Shown: positions 1 through 64,000 of the stretch, in pieces
Layout of the letters: the number at the start of each line of letters is the position of its first letter
How positions within the stretch are numbered: the stretch's first letter is position 1
DNA from: Jiangella gansuensis DSM 44835
Lineage (GTDB): Bacteria; Actinomycetota; Actinomycetes; Jiangellales; Jiangellaceae
DNA length: 64,000 nucleotides
NCBI RefSeq assembly: GCF_000515395.1
Contig: NZ_KI911782.1
Span: 1-64,000, forward strand
Direction of reading: 5' to 3'
Position numbers and translations under genes: made by a program
Notes under the pieces: model-generated
Seen by the model: the letters and a program-made list of their open reading frames with translations, nothing else
Databases searched by the model: none
Told to the model about the DNA's origin: nothing

Positions 1-40
1 TCGGTGCCACGCACGGCAACGACACGCCGGCGTGTTGGGG

Positions 41-225
41 GCAACCTGTGGACATCAGTTGAAGCCCTGGCCGCATGTTGTTAGCGTCACGTGCTCCGGC
101 ATGCTGTCCGGACCATGCGGCACCGTGTGACCAGTATCGCGTTCACGCAGGTCACAATGGAGCGGATAGAGACAAAGCACCACGTGTCCACACCCTCCAC
201 ATCCTGTGGACGACGGTGTGGAAAA
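41..225. promoter_or_regulatory. dnaA upstream region with DnaA-box-like sites
   Basis: The first 272 bases hold no convincing gene. They contain several 9-mers related to the actinobacterial DnaA box TTGTCCACA: TGTGGACAT at 47-55, GTGTCCACA at 184-192, TGTGGACGA at 205-213 and TGTGGAAAA at 217-225. Clusters like this upstream of dnaA usually serve dnaA autoregulation and form the left part of the origin. The sites are read directly; the function is inferred from their position. Confidence 0.55.
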
Positions 226-272
226 GAAAACCGGGGGTGGCCAGCCGGGTGCCGCCAGTTTGGAGTGCACTA

Positions 273-1760
273 GTGGCAGACGAGGCGGGCAACGACTTCG
301 CGACCGCATGGGCGAAAGCACTGACCGATCTCGACTCCATCGAGATCGGCCCACAGCAGCGTGCGTTTCTCTCCCAGGCGCGGCCGGTGACCCTGGTCGA
401 GGGCACGGCCGTCATCGCCGTTCCCAGCGACTTCGCACGCGCTCAGATCGAACAGCGGCTGCGGTCCCACATCGTCGACGCCCTCTCCGCCGTGGTGGGC
501 CACCCGGTGGGCCTCGCCGTCAGCGTCAGCCCCCCGCCGGATTCGCCGCCGGTCGACAACCTGGCGGGCGGCGCGGCAGCTGTCGCCGCGCCCGGCGGCT
601 ACGCGGAGCCCACCTCACCCTCGGTGGACACCGAGGAGATCCCGCGCGTCACGGTCGCGGCCGAGCCGGCGTTCCCGCCGCAGCGGCCGGCCGGCGCCAA
701 CGCTGCTCGCCGTCCCGACACCGAACCTCACCTCAATCCGCGCTACACGTTCGACACGTTCGTCATCGGCTCCAGCAACCGCTTCGCGCACGCCGCCACC
801 GTCGCCGTCGCCGAGGCACCGGGCAAGGCCTACAACCCGCTGCACGTCTACGGCGAGTCGGGCCTGGGCAAGACGCATCTGTTGCACGCCATCGGGCACT
901 ACACCCGCACCATGTATCCCGGCACCCGGGTGCGTTACGTGAGCTCCGAGGAGTTCACCAACGACTTCATCAACTCCATCCGCGACGACAAGGCCTCGGC
1001 CTTCCAGCGCCGCTATCGCGACGTCGACGTCCTGCTCATCGACGACATCCAGTTCCTCGAGGGCAAGATCCAGACGCAGGAGGAGTTCTTCCACACGTTC
1101 AACACGCTCCACAACGCCAACAAGCAGATCGTCATCACCTCCGACCGGCCGCCAAAGCAGTTGTCGGCGCTGGAAGACCGCCTGCGCAACCGGTTCGAGT
1201 GGGGCCTGACCTGCGATGTGCAGCCGCCGGACCTGGAGACGCGCATCGCGATCCTGTCCAAGAAGGCCACCCAGGACCACCTGAACGTGTCGCCCGACGT
1301 GCTGGAGTACATCGCCAGCCGGATCGCCACGAACATCCGCGAGCTCGAAGGCGCACTCATCCGCGTCACGGCGTTCGCCAGCCTCAACCGCCAGCCGGTC
1401 GACCTCTCACTGGCCGAGATCGTCCTGCGCGACCTGGTGCCGACGGATTCCGGTCCGGAGATCACCGCGGCGACGATCATGGCCCAGACGTCCGCGTATT
1501 TCGGCCTCACCATCGAGGACCTGCAGGGCACCAGCCGCAGCCGGGTGCTCGTCACGGCACGGCAGATCGCCATGTACCTGTGCCGCGAGCTCACCGAGCT
1601 ATCGCTACCGAAGATCGGCCAGCACTTCGGCGGCCGCGACCACACCACGGTCATGCATGCCGAGCGCAAGATCCGCACTCTGATGGCCGAGCGCCGCAGC
1701 GTCTTCAATCAGGTCACCGAGCTGACCAACCGCATCAAGCAGCAGGCCCGGCAGTCATGA
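273..1760 (+). CDS. dnaA: Chromosomal replication initiator DnaA
   Basis: AAA+ ATPase that binds DnaA boxes at oriC, melts the origin and loads the replicative helicase. The 495-residue product has an N-terminal DnaB/DciA-interaction domain, a Pro/Ala-rich linker, a Walker A motif [10 protein letters not shown], a Walker B motif [12 protein letters not shown] and the C-terminal DnaA-box-binding signature [14 protein letters not shown] chose the GTG at 273 because the family's N-terminus begins there ([12 protein letters not shown]) and a GGAG lies 7 bases upstream. The frame stays open to 75, but that extension has no resemblance to DnaA. It lies upstream of the putative oriC and dnaN, as in most actinobacteria. 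Confidence 0.97.
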
Positions 1761-2163
1761 ACCACACAACAATGTCCGTGATCCACTTCTCACAGGGTGT
1801 GGACAAGTCTGTGGACATGTGGGCCTGCGCCGTGGACCGAACGGGCACAAGTGCCACAGTCCGGTGGACAACCACCGCCGGTCCACGGTGGCCACAGCAA
1901 CCACCCACAAGCTCCGTGGACGACAATAGTGGCTCCGAGCTGCGGCGTTCATGGTTTTCCACACTTTCCACCAACGCTATTCACCCGACCAATCCAGACA
2001 TGGGTCCCGACGCGCCGCACAAGCGAGGTGGCGGGCTTCCTGTGGATGGCGGGCAACAGGACGTCCTTGTGACGCCTCTGGGCCCGCCTGTCGGCGCCGC
2101 GTGGAAGGATGACGTCGAACCACAACGGCCCGGGCGGACGCCCGAGGGGAGGACGGTGGACCG
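1761..2163. other. oriC: Putative oriC (dnaA-dnaN intergenic region)
   Basis: This 403-bp gene-free gap carries DnaA-box-like sites on both strands: a perfect TGTGGACAA at 1798-1806, TGTGGACAT at 1810-1818, GGTGGACAA at 1863-1871, CGTGGACGA at 1915-1923, TTTTCCACA at 1955-1963 and TGTGGATGG at 2041-2049. The dnaA-dnaN gap is the standard site of actinobacterial oriC. The boxes are seen; origin activity is inferred from the synteny. The array looks modest next to the roughly 19 boxes known in Streptomyces. Confidence 0.82.
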
Positions 2164-3297
2164 GTGAAGTTCCGGCTCGATCGCGATGTATTGGCTGAAG
2201 CCGTCGCATGGACGGCTCGCACCCTGCCCAACCGGCCCACCGTGCCGGTACTGGCAGGTCTGCGTATCGACGCGTCCGACTCCCAGGTGACGTTCTCGTC
2301 GTTCGACTACGAGGTCTCCGGGCGGGTGTCGGTCGATGCCGACGTCGCCGACGGCGGGACGGTCCTGGTGTCCGGGCGGCTGCTGGCCGACATCGCGCGG
2401 TCGCTGCCGGCCAAGCCGGTCGATCTCAACGCCGACGGCGCCAAGGTCACCATCACGTGTGGCAGCGCCCGCTTCACGCTGCAGACGCTGCCCGTCGAGG
2501 AGTATCCCGACCTGCCGTCCATGCCGGAGGCCTCCGGCACCGTCGACGGCGCCGTCCTGGCCGAGGCGGTCGGCCAGGTCGCCGTGGCCGCCGGCCGCGA
2601 CGACATGCTGCCCACCCTGACCGGCATCCGCATCGAGATCGAGGGCGAGACGGTCACCCTCGGCGCCACCGACCGCTATCGGCTGGCGGTGCGGGAGTTC
2701 ACCTGGAACCCGGGCCGGCCCGACACGTCGGTGGTCGCGTTGGTGCCGGCACGCACGCTGGTCGACGCGGCCAAGACGCTGGCACCGGCCGGTGAGGTCA
2801 CGCTGGCCCTCGGCACCGGCACACAGGACAGCCTGCTGGGTCTGGCCGCCGGTGGCCGCAACACCACCAGCCGGCTCATCGACGGCGAGTGGGTGCCCAA
2901 CTACCGACGCCTGTTCCCGGCCGAGACCGCCACCGTCGCCCGGGTCGAGATCTCGTCGTTGATCGAGTCGGTCAAGCGCGTCGCCCTGGTGGCCGAGCGC
3001 AACACCCCGGTCCGGCTGGCCTTCGACGAGGGTCAGGTCGTGCTCGAGGCCGGCAGCGGCGAGGACGCGCAGGCCTCCGAGGCACTGCCCGCCGACGTGC
3101 ACGGCCCGGCCATCGCCACCGGCTTCAATCCGACGTACCTGCTCGACGGGCTGCAGACGATGGGTACGCAGTTCGTGCACCTGTCCTTCACCGACACGCC
3201 GCTGAAGCCGGTGGTCATCCAGGGGGTGCCGAGTCTCGAGGCCGAGCCCGACGGCAGCTACCGCTACCTGGCCATGCCCATTCGGCTCTCGGGCTGA
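2164..3297 (+). CDS. dnaN: DNA polymerase III subunit beta (sliding clamp)
   Basis: Ring-shaped processivity clamp that tethers the replicative polymerase and other DNA enzymes to the duplex. The 377-residue length and three repeated clamp folds match the family. The N-terminus MKFRLDRDVLAEAVAWTART and the C-terminus ending YRYLAMPIRLSG are typical. The start is a GTG preceded by GAGGACGG. It follows the origin and is separated from gnd by a strong hairpin. Confidence 0.97.
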   Translation: MKFRLDRDVLAEAVAWTARTLPNRPTVPVLAGLRIDASDSQVTFSSFDYEVSGRVSVDADVADGGTVLVSGRLLADIARSLPAKPVDLNADGAKVTITCGSARFTLQTLPVEEYPDLPSMPEASGTVDGAVLAEAVGQVAVAAGRDDMLPTLTGIRIEIEGETVTLGATDRYRLAVREFTWNPGRPDTSVVALVPARTLVDAAKTLAPAGEVTLALGTGTQDSLLGLAAGGRNTTSRLIDGEWVPNYRRLFPAETATVARVEISSLIESVKRVALVAERNTPVRLAFDEGQVVLEAGSGEDAQASEALPADVHGPAIATGFNPTYLLDGLQTMGTQFVHLSFTDTPLKPVVIQGVPSLEAEPDGSYRYLAMPIRLSG

Positions 3298-3314
3298 CGC
3301 AAGGCGTCTGGGCG

Positions 3315-3346
3315 CCGGCCGGGTCGCCGACAGGGCGCCCGGCCGG
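3315..3346 (+). terminator. Hairpin after dnaN
   Basis: CCGGCCGGG (3315-3323) pairs perfectly with CCCGGCCGG (3338-3346) around a 14-base loop, 17 bases after the dnaN stop. There is no U-run, so this is a GC-only, terminator-like hairpin of the kind common in high-GC actinobacteria. Its activity is inferred. Confidence 0.45.
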
Positions 3347-3447
3347 AACCGTGACGGGCGAGCACGCAAGGATGGACACGTCAGCGCCTGGCGAGCATGT
3401 CGCCCACCGACACGGGAGGAACTCTGGTGGCCACAGAAGGGAACGTC

Positions 3448-4362
3448 ATGGAACTGGGCCTGGTGGGCCTCGGCCGCATGGGCGGCAACATGCGCGAGCG
3501 CATCCGCCGTGCCGGCCACACCGTCGTCGGTTACGACCGAAACCCCGAGGTCAGCGATGTCGGCAGCCTGAAGGAGCTGGTCGAGCGGTTGTCCGCGCCG
3601 CGGGCCCTGTGGGTCATGGTCCCCGCCGGTGAGGCCACCCGCGGTGTCGTCGACGAACTGGCCGAGCTGCTCGACGAGGGTGACCTCGTCGTCGACGGCG
3701 GCAACTCCCGCTACACCGACGACCTCCGCAACGCCGAGGTCCTCGACGCCCACGGCGTCGGCTACGTCGATTGCGGTGTCTCCGGCGGCATCTGGGGTCT
3801 CGATGTCGGCTACGGACTCATGGCCGGCGGCGAGACCGCCCACGTCGAGCGCCTGCTACCGATCTTCGACGCCCTGCGCCCGGAAGGCCCACGCGACGAG
3901 GGCTACGTACACGCCGGCGGTGTCGGCGCAGGTCACTACGCCAAGATGGTTCACAACGGCATTGAGTACGGCTTGATGCAGGCCTACGGCGAGGGCTACG
4001 AGCTGCTGGCCAAGTCCGGCATCGTCGAGGACGTCCACGGCACCATGAAGGCTTGGTCGCGGGGCACCGTCGTGCGGTCGTGGCTGCTCGACCTCCTGGT
4101 CCGCGCGTTGGAGAACGACCCCACCCTCGCCGAGATCGAGGGCTTCGTCGAAGATTCCGGCGAGGGCCGGTGGACTGTCGAGGAAGCCATCAAGCACTCA
4201 GTGCCCATGCCGGCCATCTCCGCGGCGCTATTCGCCCGGTTCGAGTCGCGGCAGGACGACTCCCCCGCAATGAAGGCCGTCGCGGCACTGCGCAAGCAGT
4301 TCGGCGGGCATGCGGTGAAGTCGGCCGGCCCGACGTCGGGTCCCGGCGACGTCCGCACCTGA
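3448..4362 (+). CDS. gnd: 6-phosphogluconate dehydrogenase (decarboxylating), short type
   Basis: Oxidises 6-phosphogluconate to ribulose 5-phosphate and CO2 in the pentose phosphate pathway. The 304-residue form begins with the Rossmann motif GLVGLGRMGGNM, contains the substrate loop GVSGGIWGL and the catalytic segment GAGHYAKMVHNGIEYG. Its length matches the short GndA type rather than the 470-residue form. I chose ATG 3448, which has GAAGGGA upstream. A GTG at 3427 behind GGGAGGA is also possible and would add 7 residues. Its place between dnaN and recF is conserved in actinobacteria. Confidence 0.93.
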   Translation: MELGLVGLGRMGGNMRERIRRAGHTVVGYDRNPEVSDVGSLKELVERLSAPRALWVMVPAGEATRGVVDELAELLDEGDLVVDGGNSRYTDDLRNAEVLDAHGVGYVDCGVSGGIWGLDVGYGLMAGGETAHVERLLPIFDALRPEGPRDEGYVHAGGVGAGHYAKMVHNGIEYGLMQAYGEGYELLAKSGIVEDVHGTMKAWSRGTVVRSWLLDLLVRALENDPTLAEIEGFVEDSGEGRWTVEEAIKHSVPMPAISAALFARFESRQDDSPAMKAVAALRKQFGGHAVKSAGPTSGPGDVRT

Positions 4363-4383
4363 CCGGGCCGGAAACGTCGGAGC

Positions 4384-5553
4384 ATGCACGTCGCGCACCT
4401 GTCGCTGGTCGATTTCCGGTCGTACCCGGAGGTCGAGCTCCCGCTCGATCCCGGCGTCACGGCGTTCATCGGACCGAACGGGCAGGGCAAGACCAACCTG
4501 GTCGAGGCGGTGAACTACCTGGCCACGCTGGGTAGCCACCGAGTCGCTCAGGACGCTCCCCTGGTCCGCGTCGGCGCCGAACGGGCGGTGGTGCGTGCCA
4601 GCGTCATCGACTCGTCGGTCTCCGACGGGCGCAGCACGTTGCTCGAGGTGGAGATCACCCCGGGGAAGGCCAATCGGGCCCGGCTGAATCGTTCGCCGGT
4701 GCCCCGGGCGCGGGAGATCCTCGGTGTTCTGAACACCGTGCTGTTCGCGCCGGAGGATCTGGCCCTGGTCAAGGGTGATCCGTCGGAACGCCGGCGGTTC
4801 CTCGACGAGCTGTTGGTGGCACGGGCGCCGCGGTTCGCCGGCGTCAGGTCCGACTACGAACGGGTGCTGAAACAGCGCAACGCGCTGTTGAAGTCCGCGG
4901 GAGCGGCGATGCGTGCCGGTCGCGGCCGATCCGGAGGCCCCGACCTGAGCACCCTCGATGTGTGGGACACCCACCTGGCGCAGCGCGGCGCGGAACTCCT
5001 GGCGGCGCGGCTCGAGCTGGTCGACGCGATGCGCCCGTTGGTGGCCAAGGCCTACGACGCGGTGGCCGGCGGCGACGGCGGGGCCGGTGGACGGGACGCA
5101 CAGCTGGTCTACAAGTGCTCCCTGGGTCCGGACGTCGAGGTCGTGCCCGAGCGTGAACGTCTTGCCGCGGCCCTGCTCGACGCCGTCGGCGAACGCCGTC
5201 GCGACGAGCTGGACCGAGGCGTCTCGCTGGTCGGTCCGCACCGCGACGACCTGGTACTCAACCTCGGCCCGATGCCGGCGAAGGGCTATGCCAGCCACGG
5301 CGAGTCCTGGTCGTTCGCGCTGGCGTTGCGGCTGGCGTCCTATGAGCTGTTGCGTTCCACGGGCAGTGACCCTGTACTGGTGTTGGACGACGTGTTCGCC
5401 GAGCTCGACACCGGACGCCGTGATCGGCTCGCCGAGCTGACCTCCGGGGCGGAGCAGGTGCTGGTCACGGCAGCGGTGCCGGGCGACGTACCGGCCGGGC
5501 TGAGCGGGGCTCGGGTCGACGTTCTGGGTGGAGAGGTACGACGAGCCAGGTGA
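4384..5553 (+). CDS. recF: DNA replication and repair protein RecF
   Basis: SMC-like ATPase that helps load RecA at single-strand gaps. The N-terminus [19 protein letters not shown], the Walker A segment [14 protein letters not shown] and the Walker B segment [16 protein letters not shown] are all present. The 389 residues are close to the family length. It lies 21 bp after gnd and 25 bp before the DUF721 gene, so it is probably co-transcribed with both. Confidence 0.96.
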
Positions 5554-5578
5554 CAGGCCGGGGAGGTGACCGCGACCG

Positions 5579-6220
5579 ATGAGCACGGACGACGGTGGCC
5601 CGCCCGATCTGCCACGTGCGGCCGAGCCGGCCGAGCCAGGCGGTGCAGGCGGGTCCGGTGCCGCCGATCAGCCGGCCTCGGAGGACGGTTTCACGTGGAA
5701 CCCCGACGGCGACGACCTCGCCAGGGCGCTGCTCGCCCGGGCGAAGGTGGCGGGCCGTCCGGGCGGCGCGGCCCGGAACCCCAAGACGTCGCGGAAGCGA
5801 GGCGGTGGGGGCCGGTGGTCGCGCCGGGCACCGGGCTCCGGGTGGAGCGGACCGGGATCCGACGAGCGTGATCCACAGTCCGTCGCTGTCACGCTGGACC
5901 GGCTGGTCGGCGAGCACGGCTGGTCCGAAGACCTCGCGGTGCACGGTGCGGTCGCCCGGTGGGACCAGCTGGTCGGCCCCGAGGTCGCGGCTCACGTCCG
6001 TCCGGAGCACTACGACGACGGCGTCCTGACGGTCCGTGCCGACTCCACCGCCTGGGCCACTCAGGTGCGCCTGTTCGCCCCGGAGCTGGTCCGCCGGTTC
6101 AACGAGGACATCGGCGACGGCACGGTGACCAGGGTCGATGTGCTCGGTCCGCAGGCACCGAGCTGGCGGAAGGGCCCACGCAGCGTGCCCGGCCGAGGCC
6201 CGCGCGACACCTACGGCTGA
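5579..6220 (+). CDS. DUF721 (DciA-type) protein
   Basis: DUF721 proteins include DciA, the helicase-operating protein of bacteria that lack DnaC, which fits the setting between recF and gyrB. The first 90 or so residues are Pro/Gly/Arg-rich and probably disordered. The DUF721 fold covers about residues 95-185, with the family-typical core WDQLVGPEVAAHVRPEHY and the later stretch TQVRLFAPELVRRFNEDIG. Family assignment is by recognition; a role in helicase loading is inferred from the family. Confidence 0.88.
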   Translation: MSTDDGGPPDLPRAAEPAEPGGAGGSGAADQPASEDGFTWNPDGDDLARALLARAKVAGRPGGAARNPKTSRKRGGGGRWSRRAPGSGWSGPGSDERDPQSVAVTLDRLVGEHGWSEDLAVHGAVARWDQLVGPEVAAHVRPEHYDDGVLTVRADSTAWATQVRLFAPELVRRFNEDIGDGTVTRVDVLGPQAPSWRKGPRSVPGRGPRDTYG

Positions 6221-6370
6221 CATCGAGCCGGCCGTACGGAGCCGTCGTCCCCCGCCGATCCGCCCAGCGGCGCCAGACGGCCCTCAGCGTCGTCGAGCCT
6301 CCCAGCTCGGGTATGGGGACACACGACTGTCGATCCGTGCGGCTGAAGCGCCATTCCGGGCCGCAGGACG

Positions 6371-6399
6371 CGCATTCTGGGTGCGCGTCAGGGTAGAAT
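6371..6399 (+). promoter_or_regulatory. Candidate gyrB promoter
   Basis: The 272-bp gap 6221-6492 holds no gene. A good -10 hexamer, TAGAAT, lies at 6394-6399, but the -35 position 17 bases upstream (6371-6376, CGCATT) is poor. A weak -35 is often seen at supercoiling-sensitive gyrase promoters. A long leader of about 90 bases would run to the gyrB start. Confidence 0.4.
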
Positions 6400-6468
6400 G
6401 GGCCCGTCCATCCAGGCCGCTCGGTCTCCTGGGGCTCTCAGCGGCCTACAGGGTGCGGTGCGGCCTGA

Positions 6469-8493
<2,025 letters not shown>

Positions 8494-8615
8494 GTCCGGG
8501 CGCGAACGAAGCACCTGCACGACATGAAAGACAACGGGGCTGAGGACAACCGCGAGGCTGTCCCGCGCGTCATACCTGATGTGCGACCGGCAGGCCGCAC
8601 CTGGAGGAACCACTC

Positions 8616-11167
<2,552 letters not shown>

Positions 11168-11171
<4 letters not shown>

Positions 11172-12343
11172 CGAGCAGCGGCGGGACCGGGCGTCCGGCG
11201 ACTGACCAGGACGCCCGCCAGCAGGGCGTGCCCCCGCCCACTCCGGCACAGTCCCAGCAGTCCAACGGCAAGCCGCCGAGCGCCCCGAGTTCCGACGCCG
11301 CTCCGGCCGGCGGTGCCGACGCTCCGGACCCAGCGGTCCAGACTCGCCGGCAGAAGGGCGGCGGCGAGAAGCAGCCGCGCGGCGCCGCCGCGGCCAGGGT
11401 CGCAACCCGCGCCAGCCGCAACCGCCAGGACAACACGCCGCGTACGTCGAAGGACTCCACGCCCAACCCGTGGGCCCGGCCGGCCGAGCAGGGTCCTTCG
11501 GGCAACGGCGCACCGGCGCAGGGTTCGAACGTTCCGCCGGCAGCAGCGCAGAACGGCGCCGCCGGTGGGCAGGGTGCCGGCGCGAACCCTTCGGATCAGT
11601 CTCGCCGTGGTGCTCAGAACGCTTCGCCGCCGGGTCCGGTACCGCCGCCGTCGCTGGTGGCCAAGCAGCGCCGTGAGGCCGCTGCGGCGGGTGGCGCCGC
11701 TGCCGCGGGCGGCGCTGCTGCCCAGTCCGGTGGCGCTGGTGCCCAGCCGGGCCCGGGCGCCCAGCCGGGCGCGGCCGGTGCGGCCGCTCCGAACGCCGCT
11801 GCCCCCACAGTCTTCCCTGCCGCCGCGCCCGGCCCGGTCCCGGCCGCTCCGGCGCCGGCTCCGCAGCCCACTGTCGACACCCAGGCCAGCATGGAGGCGG
11901 TGCCGGCGGCGGCCAGCAAGCCCGCGGCGCCCAAGACCCCCACGCGGCCTACGTCCTCGCGCCGGCCCGGCCGGGTGCGCAAGGCCCGGTTGCGGTTGCT
12001 GCGGGTCGACCCCTGGTCGGTGATGAAGACGGCGTTCCTGCTGTCCGTCGCGCTGGGTATCACGCTGTTCGTCGCGGTGGCGGTGTTGTGGTCGGTGCTC
12101 GATGCCGCTGGCGTCTTCGAGTCGATCGACGGCGTCATCACCGACATGACCGCGTCGGACACCAACTCCGGCATCGACATCAACCAGTACGTCGAATTGT
12201 CCCGAGTGCTGGGCTTCACCACCCTGATCGCGGTGGTGGACGTGGTCCTCCTCACCGCGCTCGCCACCCTCGGAGCATTCCTGTACAACCTGTCCGCCAG
12301 CCTGCTCGGCGGCCTGGAGCTCACCCTCGCCGAGGACGACTGA
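11168..12343 (+). CDS. DUF3566 membrane protein with long disordered N-terminus
   Basis: The GTG start overlaps the gyrA stop, so it is translationally coupled. About 270 residues are low-complexity Ala/Pro/Gly/Gln, followed by the DUF3566 domain. That domain begins at [20 protein letters not shown], has two membrane helices (about residues 285-312 and 345-372), and ends [15 protein letters not shown]3566 after gyrA is a fixed actinobacterial arrangement. The function is not known; a link to envelope or division has been proposed for related proteins, and nothing here settles it. Confidence 0.85.
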
Positions 12344-12427
12344 TTCATCCTGGGGTTCGGCGGCCGGCGAGTTTGGGTTGGCCGCCGACGGTGAGGTAGT
12401 CTGCTGCGGCGCACGCAGTGCGATCCC

Positions 12428-12501
12428 GGGCCTATAGCTCAGACGGTTAGAGCGCTTCCCTGATAAGGAAGAGGTCACAGGTTCAAGTCCTGTTAGGCCC
12501 A
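12428..12501 (+). tRNA. tRNA-Ile (GAT)
   Basis: A 74-nt cloverleaf. Acceptor stem GGGCCTA pairs with TAGGCCC, with discriminator A. The D-arm is GCTC/GAGC, the anticodon stem CTTCC/GGAAG has loop CTGATAA, and the T-arm ACAGG/CCTGT has loop TTCAAGT. Anticodon GAT. CCA is not encoded. Its position after gyrA-DUF3566 is conserved in actinobacteria. Confidence 0.97.
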
Positions 12502-12512
12502 CCCAGTACCGA

Positions 12513-12544
12513 GGCCCTGCCGTATCGATCGGCGGGGCCTTCTT
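12513..12544 (+). terminator. Terminator after tRNA-Ile
   Basis: GGCCCTGCCG (12513-12522) pairs with CGGCGGGGCC (12530-12539), with one T-G wobble, and is followed by TTCTT. It sits 12 bases past the tRNA. Confidence 0.75.
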
Positions 12545-12594
12545 CATGCCGGTACAGCAGTAGCAGCCAACGTGTGCCGTCGCCGCGGGGTCCA

Positions 12595-12688
12595 CCTGAT
12601 CGCCGATGTGTCGCCTGATCGGGTCCGTGGCCGATCAGCGATCAGATGGCCTCGAGACGGCGATTCGGTGCGATCGGTCACCTGATCG
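12595..12688. repeat. Cluster of CCTGATCG/CGATCAG motifs
   Basis: The roughly 200-bp gap between tRNA-Ile and the VOC gene contains CCTGATCG at 12595-12602, 12614-12621 and 12681-12688, and the inverted form CGATCAG twice back-to-back at 12632-12645. Five copies of one heptamer in 94 bp are unlikely by chance. No gene is seen here. Function unknown; a protein-binding array is one option. Confidence 0.5.
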
Positions 12689-12747
12689 TGATGACCACAC
12701 GGCGCCCGGGAACGGCGTCGCGGTGACGACGCGACGAGTGCGCGGTG

Positions 12748-13089
12748 CTAGCCAGGGATGACGCCGAACCCGATCTCGTTGCCCTCGGGGTCAAGATAGA
12801 CGGCCTTCCGGACGCCCTCGGGGTACACCTCCCAGTCCGCTGGTGAGATCCCCCGTTCGGCGATCCGCGCGACGTGTGCGTCCAGATCGTCGACCATGAC
12901 CGCAAGGACGGAATGGCCACCGTGCTCGCCGTTCTGCTTGATGTAGAGCCACCGGTGCTCCGCGAGCTGCCACACGGCTTCCGTGGCGGTTGCGAGGAAG
13001 GTCGGCTCGGAGCCGAGAAGGCGCTCGTACCAGGGCAGCACGGACGCGTAGTCGCGAACGTAGATTCCAGCGAACAGATCGAGTGCCAC
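12748..13089 (-). CDS. VOC (glyoxalase/bleomycin-resistance fold) protein
   Basis: A 113-residue single-domain vicinal-oxygen-chelate protein. It begins VALDLFAGIYVRDY and ends DPEGNEIGFGVIPG, the usual C-terminal signature of the fold. I chose GTG 13089 because GGGGAGG lies 6 bases upstream; the frame is open to 13137. The substrate cannot be predicted. It is divergent from the RibD-like reductase, with about 155 bp of shared promoter space. Confidence 0.8.
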   Translation of the reverse strand: MALDLFAGIYVRDYASVLPWYERLLGSEPTFLATATEAVWQLAEHRWLYIKQNGEHGGHSVLAVMVDDLDAHVARIAERGISPADWEVYPEGVRKAVYLDPEGNEIGFGVIPG

Positions 13090-13244
13090 GATGGGCCTCC
13101 CCGCGGTGTCGGTGAGTGTCGTCACAGAAGAGACCACCCGGGTGCCTGATTCTCGTCGGTGGCACGGTGCGTCCGCATCCGATGAGTTTCGGGACCGCCC
13201 CCGGTCACCATCGACAGCGTCCAGACGATCCGAGGAGACCGACG

Positions 13245-13820
13245 ATGGGCAAGGTCTACACCCACATGACGATGTCGTTGGACGGGTTCATCGCCGAGCC
13301 CGACGACCAGATCGGGGAACTGTTCGAGTGGTACGACGCCGGGGACACCACCGTGCAGGGCTCCGGCATGGTCTTCAACGTCGACGCGGCCAGCGCGGTG
13401 TTGCTCCAGGAGTTCGTCGACACCACCGGTGCGCTGGTCGCCGGACGGCGTCTGTTCGACATCACCGACGGATGGAACGACAACCACCCCGTGGGCAGCC
13501 CGGTGGTCGTCGTGACCCACAATCCTCCGGCGGATGCCGACCGGTGGCCGCGGACCGCGTTCGTCGACGGTGTCGAGGCGGCCGTGGACCGCGCCCGGCA
13601 GGTTGCCGGCGAGAAGGACGTGTGCATCGCCAGCGCCGACGTCGCGCAGCAGGCCCTCGAGCTCGGTGTGGTCGACGAGGTGTGCGTCAGCCTCGTGCCC
13701 GTGCTCTTCGGCACCGGGAAGCCGTACTTCTCGACCCGTGAGCACCTGCTTCTCGACGATCCGGTCGTCATCCCGGGGCGGCGGGCCACCCACCTTCGCT
13801 ACCCGGTTCGCCGGTCGTGA
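13245..13820 (+). CDS. Dihydrofolate reductase-fold (RibD C-terminal) protein
   Basis: A 191-residue NADPH-dependent reductase-fold protein of the RibD_C group. The start MGKVYTHMTMSLDGFIAEPD and the stretch GALVAGRRLFDITDGWN are characteristic. ATG 13245 has GAGGAGA 8-9 bases upstream. Stand-alone members are common in actinobacteria and mostly of unknown substrate; riboflavin synthesis is unlikely without the deaminase domain or rib neighbours. Confidence 0.85.
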   Translation: MGKVYTHMTMSLDGFIAEPDDQIGELFEWYDAGDTTVQGSGMVFNVDAASAVLLQEFVDTTGALVAGRRLFDITDGWNDNHPVGSPVVVVTHNPPADADRWPRTAFVDGVEAAVDRARQVAGEKDVCIASADVAQQALELGVVDEVCVSLVPVLFGTGKPYFSTREHLLLDDPVVIPGRRATHLRYPVRRS

Positions 13821-13875
13821 CGGGCGGCGCAGGGCGGCTGCGGCGACGACGGACACCGGGCTAAGCTCGAACACC

Positions 13876-14283
13876 GTGAGGATCGGGACGCGGCTGCTCG
13901 TCGTGGTCGTGCTCGTGCTCGGCATCGTGATGATGCACCACGTCGCCCAGTCCGGGCGGCACGAGCTACCCGTCGTCGCCGACCAGGCTGCGGGTCACGC
14001 CGCGGCGATGTCGCCGACTGGCACCCACGCGGACCCGGCCGGTTCCGGCCCCGGCTCCTCCCTGGACGACACCACGTTGGAGCACGGTCTGCTGCACCTC
14101 TGCCTGGCGGTCGTGACCGCCGCGGCGTTGCTCGTCATCGGCCGGCTCCTGCGGGGTTGGCGGTGGCTGCCGGCCGTCGGTTCGACGCTCACGCCCGCTG
14201 TTCTCCCGGTGCGGCGGCGTCCAGCACCTCCGAGACCGTACGGCACGGTCCTCCTGACGTCCCTGTGCGTGCTGCGGACGTGA
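13876..14283 (+). CDS. Small two-helix membrane protein, DUF6153-like
   Basis: A 135-residue protein with an N-terminal membrane helix (LLVVVVLVLGIVMMHHV), a His-containing extracytoplasmic stretch, a second helix (LLHLCLAVVTAAALLVIG) and a C-terminus LTSLCVLRT. This layout and the following DUF305 gene resemble the DUF6153-DUF305 pairs of Streptomyces, which are often linked to copper or metal stress. The GTG start lacks a strong ribosome-binding site. Family assignment is by memory of the pattern and is moderate. Confidence 0.6.
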   Translation: MRIGTRLLVVVVLVLGIVMMHHVAQSGRHELPVVADQAAGHAAAMSPTGTHADPAGSGPGSSLDDTTLEHGLLHLCLAVVTAAALLVIGRLLRGWRWLPAVGSTLTPAVLPVRRRPAPPRPYGTVLLTSLCVLRT

Positions 14284-14345
14284 TGAGTCAGAGCACCCTG
14301 ACCGTCACGTTCGCCTGATCACGCGCAGAAAAGAGACACTCCACG

Positions 14346-14945
14346 ATGCACCGCGTTCGCACCACCCTGCCCATCGTCGCCGCGACGACGACGGTCCTCC
14401 TGCTCGCCGGCTGTGGCGATACCGACCCGGCCGCGACCGGCCCGGGGGCGACCGGCCCGAGTCCTTCCGCCACCGCGGCGGCCACGCCCGATGTCGAGTT
14501 CGCGCAGCTGATGATCCCGCATCACACCCAGGCGGTGCAGATGGCCCGCATGCTGCCCGACGACGGCGTCAGCGCCGAGCTCGTCGCCCTGGCCGACGCC
14601 GTCGAAGCCGCGCAGCAGCCCGAGATCGAGCAGCTGACCGCCATGCTCGAGCGGTGGGGTGCGGAGCCGTCTGCCGACCCGCACGCCGGCCACGGCCCGG
14701 GCGAGATGGACGGCATGATGACGCTTCAGGACCTGGCCGCGTTGGAGGCGGCCGCCGGAGCGGAGTTCGAACGGATGTGGCTGTCGATGATGATCGAGCA
14801 TCATGAGGGCGCGATCACCATGGCCGAGGCCCAACTGGCGGCGGGCTCCGATCCGGAGGCGCTCGCCCTGGCGCAGGAGATCATCGACGCCCAGGATGCC
14901 GAGATCGCGCAGATGGAGCAGATGCTGACCGCCGTCGGCTCCTGA
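14346..14945 (+). CDS. DUF305 lipoprotein
   Basis: A 199-residue secreted lipoprotein with the lipobox LLAGC around residue 21. The DUF305 ferritin-like helical domain shows its two paired motifs, MIPHHTQAVQMARM and MMIEHHEGAITMAEAQL, whose His/Met residues suggest metal binding. A His/Met-rich stretch (DPHAGHGPGEMDGMM) lies between them. The upstream small membrane protein is 62 bp away and probably in the same transcript. Confidence 0.9.
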   Translation: MHRVRTTLPIVAATTTVLLLAGCGDTDPAATGPGATGPSPSATAAATPDVEFAQLMIPHHTQAVQMARMLPDDGVSAELVALADAVEAAQQPEIEQLTAMLERWGAEPSADPHAGHGPGEMDGMMTLQDLAALEAAAGAEFERMWLSMMIEHHEGAITMAEAQLAAGSDPEALALAQEIIDAQDAEIAQMEQMLTAVGS

Positions 14946-14961
14946 GCCGTCCCGTGCGCCG

Positions 14962-15255
14962 TCAGCGGTCGGCGGTGGTGCCCTCCTCCGCCGACACCAG
15001 CTCATCGATGGCCGAGAAGAACGCCGCGATGCCGGGTCGGTTGGCGCCCTTCTCCCTCGACGCCGCGAAGTCCGCGGCCGACCTCCAGGTGACGACGTCG
15101 AGCCACTGGTCATCGGGCAGCCGGATCAGCTGGGCGTCGATGAAGCCGTCGCGGTCGGCGCGGAAGTCCGCGAGCATGCCCGGCCGCGCTGCCAGGAACC
15201 GTTCGACGTCCTCTGGCCGTACCCGGAACCGGGTCAGCTCGACCGTTGCCGTCAT
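14962..15255 (-). CDS. ABM-fold (antibiotic biosynthesis monooxygenase-like) protein
   Basis: A 97-residue alpha/beta ferredoxin-like protein. VELTRFRVRPEDVERFLAARP followed by the central DDQWLDVVTWRSAADF is typical of the ABM superfamily. Most small members are of unknown function; some degrade haem or act in polyketide pathways, and nothing here points to either. It converges on the DUF305 gene with only 16 bp between stops. Confidence 0.75.
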   Translation of the reverse strand: MTATVELTRFRVRPEDVERFLAARPGMLADFRADRDGFIDAQLIRLPDDQWLDVVTWRSAADFAASREKGANRPGIAAFFSAIDELVSAEEGTTADR

Positions 15256-15437
15256 CGGTATCTCTCCCTCAGTGGACCGGCACTCGTCGGGCGATACGTT
15301 ATACGGGGTCTCGACCAGCGGGCCCGGGCCGACGCGATCCTGACGGAGAGGCGCCGGTTCGGACGTCGCCCTGATGCTCGGCGGAGTGCTGCGTTAACCT
15401 CACACGAGATGTCGAGACCGTCTGGAGGCGGAGCATC

Positions 15438-15575
15438 GTGTTCAACAAGAAGATCCTCTTCGGTGTGGTTCTGGCGGTCCTCGGGTACCTCGGTTACCGC
15501 CGCTACCAGTCCGGGCAGGCCGAGCAGGACCTGTGGGCCGAGGCCACCGACCCGATCCCGGCCGACCCGCGCTGA
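15438..15575 (+). CDS. DLW-39 family small protein
   Basis: A 45-residue protein from GTG 15438, with GGAGGCGGAG just upstream. The sequence is VFNKKILFGVVLAVLGYLG for the membrane helix, then RRYQSGQAEQDLWAEATDP, which holds the DLW motif that names the family. Such proteins sit beside tRNA-Ile/tRNA-Ala downstream of gyrA in many actinobacteria, as here. One N-terminal membrane helix with a cytoplasmic tail is predicted. The function is unknown. Confidence 0.85.
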   Translation: MFNKKILFGVVLAVLGYLGYRRYQSGQAEQDLWAEATDPIPADPR

Positions 15576-15651
15576 CCGACCATCACGGCCACGCGAACTC
15601 CGTCATCGACGGGCGTCGCGTGGCCGTCGTCATGTCCGGGTCTTTTTCGAC

Positions 15652-15682
15652 TTGAAGTTGACGCGGCGTCAACGCCTACCGT
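15652..15682 (+). promoter_or_regulatory. MerR-type promoter and operator
   Basis: A -35 TTGAAG (15652-15657) and -10 TACCGT (15677-15682) are separated by 19 bases, the stretched spacer used by MerR regulators. A perfect inverted repeat, GTTGACGC-G-GCGTCAAC (15657-15673), fills the spacer. The regulator starts 28 bases downstream, so autoregulation is likely. Confidence 0.65.
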
Positions 15683-15709
15683 CGTAGGCGGATCGGAGAG
15701 ACCGGTCCG

Positions 15710-16486
15710 GTGAACTCCACGGGGGACGTGTCGGGAATGAGCTGGTCGATCAACGAGGTGGCGCGCGAGTCCGGCGTGACGTCGCGCACGCTGCGCCACT
15801 ATCACGCGATCGGCCTGCTCGAACCCGCCTGGACGGCCGACGGTGGCCGTCGCTACTACGAGCAGGAGCAACTGCTGCGGCTGCAGCGGATCCTCCTGCT
15901 GCGCGAACTCGGCCTCGGCCTGGGTGCGATCGGCGAGATCCTGGCCGCGCAGGACGGTGCCGGCGCCGTCGAGGTGCTGCGCCGTCATCGTGCCTGGCTC
16001 CTGGCCGAACGCGACCGGTTCGACCGTCTCGTCGCCACCGTGGACAACACCATGACCACCCTGGAGAGGGGAGGAACCATGACGGCGCAGTCAATGTTCG
16101 ACGGCTTCGACCACAACCCGTACGAGGCCGAGGCGCGCGAGCGCTGGGGCGACAAGGCCATCGACGACTCGATGGCGCGACAGCGAAGCTGGTCCAAGGA
16201 GCAGGCCGAGCAGGCCCGCACCGGTTTCGACGCCACACGGGCGAAGTTCGCCGAGTTCGTCGCGGCCGGCACGCCTGTCGACGACCCGCAGGTGCAGGAG
16301 GCCGTCCACGGTCACTACGAGTGGATCTGCCTGTTCTGGACGCCCAATCGGGAGTCCTACAAGGGCCTGGCCGACCTGTACGCCGACGACGAGCGCTTCC
16401 GGCAGAACATCGGAGATGGCAACGACGCCCTCGTCGAGTACCTGCGCGACGCGATGAAGGTCTACGCCGACGCTCGCCTCGCGTAG
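15710..16486 (+). CDS. MerR-family activator with TipAS drug-binding domain
   Basis: A 258-residue TipAL-like transcription factor. The N-terminal winged helix INEVARESGVTSRTLRHYHA and the coiled coil to about residue 120 are MerR. Residues 135-255 are a TipAS domain (FDHNPYEAEARERWG, RSWSKEQAEQARTG). TipAS domains bind thiopeptides and related antibiotics and activate transcription. The GTG start at 15710 has GGAGAG 9 bases upstream; ATG 15737 is an alternative, removing 9 residues. As in TipAL/TipAS of Streptomyces, an internal ATG near residue 124 could yield the free drug-binding domain. Confidence 0.92.
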   Translation: MNSTGDVSGMSWSINEVARESGVTSRTLRHYHAIGLLEPAWTADGGRRYYEQEQLLRLQRILLLRELGLGLGAIGEILAAQDGAGAVEVLRRHRAWLLAERDRFDRLVATVDNTMTTLERGGTMTAQSMFDGFDHNPYEAEARERWGDKAIDDSMARQRSWSKEQAEQARTGFDATRAKFAEFVAAGTPVDDPQVQEAVHGHYEWICLFWTPNRESYKGLADLYADDERFRQNIGDGNDALVEYLRDAMKVYADARLA

Positions 16487-16508
16487 CCCTCGCAAATGAT
16501 CACGTCCG

Positions 16509-16538
16509 GCATGGGTGCACCCGCGGCACCACCCATGC
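16509..16538 (+). terminator. Hairpin after the MerR gene
   Basis: GCATGGGTG (16509-16517) pairs perfectly with CACCCATGC (16530-16538), 23 bases after the stop. No U-run follows. It is the only structure I see in the 223-bp gap before tRNA-Ala. Confidence 0.4.
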
Positions 16539-16709
16539 ATGCCTGGTGATGCGGTAACACGCCTGGTGGCCGCGAGCCCGGCGGCACCGGGAGAGCTGCA
16601 GATCTCCCGGTCCTTCGGGCTGAGAATTCGCAGTACAGCGGGGTCAGGCGCTATGGTTGACGGCGCGGTCCGGCGTCTCGGCATTTGCCAGTCGCCGCTC
16701 CGCACCACC

Positions 16710-16782
16710 GGGGACGTAGCTCAATTGGCAGAGCACTGCCTTTGCAAGGCAGGGGTTAGGGGTTCGATTCCCCTCGTCTCCA
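16710..16782 (+). tRNA. tRNA-Ala (TGC)
   Basis: A 73-nt cloverleaf. Acceptor GGGGACG pairs with CGTCTCC (one G-T), D-arm GCTC/GAGC, anticodon stem CTGCC/GGCAG with loop TTTGCAA, T-arm GGGG/CCCC with loop TTCGATT. Discriminator A, CCA not encoded. Anticodon TGC. Confidence 0.97.
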
Positions 16783-16944
16783 CAAAGATCTACTGCGCAT
16801 GTACCTGTGTTTCCGAACTGGGACCGGTCGGGCCGAGTGCTCAACGGCCACTGCGGACCTGCGACGACCTGGACACCCGCAACTGGGTCCCGCGGATTCC
16901 ACGGCCACTCACCTGCCGTGATGGGGGCCGTACTGGCCCTGGTC

Positions 16945-17103
16945 TCAATCGTTGGGATCGATGTCGTGTCGGTTCCACCGGCGCCGACGACCGACCCTGC
17001 GGTTCACCGACCAGGGCGCGCGAGCGGCGTCGCCGTACCCGCGGTGCTTGTGCGGCTTGCACGTGCCGCAGCCCTTGCGGCGGCGGTGGGGCGAGTGCGC
17101 CAT
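16945..17103 (-). CDS. Small basic CxxC protein of unknown function
   Basis: A 52-residue protein starting at ATG 17103 behind an excellent ribosome-binding site, GGGAGGT, 6 bases upstream. The sequence is strongly basic, with a KGCGTCKPHKHRG motif (Cys12, Cys15) that could bind one metal ion with nearby histidines, and an Arg-rich C-terminal half RRVGRRRRWNRHD. Similar short Cys/Arg proteins occur as hypothetical genes across actinobacteria (recalled, not checked). A nucleic-acid-binding role is possible but unproven. Confidence 0.7.
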   Translation of the reverse strand: MAHSPHRRRKGCGTCKPHKHRGYGDAARAPWSVNRRVGRRRRWNRHDIDPND

Positions 17104-17604
17104 CGTTTGACCTCCCGAGACTGTCCCCGCCCGGGTGGGCGGAGTGGCTCGGGTATGCCGCCGACGCTCATGTGGGCCATTCTGCCCCAGGATGCAACGG
17201 TGAACGATGTTCCAGATCACGGTCTGTGACGGACGATCGACGCCATGACCTCCTGCGACGTCCCGCAACGGCGGGCGATGATGGGCCGCCAGCTTTCGCT
17301 CGAGGACCAGCTCGCGTCACCCGTGCCGAGGCCGCGGCTACTCGGAGGAGACGGTCGACGCCGCCTGCCGCTCGGGGACTTTCGCGAGACCAAGCCGACG
17401 ACCGATGGCTGCGAGCTCGCCAACGGTGTGATCCTTCGTGAGGATCTCGATGCGTGCTTCGAGCCAACTACGAGGCGGTCACGACACAGCCACCCACGCG
17501 GGCCGCACTAGGCACGACGCGTCAAAGCCGACAGTTGCTCCGCCGGGCCGATGGGCCGCGCACCTGCAGTCGGCCCGGACGTTGCCCTCCGGGCCGACCC
17601 CCGA
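17104..17604. other. Intergenic region with a possible gene remnant
   Basis: I see no intact gene in these 500 bases. On the minus strand from 17478 to 17338 there is an open stretch reading ARIEILTKDHTVGELAAIGR and continuing RLGLAKVPERQA to a TAG. It looks protein-like but has no ATG, GTG or TTG start and is bounded upstream by a TGA. It may be a decayed gene or chance. Confidence 0.3.
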
Positions 17605-17838
17605 TCAGCCCTTCGACTTGCGGGGATCGCGCGAGCGCGGGTAAGTGTTGCGCTCGCCGATCTTGCCATCCTTGTTGTGGATGACGTGTTCCACGCCTCG
17701 CTCGATCGCCATCTCGCGGCCCGCGGCTTGCGCCTCCGCCTTCGTCGCCGAAGTGTTCGACGCACGCACGTTGCCTTCAGCGCGGTTCTGCCAGGTGCCG
17801 TCATCTCGCTGCGAGGTGTGGATGTCCCCCTTCGCCAT
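17605..17838 (-). CDS. DUF2188 protein
   Basis: A 77-residue protein that fits the DUF2188 pattern: an N-terminal strand GDIHTSQRDDGTWQNRAEG, a helix with ATKAEAQAAGREMAIERGVE, and a closing VIHNKDGKIGERNTYPRSRD. ATG 17838 has an ideal AAGGAGGTGA upstream. The fold resembles double-stranded-RNA-binding-like domains, but the biological role of the family is unknown. Confidence 0.85.
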   Translation of the reverse strand: MAKGDIHTSQRDDGTWQNRAEGNVRASNTSATKAEAQAAGREMAIERGVEHVIHNKDGKIGERNTYPRSRDPRKSKG

Positions 17839-18154
17839 TGATCATCACCTCCTTCCAGTTGTGGTGCTTGGCACCATAGCGAGAGGGACTGACAATGTTG
17901 ATCAGTCGGAGGTTGGAGCATCTCCCGGCGCGGGCCCGATGCGTACAACGTGCGACCCGTCGACGCGGTGCCTGACGAGCGGGAGAGCTCCAGCGGGCGC
18001 GAGGACAACGTCCAGAGTGACCTCGCCGCAATACTCGCTCAGCCAGAACTAGACGTATGCGACGTCTGGTGGCCGGCGCGCGCATCGGAGATCTAACGAT
18101 CATGCCCGGAGCGGTCCTCCCCCGTGATTCCAGCCGGCACCTCCACTCACATCC
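17839..18154. other. Gene-free region
   Basis: About 316 bases upstream of the ArsR operon with no credible reading frame on either strand. It must hold the DUF2188 promoter on the minus strand, but I see no clear -35/-10 pair. Confidence 0.4.
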
Positions 18155-18181
18155 GTAAGTACAAGTGACCGTTTGTGTTAC
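18155..18181 (+). promoter_or_regulatory. Candidate ArsR operator
   Basis: An imperfect inverted repeat, GTAAGTACAA (18155-18164) with TTTGTGTTAC (18172-18181), lies 30 bases before the ArsR start. Its A/T-rich half-sites stand out from the surroundings, as ArsR operators often do. Binding is inferred. Confidence 0.4.
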
Positions 18182-18210
18182 GGTGGCCGGAGCCGACTGA
18201 GGGGACCCTG

Positions 18211-18546
18211 ATGGGTGCTGAACCTGTTCCTGATCTCGATCTGGCGTTGCGTGCGCTGGCCGACGCGAGTCGTCGGTCGATCCTGACGGCGATCCGCACC
18301 GCGCAACGCTCGGTGGGCTCCATCGCCGAGGAGGTGGGGCTGTCTCAACAGGCCACGTCGCACCATCTCCGCGTGCTCCGTGATGCCGGGTTGGCGACCG
18401 GGACTCGGGAGGGCACGCGGCACCTGTTCGTGGTGCGCACTGACGGGCTCGCGGCGGTGCGCTCGTATCTGGACGGCTTCTGGCCCAGCAAGCTCGCGGC
18501 GCTCAAGGCGGCTGTCGAAGCCGGTGCGGAGCGCGATCGTGGCTGA
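18211..18546 (+). CDS. ArsR-family transcriptional repressor
   Basis: A 111-residue winged-helix regulator. The recognition region is SIAEEVGLSQQATSHHLRVL, followed by the wing GLATGTREGTRHLFVV. There is no Cys cluster for metal sensing. ATG 18211 is chosen over the upstream in-frame ATG 18175 because GAGGGGA precedes it and the family starts near DLALRALADASRR. It overlaps the SRPBCC gene by 8 bases; ArsR-SRPBCC pairs are a common module. Confidence 0.88.
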   Translation: MGAEPVPDLDLALRALADASRRSILTAIRTAQRSVGSIAEEVGLSQQATSHHLRVLRDAGLATGTREGTRHLFVVRTDGLAAVRSYLDGFWPSKLAALKAAVEAGAERDRG

Positions 18547-19012
18547 GTATCAGACGTCGATCGAGATCGCCGCATCGCCGGAGACGGTCTTCGACTATCT
18601 GACCACCGAGGACGGTATGACGGCGTGGATGGGCCAGCATGCCGAGTTGGACCCGCGCCCGACCGGGCTGTTCGCGGTCGATATCGCTGGCTTCCCGATC
18701 CGAGGCCAGTATCTGCACGTCGAACGTCCCACGCGAGTGGTCGTTTCCTGGGGTGTCGCGGGGAGCGAGGACCTGCCCGCGGGCACGTCCACGGTCGATT
18801 TCCGGTTGACCGCCACCGAGAACGGCACGCGGGTCGATCTCGTCCACTCCGGACTGCCCGAGACCGAGCTGGCCGGTCACGCCGACGGCTGGGTGCACTT
18901 CCTGCCGCGACTGACCGTCGCCGCGGCCGGCGGCGACGCCGGACCCGACCACTGGCGGCCTATCGGCGAGTCAAGGCCGCCCATGACCATCAAGGAAAGG
19001 GATGAACCATGA
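18539..19012 (+). CDS. SRPBCC-fold (AHSA1-type) protein
   Basis: A 157-residue START/Aha1-like fold protein: TSIEIAASPETVFDYLTTED at the N-terminus, YLHVERPTRVVVSWG mid-way, and VDLVHSGLPE then GWVHFLPRL at the C-terminus. The family binds hydrophobic ligands; its usual partner is the adjacent ArsR. The GTG start overlaps the ArsR stop, so translation is coupled. Confidence 0.85.
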   Translation: MAEYQTSIEIAASPETVFDYLTTEDGMTAWMGQHAELDPRPTGLFAVDIAGFPIRGQYLHVERPTRVVVSWGVAGSEDLPAGTSTVDFRLTATENGTRVDLVHSGLPETELAGHADGWVHFLPRLTVAAAGGDAGPDHWRPIGESRPPMTIKERDEP

Positions 19013-19386
19013 CGCAGCCATCCGCGTACCAGATCGTGCAGGACTATCACCATGCGTGGACCAGTGGCGATGTCGAACGTGCGATGACCCTGGTCGCAGA
19101 CGACATCGTCTGTCGCGCACCGGGCGAGGACCTGACCGGCAAGGACGCCTATCGCGAGTTCATCGGCGGCTTCGCGCCTGCTCTGACCGGCCTCACCGAC
19201 ATCGCGGGCTTCGCCGACGGCGAGCATCGCGTCGCATTGTTCTACTACCCCCAAACCGCGGCGACCGCCACCGCACCGGCCGCCGAGTGCTTCACCGTCC
19301 GTGATGGCAAGATCGCCGAGAGTGTCCTCGTCTTCGACCGCCTTTCGTTCGGCCCGCCGCCGACGCATGACCAGGAGGGTCGATGA
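19009..19386 (+). CDS. SnoaL-like (NTF2 fold) protein
   Basis: A 125-residue NTF2-like protein with the typical opening IVQDYHHAWTSGDVERAMTL, then VCRAPGEDLTGKDAYREFIG. It overlaps the SRPBCC stop by 4 bases and the TfoX-like start by 4. The substrate, if any, is unknown. Confidence 0.8.
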   Translation: MTQPSAYQIVQDYHHAWTSGDVERAMTLVADDIVCRAPGEDLTGKDAYREFIGGFAPALTGLTDIAGFADGEHRVALFYYPQTAATATAPAAECFTVRDGKIAESVLVFDRLSFGPPPTHDQEGR

Positions 19387-19727
19387 CTCAGCAGGCCGAC
19401 CTGATCGAACGCCTCCGCGCCCTGCTCGCCGAGGAGCCATCGACTCGCGAGGTGTCCATGTTCGGCGGCCGATCGTTCATGGTGAACGACAAGATGGTCG
19501 CCAGCGCCCTCAAGGAGGGCGACCTTCTGGTCCGCGTCGACGCCGAACGACACGGCGAACTCATCCGGCAGCCCGGCGCCACACAGGCCGAGATGGGAGC
19601 CGGCCGCGACATGGGTCCGGGCTGGATCGCGGTGTCCGCCGCATCGACCGCCAGCGACGAAGGTCTGTCGTTCTGGCTCGACGCTGCCCTCGACTACAAC
19701 CACGCCAGAACAAGGCGGCGGACGTAG
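19383..19727 (+). CDS. TfoX N-terminal domain protein
   Basis: A 114-residue protein with the TfoX_N pattern VSMFGGRSFMVNDKMVASA, DLLVRVDAE and GWIAVSAAS. In gamma-proteobacteria TfoX relates to competence; stand-alone actinobacterial members are uncharacterised. It is the last gene of the ArsR operon. Confidence 0.82.
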   Translation: MTQQADLIERLRALLAEEPSTREVSMFGGRSFMVNDKMVASALKEGDLLVRVDAERHGELIRQPGATQAEMGAGRDMGPGWIAVSAASTASDEGLSFWLDAALDYNHARTRRRT

Positions 19728-19794
19728 GCACGTTCGTCTCCACCGGATCGAACACCGCCAGAACCTCGGTTGTGTGCGCATGCGTGCCATCGGC

Positions 19795-20346
19795 TCACGC
19801 CCCGAGCTCAGGCCCCGAGGTCGCACCGCTCGTCAAGGTCCGTAGGAGCCGCTGGGCGAGGTCACCGATGTCGACGGGACTCGCGGTGTCGATCCGGATG
19901 GTACGGCCGACGCCAAGCGGCTCAGCCAATGCCGCCCACTCGGTCCAGGATTCCTCCAACCGCCGCGCGTCGTCGTGAACGGGATGGCGGCGGCGAGCTG
20001 CGAGGCGGCGGCGCGCGACATCGGCCGGCACGTCACACCAGACTTCGACGACCGCGCCCGCGCCACAGCGATCCAGGCCGGCCCTGACGTAGTCGATGTC
20101 GCGTGGCTTGAACCACCACGACTCCATGACGACCGTGCCGCGTATCGAGGCAGCGATGCTCCATGCCGCCTCCATGGCGACCGGGCCCAGGGCCGAGCCC
20201 GGGGCCGCCCCGACGACGTCGGCCAGTGCCTCCTTGATGGCATCCTTCGACACCAACGGAGCGCACATGGCGCTGGCCAGAGCTGTGGCGAGCGTGCTCT
20301 TACCCGCAGCAGGAAGTCCGTTCACCATCACGAGGTGGTCGACCAC
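19795..20346 (-). CDS. P-loop kinase-like ATPase
   Basis: About 183 residues, with a Walker A motif VNGLPAAGKSTLATALA near the start, a downstream DAIKEAL helix and the lid-like RRRLAARRRHPVHDDAR. This layout is that of small-molecule kinases of the zeta-toxin/chloramphenicol-phosphotransferase group. The start is uncertain: GTG 20346, GTG 20331 or ATG 20328 all precede the P-loop and none has a clear ribosome-binding site. Substrate unknown. It converges on the TfoX-like gene. Confidence 0.65.
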   Translation of the reverse strand: MVDHLVMVNGLPAAGKSTLATALASAMCAPLVSKDAIKEALADVVGAAPGSALGPVAMEAAWSIAASIRGTVVMESWWFKPRDIDYVRAGLDRCGAGAVVEVWCDVPADVARRRLAARRRHPVHDDARRLEESWTEWAALAEPLGVGRTIRIDTASPVDIGDLAQRLLRTLTSGATSGPELGA

Positions 20347-20420
20347 CAATCCATGCTGGCAGAACGTTGGACGCCACAGGTTCGGTTGTCCTCGTGTCCA
20401 GCGCCGACACCGCGCCGCGA

Positions 20421-20873
20421 TCACCAAACGCCGGCGACCTGCCGGGTGGCCGCGTTGAGCCGGTTGAACAGGTTGGTGGTCGCGATCACCAGCAGCAACG
20501 ACGCCAGCTGCTCCTCGTCGTAGTGGGCGGCGGCCGCGGACCAGACGTCGTCGGGAACGGGGTCGGGACGGTCGGCCAGCCGGGTGACCGCCTCGGTGAG
20601 CGCCAGCGCGGCACGTTCGGCATCGGTGAAGTGCGGGCTTTCGCGCCAGGCGGCTGCTGCGAACAGCCGTTCGGTGCTGACGCCGGCTTTCTGCGCGTGG
20701 CGGGAGCCGGAGTCGACGCAGACGCTGCAGCCGTTGATCTGGCTGGCGCGCAGGTGCACCAGGTCGAGGGTCTCGCGGGGCACGGTGCCGCTCTTTGCGG
20801 CTCGGTCGAGCTCCTGGATGGCCGTCATCGCGGCGGGCAGGACCATGGCGGGGTTCTGCATCCGTGCTTGCAT
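20421..20873 (-). CDS. Carboxymuconolactone decarboxylase / AhpD-like protein
   Basis: A 150-residue AhpD-fold protein with the redox motif CSVCVDSGSRH (Cys49, Cys52, His59), which is the peroxidase-reductase type rather than a true decarboxylase. The gene is divergent from an ECF41 sigma factor. ECF41 sigma genes are known to sit beside and control carboxymuconolactone decarboxylase, oxidoreductase or epimerase genes, so it is the likely target of that sigma. Confidence 0.9.
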   Translation of the reverse strand: MQARMQNPAMVLPAAMTAIQELDRAAKSGTVPRETLDLVHLRASQINGCSVCVDSGSRHAQKAGVSTERLFAAAAWRESPHFTDAERAALALTEAVTRLADRPDPVPDDVWSAAAAHYDEEQLASLLLVIATTNLFNRLNAATRQVAGVW

Positions 20874-20884
20874 GGGAGTCTCCT

Positions 20885-20911
20885 TGTCACATCGGGTGGA
20901 TTCGAACCGTC
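20885..20911 (+). promoter_or_regulatory. ECF41-type promoter
   Basis: TGTCACA (20885-20891) and CGTC (20908-20911), 16 bases apart, match the promoter motif described for ECF41 sigma factors. It points toward the sigma gene 37 bases downstream, indicating autoregulation. Confidence 0.65.
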
Positions 20912-20948
20912 ATCGCTGTGACGGATCGGATCGGGAGAATGTGACGCG

Positions 20949-21845
20949 ATGAATCACGACGACTGGCTGGCACGGCGGTTCGAGGAGAACAGGTCGCATC
21001 TGCGTGCGGTGGCGTACCGGATGCTGGGTTCGGCCAGTGAGGCCGACGACGCGGTCCAGGAGTCGTGGTTCCGGCTCAGCCGCACGGACACCAGTGAGGT
21101 GCAGAATCTGCGGGGCTGGCTGACGACGGTGGTGTCGCGGGTATCGCTGGACATGCTGCGCTCGCGCTCGTCGCGTCGGGAGGAGCCACTCGACACCGGC
21201 GCGGTCGAGCCGGTGCCGAGCGGTGACGATCCGGAGCGGGAGGCGGTCCTGGCCGACTCCATCGGGCCGGCGCTGCTGGTCGTCCTCGACTCGCTGGCGC
21301 CGGCGGAACGGCTGGCGTTCGTGCTGCACGACATGTTCGCGGTGCCGTTCGACGAGATCGCCGCCATCTTGGGCCGGTCGCCGGCCGCGACCCGCCAACT
21401 GGCAAGCCGTGCCCGTCGCCGCGTCCAGGGCGCCGAGGCACCGAACGCCGACCTCGGCCGGCAGCGGGAGGTGGTGGACGCATTCCTGGCCGCGTCCCGC
21501 AACGGCGAGTTCGAGGCATTGCTCGCCCTGCTCGACCCCGGGGTCGTGCTGCACGCCGATCAGGGGGCGGTGGAGTTCGCCACGCAGGCTCAGGCGAAGG
21601 GCGCGCCGGCCCTGGCACCGGTGCTCGAGGGCGCGTCGACGGTCGCCGCGACGTTCTCCGGGCGGGCCCAGGCGGCACGGCCGGCCGTCGTCGACGGCAT
21701 GGCGGGCGCGGCCTGGGCGCCGAACGGCCAGCCGCGGGCGGTGTTCCGGTTCGCTTTCACCGCCGCCGGCACCATCTCCGGCATCGAGATCGTCACCGAT
21801 CCGGAGACGGTCGCCGGCCTGGAGGTCACCCTGCTCGACACCTGA
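20949..21845 (+). CDS. ECF sigma factor, ECF41 (SigJ-like), with SnoaL-like C-terminus
   Basis: A 298-residue RNA polymerase sigma factor. Region 2 is about residues 8-75 (FEENRSHLRAVAYRMLGSAS, DDAVQESWFRL) and region 4 about 108-160 (LAPAERLAFVLHDMFAVPFD, EIAAILGRSPAATRQLASRA). The last 130 residues form the SnoaL-like domain that defines this group and modulates activity in place of an anti-sigma factor. It is paired with the divergent AhpD-like gene. Confidence 0.92.
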   Translation: MNHDDWLARRFEENRSHLRAVAYRMLGSASEADDAVQESWFRLSRTDTSEVQNLRGWLTTVVSRVSLDMLRSRSSRREEPLDTGAVEPVPSGDDPEREAVLADSIGPALLVVLDSLAPAERLAFVLHDMFAVPFDEIAAILGRSPAATRQLASRARRRVQGAEAPNADLGRQREVVDAFLAASRNGEFEALLALLDPGVVLHADQGAVEFATQAQAKGAPALAPVLEGASTVAATFSGRAQAARPAVVDGMAGAAWAPNGQPRAVFRFAFTAAGTISGIEIVTDPETVAGLEVTLLDT

Positions 21846-21849
21846 CCGT

Positions 21850-21865
21850 CCGGCCACCCGGCCGG
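21850..21865 (+). terminator. Short GC hairpin after the sigma gene
   Basis: CCGGCC-ACCC-GGCCGG lies 5 bases past the stop, without a U-run. It separates the sigma gene from the riboswitch transcript. Confidence 0.4.
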
Positions 21866-21889
21866 CGCGCTAGGATCACGAATGCCCGG

Positions 21890-22084
21890 GCTGCGGCTCG
21901 GGTGCTACGAGTGTCTGCGAAGTCCGGTTTCATTCCGGCGCTGTCCCGCAACTGTGAAGCCGCCCGCCACCGCGGACGGACGAGCCAGGTCGCCAGCCTC
22001 GTGGCCCGGATACGTCCTCGGTAGAAGGGCGGTTCGCAGGCGATCCCCGTCGCCCGCGCCCTTTCACCGTCATGAAGGAGGCGC
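21890..22084 (+). ncRNA. Cobalamin riboswitch
   Basis: The aptamer shows the hallmark order GTGCTA, TGCGAAGTCCGG, TTCATTCCGGCGCTG, then TCCCGCAACTGTGAAGCC, followed by GAGCCAGGTCGCCAGCC near 21983. It precedes a corrinoid uptake and B12 assembly operon. A downstream hairpin (22056-22084) pairs GCGCCCTTTC with GAAGGAGGCGC, burying the ribosome-binding site. Binding of adenosylcobalamin should therefore repress translation. Aptamer edges are approximate. Confidence 0.9.
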
Positions 22085-22090
22085 AGTGTG

Positions 22091-23068
22091 ATGAAGACCC
22101 TGTCGCGGCTGGCCGTGGCCGCCGCGCTCCCGCTTGCCCTGGTGGCCTGTGGCGACGACTCCGACGACGGCGGCACCGCCGCCCCGTCCGAGACCGCTGG
22201 TGCCGAGGCGGGCGCGGACGGCGACACCGACGACGACACGGCGTTCCCCGTCACCGTCGGTACCGGCGACGCCGCGGTCGAGCTGGCCGCCGAGCCGGAG
22301 AGCATCGTGTCGCTGTCGCCCACGGCGACAGAGATGTTGTTCGCCATCGGAGCCGGCGACAAGGTGGTGGCCGCCGACTCCTACTCGAACTACCCGGCCG
22401 ACGCGCCCACCACGGAGTTGTCCGGCTTCGAGCCGAACGTCGAGGCGATCACCGGATACGACCCCGACCTGGTGGTCGCCTCCAGCGACCCGGGCGAGCT
22501 GGTGGACAGCCTGGACCTCGTGGGTGTGCCGACGCTGATCCTGCCGTCGGCCGTCACCCTGGACGACACCTACACCCAGCTCGAGCAGCTCGGTGCCGCG
22601 ACCGGCCAGGTCGGCGAGGCCGCCGAGGTGGTCGCCCAGATGCAGGCGGACATCGAGGAGCTGGTGTCCGAGGTGCCGGCCGACGCCGAGCCGGTCACCT
22701 ACTTCCACGAGCTCGACCCGAACCTGTACACGGTGACCAGCAACACGTTCATCGGCGAGATCTACGGGCTGGCCGGCATGACGAGCATCGCCGACGCGGC
22801 GGGCGCGGCCGGCGGTGACTACCCGCAGCTGGCGCCCGAGCACATCCTCACCGCCGACCCCGACGTCATCTTCTTCGCCGACGGCGGCGTGGGCGGCGTG
22901 GTGGCCGACGACATCGCGGCCCGGCCGGGCTGGGACCAACTCACCGCTGTGCAGGAAGGCCGCATCGTCGAGGTCGACCCGGACATCGCCAGCCGGTGGG
23001 GTCCGCGCATCGTCGACCACCTTCGGGTCGTGGTCGAGCAGCGGTCGGCGCTCGCGCCGGCGGAGTGA
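22091..23068 (+). CDS. btuF: Corrinoid ABC transporter substrate-binding lipoprotein
   Basis: A 325-residue extracytoplasmic binding protein. The signal peptide ends at the lipobox LVAC (about residue 18), followed by an acidic Asp/Gly linker. The core carries the BtuF/FecB-type opening SIVSLSPTATEMLFAIGAGD. The B12 riboswitch and the cob genes downstream make corrinoids the likely ligand. ATG 22091 and GTG 22088 both fit the AAGGAGG at 22075-22081. Confidence 0.9.
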   Translation: MKTLSRLAVAAALPLALVACGDDSDDGGTAAPSETAGAEAGADGDTDDDTAFPVTVGTGDAAVELAAEPESIVSLSPTATEMLFAIGAGDKVVAADSYSNYPADAPTTELSGFEPNVEAITGYDPDLVVASSDPGELVDSLDLVGVPTLILPSAVTLDDTYTQLEQLGAATGQVGEAAEVVAQMQADIEELVSEVPADAEPVTYFHELDPNLYTVTSNTFIGEIYGLAGMTSIADAAGAAGGDYPQLAPEHILTADPDVIFFADGGVGGVVADDIAARPGWDQLTAVQEGRIVEVDPDIASRWGPRIVDHLRVVVEQRSALAPAE

Positions 23069-23082
23069 GGCAGAGTGACACC

Positions 23083-24162
23083 GTGAGTAGGCCGGCCGGC
23101 CGGCGAAACGTAGCGGGTGACGCGACGGATGTCGCGCCAGCCCCGTTGCGGCCGGTCCGGCTGCCCCGGCGGTGGCTGGCGGTCGCGCTGGCCGGGTTGA
23201 TCGTCGCGGTGCTGCTCGGCATGACGGTCGGTCCGGCTGGGCTACCGCTGCGTGGGGTCCTGGTCGAGGTCGCCAACCGCGTTCCGGGTGTGCAGCTCGA
23301 CGGTGGTCTGGACGAGCGCGAGGCCGCGGTGCTGTGGCAGTTGCGTGCGCCGCGCGTGGTGCTCGGGCTGCTGGTCGGGGCGATGCTGGCGATTGCCGGG
23401 GCCGGCTACCAGGGCGTGTTCCGCAATCCGCTGGCCGATCCGTACCTGCTGGGGGTGGCCGCCGGCGCCGGGTTGGGCGCGACCTTCGCGATCGTCTCCG
23501 GCAGCAGCCGCGGGCTGGTGCCGCTGGCGGCGTTCGTCGGCGGCGTGGCGGGTGTGGCGGCCACGTACGCGCTCGGCCGCAGCGTCGGCGGGCGCAGCAC
23601 GAACTCGCTGATCCTCGCCGGGGTGGCGGTGGCGGCGTTCCTCGCCGCCGTGCAGACGTACGTCAACCAGCGCAACAGCGACTCCCTGCGCGAGGTGTAC
23701 GGCTGGATTCTCGGCCGGCTGCTGACCGCCGGCTGGAACGAGGTGCTGACGGTGCTGCCGTACATCGTGGTGGCCGGTGCGGTCATCTTCGCGCATCGCC
23801 GGCTGCTGGACGTGCTGAGCGTGGGGCCCGACGAGGCCGGCACCCTCGGCGTCCCGGCCGCCCGGGTACGGCTGGTGGTGGTCCTGGCGGCGACGCTCGG
23901 CACCGCCGCCGCGGTCTCCGTGAGCGGCTTGATCGGGTTCGTCGGCATTGTCGTCCCGCACATCGTGCGGATGCTGGCCGGCTCGTCGTATCGGGTCGTG
24001 CTGCCGCTGGCGGCGCTGGTGGGTGGGATGTTCCTGGTGCTGTCCGACCTCGCCGCCAGGACCCTGGTGTCCCCCGGTGAGCTGCCGGTGGGTGTGGTCA
24101 CGGCATTCGTCGGGGCGCCGTTCTTCACGCTGGTGCTGCGCAGTTCCCGGAGGCCCTGGTGA
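23083..24162 (+). CDS. btuC: Corrinoid ABC transporter permease (FecCD/BtuC family)
   Basis: A 359-residue permease with about ten membrane helices. FecCD motifs include LRAPRVVLGLLVGAMLAIAG and the ATPase-contact region GLIGFVGIVVPHIVRMLAG. The GTG 23083 start lies 14 bases after the btuF stop. Its stop overlaps the ATPase gene, as expected for a coupled importer. Confidence 0.92.
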   Translation: MSRPAGRRNVAGDATDVAPAPLRPVRLPRRWLAVALAGLIVAVLLGMTVGPAGLPLRGVLVEVANRVPGVQLDGGLDEREAAVLWQLRAPRVVLGLLVGAMLAIAGAGYQGVFRNPLADPYLLGVAAGAGLGATFAIVSGSSRGLVPLAAFVGGVAGVAATYALGRSVGGRSTNSLILAGVAVAAFLAAVQTYVNQRNSDSLREVYGWILGRLLTAGWNEVLTVLPYIVVAGAVIFAHRRLLDVLSVGPDEAGTLGVPAARVRLVVVLAATLGTAAAVSVSGLIGFVGIVVPHIVRMLAGSSYRVVLPLAALVGGMFLVLSDLAARTLVSPGELPVGVVTAFVGAPFFTLVLRSSRRPW

Positions 24163-24977
24163 GCGCGCTGCGGGTCGACGACGTCAGTGTGACGCTCCTG
24201 GAGCGCACCGTCATCCGCGACGTCAGCCTGACTGTCCCGGCGGGCAGCTGGGTCACGCTGGTGGGTCCCAACGGCGCGGGCAAGTCGACGTTGTTGCGGG
24301 CCATCGCCGGGACCGTCGAGCACGAGGGCCGGATCGAGATCGACGGGGTCGCCCCGGCCGGTCTGCGGTCCCGCGAGCGGGCCCGGCTGGTGGCCGTCGT
24401 CCCTCAGGAGCCGGCCCGGCCCGACGGCATGACCGTCCTCGACTACGTGCTCCTCGGCCGCACGCCGTACATCCCGTACCTGGGCACGGAGTCGGCCGAG
24501 GACCTCGGCGTGGTCGGTGAGCTGCTGGATACCCTCGAGCTGCGCGAGATCGCGGACCGGGCGGTGACGTCGCTGTCCGGGGGCGAGTTCCAGCGTGCGG
24601 TGCTGGCCCGGGCGTTGGCCCAGCAGGCGCCGGTGCTGCTGCTGGACGAGCCGACGAGTTCGCTCGACCTCGGCCACGCCCAGCAGGTGCTCGAGCTGGT
24701 CGACCGGCTGCGTGCCGACCGCGGCATCACCGTCGTCAGTGCCCTGCACGACCTGACCACGGCCGGCCAGTTCGCCGACCATCTGGTCCTGCTGGTGGAC
24801 GGCGAGACGGTCGCTCAGGGCCCGGCGCCGGCGGTGCTCACCGAGGCGTTGATCTCCACACACTACGGAGCCCGGGTCCGGGTGCTGACCGACCCCGACG
24901 GGGGCGTCGTCGTCGTCCCGCTGCGCTCCGGCGGTGTCGTGCCCACCGCGCCGGTGCTGGACGCGAAGCATGGATAG
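24159..24977 (+). CDS. btuD: Corrinoid ABC transporter ATP-binding protein
   Basis: A 272-residue ABC ATPase: Walker A GPNGAGKSTL, signature LSGGEFQRAVLARALAQ, Walker B VLLLDEPTSSLD, and the switch His in SALHDLTTAG. The GTG start overlaps the permease stop, and its end overlaps cobD by 8 bases. Confidence 0.92.
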   Translation: MSALRVDDVSVTLLERTVIRDVSLTVPAGSWVTLVGPNGAGKSTLLRAIAGTVEHEGRIEIDGVAPAGLRSRERARLVAVVPQEPARPDGMTVLDYVLLGRTPYIPYLGTESAEDLGVVGELLDTLELREIADRAVTSLSGGEFQRAVLARALAQQAPVLLLDEPTSSLDLGHAQQVLELVDRLRADRGITVVSALHDLTTAGQFADHLVLLVDGETVAQGPAPAVLTEALISTHYGARVRVLTDPDGGVVVVPLRSGGVVPTAPVLDAKHG

Positions 24978-25872
24978 ACGGCTGGTCGCGGCCCGGGCGG
25001 GTGCGCTGGCGCTGGCGCTCGCCCTCGACCACGCGCTGCGGGAGCCGCCGCTCCCGGTGCATCCGGTGCGGCTCGCCGGCCGGTACCTCGCCGCGGCCGG
25101 ACGCCGGGTGCCCGCTCGGCCCCGCGACCGGGCGGTCGTCGCCGGTGCGCTCGCTTGGACGGCCGGCGCGGCGACGGCGTTCCTGACCGGCCGGCTGGTT
25201 GAGCGGACGGTGCGGGACGCGCCGCCGTGGCGGCGGGCCGCCGTGCTGGGCGCCGCCCTGTGGCCGCTCTTCGCGCACCGGTTGCTCCTGGACGAGGTGG
25301 CCGCGGTCGAGCGAGCGCTGACCGACGACGGCGTCGAGGCCGGGCGTGCCGCGGTGGCGCGCATCGTCAGCCGCGACGTCTCGGAGCTGGCGCCGGAGCA
25401 GGTGCGGGCGGCGGCCATCGAGTCGCTGGGCGAGAACCTGTCCGATTCGGTGGTGGCGCCGCTGCTGTGGTTCGCCGTCGGCGGGTTGCCGGCGGCCGCG
25501 CTGTACCGGTTCGCCAACACCGCCGACGCCGTCTGGGGCTACCGGACCGAGCGCTGGCGCCACGCCGGCACTGTCGCCGCGCGAGCCGACGACCTGCTGA
25601 ACCTCCTGCCGGCCCGGGTCACCGGGTTGGCGCTCGCCGGCCGCACGGTCCGGCTCACCGACCTGCGCCGTGAAGCCGCGCGGGCGCCGTCGCCGAACGC
25701 CGGGTGGCCGATGGCGGCGCTCGCGCTGCGGCTGGGGATCCGGCTGGAGAAGCCGGGTGTGTACGTCCTCGCGGCCGGCGGCCGTGCGCCGACGGCGGGC
25801 GACACCGCCGCGGCGCTGCGCCGGGCCGGCGGAATGCCGCGCAACGGCACGCGACGGAGGCGATACCGATGA
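24970..25872 (+). CDS. cobD: Adenosylcobinamide-phosphate synthase CobD/CbiB
   Basis: Attaches the aminopropanol (or its phosphate) arm to adenosylcobyric acid in the membrane. The 300-residue product has several hydrophobic segments and the family signatures HPVRLAGRYLA near the N-terminus, SRDVSELAPEQVRAAAIESL, ENLSDSVVAPLLW and FANTADAVWGY. It starts at ATG 24970 inside the end of btuD and overlaps cobQ by 4 bases. Confidence 0.93.
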   Translation: MDRRLVAARAGALALALALDHALREPPLPVHPVRLAGRYLAAAGRRVPARPRDRAVVAGALAWTAGAATAFLTGRLVERTVRDAPPWRRAAVLGAALWPLFAHRLLLDEVAAVERALTDDGVEAGRAAVARIVSRDVSELAPEQVRAAAIESLGENLSDSVVAPLLWFAVGGLPAAALYRFANTADAVWGYRTERWRHAGTVAARADDLLNLLPARVTGLALAGRTVRLTDLRREAARAPSPNAGWPMAALALRLGIRLEKPGVYVLAAGGRAPTAGDTAAALRRAGGMPRNGTRRRRYR

Positions 25873-27395
25873 CCGCCGTGATGATCCAGGGCTGCACCAG
25901 CTGGGCCGGGAAGAGCCTGCTCACGACGGCGCTCTGCCGCTGGTACGCCCGCCAGGGCCTGCGCGTGGCGCCGTTCAAGGCCCAGAACATGTCGAACAAC
26001 GCGCGGGTCGTGGCCGGTGGTGAAGGGGCTTCGGCGGCTCGCCGCGATGGCGCCAGTGGGGGTGGGGCTTCGGCGGCTCGCCGCGATGGCGCCAGTGGGG
26101 GTGGGGCTTCGGCGGCTCGCCGCGATGGCGCCAGTGGAGAAATAGGCGTGGCGCAGTGGCTGCAGGCGCGGGCGGCCGGGCTCGAACCGGACGTGCGCAT
26201 GAACCCGGTGCTGTTGAAGCCGGAGCGCGGTGGCAGCCAGGTGGTCCGGCTCGGCCAGGTGGACCACGAGCTCTCCCGGCGGCCCTGGCACGACCGTAGC
26301 GAGGCGCTGTGGCCCACGGTCGACCAGGCGCTCGGCCAACTGCTGGACGAGTACGACCTGGTGGTCATCGAAGGGGCCGGGAGCCCGGCCGAGATCAACC
26401 TGGCCGCGAACGACATCGTCAACATGCGGGTGGCCGAGCGCGCTGACGCGCCGGTGCTGCTGGCCGTTGACATCGACCGCGGAGGGGCGTTCGCCCATCT
26501 CTACGGGACGTGGGCACTGCTACCGCAGCGGCACCGAGAGCGCATTCGCGGCTTCGTGCTCAACCGGTTCCGCGGTGACGCGAGCCTGCTGCCGCCCGGC
26601 CCGGAACAGCTGGAGCAGCTGACCGGGGTGCCGACCGTCGGGGTGGTGCCGATGGTCCGGCACGACCTCCCGGACGAGGACGGCGCCGCACTGCACGCGC
26701 CGCGCCGCGGCGGGCTGCCGCCCGTCGCCGTCGTCCGGCATCCGGCGGCCTCCAACCTCGACGAGTTCGCGCTGCTCGAGCAGGTGGCGGACGTCCGCTG
26801 GGCGACCGCGCCGTGGCACCTGGACGGAGCGGCGACGGTGATCCTGCCCGGCTCCAAGCACGTATCGGCCGACCTCGACTGGCTGCGGGCCTCCGGACTG
26901 GACGATGCCGTCCGGGCGGCCGCCGCGCGTCCGGCGGTCAGGGTCGTCGGCGTGTGCGGCGGACTGCAGCTCCTGGGCCGGAGGCTGGTCGATCCGCACG
27001 GTGTCGACGGCAGCGGTTACGGCCTGGGCCTGCTGCCGTTGACCACCACGTACGCACCGGACAAGCTGGTGCGGCACCGGACGCTGCGGTTGCCGTCGCT
27101 GTCCGGGTCCTGGCGCGGGCTGGCCGGCCTTCAGTTCGACGGCTACGAGATCCGGCAGGGTCGCACCGTGGCCGACGGCCCACTCGACGCGGCAGTCGAC
27201 GACGCGCTGGTGGTGGCCCGCGGGAACGTGCTCGGCTGCTATCTGCACGGCATGTTCGAGCATCCCGCGGTGCTGGAGGCGCTGTTCGGGGCCCGGCCCG
27301 ACCGAACGCTCGACGACACGTTCGACCTACTCGCGGACATCGTGGAGCACCATGTCGACGGCGCCGTGCTGCGTGAGCTGGCGGGGCTGCCGTGA
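25869..27395 (+). CDS. cobQ: Cobyric acid synthase CobQ/CbiP with internal tandem-repeat insertion
   Basis: Glutamine-dependent amidation of the b, d, e and g carboxyls of adenosylcobyrinate a,c-diamide. The N-terminal part is a BioD-like ATPase (GCTSWAGKSLLTTAL, then PFKAQNMSNNARV). The C-terminal part is a class I glutamine amidotransferase with VCGGLQLLG (Cys about residue 362) and CYLHGMFEHP. The invariant GGEIG-AQ loop after QNMSNN is split by 39 extra residues made of three copies of a 13-residue unit. Without this insert the protein would be about 469 residues, close to the family norm. All other signatures are intact and the frame is maintained. Confidence 0.93.
   Translation: MTAVMIQGCTSWAGKSLLTTALCRWYARQGLRVAPFKAQNMSNNARVVAGGEGASAARRDGASGGGASAARRDGASGGGASAARRDGASGEIGVAQWLQARAAGLEPDVRMNPVLLKPERGGSQVVRLGQVDHELSRRPWHDRSEALWPTVDQALGQLLDEYDLVVIEGAGSPAEINLAANDIVNMRVAERADAPVLLAVDIDRGGAFAHLYGTWALLPQRHRERIRGFVLNRFRGDASLLPPGPEQLEQLTGVPTVGVVPMVRHDLPDEDGAALHAPRRGGLPPVAVVRHPAASNLDEFALLEQVADVRWATAPWHLDGAATVILPGSKHVSADLDWLRASGLDDAVRAAAARPAVRVVGVCGGLQLLGRRLVDPHGVDGSGYGLGLLPLTTTYAPDKLVRHRTLRLPSLSGSWRGLAGLQFDGYEIRQGRTVADGPLDAAVDDALVVARGNVLGCYLHGMFEHPAVLEALFGARPDRTLDDTFDLLADIVEHHVDGAVLRELAGLP
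26025..26137 (+). repeat. Three 39-bp tandem repeats inside cobQ
   Basis: A 35-bp core beginning GGGGCTTCGGCGGCTCGCCG recurs at 26025, 26064 and 26103, exactly 39 bases apart and essentially identical. It is read in frame as GASAARRDGASGG-type units. The array sits between VVAGG and EIGVAQ of CobQ. The near identity of the units suggests recent expansion. Confidence 0.95.
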
Positions 27396-28123
27396 TCGCC
27401 GGCGCCCGCGCGGCGCTGGGTTTCCTGACGCGCATCCCGGTCGGCCGGCACGACCCCGACCTCGACCGCGCCGCGCCCTACTTCCCGCTGGTCGGGGTGG
27501 TTGTCGGTGGTGTGGGGCTGGCGGCGTGGTGGGCCACCGAGCCGCTGCTGGGATCGCTCGCGGCGGCGGTGGTGGCGGTGCTGACGACGGTGATCGTGAC
27601 CGGTGCGCTGCATGAGGACGGCCTCGCCGACACCGCCGACGGCCTGTGGGGCGGATCGACCGCGCAGCGACGCCTGGAGATCATGCGTGACAGCCGCCTG
27701 GGCAGCTACGGCGCGCTGGCGCTCGGCGGTGACCTGCTGTTGCGGGTGGCGCTGCTCGCCCCGCTCGGTCCGGCCGATGCGGCCCGGGTGCTGCTGGCCG
27801 GCCACGTCATCGGACGGGCCGCGCCGCTCGTTCTGGCCGCGTGGACGCCGGGAGCTCGTGCGGACGGCCAGGGTGCCCGGCTGGGCCGGTTGCGCCCGGC
27901 TGGCGCTCTGTTCGCCGCCGGGACGGTGCTGGTGGCGGCCGTCCTGGTGGTGCTGCCGGCCTGGTGGTGGGCACCGGTGGTGCTGGGCGCGGCCGCGGTG
28001 CCGGTGCTGGCTCTGCGGCGGGCGGCGCGCCGGCGTATCGGCGGCGTCACCGGGGACGTCATGGGCGCCGGCGTGATCCTGACGAACCTCGCGGTGGCGG
28101 CCGTCGTCGCGGGGCTGGCGTGA
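27392..28123 (+). CDS. cobS: Adenosylcobinamide-GDP ribazoletransferase (cobalamin synthase)
   Basis: Joins adenosylcobinamide-GDP and alpha-ribazole (phosphate) in the membrane. The 243-residue protein opens with LGFLTRIPVG and contains GALHEDGLADTADGLWGG, the acidic signature of CobS, plus several membrane helices and the closing GDVMGAGVILTNLA. The GTG start overlaps the cobQ stop. Confidence 0.95.
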   Translation: MIAGARAALGFLTRIPVGRHDPDLDRAAPYFPLVGVVVGGVGLAAWWATEPLLGSLAAAVVAVLTTVIVTGALHEDGLADTADGLWGGSTAQRRLEIMRDSRLGSYGALALGGDLLLRVALLAPLGPADAARVLLAGHVIGRAAPLVLAAWTPGARADGQGARLGRLRPAGALFAAGTVLVAAVLVVLPAWWWAPVVLGAAAVPVLALRRAARRRIGGVTGDVMGAGVILTNLAVAAVVAGLA

Positions 28124-28134
28124 GAGGAGCCCTC

Positions 28135-29766
28135 ATGATCGGCGAACGGCTGGGACGGCTGACTGTCGTGCTCGGCGGGCAGAAGTCGGGCAAGTCGGGG
28201 CTGGCCGCGCGCCGGGCCGCCGCCAGTGGTCGTCCGGTGGTCGTGGTCGCACCGGCCGTCGTCCGCGACGACGAGTTCCGCGCCCGGGTCGAGCGGCACC
28301 AGGCGGACCGGCCGTCACACTGGCGCACGCTCGAGACCTTCGACCTCGCCGCGGCCGTCAACCAGGCCGGGCCCGGTGCCTTCGTGCTGGTGGACGCCTT
28401 GGACACCTGGCTGGCCGAAGCGATGGAGTCGGCCGGCCTGTTCATCGGCGACGACGTGCCGGATCCGGCGGCCCGAGCGGCAGCAGAAAATCGCCTCGTC
28501 GCCGAGCTGACCACCTTCGCCGGCACCGTCGCCCGTTCCGACGCGGAGGTGCTGGTGATCGCCGGGCAGCCGGGTCTCGGGGTCCATGCGGGCGGGCCTG
28601 GTGCCCGGTTCTACGTCGACCTGCACGGGCGCTGCGTCCAGACGCTCTGTGCGGCCGCCGACGAGGCGCTGCTCGTGGTCGGGGGGCGCGTGGTCCGGCT
28701 GGAGGAGGACGCCGCCCGTCCGGTGGGCGGCGCGGCGGCGGCCGGCGGCTTCCCGGAGCTGCGCGAGCACGGCGACACCCAGGTGCCGGCCGGCACCGTC
28801 GACCTCGCTGTCAACGTCGAACTCGGCCCGCCGGCCTGGCTGGCCGAGCGGCTTCGCAGCGCGGTCGACGGACTCGCCGCCTATCCCGACGACCGGCCGG
28901 CGCGCGCGGCCGCTGCCGCCCGGCACGGACGGCCCGCCGAGGAATGCCTCGTCGTGAACGGCGCGGCGGAGACGTTCTGGCTGATCGCCCAGGTGTTGCG
29001 GCCCCGGCTCGCGGCGTGCGTGCACCCGTCCTTCACCGAGCCGGAGGCCGCGCTGCGGGCCGCCGGCGTCCCGGTGGTCCGGGTGCCGCGTGACCCCGCA
29101 CGAGGTTGGCTGCTGGACCCGTCGTCGGTACCGGCCGACGCCGACCTCGTCGTGCTCGGACGGCCGGACAACCCCACCGGCGCCCTGGACCCGGTCGCGA
29201 CCGTCGCGGCCCTGACCCGGCCCGGCCGCACGGTCGTCGTCGACGAAGCGTTCGCGGAGTTCCTGGACGACGCCGACGGCGTGGCCGGGCGCCGCGACCT
29301 GGCCGGTGTCGTGTCGGTCCGCAGTCTGACGAAGCTCTGGGGCCTGGCCGGGCTGCGGGTCGGCTACCTCGTCGGGCCGGAGCCGCTGGTCGCCCGGCTG
29401 ACCTCCGGCCGGCAGCCGTGGAGCTGCAACAGCCTCGCGCTGACCGCCCTGGAGGCGCTGGCCGGAGCCGAGGACGAACGCCGTGAGCGGGCCGAGGACG
29501 TCGCCCGACGCCGTGCCGGTCTGGTCGGCGAGCTACGCCACGTACCGGGCCTGCGGGTCTGGGACACGCACGCCAACTTCGTCCTGGTCCAGGGAGCGAT
29601 GCCGGGGCTGCGCGAGCGGCTGCTCGTCCACGGGCTGGCCGCCCGCCGGGCGGACACGTTCCCCGGCCTGGACGACCGCGCGGTGCGGGTCGCGGTCCGG
29701 GACCAGGCGACCAACAGCCGGCTGGTCGCCGCGCTGCACGCGATCATGGGAGAGGTGCGGGCATGA
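28135..29766 (+). CDS. Fused CobU (cobinamide kinase/guanylyltransferase) - CobC-type aminotransferase
   Basis: The 543-residue product joins two enzymes. Residues 1-195 are CobU: P-loop VLGGQKSGKSGLAARRA, guanylyl-accepting His in RHQADRPSHWRTLE, and AGQPGLGVHAGGPGARFYVD. It phosphorylates adenosylcobinamide and converts it to the GDP form. Residues from about 215 on are a fold-type I PLP enzyme like L-threonine-O-3-phosphate decarboxylase (Salmonella CobD, elsewhere CobC), with DNPTGALDP, VVDEAFAEF and the PLP lysine Lys400 in SLTKLWGLAGLR. It would make the aminopropanol phosphate arm. ATG 28135 follows GAGAGGAG; GTG 28120, overlapping the cobS stop, is an alternative. A histidinol-phosphate aminotransferase activity cannot be excluded. 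Confidence 0.9.
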   Translation: MIGERLGRLTVVLGGQKSGKSGLAARRAAASGRPVVVVAPAVVRDDEFRARVERHQADRPSHWRTLETFDLAAAVNQAGPGAFVLVDALDTWLAEAMESAGLFIGDDVPDPAARAAAENRLVAELTTFAGTVARSDAEVLVIAGQPGLGVHAGGPGARFYVDLHGRCVQTLCAAADEALLVVGGRVVRLEEDAARPVGGAAAAGGFPELREHGDTQVPAGTVDLAVNVELGPPAWLAERLRSAVDGLAAYPDDRPARAAAAARHGRPAEECLVVNGAAETFWLIAQVLRPRLAACVHPSFTEPEAALRAAGVPVVRVPRDPARGWLLDPSSVPADADLVVLGRPDNPTGALDPVATVAALTRPGRTVVVDEAFAEFLDDADGVAGRRDLAGVVSVRSLTKLWGLAGLRVGYLVGPEPLVARLTSGRQPWSCNSLALTALEALAGAEDERRERAEDVARRRAGLVGELRHVPGLRVWDTHANFVLVQGAMPGLRERLLVHGLAARRADTFPGLDDRAVRVAVRDQATNSRLVAALHAIMGEVRA

Positions 29767-30809
29767 CGTCCACCGTGAAGGAGCTGGTGGCGGCGGTCAC
29801 GGCCGTCGACACCGAGGCTGCCCGGCTGGCCCGGGAACGGCACGCCGCGCTGGCCAAGCCTCCAGGCAGCCTCGGCCGGCTCGAGGACCTCGGGGTGCGG
29901 CTGGCGGCCATGGCCGGGACCTGCCCGCCGCCCGTCCCGTCGGCGCCGGCCGTGATCGTGGCGGCCGCCGACCACGGCGTGCACGCGCAGGGAGTCTCGG
30001 ACTGGCCGCAAGCCGTCACCGCGGCCATGGTGTCCACCGCCGCGGCCGGTGGCGCGGCCGTCAACGCGATCGCGGCGACCGTCGGCGCGCGTGTCGTCCC
30101 CGTCGACGTCGGAACACTGACCACCGGTGCCGTGCCCGACGGCGTCCGGGACGAGCGGATCCGAGCCGGAACAGCGGATCTGACGGCCGGGCCGGCGATG
30201 ACCGCCGACGAGTGCGGCGCGGCGGTCCTCGCGGGGGCGCGGGTGGCCACCGAACTGATTCGGACCGGCACGGACCTCCTGGTGACCGGCGAGGTCGGCA
30301 TCGCCAACACGACGGCATCGGCGTGCCTGCTGGCTGCCTTCACCGGCGCCGACCCCGCCGACGTGACGGGCAAGGGCGCCAATCTCGACCACGGGAAGAC
30401 CGCGCACAAGGTCGCGGTGGTCCGGGCCGCACTCGATCGCCACGGTTCCGGCCGCGACCCGCTCGCCACGCTGGCCTCGCTGGGCGGACTCGAGCACGCC
30501 GCGCTGGCCGGGGTGATGCTGGCGGGTGCGGCCGCACGGGTCCCCGTCGTGGTGGACGGGGTCGTGACCGGCGCCGCGGCCCTCGCGGCCGTCGCTCTGT
30601 GTCCGGACGCCGCGGGCTACCTCGTCCCCGGACATGAATCCGCCGAGCCGGGCGGGCGATCACTGCCCGATCGGCTCGGCGAACCTGCCCTGCTGGATCT
30701 GCGGCTACGACTCGGCGAGGGCACCGGGGCGCTGCTGGCAGTGCCACTGGTGCGGGCCGCCGCACGGGTGCTCGGCGACATGGCGACGCTGGCGGACGTG
30801 ACCGGGTAG
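29763..30809 (+). CDS. cobT: Nicotinate-nucleotide--dimethylbenzimidazole phosphoribosyltransferase
   Basis: Activates the lower ligand base to alpha-ribazole phosphate. The 348-residue product carries LAKPPGSLGRLEDLGVRLA, AADHGVHAQGVSDWPQAVT, GEVGIANTTASA and VVDGVVTGAAALAA, all CobT hallmarks. The ATG start overlaps the preceding stop. It is the last gene of the B12 operon and ends in a bidirectional hairpin. Confidence 0.96.
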   Translation: MTSTVKELVAAVTAVDTEAARLARERHAALAKPPGSLGRLEDLGVRLAAMAGTCPPPVPSAPAVIVAAADHGVHAQGVSDWPQAVTAAMVSTAAAGGAAVNAIAATVGARVVPVDVGTLTTGAVPDGVRDERIRAGTADLTAGPAMTADECGAAVLAGARVATELIRTGTDLLVTGEVGIANTTASACLLAAFTGADPADVTGKGANLDHGKTAHKVAVVRAALDRHGSGRDPLATLASLGGLEHAALAGVMLAGAAARVPVVVDGVVTGAAALAAVALCPDAAGYLVPGHESAEPGGRSLPDRLGEPALLDLRLRLGEGTGALLAVPLVRAAARVLGDMATLADVTG

Positions 30810-30835
30810 GGGTACCCGGCAGGCGCCCCTACCCG
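30803..30835. terminator. Bidirectional terminator between cobT and the DUF5324-like gene
   Basis: CGGGTAGGGG (30803-30812) pairs perfectly with CCCCTACCCG (30826-30835). It spans the whole gap between two convergent genes, overlapping the last cobT codons. Confidence 0.65.
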
Positions 30836-31618
30836 TCAGTTCTGCCCGCCGTCGAGCGTGGCCTGACTGGTGGTGCTGGCGGCGGCCTTCTTCGCCGGAG
30901 CCTTCTTCGCCGTGGTCTTCTTGGCCGGAGCCTTCTTCTCGGCCGACATCGCGCCAGGCTCGTCGTCGCCGTCGTTGCCGTCGTTGCCGTCGTTGCCGGC
31001 CTTGCCGTCCGACTTCTCGGCATCGCTCTTCACGGACTCGCCGTCGACGGCGCCTTCGGCGTCCTTCTCGTCCTTCTCGGCTTTCTCCGGTGTGGGCGCC
31101 GGTGCCCACGGGCCGGTGGACGGGTCGTACGTGGTCCACTGCTCGGACTGGCTGCGCCGGCGCACGACCGCCGCCACCGCGGCACCGGCAGCGGCGAACC
31201 CGCCGAGCACCCCCATGAACCTGCGGCGCCGCTTCTTCTTGCGGGCTTTCTCGGCCTGCTCGGCGAACGCGGACGTGCGCTCGGACAGGTCGTGCGCGCG
31301 CTCGGAGAACTTGTCGGCGGCAATGGCCAGCGAATCCGCCACGCGCGGCACCACGTCGTGCATGAGCGTCTCGCGCGCCTGCGAGGCAGCCGGACCGACT
31401 TTCTCCTTTGCGGCCTGGACCCTCGGACTCACTCTGTCGACGGCGGTCTCGACCACCGGGGTGATGCGTTCGCGGGCGGAGTCAACCACCGGCGCCGCGG
31501 CATCGCGCGCTCGCCGACTGGCGTCCCGAGCGGCCTTGCGGGCCTGCTCGGCAGCCTCCTGCGTGCGCACCTTGGCGTCGCCGGTACGGCTCTTCCGCCG
31601 GTTGAATAGCCTGCTCAC
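30836..31618 (-). CDS. DUF5324-like protein with Lys/Ala-rich tail
   Basis: A 260-residue protein. The first 125 residues are an amphipathic, Ala/Glu/Arg-rich helical region with apolipoprotein-like repeats (EAAEQARKAARDASRRARDA). A basic patch and one membrane helix follow (KKKRRRR then FMGVLGGFAAAGAAVAAVV). An acidic Lys/Glu/Asp and GND-repeat linker leads to a histone-H1-like tail (KKAPAKKTTAKKAPAKKAA). DUF5324 proteins lie next to the peptidyl-prolyl isomerase gene in Streptomyces, as here. Function unknown; membrane anchoring with DNA contact is only a guess. Confidence 0.65.
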   Translation of the reverse strand: MSRLFNRRKSRTGDAKVRTQEAAEQARKAARDASRRARDAAAPVVDSARERITPVVETAVDRVSPRVQAAKEKVGPAASQARETLMHDVVPRVADSLAIAADKFSERAHDLSERTSAFAEQAEKARKKKRRRRFMGVLGGFAAAGAAVAAVVRRRSQSEQWTTYDPSTGPWAPAPTPEKAEKDEKDAEGAVDGESVKSDAEKSDGKAGNDGNDGNDGDDEPGAMSAEKKAPAKKTTAKKAPAKKAAASTTSQATLDGGQN

Positions 31619-31766
31619 GTTTGGGCCTCCCTTATCGGATCGCTGCAGGGCCCCTTACCCCGTTCTGTCCACACCGATCTTGCCTTGTACCGACCGTATG
31701 CCCGCTCACGCCACGGCGTGGGAGGATGGAGCAAAATCGAGAAACATCAACGTGAAGGGCTTACCC

Positions 31767-32291
31767 GTGGCCGACGAGCTTCATGCCACCTTGCACACCA
31801 ACCGCGGTGACATCACTATGGTGCTGTTCCCCCATCATGCTCCCAAGACGGTCCGCAACTTCGTCGAGCTGGCCAAGGGCGAGCGCGAGTGGGTCAACCC
31901 CGCGACCGGCGAGAAGACGAACGACAAGCTGTACGACGGCACCGTCTTCCACCGCGTCATCTCCGGCTTCATGATCCAGGGCGGCGACCCCCTGGGCAAC
32001 GGCACCGGCGGCCCGGGCTACGACTTCGCCGACGAGTTCCACCCCGAGCTGGCGTTCAACAAGCCGTACCTGCTGGCCATGGCCAACGCCGGGCCCAACA
32101 CCAACGGCTCGCAGTTCTTCATCACCGTCGGGCTCACGCCGCACCTGAACCGCCGGCACACCATCTTCGGAGAGGTCGCCGACGAGAACAGCCGCCAGGT
32201 CGTCGACGCGATCGCCACCACGCCCACCGACCGCGCCGACCGGCCCAATGAGCCCGTCGTCATCGAGTCGGTCACCGTCACCGGAAGCTGA
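31767..32291 (+). CDS. Cyclophilin-type peptidyl-prolyl cis-trans isomerase
   Basis: A 174-residue cytoplasmic cyclophilin that catalyses proline isomerisation. The motifs LYDGTVFHRVISGFMIQGGD, MANAGPNTNGSQFFIT and LNRRHTIFGEV are complete. I chose GTG 31767 (ADELHATLHTNRGD) from the family N-terminus, with AAGGG upstream; GTG 31752 is also in frame. It lies 14 bp before the rhomboid gene, a conserved pair. Confidence 0.95.
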   Translation: MADELHATLHTNRGDITMVLFPHHAPKTVRNFVELAKGEREWVNPATGEKTNDKLYDGTVFHRVISGFMIQGGDPLGNGTGGPGYDFADEFHPELAFNKPYLLAMANAGPNTNGSQFFITVGLTPHLNRRHTIFGEVADENSRQVVDAIATTPTDRADRPNEPVVIESVTVTGS

Positions 32292-32305
32292 ACGCAGGTT
32301 CCCAC

Positions 32306-33226
32306 ATGACCGGATCCGCCGGCGACACCGGCGGGCCGCCACCCGGCGGACCCGCCGTACCGACCTGCTATCGGCACCCCGACCGCGAGACGTACGTGCG
32401 GTGCTCCCGGTGCGAGCGGCACATCTGCCCGGACTGCATGCTGTCCGCGCCGGTCGGATTCCAGTGTCCGCAGTGCGTGGCAGAAGGCCGCAAGGGAGTC
32501 CGCAGCGCGCGCACCGTGCTGGGTGGCACGATCCGGGAGAAGAACGCCACCTCCATCACCATCTCGTTGCTGGTCATCAACGTGGCGGTGTGGCTGTTCG
32601 GCCTGGTGCGGGGCACTTCGGCCGACACCTTGTACGGCATGTTCGCTCGGCAGTGGAACACCAACGAGCTCGGCGTTCAGCTCGGTCTCGTGCTGGGTCA
32701 TCGCGACGACGGCATCGACCTCGGTGTCGCCGACGGCCAGTGGTACCGCCTGGTCACCGCTGCGTTCATGCACGAGAACGCGCTGCACATCGGCATGAAC
32801 ATGCTGGCGTTGTGGGTGCTCGGCAGCTCGCTCGAGCCGGTGCTCGGCCGGTGGCGGTTCATCGTGCTGTACCTGCTGTCCGCACTGGGCGGCACCGCGG
32901 CGTCGCTGCTGGCCGCGTCGGAGTACACGCTGTCCTACGGTGCGTCGGGCGCGGTCTTCGGGCTCATGGGGGCGCTGTTCGTCATCATGCGCCGGCTGGG
33001 GCGGCAGACCGGTGCCGTCGTCGGCATCCTGGCGTTCAACCTCGTGCTCGGCTTCACCATCGACGGCATCGACTGGCGGGCCCACCTGGGTGGCCTCGTC
33101 ATCGGCACCGGGCTGGCCGCGGTATTCGCTTACGCGCCGCGGGAGCAGCGCATGGCGTGGTCGGTGACGGGCTGCGCGCTCGCCGCGGTGATCATCTCGA
33201 CCGTCATCCTGGTCGCCATCAGCTGA
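32306..33226 (+). CDS. Rhomboid intramembrane serine protease with N-terminal zinc-ribbon
   Basis: A 306-residue membrane protease. Residues 18-57 hold Cys/His pairs (CYRHPDRETYVRCSRCERHI, CPDCMLSAPVGFQCPQC), typical of actinobacterial rhomboids. The six-helix core has the catalytic serine in YGASGAVFGLMG (about residue 214), the catalytic His in RAHLGGLVIG (about 260), and the HIGMNMLALW motif. Cleavage substrates are unknown. A strong terminator follows. Confidence 0.94.
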   Translation: MTGSAGDTGGPPPGGPAVPTCYRHPDRETYVRCSRCERHICPDCMLSAPVGFQCPQCVAEGRKGVRSARTVLGGTIREKNATSITISLLVINVAVWLFGLVRGTSADTLYGMFARQWNTNELGVQLGLVLGHRDDGIDLGVADGQWYRLVTAAFMHENALHIGMNMLALWVLGSSLEPVLGRWRFIVLYLLSALGGTAASLLAASEYTLSYGASGAVFGLMGALFVIMRRLGRQTGAVVGILAFNLVLGFTIDGIDWRAHLGGLVIGTGLAAVFAYAPREQRMAWSVTGCALAAVIISTVILVAIS

Positions 33227-33238
33227 GCGGCACTTCTC

Positions 33239-33278
33239 GCCCGGCCCGATCCCCTCGTGGGTTCGGGCCGGGCTTTTT
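33239..33278 (+). terminator. Rho-independent terminator after rhomboid gene
   Basis: GCCCGGCCCGA (33239-33249) pairs with TCGGGCCGGGC (33263-33273) and is followed by TTTTT. It is the best classical terminator in the window. Confidence 0.92.
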
Positions 33279-33318
33279 CGCGCCTTCTCAGCCTGGCCGT
33301 CCACCGGGCGGCGTCCAG

Positions 33319-33392
33319 TTATCCACAGGAGTTATCCCCACTGGGGAAAATTACACGCGTGTAATCACAGGTGTGCAATAAGCTGTGGACAA
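33319..33392. promoter_or_regulatory. DnaA-box-like cluster with a 16-bp palindrome
   Basis: Between convergent genes lie TTATCCACA (33319-33327), TTATCCCCA (33332-33340), a TCCCCACTGGGGA dyad (33335-33347), the perfect palindrome ATTACACGCGTGTAAT (33350-33365) and TGTGGACAA (33384-33392). The first and last are perfect DnaA boxes of the E. coli and Streptomyces types. The stretch is AT-richer than its surroundings. Function unknown. Confidence 0.65.
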
Positions 33393-33414
33393 CCTGTTTC
33401 GGCAGGTCAGGAGC

Positions 33415-33672
33415 CTACTTCCACCGGGTTGCGGTCATGAAGCCTCCGGTGATCAGGCCCATGCCGATCAAGAGGTTCCATCCACCGAGGTCCTGGATCA
33501 GCGGGATGTCCTCACCCACGAGGTAGTAGATGACGATCCACACGAGCCCGACGACAAGAAGTGCGATCATTGTGGGGACGACCCACGGACCGGAGGCTGT
33601 CGGGTCCTTGACCTCGCGCCGCTCCGGCGGGGTGTAGTCGTCGTCCTTGCGACGGCGGCGAGATATGGGCAC
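33415..33672 (-). CDS. crgA: Cell division protein CrgA
   Basis: An 85-residue inner-membrane protein that in mycobacteria and Streptomyces coordinates FtsZ-ring and septal peptidoglycan factors. It has a basic N-terminus, then PWVVPTMIALLVVGLVWIVI and a second helix LGGWNLLIGMGLITGGFM, ending TATRWK. It is monocistronic and divergent from the DUF881 gene. Confidence 0.95.
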   Translation of the reverse strand: MPISRRRRKDDDYTPPERREVKDPTASGPWVVPTMIALLVVGLVWIVIYYLVGEDIPLIQDLGGWNLLIGMGLITGGFMTATRWK

Positions 33673-33824
33673 GAGTCGGTCCTCTCCGTCTTGGCTGGTT
33701 GCGGTGGTGCTCGGCTAGCGTAGTCGTCAGCAGGCTCGCCGCCCACATCGCGCGGAGCCGGCCGTGACCGAACACCCGGAGGTGAACCATCAGCCAGCCA
33801 GCAGGCAACAGCCGCACGTGGAAG

Positions 33825-34520
33825 GTGCTCGCGCCTGTCGTGCTGGCGTTCTGCGGTCTCCTCCTGGTCACCAGTGCCAAGGCATCCGACGGCGACGACC
33901 TGCGCGGAAGCGACATCCTGGAGCTCTCGGACCTGGTGCGGGCAGAGGAGCGACGGGTCCAGGAACTGGAGGCGCGGGTCGCCGAGCTGGACGCCGAGCT
34001 CGAGGAATTCGCGGCCAGCAAGGGCGACAGCCAGACGGAGGAGATCAACCGCCAGATCGAGGAACTGATGCCGGATGCCGGGCTGACCCCGGTCGATGGT
34101 CCTGCCCTCTCGGTCACCATGGACGACGCGCCGCTGCCGGCCAACGCCGAGGAGCAGCCCGACGAGTTCAACATCGAGGACTACTTGGTTCACCAGCAGG
34201 ACCTGCAGGGCGTCGTGAACGCTCTGTGGGCCGGCGGCGCCGAGGCCGTCACCGTCATGGACCAGCGCATCGTGTCCACCAGCACCATCCGGTGTGTCGG
34301 CTCGGTGCTGCTGCTGCACGGGCGCACGTTCTATCCGCCGTACACCATCACCGCGATCGGCGACACCGACGCGATGCGCGACGCGCTCGAAACCTCGCCC
34401 GCGGTGCGCGAGTACCGTCACTGGGCCGACACCGTCGGGCTGCGCTATGACGTCGCCGACGAGGGCAGCGTCACGATGCCGGGCTACACCGGCTCTATCG
34501 GAGGAGGAACGACGTCGTGA
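33825..34520 (+). CDS. DUF881 protein
   Basis: A 231-residue exported or membrane-anchored protein with one N-terminal helix (LAPVVLAFCGLLLVTSAKAS), a coiled coil (ERRVQELEARVAELDAELEE) and the DUF881 core (LSVTMDDAP, VVNALWAGGAEAVTVMDQRI, RCVGSVLLLHGRTFYPPYTI). GTG 33825 is the first regular start. The family sequence clearly begins 12 codons earlier, where an ATC stands 6 bases after a perfect GGAGG (see findings). DUF881 proteins in this locus are thought to relate to the cell envelope and division, but their role is unproven. Confidence 0.88.
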   Translation: MLAPVVLAFCGLLLVTSAKASDGDDLRGSDILELSDLVRAEERRVQELEARVAELDAELEEFAASKGDSQTEEINRQIEELMPDAGLTPVDGPALSVTMDDAPLPANAEEQPDEFNIEDYLVHQQDLQGVVNALWAGGAEAVTVMDQRIVSTSTIRCVGSVLLLHGRTFYPPYTITAIGDTDAMRDALETSPAVREYRHWADTVGLRYDVADEGSVTMPGYTGSIGGGTTS

Positions 34521-35155
34521 GCCCACGCATCCTCGTGGTCGACAACTACGACAGCTTCGTGTTCAACCTGGTCCAGTACCTGGCCCAGCTCGGGGCCGAG
34601 TGCGAGGTGCGCCGCAACGACGAGATCGGCCACACCACCGGGTTCGACGGCGTGCTGCTCTCTCCCGGGCCGGGCACGCCGGAGAAGGCCGGCGGCTGCA
34701 TCGAGCTCATCCACACCCTCGCCGGCACGGTACCGATCTTCGGGGTCTGTCTCGGGCTACAAGCCATCGGCGTCGCGTACGGGGCCACGGTCGACCGGGC
34801 GCCGGAGCTGCTGCACGGCAAGACCAGCCAGGTGCACCACGACGGCGCCGGCGTGCTGGCCGGGCTCAGCGACCCCTTCACCGCCACCCGCTACCACTCA
34901 CTGGCCGTCGAACCGGCCACCGTGCCGGACGAGCTGGAGGTCACGGCCCGCACCGAGGGCGGCGTGATCATGGCGCTGCGTCACCGCACCCTGCGGGTCG
35001 AGGGGGTCCAGTTCCACCCGGAATCGGTGCTCACCGAGGGCGGCCACCGCATGCTGGCCAACTGGCTCACCGTCTGCGGCGACGACGGCGCCGTGCAGCG
35101 CTCCGCCGGACTGGCCCCGGTGGTTACCCATGGCCCCTCGTTCGAACTGGTCTGA
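34517..35155 (+). CDS. Glutamine amidotransferase, anthranilate/aminodeoxychorismate synthase component II
   Basis: A 212-residue class I amidotransferase (PabA/TrpG type) that hands ammonia to the chorismate-binding partner. It has ILVVDNYDSFVFNLVQYLAQ, SPGPGTPEKAG, the nucleophile motif GVCLGLQAIG and the His/Glu pair in VEGVQFHPESVLTEGG. The GTG start overlaps the DUF881 stop. The synteny points to PabA in folate synthesis as likely, but the sequence alone does not separate it from TrpG. The class E sortase that often precedes it elsewhere is absent. Confidence 0.9.
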   Translation: MSPRILVVDNYDSFVFNLVQYLAQLGAECEVRRNDEIGHTTGFDGVLLSPGPGTPEKAGGCIELIHTLAGTVPIFGVCLGLQAIGVAYGATVDRAPELLHGKTSQVHHDGAGVLAGLSDPFTATRYHSLAVEPATVPDELEVTARTEGGVIMALRHRTLRVEGVQFHPESVLTEGGHRMLANWLTVCGDDGAVQRSAGLAPVVTHGPSFELV

Positions 35156-35204
35156 GCGGTACCCGGCCGCCAGCCCGCGGTTGCAAGCAGGCTGGCCGCC
35201 GAAT

Positions 35205-37097
35205 CTACTGGTTCAGCAGGCCGCCATCGTTGCCGTTCTCGGTGCCCTGCTCGCCGCTCTCGTTGCCGTTCTCGTTGCCGTTCTCGCCACTTTCGTTGCC
35301 GGCCTCACCGCCGGTCTCGGTGCCGCCCTCGGTACCGGTCTCGTCGCCCGTGGGCTCGTCGGTAGGCGTCTCCGTCTCGGTCTCGGTCGGCTCGTCGGTG
35401 GGCTCCGGGTCCGGCGGCGCCTCGGCGACGTAGATGATGACGGTGTCGCCCTCCTCCAGCTCGGTACCCTCGCCGGGTTCCTGCCGGAACACGTTGCCTT
35501 CCGGCTGGTCGGCCGGCTCGCGCTGCACGTCGGGCGTCAGGCTGAGGCGTTCGAGCGCGTTGATCGCGGCTTCCTCGCTCATGCCGACGAGGTTGGGCAC
35601 CTCGATGGCCACCTCACCGCTGGAGATCACCAGGTTGACCGTGGTGCCGGGCGCGACGGACGCGCCGCTCTCCGGGTCGGTCGAGAGTACCTGCCCGGCC
35701 TCGGCCTCGTTGTCCACGCGCTCGACGTTGCCGGGCGTCAGGCCGGCGTCGCGGATCAGCTGCTCCGCTTCGGCCTGCGGCCGGCCGATGACGGCCGGGA
35801 CGGAGACCATCTCCGGCGGTGCACCGACGACGATGGTGACCTCGGTGCCTTCGTCGAGCTGGGTGGACGGCCGCGGGTCCTGCCGGATCACGGTGCCGAC
35901 CTGGGCTTCGTCGGAGACCGGCTCGGACTCGGCGACGGGCTCGAGGCCCTCCTCGGTGAGCCGGGTCTCGGCCTCCTCCTGCGTCATGCCGACCAGGTTG
36001 GGCACGGTGGCCTGCGCCGGTCCGCCGGAGTTGAAGATCAGGTAGCCGATGAGGCCGGCGATGGCCAGGACGGCGAGCGCGCCGAGTACCACGGCCCACC
36101 AGCTGAAGCCCTTGCGCTCGTCCTCGTCCTCGAGCGGCTCGTCCGGGTAGGGCGTGTCGTCGTCGAGCGGCATCGCCTCGGTACCGCCGGCCACCATGCC
36201 GGCGCCGGGCGCGATGAGCTGGGTGGCCGCCGAGGTGTCCGCAGCAGCGGCGACCGGCAGCCCGGCCGCGGCCCGCTCGAGATCCGCCCGCATGTCGTAG
36301 GCGCTCTGGTACCGGTCCAGCCGGTCCTTGGCCAGCGACTTCATGACGATGGCGTCGAGCTCCGGCGGAATGGACGGGTCGAGCGCAGACGGCGGTGTCG
36401 CGGTCTCACGAACGTGTGAGACCGCCACCGACACCAGCGACTCGCCGATGAACGGGGGCCGCCCGGTCAACAGCTCGTACAGCACACAACCACTGGCGTA
36501 GAGGTCGCTGCGTGCGTCGGCCTGCTCACCACGGGCCTGCTCCGGCGAGATGTACTGTGCGGTCCCGACGACGGCGGCGGTCTGGGTCAGCGCCATCCCG
36601 GTGTCGGCGAGCGACCGGGCGATGCCGAAGTCGGTGACCTTCACCTCACCGCCGGTGGTGATCATGATGTTGCCGGGCTTGATGTCGCGGTGGACGATGC
36701 CGGCCCGGTGGCTGTACTCGAGCGCATCGAGGGTGGAGCTGAGGATCTCGATGGAGCGCTCGGGGGTGATGCGGACGCGGTCCTGCAGCATCTCGCGCAG
36801 CGTCTGGCCCTCGACGTACTCCATGACGATGTACGGGAGGCGGTGGCCGTCGACCATGTCTTCGCCGGTGTCGTACACGGCGACGATGTTGCGGTGGTTG
36901 AGCGACGCGGCCGACTGGGCCTCGCGGCGGAACCGGGCCTGGAAGGTGGCGTCGCCGGCGTGGTCGACCCGCAGCATCTTCAACGCGACGATGCGGCCCA
37001 GCCGGGAGTCGCGGCCGCGCCGGACCTCGGCCATGCCACCACGGCCGATGACCTCGCCCAGCTCGTAGCGATCTCCGAGGAGTCGCAACTCGTTCAT
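35205..37097 (-). CDS. pknB: Serine/threonine protein kinase PknB with three PASTA domains
   Basis: A 630-residue transmembrane receptor kinase. The kinase domain (about 1-275) has GRGGMAEVRRGRD, the Lys in VALKMLR, HRDIKPGNIM and DFGIARS, with a Thr-containing activation loop (MALTQTAAVVGTAQYISPEQ). One membrane helix (VVLGALAVLAIAGLIGYLI) precedes three PASTA repeats, which sense muropeptides. PknB of M. tuberculosis has four. An unusual acidic, Asn/Gly/Glu-rich tail of about 65 residues ends the protein. It is the last gene of the fhaA-pknB operon, 85 bp after pbpA. Confidence 0.96.
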   Translation of the reverse strand: MNELRLLGDRYELGEVIGRGGMAEVRRGRDSRLGRIVALKMLRVDHAGDATFQARFRREAQSAASLNHRNIVAVYDTGEDMVDGHRLPYIVMEYVEGQTLREMLQDRVRITPERSIEILSSTLDALEYSHRAGIVHRDIKPGNIMITTGGEVKVTDFGIARSLADTGMALTQTAAVVGTAQYISPEQARGEQADARSDLYASGCVLYELLTGRPPFIGESLVSVAVSHVRETATPPSALDPSIPPELDAIVMKSLAKDRLDRYQSAYDMRADLERAAAGLPVAAAADTSAATQLIAPGAGMVAGGTEAMPLDDDTPYPDEPLEDEDERKGFSWWAVVLGALAVLAIAGLIGYLIFNSGGPAQATVPNLVGMTQEEAETRLTEEGLEPVAESEPVSDEAQVGTVIRQDPRPSTQLDEGTEVTIVVGAPPEMVSVPAVIGRPQAEAEQLIRDAGLTPGNVERVDNEAEAGQVLSTDPESGASVAPGTTVNLVISSGEVAIEVPNLVGMSEEAAINALERLSLTPDVQREPADQPEGNVFRQEPGEGTELEEGDTVIIYVAEAPPDPEPTDEPTETETETPTDEPTGDETGTEGGTETGGEAGNESGENGNENGNESGEQGTENGNDGGLLNQ

Positions 37098-37182
37098 TGT
37101 GCGGCCCTTTCTCGTCTCAACCTCGCGCAGGCTACCGTCATCGGCATCCTCGGCGCTGCTCCTGACCGAACAGTGAGGATGG

Positions 37183-38649
37183 TCACGACCCCAGCACCGC
37201 CTCCATGACGTCGCGCGCGATCGGAGCGGCCAGCCGGCCGCCGCCGATGTCGTCGCGCGCCGTGTCCGGTGCCTCTTCGATGACGACGGCGACCGCGACG
37301 CGTGGCTCGTCGGCCGGCGCGAACGACGTGAACCACGCGTACGGCGGGTCCTCCTCGCGGCCAGTCTGCGCGGTACCCGTCTTGCCCGCCACCTGGATGC
37401 CGTCGATCTGGGCGTTCTCGCCGGTGCCGTTCTCGACGACGTCGACCATCATCTCGGTCAGCTGCTCTGCCGTCTCGGGCGAGACGGCGCGGGTGCGTTC
37501 CTCCGGCTCGGTCTGCGCGATCGGGCTGACGAGGTCCGGGCCACGTACCGAATGCACCAGGTACGGCTCCATGAGGACACCGCCGTTGGCGATGGCCGCG
37601 GACACCATCGCCATCTGCAACGGCGTGGCGGACACGTCGTACTGCCCGATGGACGCGTACGACGTGAGGGCCTCGTCGAGTTCGCTCGGGAACACGCTGG
37701 TGGCGGCGTTCATGTCGTCATTGGTCAGCGGCTGGGTGCCGAAGCCGAACCGTTCGGCTTGCTCGCGCAACGCGTCCTCGCCGACCTCGTTGCCCAGGTA
37801 CGCGAACGCGGTGTTGCACGAGACCCGCAGCGCCTCGGTCAGCGTGGGGGTGCCGTCGGCGCAGGCTTGCTGGTTCTGGTTGCGCAGCACGTTGGTGGAC
37901 AACGGCACGTCGTACTCGGCCGGGCCGGGGACCTCGGTGTCGGCGGCGAAGTCGCCGCTCTCGAGTGCGGCCGCCGCCGTGACCAGCTTGAACACCGAAC
38001 CCGGTGGCAGGCGCTGGGCGAAGGCACGGTTGAGGTCCGGTTTGTCCGGGTCGGCTTCGAGTGCTTCGCGGGTCGCCTGCTGCTCCTCGATGGAGTGGCT
38101 GGCCATGGCGTTGGGGCCGTACGACGGGGTGCTGACCGCCGCCAGGATGGCGCCGGTCTCGACGTCGATGGCCACGACGGCACCCTTGTAGCCTTCGAGT
38201 CCCTCGTATGCGGCCTGCTGAGCGGCCGGGTCGATGGTCAGCCGGACGGCGCCACCTCGGGGCTCCTCGCCGGTCACGAGGTCGATGAGGCGCCGGACGA
38301 AGAGGCGGTCGTCGTCGCCGGAGAGGATGTCGTTCTGCGCCCGCTCCAGCGCCGTGCGGCCGTAGAAATAGGAGTAGTAGCCGGTCAGCGGGGCGTACAT
38401 CGGGCCCTGCGGGTATTGGCGCAGGAACTGGTACTCGTCGTCGCTCGGCACCGACTGGGCGATGGGGGTGTCGTCGGCCAGCAGGATGGGGCCGCGTTCG
38501 CGGGAGTACTCGTCGAGCAGCACCCGGCGGTTCTCGGACCGCGCGTTGAGCTCGTCGGCCCAGAACGCCTGCACGTACGTGACGTTGATGAGCAGCGCCA
38601 CGCACAGCAACAAGCAGCCCGCGGAGATGCGGCGGATGGGCGAGTTCAC
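37183..38649 (-). CDS. pbpA: Penicillin-binding protein PbpA (class B transpeptidase)
   Basis: A 488-residue septal/elongation transpeptidase with one N-terminal membrane helix, a dimerisation region and the transpeptidase motifs SVFK (GSVFKLVTAAAALESG), SCN (VSCNTAF) and KTG (VAGKTGTAQTG). The GTG start overlaps the rodA stop by 4 bases. In mycobacteria PbpA is phosphorylated by PknB, matching the operon. Confidence 0.95.
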   Translation of the reverse strand: MNSPIRRISAGCLLLCVALLINVTYVQAFWADELNARSENRRVLLDEYSRERGPILLADDTPIAQSVPSDDEYQFLRQYPQGPMYAPLTGYYSYFYGRTALERAQNDILSGDDDRLFVRRLIDLVTGEEPRGGAVRLTIDPAAQQAAYEGLEGYKGAVVAIDVETGAILAAVSTPSYGPNAMASHSIEEQQATREALEADPDKPDLNRAFAQRLPPGSVFKLVTAAAALESGDFAADTEVPGPAEYDVPLSTNVLRNQNQQACADGTPTLTEALRVSCNTAFAYLGNEVGEDALREQAERFGFGTQPLTNDDMNAATSVFPSELDEALTSYASIGQYDVSATPLQMAMVSAAIANGGVLMEPYLVHSVRGPDLVSPIAQTEPEERTRAVSPETAEQLTEMMVDVVENGTGENAQIDGIQVAGKTGTAQTGREEDPPYAWFTSFAPADEPRVAVAVVIEEAPDTARDDIGGGRLAAPIARDVMEAVLGS

Positions 38650-40040
38650 CGGATTCTCACCACCTGGGTGACCGCGGTCTCGGCGGTCGGCGAGGAGTCC
38701 GACGACGGCGGGACCGGCCGGCGGGCCGCGTCGGAGAGTCGGATGAGCAACGCCACGAGGACCCAGTTCATCACGAGTGACGACCCACCGAGCGACAGGA
38801 ACGGTGTGGTCAGGCCGGTCAGCGGGATGAGCTTGGTCACGCCGCCCAGCACGATGAACACCTGCAGAAGGAACCCGGCGGCCAGGCCCGCGGCTAGCAG
38901 CTTGCCGAACGGGTCGCGCAGCAGCAGGCCGGCGCGCAGTCCGCGGGAGGCCAGCAGCGCGTACAGCAGGATGATCGCGATGAGCCCGGTCAGGCCGAGC
39001 TCCTCACCGAGCGCGGAACCGATGAAGTCGCTCTCGGAGATCGGGGTGAGTTCGGGGCGGCCCTGGCCGAGGCCGGTGCCGAGCAGTCCGCCGTAGGCCA
39101 GGCCGTACAGCGACTGTGCGATTTGCCCGGTCGGGTCGATGAACGGGTCGAGCCAGAAGTCGACCCGGTCCTGGACGTGGCTGACGACGGCGTTGGCGGC
39201 CAGTCCGCCGGCCACGATGAGCAGCAGGCCCAGGATGATCCAGGAGATGCGCTCGGTGGCCACGTAGATCATCAGCACGAAGATCCCGAACAGCAGGACC
39301 GAGGGGCCGAGGTCGTTCTGGACGACCAGGATGCCCAGGGCACCCAGCCAGACGACGAGGATGGGGCCGAGGTCGCGGGCGCGGGGCAGGTCGACGCCGA
39401 GGATGCGGCGCCCGGCCAGTGCCAGGGCGTCGCGGGTCTGCACCAGGTAGGCGGCGAACGCGATGATCAGGATGATCTTCGCGGCTTCACCCGGCTGGAA
39501 CGTCATGCCGCCGATGTTGATCCAGATGCGGGCGCCGCGCACGGAGTGGCCGATGAGCGGCAGCAGTGGCAGCACCAGCAGGAGCAGTCCGGCCAGTCCG
39601 GCCAGGTACGGCAGCCGGGACAGCACCCGGTGGTCGCGGACGAAGATGAGCACCAGGACGAACAGCCCGACGCCCACGGCCATCCACGTCAGTTGGACCG
39701 TGGCGTGGGTGGTGTCCTTGGCGAGGTCGATCCGGTGGATCATGGCCAGGCCCAGCCCGCACAGCGTCACCACGATGGGCAGGATCACCGGGTCGGCGTA
39801 CGGCGCCCGGATCCGGATGACGACGTGCGCGATGCCGGTGGCCACCGCCAGACCACCCAGGTAGGCCAGGGCGTTCGGTGGGACCCGGCCGAGCGCGCCG
39901 AGGTCGACGTTGATGTAGGCGAACGTCGCGATGCCGATGGCGAAGACGAGCAGGATCAGCTCGGTACCCCGGCCACGACGGGGAACGATGGATTCGGCCG
40001 CCGGCGGTTCGAGGCGGGCGCGGGCACGGTCGAGAGTCAT
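38646..40040 (-). CDS. rodA: RodA/FtsW-type SEDS glycosyltransferase
   Basis: A 464-residue protein with 10-12 membrane helices that polymerises lipid II in partnership with the class B PBP encoded next to it. Typical SEDS segments include QPGEAAKIILIIAFAAYL, QNDLGPSVLLFGIF, and near the end LTTPFLSLGGSSLVMNWVLV. The 4-base overlaps with pstP and pbpA show a coupled operon. Confidence 0.95.
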   Translation of the reverse strand: MTLDRARARLEPPAAESIVPRRGRGTELILLVFAIGIATFAYINVDLGALGRVPPNALAYLGGLAVATGIAHVVIRIRAPYADPVILPIVVTLCGLGLAMIHRIDLAKDTTHATVQLTWMAVGVGLFVLVLIFVRDHRVLSRLPYLAGLAGLLLLVLPLLPLIGHSVRGARIWINIGGMTFQPGEAAKIILIIAFAAYLVQTRDALALAGRRILGVDLPRARDLGPILVVWLGALGILVVQNDLGPSVLLFGIFVLMIYVATERISWIILGLLLIVAGGLAANAVVSHVQDRVDFWLDPFIDPTGQIAQSLYGLAYGGLLGTGLGQGRPELTPISESDFIGSALGEELGLTGLIAIILLYALLASRGLRAGLLLRDPFGKLLAAGLAAGFLLQVFIVLGGVTKLIPLTGLTTPFLSLGGSSLVMNWVLVALLIRLSDAARRPVPPSSDSSPTAETAVTQVVRIR

Positions 40041-41473
40041 GAGGATGCACCTGCACAGAGCAGCCCCGGGTAGCCGACCTCGTTGCCGAGCCAGCCGTCC
40101 TGCTCGTCGTTCGGCTGATCTGGGTTCTCGTCCTCAGCGCCCGGCGCGGGCGTGGTCGTCGTGGCCGCGGCGGGGGTGGTCTGGCTCGGCGTCGGCGTCG
40201 GCGTCGGCGTCGGAGTGGGAGCGGGCGTGCCCAGCCGCTGGTGGGCACGGCAGGCATTGAGGCGGAGCCCGGCCACGACGCGCTGGGCGTCGTCGAGGTC
40301 GTCCGCGGTGATGGTGCCCTGGACCTGCTCGCGGTAGATCTCAGGCAGCGCCTCCACCGGCAGGCCGCCGGGGATGTCGTACAGCTCCGACAGCCGGATC
40401 GGGCCGATCTCCTGGCTGACGCCCTGGTAGATGGCGACCTGGCCGGAGCTGTCGGCGACGTAGTACTGGTCGCGGATCCAGCCGTTGGCGAGGTTGAGCC
40501 CGGCCCAGCCGAGCAGGCCGACCACCACGACCACGACCAGGGCGCGACCCCAGCGGAAACCCCGCGGCGGCTGCGGCGCGTACCGCATGGCTTCGAGGTC
40601 CTCGGGAGTCGGCTTCTCCTCGGCACCGAGGAATCCGCGCAGAGCCGCGCCGGGCCGGCGCCGGTGCGGCCGCTCCGGCGGCGCCGGGGCGTCACTGGCG
40701 GCGGCTCCCACCAGGTACGCCTCGGCGGTGTCGTCGGGCTGCCGCGGCGTATCGGTCTCGAGCACGTCGGCGAGCACGAGCGTGACGTTGTCGGGAGCGC
40801 CGCCGGCCAGGGCAAGCCGGATGAGCTCGTCGGCGGCCTCGTCCAGCTGCGCATGCGAGCCGAGGGTCTCCTCCAGGGTGGCGTCGGACACCACGCCGGT
40901 GAGGCCGTCGCTGCAGACCAGCAGACGGTCGCCGGGCTGCACGTCGAGCATCTCCAGATCGGGCTCGACCTCGCCCTGGCCCTGCAGCGCCTTGAGGATC
41001 AGCGAGCGCGCCGGGTGGACACCGGCCTCCTCGAGTGTGATGCGGCCCTCGTCGACGAGTGACTGGACGAACGTGTGGTCGTGGGTGAGCTGGCGGATGG
41101 AGCCGTCGCGGAGCAGATAGGCGCGGGAGTCACCGATGTGGCCCAGACCCAGCGCCTTGCCGGTCCACATGATGGCGGTGACCGTGGTGCCCATGCCTTC
41201 GCGGCTGGAGTCGTCGACGATGAGCTGCCGGATACGGGCGTTGGCGGCCTCGATGGCGACGGTCAGGGCCTCGAGCGGGTCGGTGTCGCTGGGGTCGTGC
41301 TCGGCCAGGACGAGTTCGTCGATGGCGGCCTGGCTGGCGACTTCGCCGGCCGCGTGCCCGCCCATGCCGTCGGCGACGGCCAGGAGGTAAGGGCCGGCAT
41401 AGCCGGAGTCCTCGTTGCCCTCCCGGACCAGACCGACGTCTGAGCGCGCGACGTAGCGCAGCGTCAACGGCAT
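40037..41473 (-). CDS. pstP: PP2C-family serine/threonine phosphatase PstP
   Basis: A 478-residue Mg/Mn-dependent phosphatase that reverses PknB phosphorylation. The catalytic domain (about 1-240) has SDVGLVREGNEDSGYAG, DGMGGHAAGEVAS, GDSRAYLLRDG and LVCSDGLTGVV. A membrane helix (RALVVVVVVGLLGWAGL) leads to an external domain ending in a Thr/Pro-rich tail with TPTPTP repeats. It ends 4 bases into rodA. Confidence 0.95.
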   Translation of the reverse strand: MPLTLRYVARSDVGLVREGNEDSGYAGPYLLAVADGMGGHAAGEVASQAAIDELVLAEHDPSDTDPLEALTVAIEAANARIRQLIVDDSSREGMGTTVTAIMWTGKALGLGHIGDSRAYLLRDGSIRQLTHDHTFVQSLVDEGRITLEEAGVHPARSLILKALQGQGEVEPDLEMLDVQPGDRLLVCSDGLTGVVSDATLEETLGSHAQLDEAADELIRLALAGGAPDNVTLVLADVLETDTPRQPDDTAEAYLVGAAASDAPAPPERPHRRRPGAALRGFLGAEEKPTPEDLEAMRYAPQPPRGFRWGRALVVVVVVGLLGWAGLNLANGWIRDQYYVADSSGQVAIYQGVSQEIGPIRLSELYDIPGGLPVEALPEIYREQVQGTITADDLDDAQRVVAGLRLNACRAHQRLGTPAPTPTPTPTPTPSQTTPAAATTTTPAPGAEDENPDQPNDEQDGWLGNEVGYPGLLCAGASS

Positions 41474-41479
41474 CGGGTC

Positions 41480-41956
41480 CTACTTCCGCAGCTCGACGAC
41501 GGTCTTGCCGAGGCGGAACCTGCTCCTGGCGGTGACCGGCGTGCTGCGGGTGAGTCGCTGGTTGCCGACGTAGGTGCCGTTGGTCGAGCCGAGATCCTCG
41601 ACGTACCACTGGTTCTCGTGGAACCGCAGGCGGGCGTGCTGCGTGGAGACGTACTCGTCCGCCAGCGGTACCGTGCAGTCGGCGCCGCGCCCGAAGGTGA
41701 CCGGCTGGCCGTCGAGCGCGGCGCCACGACCGGTGTCGGGGCCTTCGACGATGACCGCTTTGGTGGGTGTGCCCTTGCCGGCTCGCGGCTGGCGGGTCTG
41801 CCGGGCGGCTTCGCGGGCTTCCTTGCCCGGCTTGGGTTGCTTCGGTGGCCGCACGCCGAACAGGTCGGCCCGCATGGCCGACGTGACGGACAGGATCAGC
41901 AGCCACAGGACGGCGAGGAAGCCGAGCTTGATGACCGTGAGCGTCAGCTCCGACAC
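41480..41956 (-). CDS. fhaB: FHA-domain protein FhaB
   Basis: A 158-residue protein with an N-terminal membrane helix (VIKLGFLAVLWLLILSVTSA) and a C-terminal phosphothreonine-binding FHA domain (FGRGADCTVPLADEYVSTQH, LGSTNGTYVGNQRL). The mycobacterial counterpart, FipA partner FhaB, is a PknB-pathway scaffold. I chose GTG 41956 with GGAGGT 7 bases upstream; a much longer open frame upstream is in fhaA territory. Confidence 0.92.
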   Translation of the reverse strand: MSELTLTVIKLGFLAVLWLLILSVTSAMRADLFGVRPPKQPKPGKEAREAARQTRQPRAGKGTPTKAVIVEGPDTGRGAALDGQPVTFGRGADCTVPLADEYVSTQHARLRFHENQWYVEDLGSTNGTYVGNQRLTRSTPVTARSRFRLGKTVVELRK

Positions 41957-41960
41957 CCGT

Positions 41961-42680
41961 TCACCTCCCGGGAGTGCGCCGACGGACGTCGACGACGGTG
42001 GAGCCGAGAACGATGCGCGAGCCGTCGTTGAGGGGCGCCTGCCCGATCCGGGCGCCGTCGACGGTCGTGCCGTTGGTGGAGCCGAGGTCGACGGCGACGA
42101 CCTGGGGCTGTGTGCCCTGCTGGTACACCCGGACCTCGAGGTGCCGCCGGGAGACGCCGGGGTCGTCGATGCGCAGGTCGCATTCGCTGCCGCGGCCGAG
42201 CACCACACCCGGTGCGACGACCGGGTGCTGGGTGCCGTTGATGATGAGGAACGCCGCGGCCTGCCGCTCCGTCGTGGGGGAAGGCGCGAACGACGAGCCG
42301 CGGTCGACCCCCGCGCGAACCGCGCTGCGGATGCGGAAGGCGCCGGTGCCGAGGTCTTCGTGCCGCTCGAACCCCACACCGACCGGGCCGGTGAAGGCGT
42401 AGTGCTGCAGATCCGCGTGCTCGCGAGCCAACTCGACCAGCTCGGTGGCGAGGGTGCCGAGGTACGCGGACAGGCGATCGTGGTCGCTGGGGCCCAGCTC
42501 GACGACGAAGTCGTTCGGGACGAGCGAGCGGTCGCGGCTGACGATCTGCGCGTTGTTGTCGAGTTCGCGCTGGATGGCAGCCGCGATCTCGACGGGCTGG
42601 ACCTCGGACCGGAAAGCCCGGGTGAACGCGCCCTGAACGAGGTTCTCGAGCCGGCGCTCGAAGCGTTGCAGAACCCCCAC
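41961..42680 (-). CDS. fhaA: DUF3662/FHA-domain protein FhaA
   Basis: A 239-residue protein with an N-terminal DUF3662 domain (VLQRFERRLENLVQGAFTRA then QPVEIAAAIQREL) and a C-terminal FHA domain (LGRGSECDLRIDDPGVSRRH, LGSTNGTTVDG). It binds phosphorylated partners of the cell wall machinery. GTG 42680 follows GGAGG. It is the first gene of the six-gene operon; the promoter must lie in 42681-42958, shared with the divergent tRNA-Leu. Confidence 0.94.
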   Translation of the reverse strand: MGVLQRFERRLENLVQGAFTRAFRSEVQPVEIAAAIQRELDNNAQIVSRDRSLVPNDFVVELGPSDHDRLSAYLGTLATELVELAREHADLQHYAFTGPVGVGFERHEDLGTGAFRIRSAVRAGVDRGSSFAPSPTTERQAAAFLIINGTQHPVVAPGVVLGRGSECDLRIDDPGVSRRHLEVRVYQQGTQPQVVAVDLGSTNGTTVDGARIGQAPLNDGSRIVLGSTVVDVRRRTPGR

Positions 42681-42958
42681 GGATACCTCCCTCCACGTGT
42701 CAGCCTGGTGCCGCCCTGGCAGTGTCCCTGATCGTAACTGTGAGCAGCACGACGGTGCGGTTCCGCCCAGGAACGCTGGCCGTATTGATACAGCGGAACA
42801 ACCGATGTGACGACTGTTGGCGGCTCCCGGGTTCCGGCGCCTCGGCGTGTGCTCGCGCCCATGGTGTCATTTCAACCCTACGTCTGTGGAATCGCGCACC
42901 CTCGAGGGCGTGTTAACCTTGGTGCCGCAGCACCGGCCCGCAGGGTTTCGGTGTCCGC

Positions 42959-43045
42959 GCGCGGGTGGCGGAATAGGCAGACGCGCACGGTTCAGGTCCG
43001 TGTGTCCGAAAGGACGTGGGGGTTCAACTCCCCCCTCGCGCACCA
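42959..43045 (+). tRNA. tRNA-Leu (CAG)
   Basis: A type II tRNA with a long variable arm (TGTCCGAAAGGACG). Acceptor GCGCGGG pairs with CTCGCGC, the anticodon loop is TTCAGGT, the T-arm GGGGG/CCCCC has loop TTCAACT. Discriminator A and an encoded CCA (43043-43045). Confidence 0.96.
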
Positions 43046-43050
43046 CATGA

Positions 43051-43082
43051 AACTCCCGGTCAGGTTCGCCTGACCGGGAGTT
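43051..43082 (+). terminator. Terminator hairpin after tRNA-Leu
   Basis: AACTCCCGGTCAGG and CCTGACCGGGAGTT form a perfect 14-bp stem on a TTCG tetraloop, 5 bases after the encoded CCA. Only a short T-containing tail follows. Confidence 0.8.
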
Positions 43083-43383
43083 CTCCGTGGTACGGCCCAG
43101 GAGTCCCGGCACGGGGTGGGTCGCGGCGAGACTCCATGGCTCAGCTGCTGCACCGGGTTTGGCCGCCCGCACGGGCGTGTGCCGACATCGGCGTCGCCGT
43201 GATCGGCAGCCAGCGGATGCCGCATTCGGTTTGATGATGCGGTCCTGTGTGCGTGGACAGGTGATCGGGACACAGGGTCGGTTCGGAGCCGCCGCTGCAG
43301 GTCTGAGCGCACTGCCGCCAGCAAACCTGCACCCCGCTGCACACCGTCCCGGTGCCCCGCCAGCGGCACAGCCGGGGAGCCAC
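43083..43383. other. Gene-free region beside tRNA-Leu
   Basis: About 300 bases between the tRNA terminator and the operator of the AlbA_2 gene. I see no credible gene, no tRNA 3'-end duplication and no integrase. Confidence 0.4.
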
Positions 43384-43435
43384 GAGTTTCTACAGAGTTT
43401 CTAGGCGAACTGTGCACTCATCCATGCTAGAAACT
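43384..43435 (+). promoter_or_regulatory. Repeated AGTTTCTA operator-like sites
   Basis: GAGTTTCTA occurs directly repeated at 43384-43392 and 43395-43403, and the inverted form CTAGAAACT at 43427-43435, ending 4 bases before the GTG start of the downstream regulator. AGTTTCTAG and CTAGAAACT are perfect inverses with a 22-base spacer. Their position suggests autoregulation by the AlbA_2 protein. Confidence 0.55.
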
Positions 43436-43439
43436 AGTT

Positions 43440-45182
43440 GTGAAACTCGACTCCCTGACGGAGCTACTACAGCGCGTTCTGGATGGCGCTCCAGCTGGAT
43501 CGCTGGAGTCAGAGACCTTGGATTTCAAGAGGGACCCACACACGGTCACTGGGCATGCCGCACCAAAGAACCCGCGAGCTCGGCTCGTCGAAGAACTGGT
43601 CGACGCGGTGGTCTGTTTCTCTAACGGGGTCGGCGGGCGAATCGTGCTCGGCGTCGACGACAAGGCGTCGGGTGTCGACGCACTTACCGGCACCGCCGAG
43701 GATCCTCAGTTCCTGAGGCAGCGCATCTACGGCAACACGCGCCCCCAGTTGACCCTCGCCATCGACGAAGTTGAGTTCCGTGGGGTTCGTCTGCTGATCA
43801 TCACCGTCCCTGAGGGTCTGGATCTGGTGACGGACACCAAAGGGAAGGCTTTGCGGAGGGACGGCACCTCGTGCCACCCAATCAGCGAGGATGCTCGCCG
43901 AGCTCTTGCTCATGAACGTCGGAACCCGGATCTCACCGCACGGCCATCGGAACGTGCATGGCGAGACGTGCAGCCGAGTGCATTGAACCAGGCACGGTAC
44001 CTGCTGGCGCAGCTCGTGGACCTGCGCGCACAGATGGCCGAGCTGGACGACCTGAGTATGCTGCGGGCACTGAACGTCGTGGACCGTGACGATCGTCTGC
44101 TGGTTGCTGGAGAGATCCTGTTCTGCACGCCCGGCTATGACGTACTGGATCTCCTCGTCCGCGGCGCATCCGGCGGCGAGCCGTCTGTCCGTCGTCTACG
44201 AGAACCGCTGGTTGTGTTGTTGCCCCATGCTCTCGATCTCATACGATCGAGCATCGACCCCGAGGTCGCTCATGTTGCGCTTCTCTCTGGGCAGGAGGTG
44301 GCGCTACCGGACTTTTCCCCGATCGCCGTTGACGAAGCTGTCACTAATGCACTCGTTCACCGCGACTACTCGCTACAGGAACGTGTGGTCATCGACCAAT
44401 CTCCCAACGTCCTTCGAATTTGGTCGCCAGGCGGATTGCCCTACGGTGTCGCCCAGGACAGGCTCCTCAGCACCGTCTCCACGCCACGCAATCCCGTGCT
44501 GATGGGTGCGCTGCAGCAGCTGGGACTCGCCGAGCGTGCCTCGCGCGGAATTGATCGAATGTTCAGGGAACAGGTCCGCGTTGGCCAGCAGGTACCTGGC
44601 ATTCGCGTCGACGACTTCTCAGTAGAGGTCTACTTCAGCAGTGGCGCGCCAAACCGCGCGTTCGCAAGTTACGTCGCTTCGCTTCCATCGACGCTCAGGG
44701 ACAACGTTGACGCATTACTGACCTTGGCCCATCTGTGCCAGCATCCGACCGTCAACGTCGCCATGGCCGCGACGTTGTTGCAGGTCAGTGAAGACGAGGC
44801 GCGTCATCGAGTGGAATCACTCGCCGCGGGACCACATGCACTTGTCGAGCGGGACGGAGATTCCCGGAGAGGAATCCGCTGGCGCTTACGGCCCGCTGTC
44901 GCGACGGCGCTCGGGACCGCGGTGCAGCACCGTACGCGAGCGGACGCGGCCAGACCGCGTGTGGAGGCGCATCTGGCTGAGTACGGCTGGATCACGAACA
45001 AGACCATCCGCAACATGTTCGATCTCGACGTTCAACAGGCCACGCAGATGCTCAACGACTTGCGTGCCGCCAACGTCGTCGTGAAGGATCCCGACGGTCC
45101 ACAACGGGGGCCATCGATCAGATGGCTCCCCACAACGCAAGAGCAGAGGGATGCTGCTCGCAGAAGAAGGGGCGGCGAGTGA
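43440..45182 (+). CDS. AlbA_2 (Schlafen-like) DNA-binding / ATPase-fold transcriptional regulator
   Basis: A 580-residue protein. The N-terminal AlbA_2 domain has ESETLDFKRDPH and DAVVCFSNGVGGRIVLGVDD. The centre is a GHKL-like HATPase_c_4 domain (FSPIAVDEAVTNALVHRDYS, IWSPGGLPYGV, NPVLMGALQQLGLAERASRG). The C-terminus looks like winged helices. Such proteins are usually annotated as putative transcriptional regulators; some relatives act in defence or stress, so the role is open. GC content is visibly lower than in its neighbours, and it sits next to a tRNA, which hints at acquisition. No ribosome-binding site is evident, so a leaderless transcript is possible. It overlaps the next gene by 4 bases. 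Confidence 0.85.
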   Translation: MKLDSLTELLQRVLDGAPAGSLESETLDFKRDPHTVTGHAAPKNPRARLVEELVDAVVCFSNGVGGRIVLGVDDKASGVDALTGTAEDPQFLRQRIYGNTRPQLTLAIDEVEFRGVRLLIITVPEGLDLVTDTKGKALRRDGTSCHPISEDARRALAHERRNPDLTARPSERAWRDVQPSALNQARYLLAQLVDLRAQMAELDDLSMLRALNVVDRDDRLLVAGEILFCTPGYDVLDLLVRGASGGEPSVRRLREPLVVLLPHALDLIRSSIDPEVAHVALLSGQEVALPDFSPIAVDEAVTNALVHRDYSLQERVVIDQSPNVLRIWSPGGLPYGVAQDRLLSTVSTPRNPVLMGALQQLGLAERASRGIDRMFREQVRVGQQVPGIRVDDFSVEVYFSSGAPNRAFASYVASLPSTLRDNVDALLTLAHLCQHPTVNVAMAATLLQVSEDEARHRVESLAAGPHALVERDGDSRRGIRWRLRPAVATALGTAVQHRTRADAARPRVEAHLAEYGWITNKTIRNMFDLDVQQATQMLNDLRAANVVVKDPDGPQRGPSIRWLPTTQEQRDAARRRRGGE

Positions 45183-45772
45183 AGAAGGTCGTTGTCATCG
45201 GGGCCAGCGGGGTCATCGGATCCGCCGTCGCCGATGCGCTGGCGCAGCGGCACGAGGTGGTCCGGGCCTCTCGCCGGGGGCCGGTCCAGGTCGACGTCAG
45301 CCGGCCGGAGTCGGTGGCGGAGCTGTTCGAGACCGTGCGTGATGTCGACGCGGTCGTGTGTTGCGCGGCGAACGCGCCGACGGCCGACCTCGTGACCGCC
45401 GGCGACGACGAGTTCACTGCGGGGTTGCCGGGCAAGCTGCTCGGCCAGGTCCGGCTGGTCCGCACCGCCGTGCACCATCTGAACGACGGCGGGTCCGTCA
45501 CCCTCACCGGCGGGACGTTCGTGGAGCCGCTGCCGGGTGGTGCGTTCGGTGCCCTGGTGAACGCGGGGCTCGCGGCGTTCGTGGAGGCAGCGGCGCCAGA
45601 GCTGCCGCGAGATCTACGGCTCAACCTGGTGGCGCCGGGCTGGGTGCGGGAGTCGCTGGAGACGTTCGGCTGGGACCCGGAGAAGGGGCTGCCGGCCCGG
45701 GAGGTCGCGCGGGCGTACGTCGCGGCGGTGGAGGGCTCGGCGCGCGGCCAGGTGGTGGCTGTCACGGCCTGA
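45179..45772 (+). CDS. Short-chain dehydrogenase/reductase family protein
   Basis: A 197-residue short SDR with the nucleotide-binding motif VIGASGVIGSAVADAL, followed by DVDAVVCCAAN and NDGGSVTLTGGTFVEPLPGG. The usual YxxxK catalytic pair is not evident, as in the short group annotated near reductases of this size. The GTG start overlaps the upstream stop, although the GC content returns to normal here. Substrate unknown. Confidence 0.8.
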   Translation: MKKVVVIGASGVIGSAVADALAQRHEVVRASRRGPVQVDVSRPESVAELFETVRDVDAVVCCAANAPTADLVTAGDDEFTAGLPGKLLGQVRLVRTAVHHLNDGGSVTLTGGTFVEPLPGGAFGALVNAGLAAFVEAAAPELPRDLRLNLVAPGWVRESLETFGWDPEKGLPAREVARAYVAAVEGSARGQVVAVTA

Positions 45773-46644
45773 GCCAGGTGGCGCCGGACGTATGGGCGAC
45801 GACGCGTCAGTGCCGTTCCCAGCCCGGCCCGCCGACGGCGGCGCGACGTCGCGTACCAGGTCACGGGCGGCTTCGATGGTCCGGATCAACTCGTCGGCCG
45901 TCACGCCCGGCGCGGCCAGCAGGCGCTGCGCCCGTTCGGCGAAACCGGGCGGCGCGGAGGGCAGCGTGCCGGCTGCTTCGACGGCGCCCTTCTCGTTGAT
46001 CAGCCAGCGCCGGTCATGACCGTGCAGGGCGTGCGCGCAGACCCCGACAGCGCGGAACAGGCAGCCGGCGACGTACGCGGCGTCGGCCCGCTGTGCGGCC
46101 TTCGCGGCGATCTCGACCGAGAACGTCGCCTCCCACAATCCCCGGCACAACGCCTCCCGCAACGGCTCCGGGTACGTCCGGGCGCGACGGCCTGGGCCGC
46201 CAGTTCGCCGCTGGGGTCGGCCAGCAGGACGGCCAGCGCGAGCTCGCCCGCATAGGCGAAGTCGGGGACGCCGAGGGGGTGGCCGGCCTGCTGGTGGAAG
46301 GCGTACTCGCCGCGTTCGGCGCTCGCGATCGACGCGGCCACCCGGTCGGCATCGCGGTACAGCCAGTCGACGGCCACGCCGTCCACGGTCAACCAGCCGC
46401 CGCCGTCGACCCACGGGCCCCACTCGCCCGGTTCGGTGACGCGTGTCCCGGGACCGCCGAAGCGGCGCGCCAGATCGCCCACAGCGCTGGTGTCCAGGCG
46501 GCCGCGGTAATAGAGGCCGAGGTCGTAGTCGGAGTCGGGCCGATGGGTGCCGCGGGCCCGGCTCCCGCCGAGTGCGACCCCGACGACACCGTCCACGTCG
46601 CACAGGACGCGCGCCATCGCCGCCACCTGCTCTTCCACCGTCAC
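45614..46644 (-). pseudogene. Frameshifted nucleotidyltransferase-fold protein
   Basis: The 5' part, from GTG 46644, reads VGVALGGSRARGTHRPDSDY followed by DLGLYY, the nucleotidyltransferase GS-DxD signature, and continues in one frame to about 46185. The homologous continuation (RTYPEPLREALCRGLWEATF and beyond) is in another frame. The shift falls in GCGCCCGGA near 46180-46190. The second frame then runs without a stop into the convergent SDR gene, so the native stop also seems lost. It may be a real pseudogene or a sequencing error. It starts 4 bases inside the end of the MFS gene. Confidence 0.7.
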
Positions 46645-48068
46645 CTTCCTGTGTGGGCGGGGACCCGGGCACGGTGCTCGGTGACGACCCGCCCGGCCGC
46701 GAGCAGTCCGGCCAGGGCGACGGCGGTGCTCGCGGCCAGCATGGCGGCGAACGTCACCGGGCCCGGCGACGGCGCGGCGTACGCGACCGCCGTGCCACCG
46801 GCCGCGAACGCCGTCGCCGTACTCAACGACCCCGCCAGGTGTCCCGCGCTGACGTTGCGGCCCTGGTTGGTCCGGTCGGATTGGTCGAGGATCAACAGGG
46901 ACAGTATCGGCGAGGTGAGTCCCATCCCGATGCCCGCCACGGCCCAGCCGGCCAACCCGGCAACGGGCGGTACCGCCGGCCAGGCCAGCAGTGTCGTGAC
47001 GGCGATGCCCGTGGTCATGGCCGCCAGCCCGGCTCGCAGCACGGTGACCCGCGAGTACCGGTGGTCGCGGCCCTGGAGCCAGGAGCCGAACGCCCACGCC
47101 ACACCGGTGATGGAGAGGCTGGTGCCGGCGGTGGACGGCCTGAAGTCGTGCAGCAGGGTGAGCAGCAACGGCAGCCAGGAGCCGGCACCGGCGAACGCGG
47201 CGGCCGCGAAGCCTCGCTCGGCGACCACGGTCGGCAATCCGCGGCGCAGCCGGAACGTGCCGGCCGGGAGCAGCCGCCGGGCCGCGACGAGCACGCCGGC
47301 CGCCCCGACGGCGACGGCGATCCCGCCGGTCAGGGGGTGGTCCTCGAGATGCTCGCCGGCCACGGTGAGCCCGAAGACGGCGACGGCGGCGGTGGCCGCC
47401 CACGGCACGAGAGCGCGCGGCGGCGTGGCCCGCGCGGACCCGTCACCAGGGTCGACGGCATCCCCGGGCGCGGCCCGCACCGAACGGATGGCGGGCTGGA
47501 TCAGCAGCCAGGTGGGAATCAGGATGACCAGAGCGCCGAGGAACACCCAGCGCCAGCCGACCTGTTCGGTGACCAGCCCCGTCAGGAACGGGCCGACCAC
47601 CGAGGGCAGCACCCAGGCGGCCGCGAACAGTGAGAACATCCGCGGCCGCAGCCCGACCGGCAGGGCTCGCGCCACCAGCACCATGACCCCGACGTCGATG
47701 AGCCCTTCGGCCAGCCCGCTGAGCAGCCGTCCCCCGATCACCTGAGGCATGCCGGCCGCACTCCCGACGAGCAGCTGCGCTACGGCGAAGGTGACCACTC
47801 CCGCCCGCAGCGGCGCCACCGGCCCGGACCGGTCGGCCCATCCGCCGGCGATCGCGAGGGAGACAACGTAGCTCGCCACGGGTGCGGCGTTGGCCAGGCC
47901 GAAGCTGCCGAGCGCGTCGAACTCGGCCACGAGCGTGGGCAGCGCGGTGCCGACGGCGCGGTTCTCGAAGGCACCCAGGGTCACGAGCGCGACCGCGCCG
48001 AGGGCGAGCGGCAGGTGGGCCCGGCTGAACAGCGACGGGGGGTCGGCCACCCGCTGGCTCGTGGTCAT
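46641..48068 (-). CDS. MFS transporter
   Basis: A 475-residue major facilitator superfamily protein with 12-14 predicted membrane helices. The opening ENRAVGTALPTLVAEFDALG and the loop GGWADRSGPVAPLRAG resemble drug/H+ antiporters. It is followed without a gap by the nucleotidyltransferase. The TetR gene 35 bp upstream is on the same strand and may control it. Substrate unknown. Confidence 0.88.
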   Translation of the reverse strand: MTTSQRVADPPSLFSRAHLPLALGAVALVTLGAFENRAVGTALPTLVAEFDALGSFGLANAAPVASYVVSLAIAGGWADRSGPVAPLRAGVVTFAVAQLLVGSAAGMPQVIGGRLLSGLAEGLIDVGVMVLVARALPVGLRPRMFSLFAAAWVLPSVVGPFLTGLVTEQVGWRWVFLGALVILIPTWLLIQPAIRSVRAAPGDAVDPGDGSARATPPRALVPWAATAAVAVFGLTVAGEHLEDHPLTGGIAVAVGAAGVLVAARRLLPAGTFRLRRGLPTVVAERGFAAAAFAGAGSWLPLLLTLLHDFRPSTAGTSLSITGVAWAFGSWLQGRDHRYSRVTVLRAGLAAMTTGIAVTTLLAWPAVPPVAGLAGWAVAGIGMGLTSPILSLLILDQSDRTNQGRNVSAGHLAGSLSTATAFAAGGTAVAYAAPSPGPVTFAAMLAASTAVALAGLLAAGRVVTEHRARVPAHTGR

Positions 48069-48102
48069 GCGGGCGATGATTCAACCTCGACCTGAGTTGA
48101 GG

Positions 48103-48813
48103 TCAACCCGGTGCGTTACCCGGGAGGCCGATCAGCCGCCCGAGGGTGGTGGTCGCGTGATCGAACAGGGCGGTGCGGTCGGTGATGACGTTGTTGAACT
48201 GGCCGAAGATCTCGAAGCTCAGCAGCCCGAAGAGCCCGGTCCAGGCGGCGATGGCGCGGGCGACCAGGTCGTCGGGCAGACCGGGCATGAGCGTGCGCAC
48301 CTCGTCGGCGTCGGAGCTGAAGGACGGTGGCGGCGCCGGGAACCCGTCCGGCGGGGAGAGCGCACCGGCCGCGCACGCCGAGGAGAGGATGCGCCCGAAG
48401 ACGGCGGTGTCGCGTACGGCCGGCCCGACGGTGTCCTGCGGCGCTTGGTATCCGGGCACCGGTGACCCGTAGAGCAGCGCGTATTCGTGCGGGTGTGACA
48501 GTGCCCAGGTGCGGACGGCGTGGCATACGGCGCGCCAGCGGCCGGCGTAGTCGGTCTCGGCGCAGCCGGCGTCCGCCTGCTCGACGGCGTCGCCGAGAGC
48601 GTTGTAAGCGTCGATGATCAGTGCGGTCAGGAGGTCGTCGCGGCTCGGGAAGTAGCGATAGATGGCCGACGAGACCATGCCCATTTCGCGGGCGATGGCC
48701 CGCAGGGACAGTCCGGCGGCTCCTTCGGTGCCGAGCTGGCGGCGGCCGATCTCGGTGATCTCCCTGGTCAGCTCTGCACGGGCACGTTCGCGTGCGGTCC
48801 GGCTGGCACTCAT
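48103..48813 (-). CDS. TetR-family regulator with WHG-type C-terminal domain
   Basis: A 236-residue repressor. The HTH is LSLRAIAREMGMVSSAIYRY, after the lead-in ELTREITEIGRRQLG. The C-terminal ligand domain resembles TetR_C_13 (GRWRAVCHAVRTWALSHPHE, YALLYGSPVPGY). ATG 48813 is chosen from the family N-terminus; the frame stays open for 52 more codons upstream through the operator region, where coding is unlikely. It lies upstream of the MFS gene and divergent from the epimerase. Confidence 0.92.
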   Translation of the reverse strand: MSASRTARERARAELTREITEIGRRQLGTEGAAGLSLRAIAREMGMVSSAIYRYFPSRDDLLTALIIDAYNALGDAVEQADAGCAETDYAGRWRAVCHAVRTWALSHPHEYALLYGSPVPGYQAPQDTVGPAVRDTAVFGRILSSACAAGALSPPDGFPAPPPSFSSDADEVRTLMPGLPDDLVARAIAAWTGLFGLLSFEIFGQFNNVITDRTALFDHATTTLGRLIGLPGNAPG

Positions 48814-48847
48814 GAAGCAGACCATATCAGAGCGCTGCATCAAAAGG

Positions 48848-48895
48848 AGAGCGCCGCTCTTGACAGCATCGCTCCAAACAGAGAGCATTGCTCTC
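48848..48895 (+). promoter_or_regulatory. TetR operators and promoter for the epimerase gene
   Basis: Two related dyads, AGAGCG-C-CGCTCT (48848-48860) and GAGAGCA-T-TGCTCTC (48881-48895), flank a promoter with -35 TTGACA (48860-48865) and -10 GAGCAT (48883-48888), 17 bases apart. Dyad centres are 34 bp apart, about three helical turns. The second dyad covers the -10, so repressor bound there should block transcription. Confidence 0.65.
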
Positions 48896-48973
48896 GAACG
48901 GAAGCACCTGTTCCATTTCGCGGCTGCGATACACGCAACCTCGCGAACCAGCGACCCAGAGCGGAGCAATCAC

Positions 48974-49897
48974 ATGAGCAAGCACGTCATCGTCGGAGCC
49001 GGCCAGATCGGCGCCCTGCTGGCCACACTGTTGTCGGACGACGGGCAGGACGTCGTGGTGGTGAGCCGGTCCGGCTCCGGCCCGGACGGCGTGACTAACG
49101 TGTCCGCGGACGCGAGCGACCGGGACCGGCTGACCGAGATCACCCGCGGGGCCGACGTCATCTACAACTGCGTCAACCCCCAGTACCACCGCTGGACGCA
49201 GGACTGGCCGCCGATCGCCCGGTCCCTGCTCGGCGCGGCCGAGGCGAACGGCGCTGTGCTGACCATCCTCGGCAACCTCTACGTCTATGGTCCGGTCGAC
49301 GGCCCCATGACGGAGGATCTGCCGCTGGCGAGCACCGGCGTCAAGGGCCAGGTGCGCACCACCATGTGGAACGACGCGCTGACCGCTCACCGCGCCGGCC
49401 GGGTCCGGGTGACGGAGCTGCGCGGCTCGGACTACTTCGGTCCCGGGGTGCTCTCCCAGGGTCACATCGGTGAGCGGTTCGTCCCGGCCCTGCTGGCGGG
49501 CAAGCCGGCCACCTACCTGTTCGACCCTGATGTGGTGCGCAGCTGGACCTATGTCGGCGACGTCGCCCGCGCGCTGGCCGTCGCCGGCCGGGACGAGCGG
49601 GCGTGGGGCCGGGCCTGGCACGTGCCCACGGACGCGCCGCTGACCGCCCGCCAGCTCGCCGATCGGCTCACCCGGGTGGCGGGCGCGCCGCGGTCCAAGG
49701 TCCGGCAGGTCCCGCGGCTGTTCACCGAGGCGATGGCGCTGGGTTCGCCGACGATGCGCGAGATCCGGGAGCTGCGCTACCAGTTCGACCGGCCGTTCGT
49801 GCTGGACTCGTCGGACTTCCAGGAGACGTTCGGCGAGCGGCCCACCCCCATCGACGAAGCCCTGGCCGAAACCGTCCGCTGGTGGCGTTCGCGCTGA
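48974..49897 (+). CDS. NAD-dependent epimerase/dehydratase family protein
   Basis: A 307-residue extended SDR-like protein, MSKHVIVGAGQIGALLATLL at the N-terminus, with NLYVYGPVDGPMTED holding the likely Tyr, and YVGDVARALAVAGRD toward the end. It binds NAD(P) by the Rossmann motif; the substrate cannot be read. The divergent TetR gene with shared operators suggests it is induced by the TetR ligand. Its stop abuts the convergent otnC-like gene. Confidence 0.88.
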   Translation: MSKHVIVGAGQIGALLATLLSDDGQDVVVVSRSGSGPDGVTNVSADASDRDRLTEITRGADVIYNCVNPQYHRWTQDWPPIARSLLGAAEANGAVLTILGNLYVYGPVDGPMTEDLPLASTGVKGQVRTTMWNDALTAHRAGRVRVTELRGSDYFGPGVLSQGHIGERFVPALLAGKPATYLFDPDVVRSWTYVGDVARALAVAGRDERAWGRAWHVPTDAPLTARQLADRLTRVAGAPRSKVRQVPRLFTEAMALGSPTMREIRELRYQFDRPFVLDSSDFQETFGERPTPIDEALAETVRWWRSR

Positions 49898-50482
49898 TCA
49901 CGGCGGCGAGGGCAACTCCCGGTACGGCAGCCCACGCAACAGCAACGCCAGCCTGGCCGTGGACTCCAACTCCTCGGCCAGGTCGGCGGCGAGGTCGATG
50001 TCGGACGCCGCGACCACGCTGCCGTGGTTGGCCATCAGCACCGCGTGGTGCTCGGTCATCAGTTCGGCGACGCCGGTGGCGAGGGCTTCGCTGCCGGGGC
50101 GGGCGTACGGCGCCACCGGCAGCGCGCCGAGCCGGGTGACCTGGTACGGCGTCAGGACAGGCAGCGGCGGTTCGGTGTCGAGGCAGGCCACCGCCACCGC
50201 GTGCACCGAGTGCAGGTGCACGATGGCCCGTGCCTCGGGCCGCGCCCGGTACGCCGCCAGGTGCAGGGGGAACTCCTTGGACGGCCGGTTGGCCGACAGC
50301 GCGGTGCCATCCGTGGCCAGCACGGCAAGGTCGTCCTCGGTGACCCTGCCCAGCGCGCTCCCGGTCGGTGTGACGAAGACCTGCTCGCCCACGCGGACAC
50401 TGGCGTTGCCCGACCCGCCGGGAGACAGACCGAGCGCGGCCAGCCGGCGGCAGGCCAGGACCAGCTGTTCGGCCTGGGTCAC
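49898..50482 (-). CDS. Class II aldolase/decarboxylase family protein, OtnC-like
   Basis: A 194-residue class II aldolase/adducin-fold enzyme. The zinc-binding histidines appear in AIVHLHSVHAVAVACL, with the catalytic region SPGGSGNASVRVGEQVFVTP near the start and ANHGSVVAASDIDLAADLAE near the end. OtnC decarboxylates 3-oxo-tetronate 4-phosphate to DHAP. The assignment follows from the upstream OtnK-like kinase, whose stop it overlaps at GTG 50482. Confidence 0.85.
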   Translation of the reverse strand: MTQAEQLVLACRRLAALGLSPGGSGNASVRVGEQVFVTPTGSALGRVTEDDLAVLATDGTALSANRPSKEFPLHLAAYRARPEARAIVHLHSVHAVAVACLDTEPPLPVLTPYQVTRLGALPVAPYARPGSEALATGVAELMTEHHAVLMANHGSVVAASDIDLAADLAEELESTARLALLLRGLPYRELPSPP

Positions 50483-51762
50483 GGTGCCACCTCCCAGGCG
50501 GTGGTGAACAGATCGGCGGGCCCGAAGTTGCCGGACTTCAGCAGCAGCGCGAGCCGCATCGGACCGGCGCTCACGGTCCACGGCACACCTGGCGCCACCT
50601 GGTCGCCGATGACGACCTGGCGTACGCCCAGAGCCCGGGTCACCGCGCCGGAGGTCTCACCGCCGGCGACGATCAGCCGCCGCACCCCGGCCTCGACGAC
50701 CGCTCGCGCCACGTCGGCGAGGGCGTCCTCGGCCAGCCGCGCGGAGCGGTCGCGCCCGTGCCGTTCCTGCACCCGGCGCAGCTCCTGCGGGTCGAGGCTG
50801 GTGGTGACCAGCACCGGACTGCCGTCGGCGGAGCGCAGCGCGGTGAGCGCCGCGGCGATGGCGGCGGACACCGTCCGGGCGGGGTCGGCCGCGAGGTCGT
50901 CGACCCCGATCCGTACCACCGGCCCACCGAACGCGGCGATCTGCTCGCGGGTGCGCCGCGAGCAGCTACCGGCGAGCACCACCCGCCCGCCGCCGCTGTC
51001 CACGTCCGGTAGCGGCGAGGGACCGGAACCCGGCGCCCGTCCGGCCAGCGTCGCGTACCGGCGAGCCAGCCCGGCTGCCAGTCCGGAGGCGCCACCGAGC
51101 AGCTCGTCGCCCTCGAACAGCGTCGTGGCGTGCAGATCGAGGTCGGCGTCGGTGATGGCGTCCAGGAGTACGTGCCCGCCGGCGGCGGCAGCCACCTGAC
51201 GGCGCACCGAGGCGGGCGCGTCGGCGCGGCCACCGAACGTCGGCCACGGCACCACCGCGACCGGCCGCGGAGTCTGGGCGCCCAGGACCCGCGCCAGGTC
51301 GGGGTCGGTCATCGGGGTCAGCGGATGGTCGCGCAGCGGCGACTCCGACAGCAGCCGCCCGTCCACGAAGAGGTGCCCCTGGTAGACGGTGCGCCCGACG
51401 GCAGGAGTGGCGGGCGTGCCCACGGACGACCCCGTGCCGGTCAGGTCGGCAAGCGCGTCGGCGACCGGCCCGATGGTGCCGTCCTTCGTGGAGTCGAAGG
51501 TCGAGCAGTACTTCTGGTACAGCCGCTGTGCGCCGTGGTCGAGAAGCCATTGCCCGGCGGCGACGGACCAGGCGACGGCGTCGTCGGCCGGTGCGGTCCG
51601 CGAGGCCAGCGCGACGACGGCGCACTCGGCGCCGGGTGCCGGTTCGTCACCGGGCTGCGGCGGCCCGAGCAGGACGGTGGCCGGCAGTCCGGCCGCCGTC
51701 ACGACGCCGGCGAGGTCGCAGGCGCCGGTGACGTCGTCGGCGATCACACCCAACCAGGTCAT
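50479..51762 (-). CDS. DUF1537 four-carbon acid sugar kinase, OtnK-like
   Basis: A 427-residue kinase that phosphorylates 3-oxo-tetronates at O4. The signatures GVIADDVTGACDLAG at the start and LYQKYCSTFDSTKDGTIGPV in the first third are distinctive for this group. The C-terminal nucleotide-binding domain has VAGGETSGAVTRALG. It overlaps the DeoR gene and otnC by 4 bases each, so the three form an operon. The usual dehydrogenase (LtnD) and isomerase (OtnI) are not adjacent. Confidence 0.9.
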   Translation of the reverse strand: MTWLGVIADDVTGACDLAGVVTAAGLPATVLLGPPQPGDEPAPGAECAVVALASRTAPADDAVAWSVAAGQWLLDHGAQRLYQKYCSTFDSTKDGTIGPVADALADLTGTGSSVGTPATPAVGRTVYQGHLFVDGRLLSESPLRDHPLTPMTDPDLARVLGAQTPRPVAVVPWPTFGGRADAPASVRRQVAAAAGGHVLLDAITDADLDLHATTLFEGDELLGGASGLAAGLARRYATLAGRAPGSGPSPLPDVDSGGGRVVLAGSCSRRTREQIAAFGGPVVRIGVDDLAADPARTVSAAIAAALTALRSADGSPVLVTTSLDPQELRRVQERHGRDRSARLAEDALADVARAVVEAGVRRLIVAGGETSGAVTRALGVRQVVIGDQVAPGVPWTVSAGPMRLALLLKSGNFGPADLFTTAWEVAP

Positions 51763-52577
51763 TGCGGCTCACCCGCCGGCTCCACCGACGTCGCCGCGGC
51801 GGGTCCGCGGGTCGGCTTGACCCCGGCCAGGACCACCCGCACGCCCGCCGCCCGGATGGCGGACGCCGTCACCGCCGGGGCGGATTCGTCGGTGACCAGC
51901 ACGGCGACGGACTCCAGCCCGGCGAACCGGATGGGTGCGTGCGCACGCAGTTTCGACCCGTCGGTGGCGACGATGACGGAGCGGGCGGCACCCGCGATGG
52001 CCTGCTTGGTCTCCGCGTCGTACAGATCACTGCAGTACACACCGTCGGGGCCGACGGCGGTGGCCGAGAGCACGGCGACGTCGACGACGATGTCCTGCAG
52101 TGCCGTGCGTACGGCCGGGCCGCCGAACGACCGCGTGACGGGGTGGAAGATGCCCCCCAGGCCGATCAGCCGCAGGTCCGTGCGGGCGGCGCAGCTGGCG
52201 ATGACCGGGACCGAGTGGGTGACGACCGTGAGGTCGGGCGGGAGCACTTCCGCCAGCCGGGCCACGGTCGTGCCGGAGTCGAGGGCCACCGTGGCGCCCG
52301 GTTCGAGCAACGCCGCGGTGGCGCCGGCGACGGCCCGCTTCTGTCCGGCGCTGTGGTCGCTGCGCTGCTCGAACGGCACGCCGGCGCCGTCGGGCAGCCG
52401 GGCGCCGCCGGTCACCCGGACGGCGTACCCGTCGTCGGCGAGCTGGTGGAGGTCGCGCCGGATGGTCATCTCCGAGACGCCGAGGTCGGCCGCGGCATGG
52501 CCCGCCGAGACGTATCCGGACGCGCGCAGCCGTTTCAGCAGCTCATCGCGCCGCCGCGGCGCGTCGGTGTAACGCAC
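51759..52577 (-). CDS. DeoR-family transcriptional regulator
   Basis: A 272-residue sugar-responsive repressor. The N-terminal HTH is VSAGHAAADLGVSEMTIRRD followed by LHQLADDGYAVRVTGGARLP. The C-terminal sugar-phosphate isomerase-like domain has ALDSGTTVARLAEVLP and DGVYCSDLYDAETKQAI. I chose GTG 52577: a minus-strand TTGACA lies at 52613-52608, so the longer frame upstream would include its own promoter. It probably controls both its own operon and the divergent aldolase. Confidence 0.9.
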   Translation of the reverse strand: MRYTDAPRRRDELLKRLRASGYVSAGHAAADLGVSEMTIRRDLHQLADDGYAVRVTGGARLPDGAGVPFEQRSDHSAGQKRAVAGATAALLEPGATVALDSGTTVARLAEVLPPDLTVVTHSVPVIASCAARTDLRLIGLGGIFHPVTRSFGGPAVRTALQDIVVDVAVLSATAVGPDGVYCSDLYDAETKQAIAGAARSVIVATDGSKLRAHAPIRFAGLESVAVLVTDESAPAVTASAIRAAGVRVVLAGVKPTRGPAAATSVEPAGEPQ

Positions 52578-52607
52578 CCGCTCAGCAAAGTCGATCGCCG
52601 ACTTTTC

Positions 52608-52656
52608 TGTCAAGTATCGAACACTTCTTGACGAGTTTGTTCGACTTCTCACAAAC
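52608..52656. promoter_or_regulatory. Divergent promoters and operator for DeoR and aldolase
   Basis: Plus strand: -35 TTGACG (52628-52633), 17-base spacer, -10 ACAAAC (52651-52656), close to the aldolase ATG at 52664. Minus strand: -35 TTGACA (52613-52608). An inverted repeat, TCGAACA (52617-52623) with TGTTCGA (52638-52644), spans both and is the likely DeoR site. Confidence 0.6.
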
Positions 52657-52663
52657 TACGGTC

Positions 52664-53590
52664 ATGACACGTGTCCCCACCCTCGATGCGCTGGCCCGCC
52701 CCGGCGGCGGCCTCGCGATGGTCGCGATGGATCAGCGCGAGAGCCTGCGCACCATGTTCGACCAGGCCGGAGCCGGGCGGCCGGAAACCAGTGAGCTGAT
52801 CGACTTCAAGCTCGAGGTGGCTCGTCGCCTCGGTCCGTTCGCCTCGGGCTTCCTGATCGACCGGGAGCTGGGCTTCGAGGACGTGCGCCGCGACCGGCTG
52901 CTTCCGGAAACGTGTGGGCTGATCCTGGCCGTCGACGCGCTGGAGCAGCAGATGGGCGGGCCGGTCGAGGAGACCGCGCTCGACCCGGCGTTCCTGGCCG
53001 ACGGCAGTGACCTCGACGGCGTCGCGGCGGTGAAGCTCCTGGTGATCTGGCGCCGGGACCAGCGGCGCGAGCAGCGGGTGGAGCTCGCTCGCGACTTCAT
53101 CGAGGCGGCCCGCGCCCGGGGCGTTCTGTCCGTGCTGGAGCCGGTGGTCCGGCCGACGGCGGCGGAGCAGGACGGCGGCGGCTGGGACCTGAATGCCGCC
53201 ATCCGCGAGGCGGCCGAGGAACTGTCGATCCTGGGGCCGAGCCTGTACAAGGCGCAGGTTCCCAGCGCTGGTGAGGGCGAGCCGGCCGAACTCGAGGACG
53301 CGTGCCGTGAACTCGACGACGCGATCACCGGCCCGTGGGTGGTGCTCTCGCAGGGTGTCCGGCAGGACCGGTTCCCGGCCGCGGTCGAGGCTGCGTGCCG
53401 CGCGGGTGCGTCCGGGTTCCTGGCCGGCCGGGCGCTGTGGAGCGATGTGGTCGGCCAGCCGCGCACGGGACTGGCCGAACGGTCGGTGCCCCGGCTGGAA
53501 CGGCTGGTGTCCATCGTCGACGAGCACGCCAGGCCGTGGTGGGGCGAGCCGGCCCCAGCGGCGCGGCAGGGCGACGGAGCGAACGGATGA
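52664..53590 (+). CDS. Class I aldolase of the LacD/YihT type
   Basis: A 308-residue TIM-barrel aldolase. The N-terminus LARPGGGLAMVAMDQRESLR and VARRLGPFASGFLIDRELGF resemble tagatose-1,6-bisphosphate aldolase (LacD) and sulfofructose-1-phosphate aldolase (YihT). The Schiff-base lysine is Lys196 in GPSLYKAQVP. Substrate candidates are a tagatose- or fructose-type phosphate, or a deoxysulfo-sugar phosphate; the sequence alone does not decide. It begins 8 bases after its own promoter and overlaps the racemase-like gene by 4 bases. Confidence 0.82.
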   Translation: MTRVPTLDALARPGGGLAMVAMDQRESLRTMFDQAGAGRPETSELIDFKLEVARRLGPFASGFLIDRELGFEDVRRDRLLPETCGLILAVDALEQQMGGPVEETALDPAFLADGSDLDGVAAVKLLVIWRRDQRREQRVELARDFIEAARARGVLSVLEPVVRPTAAEQDGGGWDLNAAIREAAEELSILGPSLYKAQVPSAGEGEPAELEDACRELDDAITGPWVVLSQGVRQDRFPAAVEAACRAGASGFLAGRALWSDVVGQPRTGLAERSVPRLERLVSIVDEHARPWWGEPAPAARQGDGANG

Positions 53591-54270
53591 CCCGCGTCGG
53601 CCTCGTGCACACCGTCCCGTCGCTCGGCCCGGTCTTTCACGACCTGGTGTCCGAGGCGGCCGGTGACCGCGACATCGAGCCCATCCACGTCACCGATCCC
53701 TGGCTGCTGCGCACGGCGCTGTCGGCCGGTGTCACGCCCGACGTGGTCGACCGGCTGGCCGCGCACGTGGCGTACCTGCGCGAGCGTGGGGCCGCCGGCG
53801 TGCTGGTGACGTGCTCGTCGCTGGGAGAGGCCAGCGAGCAGGTGCTCGACCGGCTCGGCGATGACGTCCCGGTGGTGCGCGTCGACCAGGGCATGGCCGA
53901 CCGCGCCGTCGAACTTGCCGGCGACGGCGGCAGAGTGGCCGTTCTCGCGACGGCCGGCTCGACGGTCGGGCCGACGCGGCGGCTGGTACAGCGCAGCGCG
54001 GAGGCGGCCGGCATCGAGGTCACGGTCGAGGTCGAGCTGCTGGAGGAGGCCGCGCACGCTCGGGACGGCGGCGACGGCAGCCGTCACGACGCGCTGGTGG
54101 CCGAGGCGGTCGGCCGATGGGCGCGGCCGGAGCGGTCCGACGTCGTGGTGCTGGCTCAGGCATCCATGGCCGCCGCGGCGAGGTCTGCCGCCGGCGCCGC
54201 CGCAGTGCCGGTGCTGAGCTCGCCGGAGCTGGCCGCACGCCGTCTCGTCGACGTCACCACACCGCCATGA
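53587..54270 (+). CDS. Aspartate/glutamate racemase superfamily protein, one catalytic Cys missing
   Basis: A 227-residue protein of the Asp/Glu/hydantoin racemase fold. The first catalytic Cys is present in GVLVTCSSLGEAS. The second position, usually in a GC(T/P) motif, reads VVVLAQASMAAAA and has no Cys. A canonical two-base racemisation is therefore unlikely. Isomerase, decarboxylase-like or binding roles are possible. It is coupled to the aldolase, so its substrate is probably a sugar-derived acid. Confidence 0.75.
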   Translation: MTRVGLVHTVPSLGPVFHDLVSEAAGDRDIEPIHVTDPWLLRTALSAGVTPDVVDRLAAHVAYLRERGAAGVLVTCSSLGEASEQVLDRLGDDVPVVRVDQGMADRAVELAGDGGRVAVLATAGSTVGPTRRLVQRSAEAAGIEVTVEVELLEEAAHARDGGDGSRHDALVAEAVGRWARPERSDVVVLAQASMAAAARSAAGAAAVPVLSSPELAARRLVDVTTPP

Positions 54271-54304
54271 GAACCCCTGTTTCCATTTCGTTAATCCGAA
54301 CCCG

Positions 54305-54353
54305 TTGACGGGACCCAGCCGTGTGGGTACGTTCTCACATGGCAACGATGCCA
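54305..54353 (+). promoter_or_regulatory. Promoter and operator of the ABC/GH operon
   Basis: -35 TTGACG (54305-54310), 17-base spacer, -10 TACGTT (54328-54333), followed by a dyad TGGCA-ACGA-TGCCA (54340-54353) at the expected transcription start. A further stem-loop CGAGCCG-ATTC-CGGCTCG sits at 54363-54380 in the leader. The dyad is a natural repressor site; the regulator is not identified here. The rest of the leader to 54517 shows nothing else. Confidence 0.6.
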
Positions 54354-54517
54354 CATTGGTGACGAGCCGATTCCGGCTCGATCGCTGGCGCGGCGCTGGT
54401 CGCCCGGCCTTTGGGTACGGGCGGACCGAATTGGACATCGCGACGCTCCCGCCTGGACGTCGCCCGACGTTGCAGGCGTCGCCTTCCTGACGCCTCCCCA
54501 TAGATGGAGGACAGTCC

Positions 54518-55918
54518 ATGAGACCAGCAGCTGTTCGATGGTCCGTCGTGGCGCTGACGGCCGGCATGGTGCTGGCTGGTTGCGCCCAGGGCACCAGTGA
54601 CGACGATTCGGACGACGAGTCCGGTGGCGCCGTCTTCGATCCCGAAGCCGAGCTGAGCGGCGAGCTGAACGTCATGGGGTTCGGCGCCACCGACGAGATC
54701 GGGCAGACCCGGATCGACCTGGCCGGTGAGGCGATCGCGCCGGCCGAGATCAGCCTCATCGAGGGCGACCTGGACATCCAGCAGTTCCTGTCCGCCATCG
54801 CCAGCGGTGAGCCGCCGGAACTGGTCTACGCCAACCGCGACCAGATCGGCACCTTCGCCTCGCGCGGCGCCATCATGCCGCTGGACGAGTGCATCGAGGG
54901 CGAGGGCATCGACACGTCGATGTACCTCGAGCCGGCGCTGGAGCAGGTGACCTTCGACGGCCAGACCTACGGCATCCCGGAGTTCAACTCGGTCCAGATC
55001 ACGCAGGCGAACGCCGACCTGCTGGCCGCCGCCGGGCTGACGATCGAGGACGTCAACGGCTCCGACTGGGATGCCGTCAGCGCCGCCAACCAGGCGATGT
55101 ACCAAGGCAGCGGCAACAGCCTGTCGGTCATCGGCTACGACAGCAAGCTGCCGGAGTTCCTGCCCCTGTGGGCCAAGGCCAACGGCGCCGACCTGCTCTC
55201 CGAGGACGGCCGGACCGCTCAGCTCGACGACCCCGCCGTGCTCGAGGCGCTGGAGTGGGCCGTCAGCATCTACGACGCGCAGGGCGGCTTCGGCGTGGTG
55301 AAGGCGTACCGCGACTCCGCCGACTTCTTCGGCGCGGGCAACCAGTTCGCCACCAACGTGCTGGGCGCGATGCCGATGGAGCAGTGGTACGTCAACGTGC
55401 TCAACGACGTGTCGCCGGACGCGCCGATGGCGTTCGACACCGTCCGCGACCTGGAGGGTGAGCCGCTCGCCTACGCGTCGGGCTCGGCGTGGGCCATCCC
55501 GGACGGCAGCGCCAACCCGGAGGCCGCCTGCCGGTTCATCAAGACCATGACGGAGACGGAGAGCTGGATCGCGGCCGCCCAGGCCCGCGTCGACCTGCGC
55601 GAGGCCGAGGGCAAGCCGTTCACCGGCCTGCTCACCGGCAACGCCGAGGCGGACGCGGCCATCCAGGAGCAGTTCGTCCAGCCCATCGGCGACCCGAAGT
55701 GGGACGCCGCCGTCGAGGCCACCTACGAGGCCAACGAGCACACGTTCACCCTGCCGGCCAACCCGGCCGACGCGGAGTTCAAGACCGCGTGGCAGGACGC
55801 CGTGAACCGGGTTCTCAACGGTCAGCAGGAGCCCGCGGACGCCCTGGCGCAGGCACAGGAGGAAGCTCAGGCGGCTCTCGACGAGGCGTGGGCGACCTGG
55901 GACGAGGAAGAGGGCTGA
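54518..55918 (+). CDS. ABC sugar transporter substrate-binding lipoprotein (CUT1)
   Basis: A 466-residue extracytoplasmic binding protein. The signal peptide ends at the lipobox VLAGC (residue about 22), followed by an acidic Asp/Ser/Glu linker. The fold is that of SBP_bac_1 sugar-binding proteins, as in GDLDIQQFLSAIASGEPPEL and AYASGSAWAIPDGSANPEAA. Its position ahead of two permeases and three glycosidases suggests an oligosaccharide ligand. GGAGGAC precedes the ATG. Confidence 0.92.
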   Translation: MRPAAVRWSVVALTAGMVLAGCAQGTSDDDSDDESGGAVFDPEAELSGELNVMGFGATDEIGQTRIDLAGEAIAPAEISLIEGDLDIQQFLSAIASGEPPELVYANRDQIGTFASRGAIMPLDECIEGEGIDTSMYLEPALEQVTFDGQTYGIPEFNSVQITQANADLLAAAGLTIEDVNGSDWDAVSAANQAMYQGSGNSLSVIGYDSKLPEFLPLWAKANGADLLSEDGRTAQLDDPAVLEALEWAVSIYDAQGGFGVVKAYRDSADFFGAGNQFATNVLGAMPMEQWYVNVLNDVSPDAPMAFDTVRDLEGEPLAYASGSAWAIPDGSANPEAACRFIKTMTETESWIAAAQARVDLREAEGKPFTGLLTGNAEADAAIQEQFVQPIGDPKWDAAVEATYEANEHTFTLPANPADAEFKTAWQDAVNRVLNGQQEPADALAQAQEEAQAALDEAWATWDEEEG

Positions 55919-55922
55919 CGCC

Positions 55923-56885
55923 TTGGCCTCCACGCAGGTCCACGCGCCCGGGTCGCTCGGTGATGACCGAGCGGCCCGGGCGCGCCGCATCAGCCGCCGG
56001 CGGGAGATGAGGGCGGCACTGCTGTTCATCAGCCCGTGGATCATCGGCTTCCTGGTCTTCACGGCGTGGCCGATCATCTACAGCGGCTACCTGTCGCTGA
56101 CCGACTACGACGTGATCAACAGCCCGAACTTCGTGGGCCTCGAGAACTACGAAGAGCTGTTCCGCGACCCCAAGGTCAGGCTGTCGCTGTGGAACACGTT
56201 CTTCTTCACGGTCATCCAGGTGCCGGTCTACGTCATCGTCTCGCTGGGCCTGGCACTGCTGCTGGACAAGGCCGGGCGTGCGTCGGGGTTCTTCCGCACG
56301 GCCTTCTTCCTGCCGAAGATGACGCCGCCGGTGGCCGTCGGCATCCTGCTCCTGCTGCTGTTCAACGGGCAGAGCGGCCTGATCAACGGCGTGCTGGGTT
56401 GGTTCGGTATCGACGGCCCGGCCTGGACCACCGACCCGAACTGGGTCAAGCCCGGCCTGATCCTGATGAGCCTCTGGTCGGTCGGCTCGTCGGTGATCAT
56501 CCTGCTGGCCGCGCTGCGAAACGTGCCGCAGGAGCTGTACGACTCCGCCCGCGTCGACGGCGCCAACTGGTGGCAGCAGACCCGGAAGATCACCGTCCCC
56601 ATGATCAGCGGGGCGCTGTTCTTCATCTTCATCGTCAACACCATCGCCGGGTTCCAGACGTTCACCGAGGCCTACACGGCGTTCTTCGGGTCCGGCAACA
56701 CGACCTACAGCAACGACGCGGCGCTGTTCTACGTGATCTACCTGTTCCGCGAGGCGTTCGAGTTCCTGCACATGGGTTACGCCTCGGCGTTGGCCTGGCT
56801 GCTGTTCGTGATCATCATGATCTTCACCGCGATCCAGATCAAGGTCAGCCGGCGGTTCGTCTACTACGAGGGTGAGCAGCGATGA
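55923..56885 (+). CDS. ABC sugar transporter permease (MalF-type)
   Basis: A 320-residue permease with six membrane helices. The EAA loop reads LYDSARVDGANWWQQTRKIT, and the start is ALLFISPWIIGFLVFTAWPI. The initiation codon is TTG at 55923, 4 bases after the upstream stop, with GAAGAGGG nearby. ATG 56007 is the next in-frame start but would remove the usual cytoplasmic N-terminus. The ATPase is not in this operon; in actinobacteria a shared MsiK protein often serves. Confidence 0.92.
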   Translation: MASTQVHAPGSLGDDRAARARRISRRREMRAALLFISPWIIGFLVFTAWPIIYSGYLSLTDYDVINSPNFVGLENYEELFRDPKVRLSLWNTFFFTVIQVPVYVIVSLGLALLLDKAGRASGFFRTAFFLPKMTPPVAVGILLLLLFNGQSGLINGVLGWFGIDGPAWTTDPNWVKPGLILMSLWSVGSSVIILLAALRNVPQELYDSARVDGANWWQQTRKITVPMISGALFFIFIVNTIAGFQTFTEAYTAFFGSGNTTYSNDAALFYVIYLFREAFEFLHMGYASALAWLLFVIIMIFTAIQIKVSRRFVYYEGEQR

Positions 56886-57787
56886 CGACGCAGACGCGGC
56901 TCGGACCGCCGACCGAGGCGCCGGAACCGGACGCGCCGCCACGGCCGAAGCGCCGCCGCAGGATCACGCCGGTCAAGGCGCTGATCTGGACCGGCCTGGT
57001 GCTGGCGACGCTGGTGTTCATCTACCCGTTCATCTGGCTGATCAGTGCGTCGTTCAAGCCCCGCGGCGAGGTCTTCGACAACAAGCTCATCCCGGAGACG
57101 TTCACGTTCGAGAACTACCTGAACGTCTGGGACGAGGCGCCGATGGCGCTGTGGCTGTGGAACACGATCCTGGTGACCGTGCTGGCGGCCGTGACGGTGA
57201 CGCTGAGCAGCGCGCTGGTGGCGTGGGGCTTCTCGTACTTCCGCTTCCGCGGACGCAACGTGCTGTTCGGTGTGGTGCTGGCGACGATGATGCTGCCGGG
57301 CGCGGTGACGATGATCCCCCAGTTCCTCATCTGGAACAGCCTCGGCATGGTGGACACGCTGACGCCGCTGTGGGCGCAGAACCTGTTCGGCAGCGCCTTC
57401 TACATCTTCCTGTTGCGGCAGTTCTTCCTCGGCCTGCCACGGGAGCTGTTCGAGGCCGCCCGCATCGACGGCGCCAACAACTGGATGATCTTCCGACGCA
57501 TCGCGATGCCGCTGTGCAAACCGGCATTGATCATCACGCTGATCTTCGAGTTCCAGGCCGCCTGGACCGATCTGATGCGACCGCTGATCTACCTGCGCGA
57601 CAGCGACAACTTCACGGTTCCGCGGGGACTGAAGGCGTTGCTGGACCAGTACGGCTTCGGAGGTGAGTGGCACTGGGAGATCGTCGTGACCGCCAGCGTG
57701 ATCACGACGGTCCCGATGATCATCCTGTTCTTCATCGGACAGCGGCACTTCGTCCAGGGCATCGCGACCACCGGAAGCAAGGGGTGA
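56882..57787 (+). CDS. ABC sugar transporter permease (MalG-type)
   Basis: A 301-residue permease with six membrane helices and an EAA loop LFEAARIDGANNWMIFRRIA. It overlaps the first permease and the GH2 gene by 4 bases each. The pair with the MalF-type protein forms the channel of a carbohydrate importer. Confidence 0.93.
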   Translation: MTTQTRLGPPTEAPEPDAPPRPKRRRRITPVKALIWTGLVLATLVFIYPFIWLISASFKPRGEVFDNKLIPETFTFENYLNVWDEAPMALWLWNTILVTVLAAVTVTLSSALVAWGFSYFRFRGRNVLFGVVLATMMLPGAVTMIPQFLIWNSLGMVDTLTPLWAQNLFGSAFYIFLLRQFFLGLPRELFEAARIDGANNWMIFRRIAMPLCKPALIITLIFEFQAAWTDLMRPLIYLRDSDNFTVPRGLKALLDQYGFGGEWHWEIVVTASVITTVPMIILFFIGQRHFVQGIATTGSKG

Positions 57788-60381
57788 CGGCGGTCGATCT
57801 CGGTGGCAGGTGGTCGGTGCGCGAGGCGCTCGGCGACACGTGGCAGTGGTATCTGGACAAGCCGGTGACGGCGCGGAACAACGCCGGTGAGGCGGCGGCG
57901 GGAGCCAGCCTGACCCCGGGCTGGCTGCCCGCCTGCGTCCCCGGTGCCGTGATCGGTGACCTGCACCGTGCCGGCGAGCTGCCCGACCCGTATGTCGGCC
58001 GCAACTCCCGGTTCGCGGAGTGGGTCAGCGCGCGCTCCTGGGTATACCGGCGCTCGGTCTCGGTGCCGTCGCTGGCGGACGGGGAACGGGCGGTCCTGTG
58101 CCTGGACGGCGTCGACCCCGGCGGGACCGTGTGGGTCGACGGTGCCCGCGTCGGCCGCGTGGACGGGCTCTATCGCCGGGCCCGGTTCGATGTGACGGAG
58201 CAGGTGGCGCCCGGCGGGGATCACCGGCTGGCGGTCGTGGTGGACCCGGCCCCGGCCACCGAGCCGCAGGTGGGCCGCACCGACCGGGTCACCGTGCACA
58301 CGCCGCGGATGGGCTACGGCTGGGACTTCTGTCCGCGGCTGATCCACCAGGGAATCTGGCGCGACGTCCGGCTGGAGATCGGCCGGCTGCACCTGGCCGA
58401 GGCGTCGGTGCGACCGTCGTTGGACGCCGGTCTGGCAGCCGGCCGGCTGGAGGTCCGCGGCGTGGTCGAGGCCCCGCCCGGCGTGCCGGTGACCGGAGAG
58501 GTGGTGGTCCGGTACGACGGCGCCGAGGTCGCGGCCGCGTCCCTCGCGGCCGGCCCGGCGGGTGAGCTGACTGGATCGGTGACGGTGCCGCAGCCACGGC
58601 TGTGGTGGCCGAACGGCCTCGGCGACCAGCCGCTGTACGACGTCGAGCTTCGGGTGAGCGAGCCGGACGGTGGCTCGGCGTCCTGGCAGGGCCGCACCGG
58701 CTTCCGGCACGTGCGCATGGTGGCGAACGACGGTGCCGAGCCCGGTGCGCTGCCGTACACCGCCGTCGTCAACGGCCGGCGGATCGAGCTGCTGGGCTGG
58801 AACTGGGCACCGGCCGACGCGCTTTACGGGGACATCGACGCGGCGAAGGTCGAGCACGTGGTCGATCTCGCCGCTCGCTCCGGAGCCCGGCTGATGCGGG
58901 TGTGGGGCGGTGGGCTGGTCGAGACACCCGACTTCTACGCCGCCTGCGACCGCGCCGGGCTACTGATCTGGCAGGAGTTCTCGCAGTCCAGCTCCGGCCT
59001 GCAGAGTGCGCCATCGCGCGATCCCGGCTTCGTCGACCATCTACGGGCCGAGGCCGGCGCCGTCGTGCCCGGACGCACCCGCCATCCGTCGCTGCTGATG
59101 TGGGGCGGCGGCAACGAGCTGGAGGACGACACCGGCCCGCTGTCCGAGGACCGCTCCCCCGCGCTGGCCGCACTGCGCGAAGAGGTGGCCCGGCTGGACC
59201 CGGGCCGGCACTGGGTGGCGACGTCGCCGACCGGGCGCCGCTTCCACAACCGGCTGGACGTCATCGACGCCGACCCGGACGGCCTGCACGACGTGCACGG
59301 CCCGTGGGAGCATCAGGGCCTTGAGGCGCACTACACCCTGTACAACCGCGGCCGGGCGCTGGCGCACACCGAGTTCGGCGTCGAAGGCATGGCCAACCGG
59401 CGGGCCTGGACGGCGTCGGTGCCGACGCCCGACCAGTGGCCGGTCGGGCGTGACAACCCGGTCTACCGGCACCTGGGCGACTGGTGGAACAACGCCGAGC
59501 TGGTGCGCGAGTGCTTCGGCGGCCGGCTCGACTCCCCCGATGCCTACCGCGCGGCGAGCCAGTTCCTGCAGGCCACGGGGCTGGCCTACGCCGTGGAGGC
59601 GGACCGGCGGCGGTGGCCCCGGTGCAGCATGGTGCTGCCCTGGCAGTTGGCGGAGTCGTATCCGAACGCCTGGTGTACGGCGGTCGTGGACCACGCGGGC
59701 GAGCCGAAGCCGGCGTTCCACGCCGTCGCGCGGGCCTACCGGCCAGAGCGCGTGACCGCTCGGGTCGACCGGATCGCGCATCGGGGCGAAGCGCCCATGG
59801 TCGAGGCGTGGGTCTGGTCCGAACCCGGCCGCGCTCCCGGAGGCACCGTCACCGCGCGGCTACTGGACCAGCACGGCCGGCCGGTCGCCGAGGAGCGCTG
59901 GACCCTCGGCGCCGTCGCCGAGCCGAGACCGGCAGGCACGCTGAGCGTCGCCGTCGGTGCGCTGTCCACGCCACTGGGCTTCTGGCAGCTGGAGTGGCGC
60001 GCGCGGGACGGCTCGGTCATCGACGAGGAAGTCGTCCTCCTGGCCGCGGGAGCGGACCTGAGCGCGCTGCTGGACCTCCCGCCGGTAGAGGTGATGTTCC
60101 ACGTGGAACGGACAGCCGACCGCTGGGTCGTCGACGTCGAACACACAGGCGGAGCGGTCGCGGTTGGCCTGCGACTGTCCGACGACCGGCCGCCGGAGTC
60201 CACCGGCTGGGCCGTCGTCGACGGTGATCCGCGGCCGCTGCTGCCCGGCCGGCGGCGCCGCCTCACCGTCCGGTGGCGACACGACACCGGCCCGCGCCGG
60301 CTGCTGCTGGAGTCCTGGAACACCAAACCCCTGACCCTGGAGGGTCGCGCAACACCGGCCGCCGGTCGGGCCGGGTCGTGA
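57784..60381 (+). CDS. Glycoside hydrolase family 2 protein, beta-mannosidase-like
   Basis: An 865-residue retaining glycosidase. The N-terminal sugar-binding domain starts LGGRWSVREALGDTWQWYL, followed by the jelly-roll and immunoglobulin-like parts, and the catalytic barrel has LMWGGGNELEDD (acid/base Glu445) and LAHTEFGVEGMAN (nucleophile Glu530). The layout matches GH2 beta-mannosidases rather than beta-galactosidases. No signal peptide is seen, so it acts on imported oligosaccharides. GTG 57784 overlaps the permease stop. Confidence 0.88.
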   Translation: MTAVDLGGRWSVREALGDTWQWYLDKPVTARNNAGEAAAGASLTPGWLPACVPGAVIGDLHRAGELPDPYVGRNSRFAEWVSARSWVYRRSVSVPSLADGERAVLCLDGVDPGGTVWVDGARVGRVDGLYRRARFDVTEQVAPGGDHRLAVVVDPAPATEPQVGRTDRVTVHTPRMGYGWDFCPRLIHQGIWRDVRLEIGRLHLAEASVRPSLDAGLAAGRLEVRGVVEAPPGVPVTGEVVVRYDGAEVAAASLAAGPAGELTGSVTVPQPRLWWPNGLGDQPLYDVELRVSEPDGGSASWQGRTGFRHVRMVANDGAEPGALPYTAVVNGRRIELLGWNWAPADALYGDIDAAKVEHVVDLAARSGARLMRVWGGGLVETPDFYAACDRAGLLIWQEFSQSSSGLQSAPSRDPGFVDHLRAEAGAVVPGRTRHPSLLMWGGGNELEDDTGPLSEDRSPALAALREEVARLDPGRHWVATSPTGRRFHNRLDVIDADPDGLHDVHGPWEHQGLEAHYTLYNRGRALAHTEFGVEGMANRRAWTASVPTPDQWPVGRDNPVYRHLGDWWNNAELVRECFGGRLDSPDAYRAASQFLQATGLAYAVEADRRRWPRCSMVLPWQLAESYPNAWCTAVVDHAGEPKPAFHAVARAYRPERVTARVDRIAHRGEAPMVEAWVWSEPGRAPGGTVTARLLDQHGRPVAEERWTLGAVAEPRPAGTLSVAVGALSTPLGFWQLEWRARDGSVIDEEVVLLAAGADLSALLDLPPVEVMFHVERTADRWVVDVEHTGGAVAVGLRLSDDRPPESTGWAVVDGDPRPLLPGRRRRLTVRWRHDTGPRRLLLESWNTKPLTLEGRATPAAGRAGS

Positions 60382-60451
60382 GCGACCGGGCGGAACGGGC
60401 GCTGCGAGACCCGACAGTCGAATTCGACGATCTGACGAGAAAGGCACCCGC

Positions 60452-61834
60452 ATGACGCACCAGTTCCCGCCCGGCTTCCTGTGGGGCGCCGGCACCTCGG
60501 CCTACCAGATCGAGGGCAGCCTGGACGCCGACGGCCGGGGTGAATCGGTCTGGGACGTCTTCGCCCGCCGCGCCGGGGCCGTCGAGGGTGGCGGCGACGG
60601 CTCCCGTGCCTGCGACTCGTATCGGCGCTGGGCCGAAGACGTCGACCTGGTGGCTGAGCTGGGGCTGGGCGCGTACCGGTTCTCCGTCGGCTGGTCGCGC
60701 GTCATGCCCGACGGCCGGGGCCGGATCGAGCAGCGCGGCCTGGACCACTACGAGCGGTTCGTCGACGCGCTGCTGGATCGCGGCGTCGCGCCGGTCCTGA
60801 CACTGAACCACTGGGACATGCCGCAGGCTCTGATGGCTGACGGCGGGTGGGCGGCACGCTCCAGCGTCGACGCGTTCGCCGAGTACACGGCCGCCGTCGC
60901 GGACCGGCTGGCCGACCGCGTCGAGTGGTGGATCACCCAGAACGAGCCGTGGATCATCGCGCTGCTCGGCTACCAGCTCGGCCTGCACGCCCCCGGAGTG
61001 CGTGACCTCGGCGCATCGGTCGCGGCCGGGCACCACGTGCTGCTGGCGCACGGTGCCGGCGCCGACGTCCTGCGCGCTCACCCCGGCACCCAGGTCGGCG
61101 CGGCACTGAGCCTGTTCCCCTGCGACCCGGCGACGTTCACCGAACAGGACGCGGCCGCCGCCTGGGGCTCAGACGGCTACGTCAACCGCTGGTACCTGGA
61201 TCCACTGGCCGGCCGCGGCTACCCGGCGGACATGCGCGAACACTATGAGCGTGCGCTCGGCCGTCCGCTGACCGAGATCCGGGACGGCGACGAAGCAGCC
61301 ATCGGCGGGCGCAGCGACTTCCTGGGCGTCAACTACTACACTCGGCGGGTCATGGCCGCGGCCGAACCGGCGCCGGGGCGGCCGTTCCCGTGGCGGGTCG
61401 TCGGTCCGTCCGGTGACGTCGCCCGCACCGACGAGGGTTGGGAGATCGCTCCCGCGTCCTTCCGGGACCTGCTCATCCGGCTGCACCGCGAGTACCAGCT
61501 GCCGGTGGTCGTCACCGAGAACGGCGGGGTGTTCGGCGACACACCCGCCCACGACGGTCGAGTGCACGACGTGCGCCGCTCGGCGTTCCTGCGCGATCAC
61601 GTCGAGGCGCTGGGCCAGGCGCTGGCCGCAGGTGCGGACGTGCGCGGCTACCTGCACTGGTCGCTGCTGGACAACTTCGAGTGGGCGCTGGGCTACCGGC
61701 CCCGGTTCGGCCTGGTTCACGTCGACTACGTGACCGGCCGGCGCACGATCAAGGACTCGGCCCGGCTGTACGCGCGGATCGCCCGCACCGGCGCCCTGCC
61801 CGCCGACGACGAGCCGATCGCCCCGTTCGGCTGA
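60452..61834 (+). CDS. Glycoside hydrolase family 1 beta-glucosidase-like enzyme
   Basis: A 460-residue cytoplasmic GH1 enzyme. FLWGAGTSAYQIEGSLDADG opens the protein, the acid/base Glu165 is in WITQNEPWII, and the nucleophile Glu356 is in VVVTENGGVFGD. The C-terminal YLHWSLLDNFEWALGYRPRF is complete. Substrates may be beta-glucosides, beta-galactosides or beta-fucosides. It follows the GH2 gene by 70 bp with GAGAAAGG before the ATG. Confidence 0.95.
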   Translation: MTHQFPPGFLWGAGTSAYQIEGSLDADGRGESVWDVFARRAGAVEGGGDGSRACDSYRRWAEDVDLVAELGLGAYRFSVGWSRVMPDGRGRIEQRGLDHYERFVDALLDRGVAPVLTLNHWDMPQALMADGGWAARSSVDAFAEYTAAVADRLADRVEWWITQNEPWIIALLGYQLGLHAPGVRDLGASVAAGHHVLLAHGAGADVLRAHPGTQVGAALSLFPCDPATFTEQDAAAAWGSDGYVNRWYLDPLAGRGYPADMREHYERALGRPLTEIRDGDEAAIGGRSDFLGVNYYTRRVMAAAEPAPGRPFPWRVVGPSGDVARTDEGWEIAPASFRDLLIRLHREYQLPVVVTENGGVFGDTPAHDGRVHDVRRSAFLRDHVEALGQALAAGADVRGYLHWSLLDNFEWALGYRPRFGLVHVDYVTGRRTIKDSARLYARIARTGALPADDEPIAPFG

Positions 61835-61864
61835 CCAACCCCGAGAAGAGGAAGAGTTCGTCCG

Positions 61865-63733
61865 ATGACGCTGACCACGCCCGGGATCGCGGTACACCAG
61901 GGTGACGACGGCACCGTCGTGCTCGGCACGGGATACCGGCTGGAATTCGACCGCCGGCAACCGCGCGCCGTCCTCAGCGACTCCGACGGGAGGGTCTGGA
62001 CCGAGCTGTCGCTGCTGGCCGGGCTCGACCTGGTCGGAGGCCGCGACGAGTCGTACGACATCGCGCCGGCCCGGGTGACGGCCGCGTCCGACGACGCCGT
62101 CGAGCTGGTGGTGGAGGCGGCCAGCCCGGTGTGGGAGAGCAAGGCCGTGCATCTGCGGTGCACTACGGACGAGATCGAGGTCTGGGCCCGGGCGTCGGAC
62201 GCGCGCATCCCGGCCTCGGCCCGCCTGGCCGAGGTGACACTGCTGGGTGGGCGCGCCGTGCTGCCGAACGGAGCCGGTGGGACGTTCCGTTCGTCCATCC
62301 GCTTCGCGTCCCTGTTCAGCCCGGCCCCGACCGAGCCGGTGCACGTCGTGCGGCCCTCCACCGCGGCGTCGTCCCTGGGCGTGGTGGGTGATGCGGGGCC
62401 GGGCCGGCTGCACGGCATCTTCTCCCCGCCGCCGCTGTGCTGGGCGTTGGGTGAGAAGCCCGCGAACGGCGCCACCGACGTGCCGGACGGCCGGTGGTGG
62501 GGGCTGTCGCTGCGAGCGCCGGTGGCGGAGCTGACCATGACGGCGGCGCGGTACGCACCGCTGGACGGCGGGTTCGTGCTGCGGCTCGAATACGAGGGGC
62601 ACACCGTGGTGGGCGCCGAGGGTGTGCGCACCCCGTCGGTGGTGCTGCGGCCGGCGGACACGCCGTGGCAGGCGCTGACGGACTACCGGGACGACCTGGT
62701 GCGGCGCGGACTCGCGCCGGACGAGCCGGAGGCCGGCCCCGAGTGGTGGGCCGAGCCGATCTTCTGTGGCTGGGGCGCCCAGTGCGCCCGGGCGGCCGCG
62801 TTGACCGCCCAGAGCGCGACGCCCGACGGCGACGGCCTGATCGGCGGCACCACGGTGACAGTGGCGTCGCAGCTGGCACGGCAGGACGTGTACGACGAGT
62901 TCCTGAACGTGCTCGACGGCGCCGGGCTGAACCCGGGCACGATCGTGATCGACGACCGGTGGCAGGCCGCGTACGGCACCGGGGACGTCGACCTCGAGCA
63001 CTGGCCGGACCTGCGCGGCTGGATCGCCGACCGGCACGCCGAGGGCCGGCGGGTGCTGTTGTGGTGGAAGGCCTGGGACCCCCAGGGGCTGCCGGTCGAG
63101 GAGTGTGTCACCGACCCGGCCGGCCATCCGGTGGCCGTGGACGTCGCCAACCCGGCCTACCGGGAGCGGCTGGCGGGCATCGTCGCGCAGCTGATCGGGC
63201 CGGACGGCCTGGACGCCGACGGATTCAAGATCGACTTCACCCAGCGGGCGCCATCGGGCGAGTCGCTGCGGGCGGCGGACGGGCCGTGGGGCATCGCGGC
63301 GCTGCACACGATGCTGGCGACCATGTCGGCAGCGGCGAAGCGGGCCAAGCCGGACGCGCTGATGGTGACGCACACGCCGCATCCGTCCTTCGGCGACGTC
63401 TGCGACATGGTCCGGCTCAACGACGTCCTGGACCGTGACGTCGCCGGTGACCCGGTGCACGTGGTGGAGCAGTTGACGTTCCGGCACGCGGTGGCCGGCC
63501 GGGCGCTGCCCGGTCACCTGATCGACACCGACCAGTGGCCCATGCCGGACCGCGTCTCGTGGCGGGCCTATGTCGAGGCACAGGGTGACCTCGGCGTGGA
63601 GGCAGTGCCGGCGCTGTACTACCTGGAGACAATTGACGGCTCGGGCGAGCGGCTGACCGGTGACGATCTCGCACTCGTCGCGTCGTCGTGGGCGCGATAC
63701 CGGACCATGCGCGGCCAGGAGGTGACCCCGTGA
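61865..63733 (+). CDS. TIM-barrel glycoside hydrolase, alpha-galactosidase-like
   Basis: A 622-residue protein with a beta-rich N-terminal domain (about 1-270) and a TIM barrel similar in style to clan GH-D (GH27/GH36) enzymes: GTIVIDDRWQAAYG, RRVLLWWKAWDP and DADGFKIDFT, in which Asp457 sits where GH36 has its nucleophile. The match to known families is only by pattern, so the substrate linkage is open. No signal peptide. GAAGAGGAAG precedes the ATG. It overlaps the next gene by 4 bases. Confidence 0.72.
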   Translation: MTLTTPGIAVHQGDDGTVVLGTGYRLEFDRRQPRAVLSDSDGRVWTELSLLAGLDLVGGRDESYDIAPARVTAASDDAVELVVEAASPVWESKAVHLRCTTDEIEVWARASDARIPASARLAEVTLLGGRAVLPNGAGGTFRSSIRFASLFSPAPTEPVHVVRPSTAASSLGVVGDAGPGRLHGIFSPPPLCWALGEKPANGATDVPDGRWWGLSLRAPVAELTMTAARYAPLDGGFVLRLEYEGHTVVGAEGVRTPSVVLRPADTPWQALTDYRDDLVRRGLAPDEPEAGPEWWAEPIFCGWGAQCARAAALTAQSATPDGDGLIGGTTVTVASQLARQDVYDEFLNVLDGAGLNPGTIVIDDRWQAAYGTGDVDLEHWPDLRGWIADRHAEGRRVLLWWKAWDPQGLPVEECVTDPAGHPVAVDVANPAYRERLAGIVAQLIGPDGLDADGFKIDFTQRAPSGESLRAADGPWGIAALHTMLATMSAAAKRAKPDALMVTHTPHPSFGDVCDMVRLNDVLDRDVAGDPVHVVEQLTFRHAVAGRALPGHLIDTDQWPMPDRVSWRAYVEAQGDLGVEAVPALYYLETIDGSGERLTGDDLALVASSWARYRTMRGQEVTP

Positions 63734-64000
63734 CCGACGTCGTCGTCTACGGGGCCACGTCCGGAGGCGTCTGCGCGGCGGTGGCCGCGGCCCGCGCCGG
63801 CGCCGCCGTCGTCCTGGTCGAACCCGGTCGGCACGTCGGCGGCATGACCACCGGCGGGCTCGGCTACACCGACGTCGGCGACGTGCGCGTGGTCCGCGGC
63901 ATGGCCTGCGAACTGCGCACGGCGATCGCATCCTGGTACGGCGTCGCCGAAGGGCATTTCGCCGGGCCGGAGCCGCACGTCGCGGAGGCGATCTACCGGC
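63730..64000 (+). CDS. FAD-dependent oxidoreductase (partial, cut by window end)
   Basis: Only the first 90 codons are inside the window. They show an FAD-binding Rossmann motif VVVYGATSGGVCAAVAAARA, then EPGRHVGGMTTGGLGYTDV, as in the FAD_oxidored family. The GTG start overlaps the upstream stop, so it belongs to the glycosidase operon. Members of this family next to glycosidases are thought to oxidise sugars or other glycoside parts; here this is an inference. Confidence 0.82.
   Translation, partial: MTDVVVYGATSGGVCAAVAAARAGAAVVLVEPGRHVGGMTTGGLGYTDVGDVRVVRGMACELRTAIASWYGVAEGHFAGPEPHVAEAIYR

Follow-up and report, generated by a model that had tools for sequence, protein, structure and literature searches.

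Two described catabolic systems come close to the locus analyzed here. In the part of PMC12540250 consulted, catabolism of L-threonate and D-erythronate employs LtnD or DenD, OtnI, OtnK and OtnC, and the corresponding portion of PMC8873060 gives YihS, YihV and YihT as the sulfo-EMP pathway, of which an actinobacterial variant is known. Compared with these, the module to which our locus belongs resembles the first system by an OtnK above its cut-off, an OtnC of the Aldolase_II (3-oxo) type and DHAP as the expected product, and the second by a YihT-kind class I aldolase acting after a sugar kinase, again with DHAP as the expected product. However, LtnD, DenD and OtnI do not adjoin the module, and an arm of kinase, aldolase (ALD) and racemase-fold protein (RAC) under the same operator is found instead. 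Unlike in sulfo-EMP, the aldolase belongs to another clade with other residues, the kinase is of the FGGY and not the PfkB type, and the module lacks YihS and a sulfolactaldehyde enzyme. This co-regulated enzyme set of soil actinobacteria probably degrades an acidic sugar to an intermediate of glycolysis along an undescribed route; the literature we searched contained no description of such a module.

The window, i.e., the whole stretch of 64,000 nucleotides analyzed, covers positions 1-64,000 of the forward strand of NZ_KI911782.1 from Jiangella gansuensis DSM 44835. The five genes of the original prediction (DeoR, OtnK, OtnC, ALD and RAC) are all present where it had placed them, with OtnC, DeoR and ALD scored from slightly longer starts. 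The features are:

49898-50482, minus strand: OtnC (PF00596 171.9 bits; NF043034 196.7 bits, cut-off 250; GTG start)
50479-51762, minus strand: OtnK, 3-oxo-tetronate kinase of the DUF1537 family (NF043035 417.9 bits, cut-off 350; PF07005, PF17042)
51759-52577, minus strand: DeoR-family regulator (PF08220 and PF00455)
52608-52657, common to both arms: divergent promoter/operator element of 50 bp (alignment of 19 intergenic regions)
52664-53590, plus strand: ALD, class I aldolase (PF01791)
53587-54270, plus strand: RAC, Asp/Glu-racemase-fold protein (PF01177 48.3 bits, cut-off 31)
54518-55918, plus strand: sugar ABC transporter solute-binding protein (PF01547)
55923-56885, plus strand: sugar ABC transporter permease (PF00528)
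56882-57787, plus strand: second sugar ABC transporter permease (PF00528)
57784-60381, plus strand: GH2 glycosidase, beta-mannosidase-like (PF22666, PF02837, PF00703)
60452-61834, plus strand: GH1 beta-glucosidase (PF00232 458 bits; TIGR03356 517.7 bits, cut-off 478.5)
61865-63733, plus strand: glycosidase-like protein unmatched in Pfam and NCBIfam, faintly similar to GH31
63730-64000, plus strand: start of an FAD-dependent oxidoreductase that ends at 65262 in the genome (PF12831 322.7 bits, L028:3730-5262)

The plus arm thus extends past RAC into an ABC transporter, three glycosidase or glycosidase-like genes and the FAD oxidoreductase, which had been missed before. The top PDB matches of the GH2 protein are an unnamed GH2 enzyme and beta-mannosidases, and that of the glycosidase-like protein is a GH31 alpha-galactosidase (E=1.9e-4). 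The solute-binding protein gene is present in 13 of 13 Jiangellaceae loci.

Both arms are tightly packed, with 4-bp overlaps at DeoR/OtnK, OtnK/OtnC and ALD/RAC, and the 86-bp gap from which they diverge holds the conserved 50-bp element. Alignment of divergent intergenic regions yielded the motif TGTCAA..CGNACA..CTTGAC..TGTTCG..GAACA..AAACT, kept in 19 loci of two families (16 of the 19 regions in register; L070, L157 and L144 with a one-base shift), and its copy at 52608-52657 is the sole strong site within 92 kb. The regulator carries HTH_DeoR (54.9 bits) and DeoRC (127.4 bits) domains, and relatives 48-89% identical adjoin ALD or the FGGY kinase in Jiangellaceae and Microbacteriaceae.

DeoR-OtnK-OtnC recurs with ALD and RAC in Jiangellaceae, Microbacteriaceae and Streptomyces. 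The Microbacteriaceae show a divergent arrangement of DeoR-OtnK-OtnC and FGGY-ALD-RAC, and Streptomyces a single-strand order FGGY-ALD-RAC-OtnK-OtnC; in all 24 loci outside Jiangellaceae, ALD is preceded by the FGGY kinase. Of 37 loci that we chose for adjacent ALD and RAC, 24 have a local OtnK, 23 a local OtnC and 20 a local DeoR. At the genome level, an OtnK above the cut-off occurs in 12/13 Jiangellaceae with ALD-RAC vs 0/7 without (Fisher p=1.0e-4), and in 10/16 Microbacteriaceae with ALD-RAC vs 44/283 without (Fisher p=5.8e-5). The operator, the divergent order in other genera and this co-occurrence bear out the co-regulation that had been proposed. Judged from these sequence features, the two arms belong together as one co-regulated unit.

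The window OtnK scores above the cut-off of the 3-oxo-tetronate kinase equivalog. OtnC stays below its own, yet NF043034 is its best family match; OtnC of an FGGY-ALD-RAC locus (L012) reaches 277.0 bits and thereby passes the cut-off, as OtnC does in only 2 of the 42 genomes searched. The usual dehydrogenase and isomerase had been predicted to be missing, which holds locally: LtnD, DenD and OtnI do not stand beside the module genes, and none of them is among the families recurring in the 37 loci. The NAD-binding neighbor at 48974-49897 gave no DenD match and could not be aligned meaningfully with a genuine DenD (one scoring 356 vs a cut-off of 325). The same models detect DenD, OtnI and LtnD, all above their cut-offs, in a canonical locus (L186). 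Within the Jiangella genome itself, the nearest OtnI relative shares 33% identity, lies at 4.696 Mb and reaches 152 bits as OtnI (cut-off 325) but 237 bits as hydroxypyruvate isomerase. A search of 30 ALD-RAC genomes gave close OtnI relatives (48-50% identity) in two (G016 and G896); the query was the L126 protein, which at 284.7 bits is itself under the OtnI cut-off. Eight of 18 weaker matches were scored, all better as hydroxypyruvate isomerase.

We now turn to the aldolase. The solved structures closest to ALD are those of YihT (E=2.6e-64; 43% identity), and K196, S229, G231, G255 and R256 are common to both. We take these to be the Schiff-base and phosphate-site residues, with K196 at the Schiff-base lysine position, where one Mycetocola ALD has Glu. 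These similarities would fit a sulfoglycolytic route for sulfoquinovose or another sulfo-sugar, in which ALD acts as a sulfofructose-phosphate aldolase, yet we find this reading barely credible. In a tree, the ALD clade is separate from that of YihT (support 98/94) and sister to the sulfofructose-phosphate aldolases; YihT groups with 8/9 other aldolases, and several non-ALD aldolases of the tree come from sulfo-EMP-like loci (L082, L085, L089, L177). Compared with nine rows of this other group and with YihT, ALD has clade-specific residues at S27 (A in 8/9, A in YihT), Q95 (P in 6/9, P in YihT), R131 (P in 8/9, S in YihT), Q198 (E in 9/9, E in YihT) and Q230 (S in 7/9, S in YihT). Moreover, sulfoquinovose isomerase, a PfkB-type kinase and a sulfolactaldehyde enzyme are all lacking among the families found in at least 4 of the 37 loci, and no sulfoglycolysis partner turned up among the window neighbors scanned. 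The sulfoglycolysis-type genes of Jiangellaceae and one Streptomyces sit in separate loci, and two genomes (G015, G021) encode both aldolase types. From the original assignment of a LacD/YihT-type aldolase in a different sugar-acid or sulfo-sugar route, the resemblance to YihT and the likely different sugar-acid route remain, whereas the sulfo-sugar part finds no support and the likeness to LacD is distant only. An ALD-type aldolase should not be read as a sign of sulfoglycolysis.

Tagatose-bisphosphate aldolase is the nearest named model for these actinobacterial aldolases, and identity with LacD was rejected (TIGR01232 38.9 bits vs a cut-off of 432.2; PRK12858 128.4 vs 184). These scores also speak against a reading of ALD as a conventional fructose/tagatose phosphate aldolase that would handle fructose released by an adjoining sucrose-phosphorylase-like GH13. 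Such a GH13 (308.7 bits, cut-off 334.4; 426 bits against a sucrose phosphorylase of known structure) follows RAC in nine Microbacteriaceae loci, and the FGGY profile is closest to gluconate/xylulose kinases. However, the GH13 occurs in 0/13 Jiangellaceae and 0/7 Streptomyces loci, and RAC, OtnK and OtnC would be left without a role, which makes this explanation highly unlikely.

The racemase-like character ascribed to RAC is supported by its PF01177 match and by a structure model (pLDDT 94.8) that superposes on aspartate racemase 1jfl (Z 22.1, rmsd 2.7, 212 residues). Its 227 residues include one cysteine, C76, which in an alignment falls on MurI's first catalytic cysteine; RAC thus lacks the pair of catalytic cysteines of Asp/Glu racemases. 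The motif LAQASM is kept in the ALD-linked relatives. Among 83 relatives, picked with the profile of RAC's own family and therefore no independent sample, 75 carry a Gln motif, and the C-terminal portion of all 83 is free of an L[GAT]C motif. Arylmalonate decarboxylase and maleate isomerase, members of the superfamily with the same fold as RAC, carry out non-racemase chemistry on it, the decarboxylase with one catalytic cysteine. The cysteine remaining in RAC is the first one, as in the Gly74Cys-Cys188Ser decarboxylase, an engineered variant that the title of a structure entry mentions.

RAC relatives adjoin DUF1537 kinases in three contexts. Next to OtnK-OtnC they occur without ALD (L126, L127, L129, L179, L183, L185), and once RAC relative and OtnK are fused into a single open frame of 625 codons (L180). 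An OtnI relative is also encoded in L126 and L180 and a weaker one in L179; hence, in these loci RAC does not have to stand in for OtnI. This co-occurrence and the racemase fold would suit a 2-epimerase (racemase) that feeds the 3-oxo acid to OtnK without carbonyl shift, using one base or a non-cysteine second base; with C76 as the sole cysteine and the motif pattern described above, we hold this to be improbable.

The account we favor, with a probability of roughly 0.4, is a catabolic module under DeoR control that handles an acidic sugar set free from imported glycosides; kinase, ALD, RAC, OtnK and OtnC would form one chain. The kinase (FGGY outside Jiangellaceae) would yield a 2-ketose 1-phosphate, which ALD, as a Schiff-base aldolase, would cleave into DHAP and a carboxylate-bearing aldehyde. 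RAC, with its single catalytic cysteine, would then shift the carbonyl through an enediol and convert the aldehyde into a hydroxymethyl ketone, i.e., a 3-oxo acid, most simply 3-oxo-tetronate. Phosphorylation of its terminal hydroxyl by OtnK and decarboxylation by OtnC would give a second DHAP and CO2. With 3-oxo-tetronate as this 3-oxo acid, the masses balance only if a seven-carbon keto-uronate enters the chain. Such an entry substrate is chemically tidy, but we know of no natural source, and a literature search for 'hepturonic acid' returned none. An FGGY orthologue was not found in Jiangellaceae (best 183 bits vs 570-646 for two true ones), leaving the first step unexplained in the window's own organism, and the module has no fixed aldose-ketose isomerase that would act on the entry sugar. 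The chain would contain no redox step; no dehydrogenase family is common to all module lineages across the 37 loci, and the FAD oxidoreductase, present in 16 of them, may contribute such a step.

Two parallel branches under one regulator offer a possible, if doubtful, account of the same genes. FGGY-ALD(-RAC) would serve one sugar, whose ketose 1-phosphate would be split into DHAP plus an aldehyde (lactaldehyde, glyceraldehyde or tartronate semialdehyde). OtnK-OtnC would serve a tetronate supplied by dehydrogenases with genes elsewhere, both substrates stemming from one glycan. The glycosidases around the module across loci (GH1, GH2, GH38, GH84, GH13) make a mixed glycan likely. Further, while RAC stays with ALD in the 37 loci, chosen for this pair, a local OtnK is present in 24. 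Six ALD-RAC genomes (G001, G520, G522, G572, G584, G462) have no OtnK above the cut-off anywhere, so ALD-RAC can apparently occur without OtnK-OtnC; a seventh (G535), in which no ALD was called, likewise has none. In three ALD-RAC genomes without local OtnK, a DeoR/OtnK unit with adjoining OtnC lies elsewhere: in one (L184) a 3-hydroxyacyl-CoA-dehydrogenase-like gene separates DeoR from OtnK, but the other two (L181, L182) have no dehydrogenase adjoining. The lack of recurrent LtnD, DenD and OtnI, the genome-wide rarity of close OtnI relatives and the RAC relatives directly beside or fused to OtnK also speak against separate branches.

Should the single chain hold, two unassigned protein groups would gain a testable function, namely the actinobacterial ALD-type aldolases and the one-cysteine racemase-fold proteins beside DUF1537 kinases; the chain would also open a way into the 3-oxo-tetronate pathway that bypasses OtnI, and it would hint at an acidic sugar in soil glycans that has gone unrecognized. 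A wider proposal, which we consider rather unlikely, is that the LAQASM-type single-cysteine branch of the superfamily comprises sugar-acid isomerases of a new kind, which feed 3-oxo acids to DUF1537 kinases. In the module, such an isomerase would complete a redox-neutral route from a seven-carbon keto-uronic acid to 2 DHAP and 1 CO2 by way of ketose kinase, YihT-like aldolase, RAC, OtnK and OtnC, and a sister branch would perform the matching step for aceric acid. With D-apionate-type OiaK/OiaX pathways the module has in common the pairing of a DUF1537 kinase with a RAC relative. One such relative (L149) has OiaK/OiaX-like genes as neighbors, together with an aceric-acid-hydrolase-like gene, with the OiaK, OiaX and hydrolase models all under their cut-offs. 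Similar loci are L150, L151, L168 and L169. In contrast to the module, a RuBisCO-like decarboxylase replaces OtnC in loci of this type, ALD is absent and the aceric-acid-hydrolase-like gene takes the place of the glycosidases.

Both arms of the locus lie in the first 64 kb of a genome that consists of a single contig of 5.59 Mb. The five genes on which the original prediction was built are all present, and they are arranged together with their neighbors as follows:

48974-49897: NAD-epimerase-like gene
49898-50482, minus strand: OtnC
50479-51762, minus strand: OtnK
51759-52577, minus strand: DeoR regulator
52608-52657: conserved 50-bp operator element
52664-53590, plus strand: class I aldolase (ALD), DeoC/LacD family
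53587-54270, plus strand: racemase-fold protein (RAC), Asp/Glu-racemase family
3' of RAC, plus strand: sugar ABC transporter, GH2, GH1, a family-less glycosidase-like protein (61865-63733) and an FAD oxidoreductase

Within each arm the genes overlap by 4 bp, and OtnK exceeds its NCBIfam equivalog cut-off. Gene calls were taken from a custom codon-usage caller, and start sites and a few genes may have been misassigned or overlooked (e.g., ALD in locus L165 and OtnC in L181). The NAD-epimerase-like gene was considered as the missing D-erythronate dehydrogenase and rejected, as it gave neither a DenD match nor a meaningful alignment; it is accompanied by TetR and MFS genes in 10 of the 13 Jiangellaceae loci only.

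To place the locus in a wider context, we compared neighborhoods from 40 relatives, 393 genomes of the class, 299 Microbacteriaceae, 295 Streptomyces and 19 named loci. We chose 37 loci for adjacent ALD and RAC genes, including three named loci without a genome handle (L013, L015 and L016). OtnK is encoded locally in 24 of these, OtnC in 23 and DeoR in 20. An FGGY sugar kinase precedes ALD in all 24 loci outside Jiangellaceae and in none of the 13 inside, and no FGGY orthologue was found elsewhere in Jiangella. In Microbacteriaceae, DeoR-OtnK-OtnC usually diverges from FGGY-ALD-RAC (L144, L154, L156-L160, L163; L161 without OtnK), while Streptomyces carries FGGY-ALD-RAC-OtnK-OtnC on one strand (L172, L174, L175; L176 with an OtnK fragment). 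The glycosidase-like protein at 61865-63733 is conserved in 18 of the 37 loci and possibly represents a new glycosidase family; it shows no Pfam or NCBIfam match, a faint similarity to GH31 and a low-confidence predicted structure (pLDDT 40.5). In three loci of genus g207 (L162, L164, L166), FGGY-ALD-RAC sits within a cluster resembling haem biosynthesis genes, and no OtnK or glycosidase was recognized nearby; genomes G572, G522 and G462 lack an OtnK above the cut-off altogether.

The 50-bp element in the divergent gap is kept in 19 loci from two families, despite regulators that are as little as 48% identical. Sixteen sites are in register and three (L070, L157 and L144, the weakest) need a shift of one base. 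A scan of 92 kb around the locus returned one strong site of 75.3 bits, the window site itself being part of the matrix; the next non-overlapping match scored -4.7, and the best of five shuffles 2.3. No second site was found in these 92 kb upstream of the transporter and glycosidase genes or of the GH38 cluster, nor did L153, L174, L175 or the separate OtnK loci L181, L182 and L184 contain one. Regulators of sulfo-EMP-like loci face other sequences.

At the genome level, OtnK above the cut-off occurs in 12 of 13 Jiangellaceae genomes with ALD-RAC vs. 0 of 7 without (p = 1.0e-4), the low-completeness genomes G013 and G014 being excluded. Genome G016 counts here because of a locus that also holds an OtnI relative, and its exclusion gives 11 of 12 (p = 1.6e-4). 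The corresponding numbers for Microbacteriaceae are 10 of 16 vs. 44 of 283 (p = 5.8e-5), where G513, one of the ten, has split matches below the cut-off and G535 entered on its RAC score alone; without G535 and with G513 as a miss, p is 2.0e-4. The two Microbacteriaceae searches, of 299 genomes each, were taken as the same draw, and the listed handles agree. As the genomes are related, these p-values do not represent independent trials. Twelve ALD-RAC genomes that bear a handle lack a local OtnK. Of these, G015, G021 and G721 have a separate DeoR/OtnK unit with adjoining OtnC (in L184, a 3-hydroxyacyl-CoA-dehydrogenase-like gene sits between DeoR and OtnK), G016, G393 and G144 have OtnK in another locus type or at a contig end, and G001, G520, G522, G572, G584 and G462 have none above the cut-off. 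Taken together, gene order, conserved operator and co-occurrence bear out that the two arms belong together.

From the recurring enzymes only, we wrote a sequential chain without redox steps, to which we assign a probability of about 0.4. A ketose kinase would act on the entry sugar, ALD would then yield DHAP and an aldehyde acid, RAC would turn this aldehyde into a hydroxymethyl ketone, and OtnK followed by OtnC would give DHAP and CO2. If OtnK acts on 3-oxo-tetronate, the aldehyde has to be a tetruronate, and a C7 keto-uronate would be the entry sugar; this full reading is unlikely. A GmhA-like SIS protein (phosphoheptose-isomerase-like, below its cut-off), a ROK kinase and GH38 are found near the module in at least 12, 10 and 14 of the 37 loci, respectively, these being lower bounds because most fetched stretches were 20 kb; they would suit heptose chemistry and equally plain mannose. 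The main rival to the sequential chain is that the arms form two parallel branches under one regulator. Two observations keep it plausible: ALD-RAC persists in some genomes that have no OtnK, and the FGGY kinase is absent from Jiangella.

The nearest named matches of RAC are from Jiangella species (75% and 72% identity), and by sequence it gave no meaningful match to the PDB. Its predicted structure (pLDDT 94.8) adopts the Asp/Glu-racemase fold with a Z-score of 22.1 to aspartate racemase; arylmalonate decarboxylase and maleate isomerase rank lower. Catalysis by racemases with this fold is known to involve two cysteines. RAC contains a single one, C76, which corresponds to MurI's first catalytic cysteine. 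That the second has been lost is concluded from the lack of any other cysteine and not from an alignment, as the HH alignment with MurI spans the first half only and MAFFT did not map the second motif in the C-terminal half. A profile of the RAC family was used to pick 83 relatives. All of them keep the first-cysteine motif, none has an L[GAT]C motif in the C-terminal part, and 75 carry a glutamine motif (LAQxS) at the place expected for the second cysteine of racemases. A lone cysteine would be better matched by a one-base enediol carbonyl shift than by racemization.

Members of the RAC family are found together with DUF1537 kinases in three contexts; 33 of the 83 relatives were labelled as outside all of them. 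The first is ALD with OtnK-OtnC, as in the window. In the second, a RAC relative lies directly upstream of OtnK-OtnC without ALD; the accompanying genes encode a 2-hydroxyacid dehydrogenase plus an OtnI relative in L126 and L180, and a dehydrogenase of the isopropylmalate/tartrate type in L127, L183 and L185. In L180 (8980-10857, minus strand, genome G016), a single open frame of 625 codons encodes both the RAC relative and OtnK; this natural fusion adjoins OtnC, the OtnI relative and the 2-hydroxyacid dehydrogenase. The third context comprises an OiaK-like kinase, an OiaX-like RuBisCO-like protein and an aceric-acid-hydrolase-like protein, all scoring below their cut-offs (775 bits vs. 950 for the last). 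It is seen in L149 (G000:C1:839000-858999), which holds the window genome's second RAC relative at 848.7 kb together with an ABC transporter and is a candidate locus for aceric acid catabolism; BLAST identified similar genes in L143, L150, L151 and L167-L169. No other sugar isomerase was recognized in the subset of genes scanned or read in these OiaK/OiaX-like loci. What the three contexts share may be an acid that carries a ketone in the beta position to its carboxylate, together with a terminal hydroxyl on which the kinase can act.

The usual isomerase (OtnI) had been noted as missing. A close relative (48-50% identity) was found in 2 of 30 ALD-RAC genomes searched (G016 and G896; G535, G572, G522, G584 and G462 were left out), using as query the L126 relative, which itself scores 284.7 bits vs. 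the OtnI cut-off of 325. The G896 protein exceeds this cut-off and lies in a canonical LtnD-DenD-OtnI locus. Remaining matches had 32-40% identity in 18 genomes, and 10 genomes had none at E 1e-15. Eight of the 18 weak matches were scored, including that of the window's genome; each is a better fit to hydroxypyruvate isomerase than to OtnI, and none passes either cut-off. The idea that RAC simply takes the place of OtnI wherever it occurs was rejected because L126 and L180 contain both.

It had also been suggested that the locus may serve a sulfo-sugar route, which the clade, residues and neighbors of ALD make very unlikely. The closest solved structure to ALD is YihT (43% identity). In a tree of 48 aldolases, however, the 37 linked to RAC make up a single clade (98/94), whereas YihT groups with eight of nine others; the ninth, from L088, is an outlier whose long branch lies next to the ALD clade, its placement being unsure. 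At 24 positions, at least 90% of the RAC-linked clade shares a residue that is rare in the other group; these positions include S27, Q95, R131, Q198 and Q230, where YihT has A, P, S, E and S. Q198 lies two residues past the position of the Schiff-base lysine and Q230 adjoins the phosphate site. Several YihT-group aldolases (L082, L085, L089, L177) neighbor genes for a sulfoquinovose-isomerase-like protein (below its cut-off), PfkB or PFK, and aldehyde dehydrogenase. Genomes G015 and G021 carry both aldolase types.

The proteins of the module all come from known superfamilies, and OtnK and OtnC are an established pair; the module is one of sugar-acid catabolism. In the literature searched, which covers subscription journals in part, no report was found that joins this pair to a YihT-like aldolase, an FGGY kinase and a racemase-fold protein with one cysteine. 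Searches on 3-oxo-tetronate kinase, DUF1537 with racemase, isoapionate/RuBisCO-like proteins with racemase, and aceric acid returned nothing on the module.

Further observations concern single loci. The YihT-group aldolases of L082-L089 and L177 belong to Jiangellaceae and a Streptomyces, several with sulfo-EMP-like neighbors. In Mycetocola (L011, L152), Glu replaces the Schiff-base lysine of ALD and genome G584 has no OtnK match, making pathway decay possible. A metallo-beta-lactamase domain protein (L028:5854-8901 and L131:941-2761, two stretches matched) lies near GH38/GH127-like genes, and the same type recurs after the family-less glycosidase in several Microbacteriaceae loci. Finally, the predicted proteins at window positions 40037-41473 and at G000 89369-90622, about 49 kb apart, are nearly identical over their N-terminal 60 residues (PP2C-like by eye) and perhaps reflect a partial duplication.
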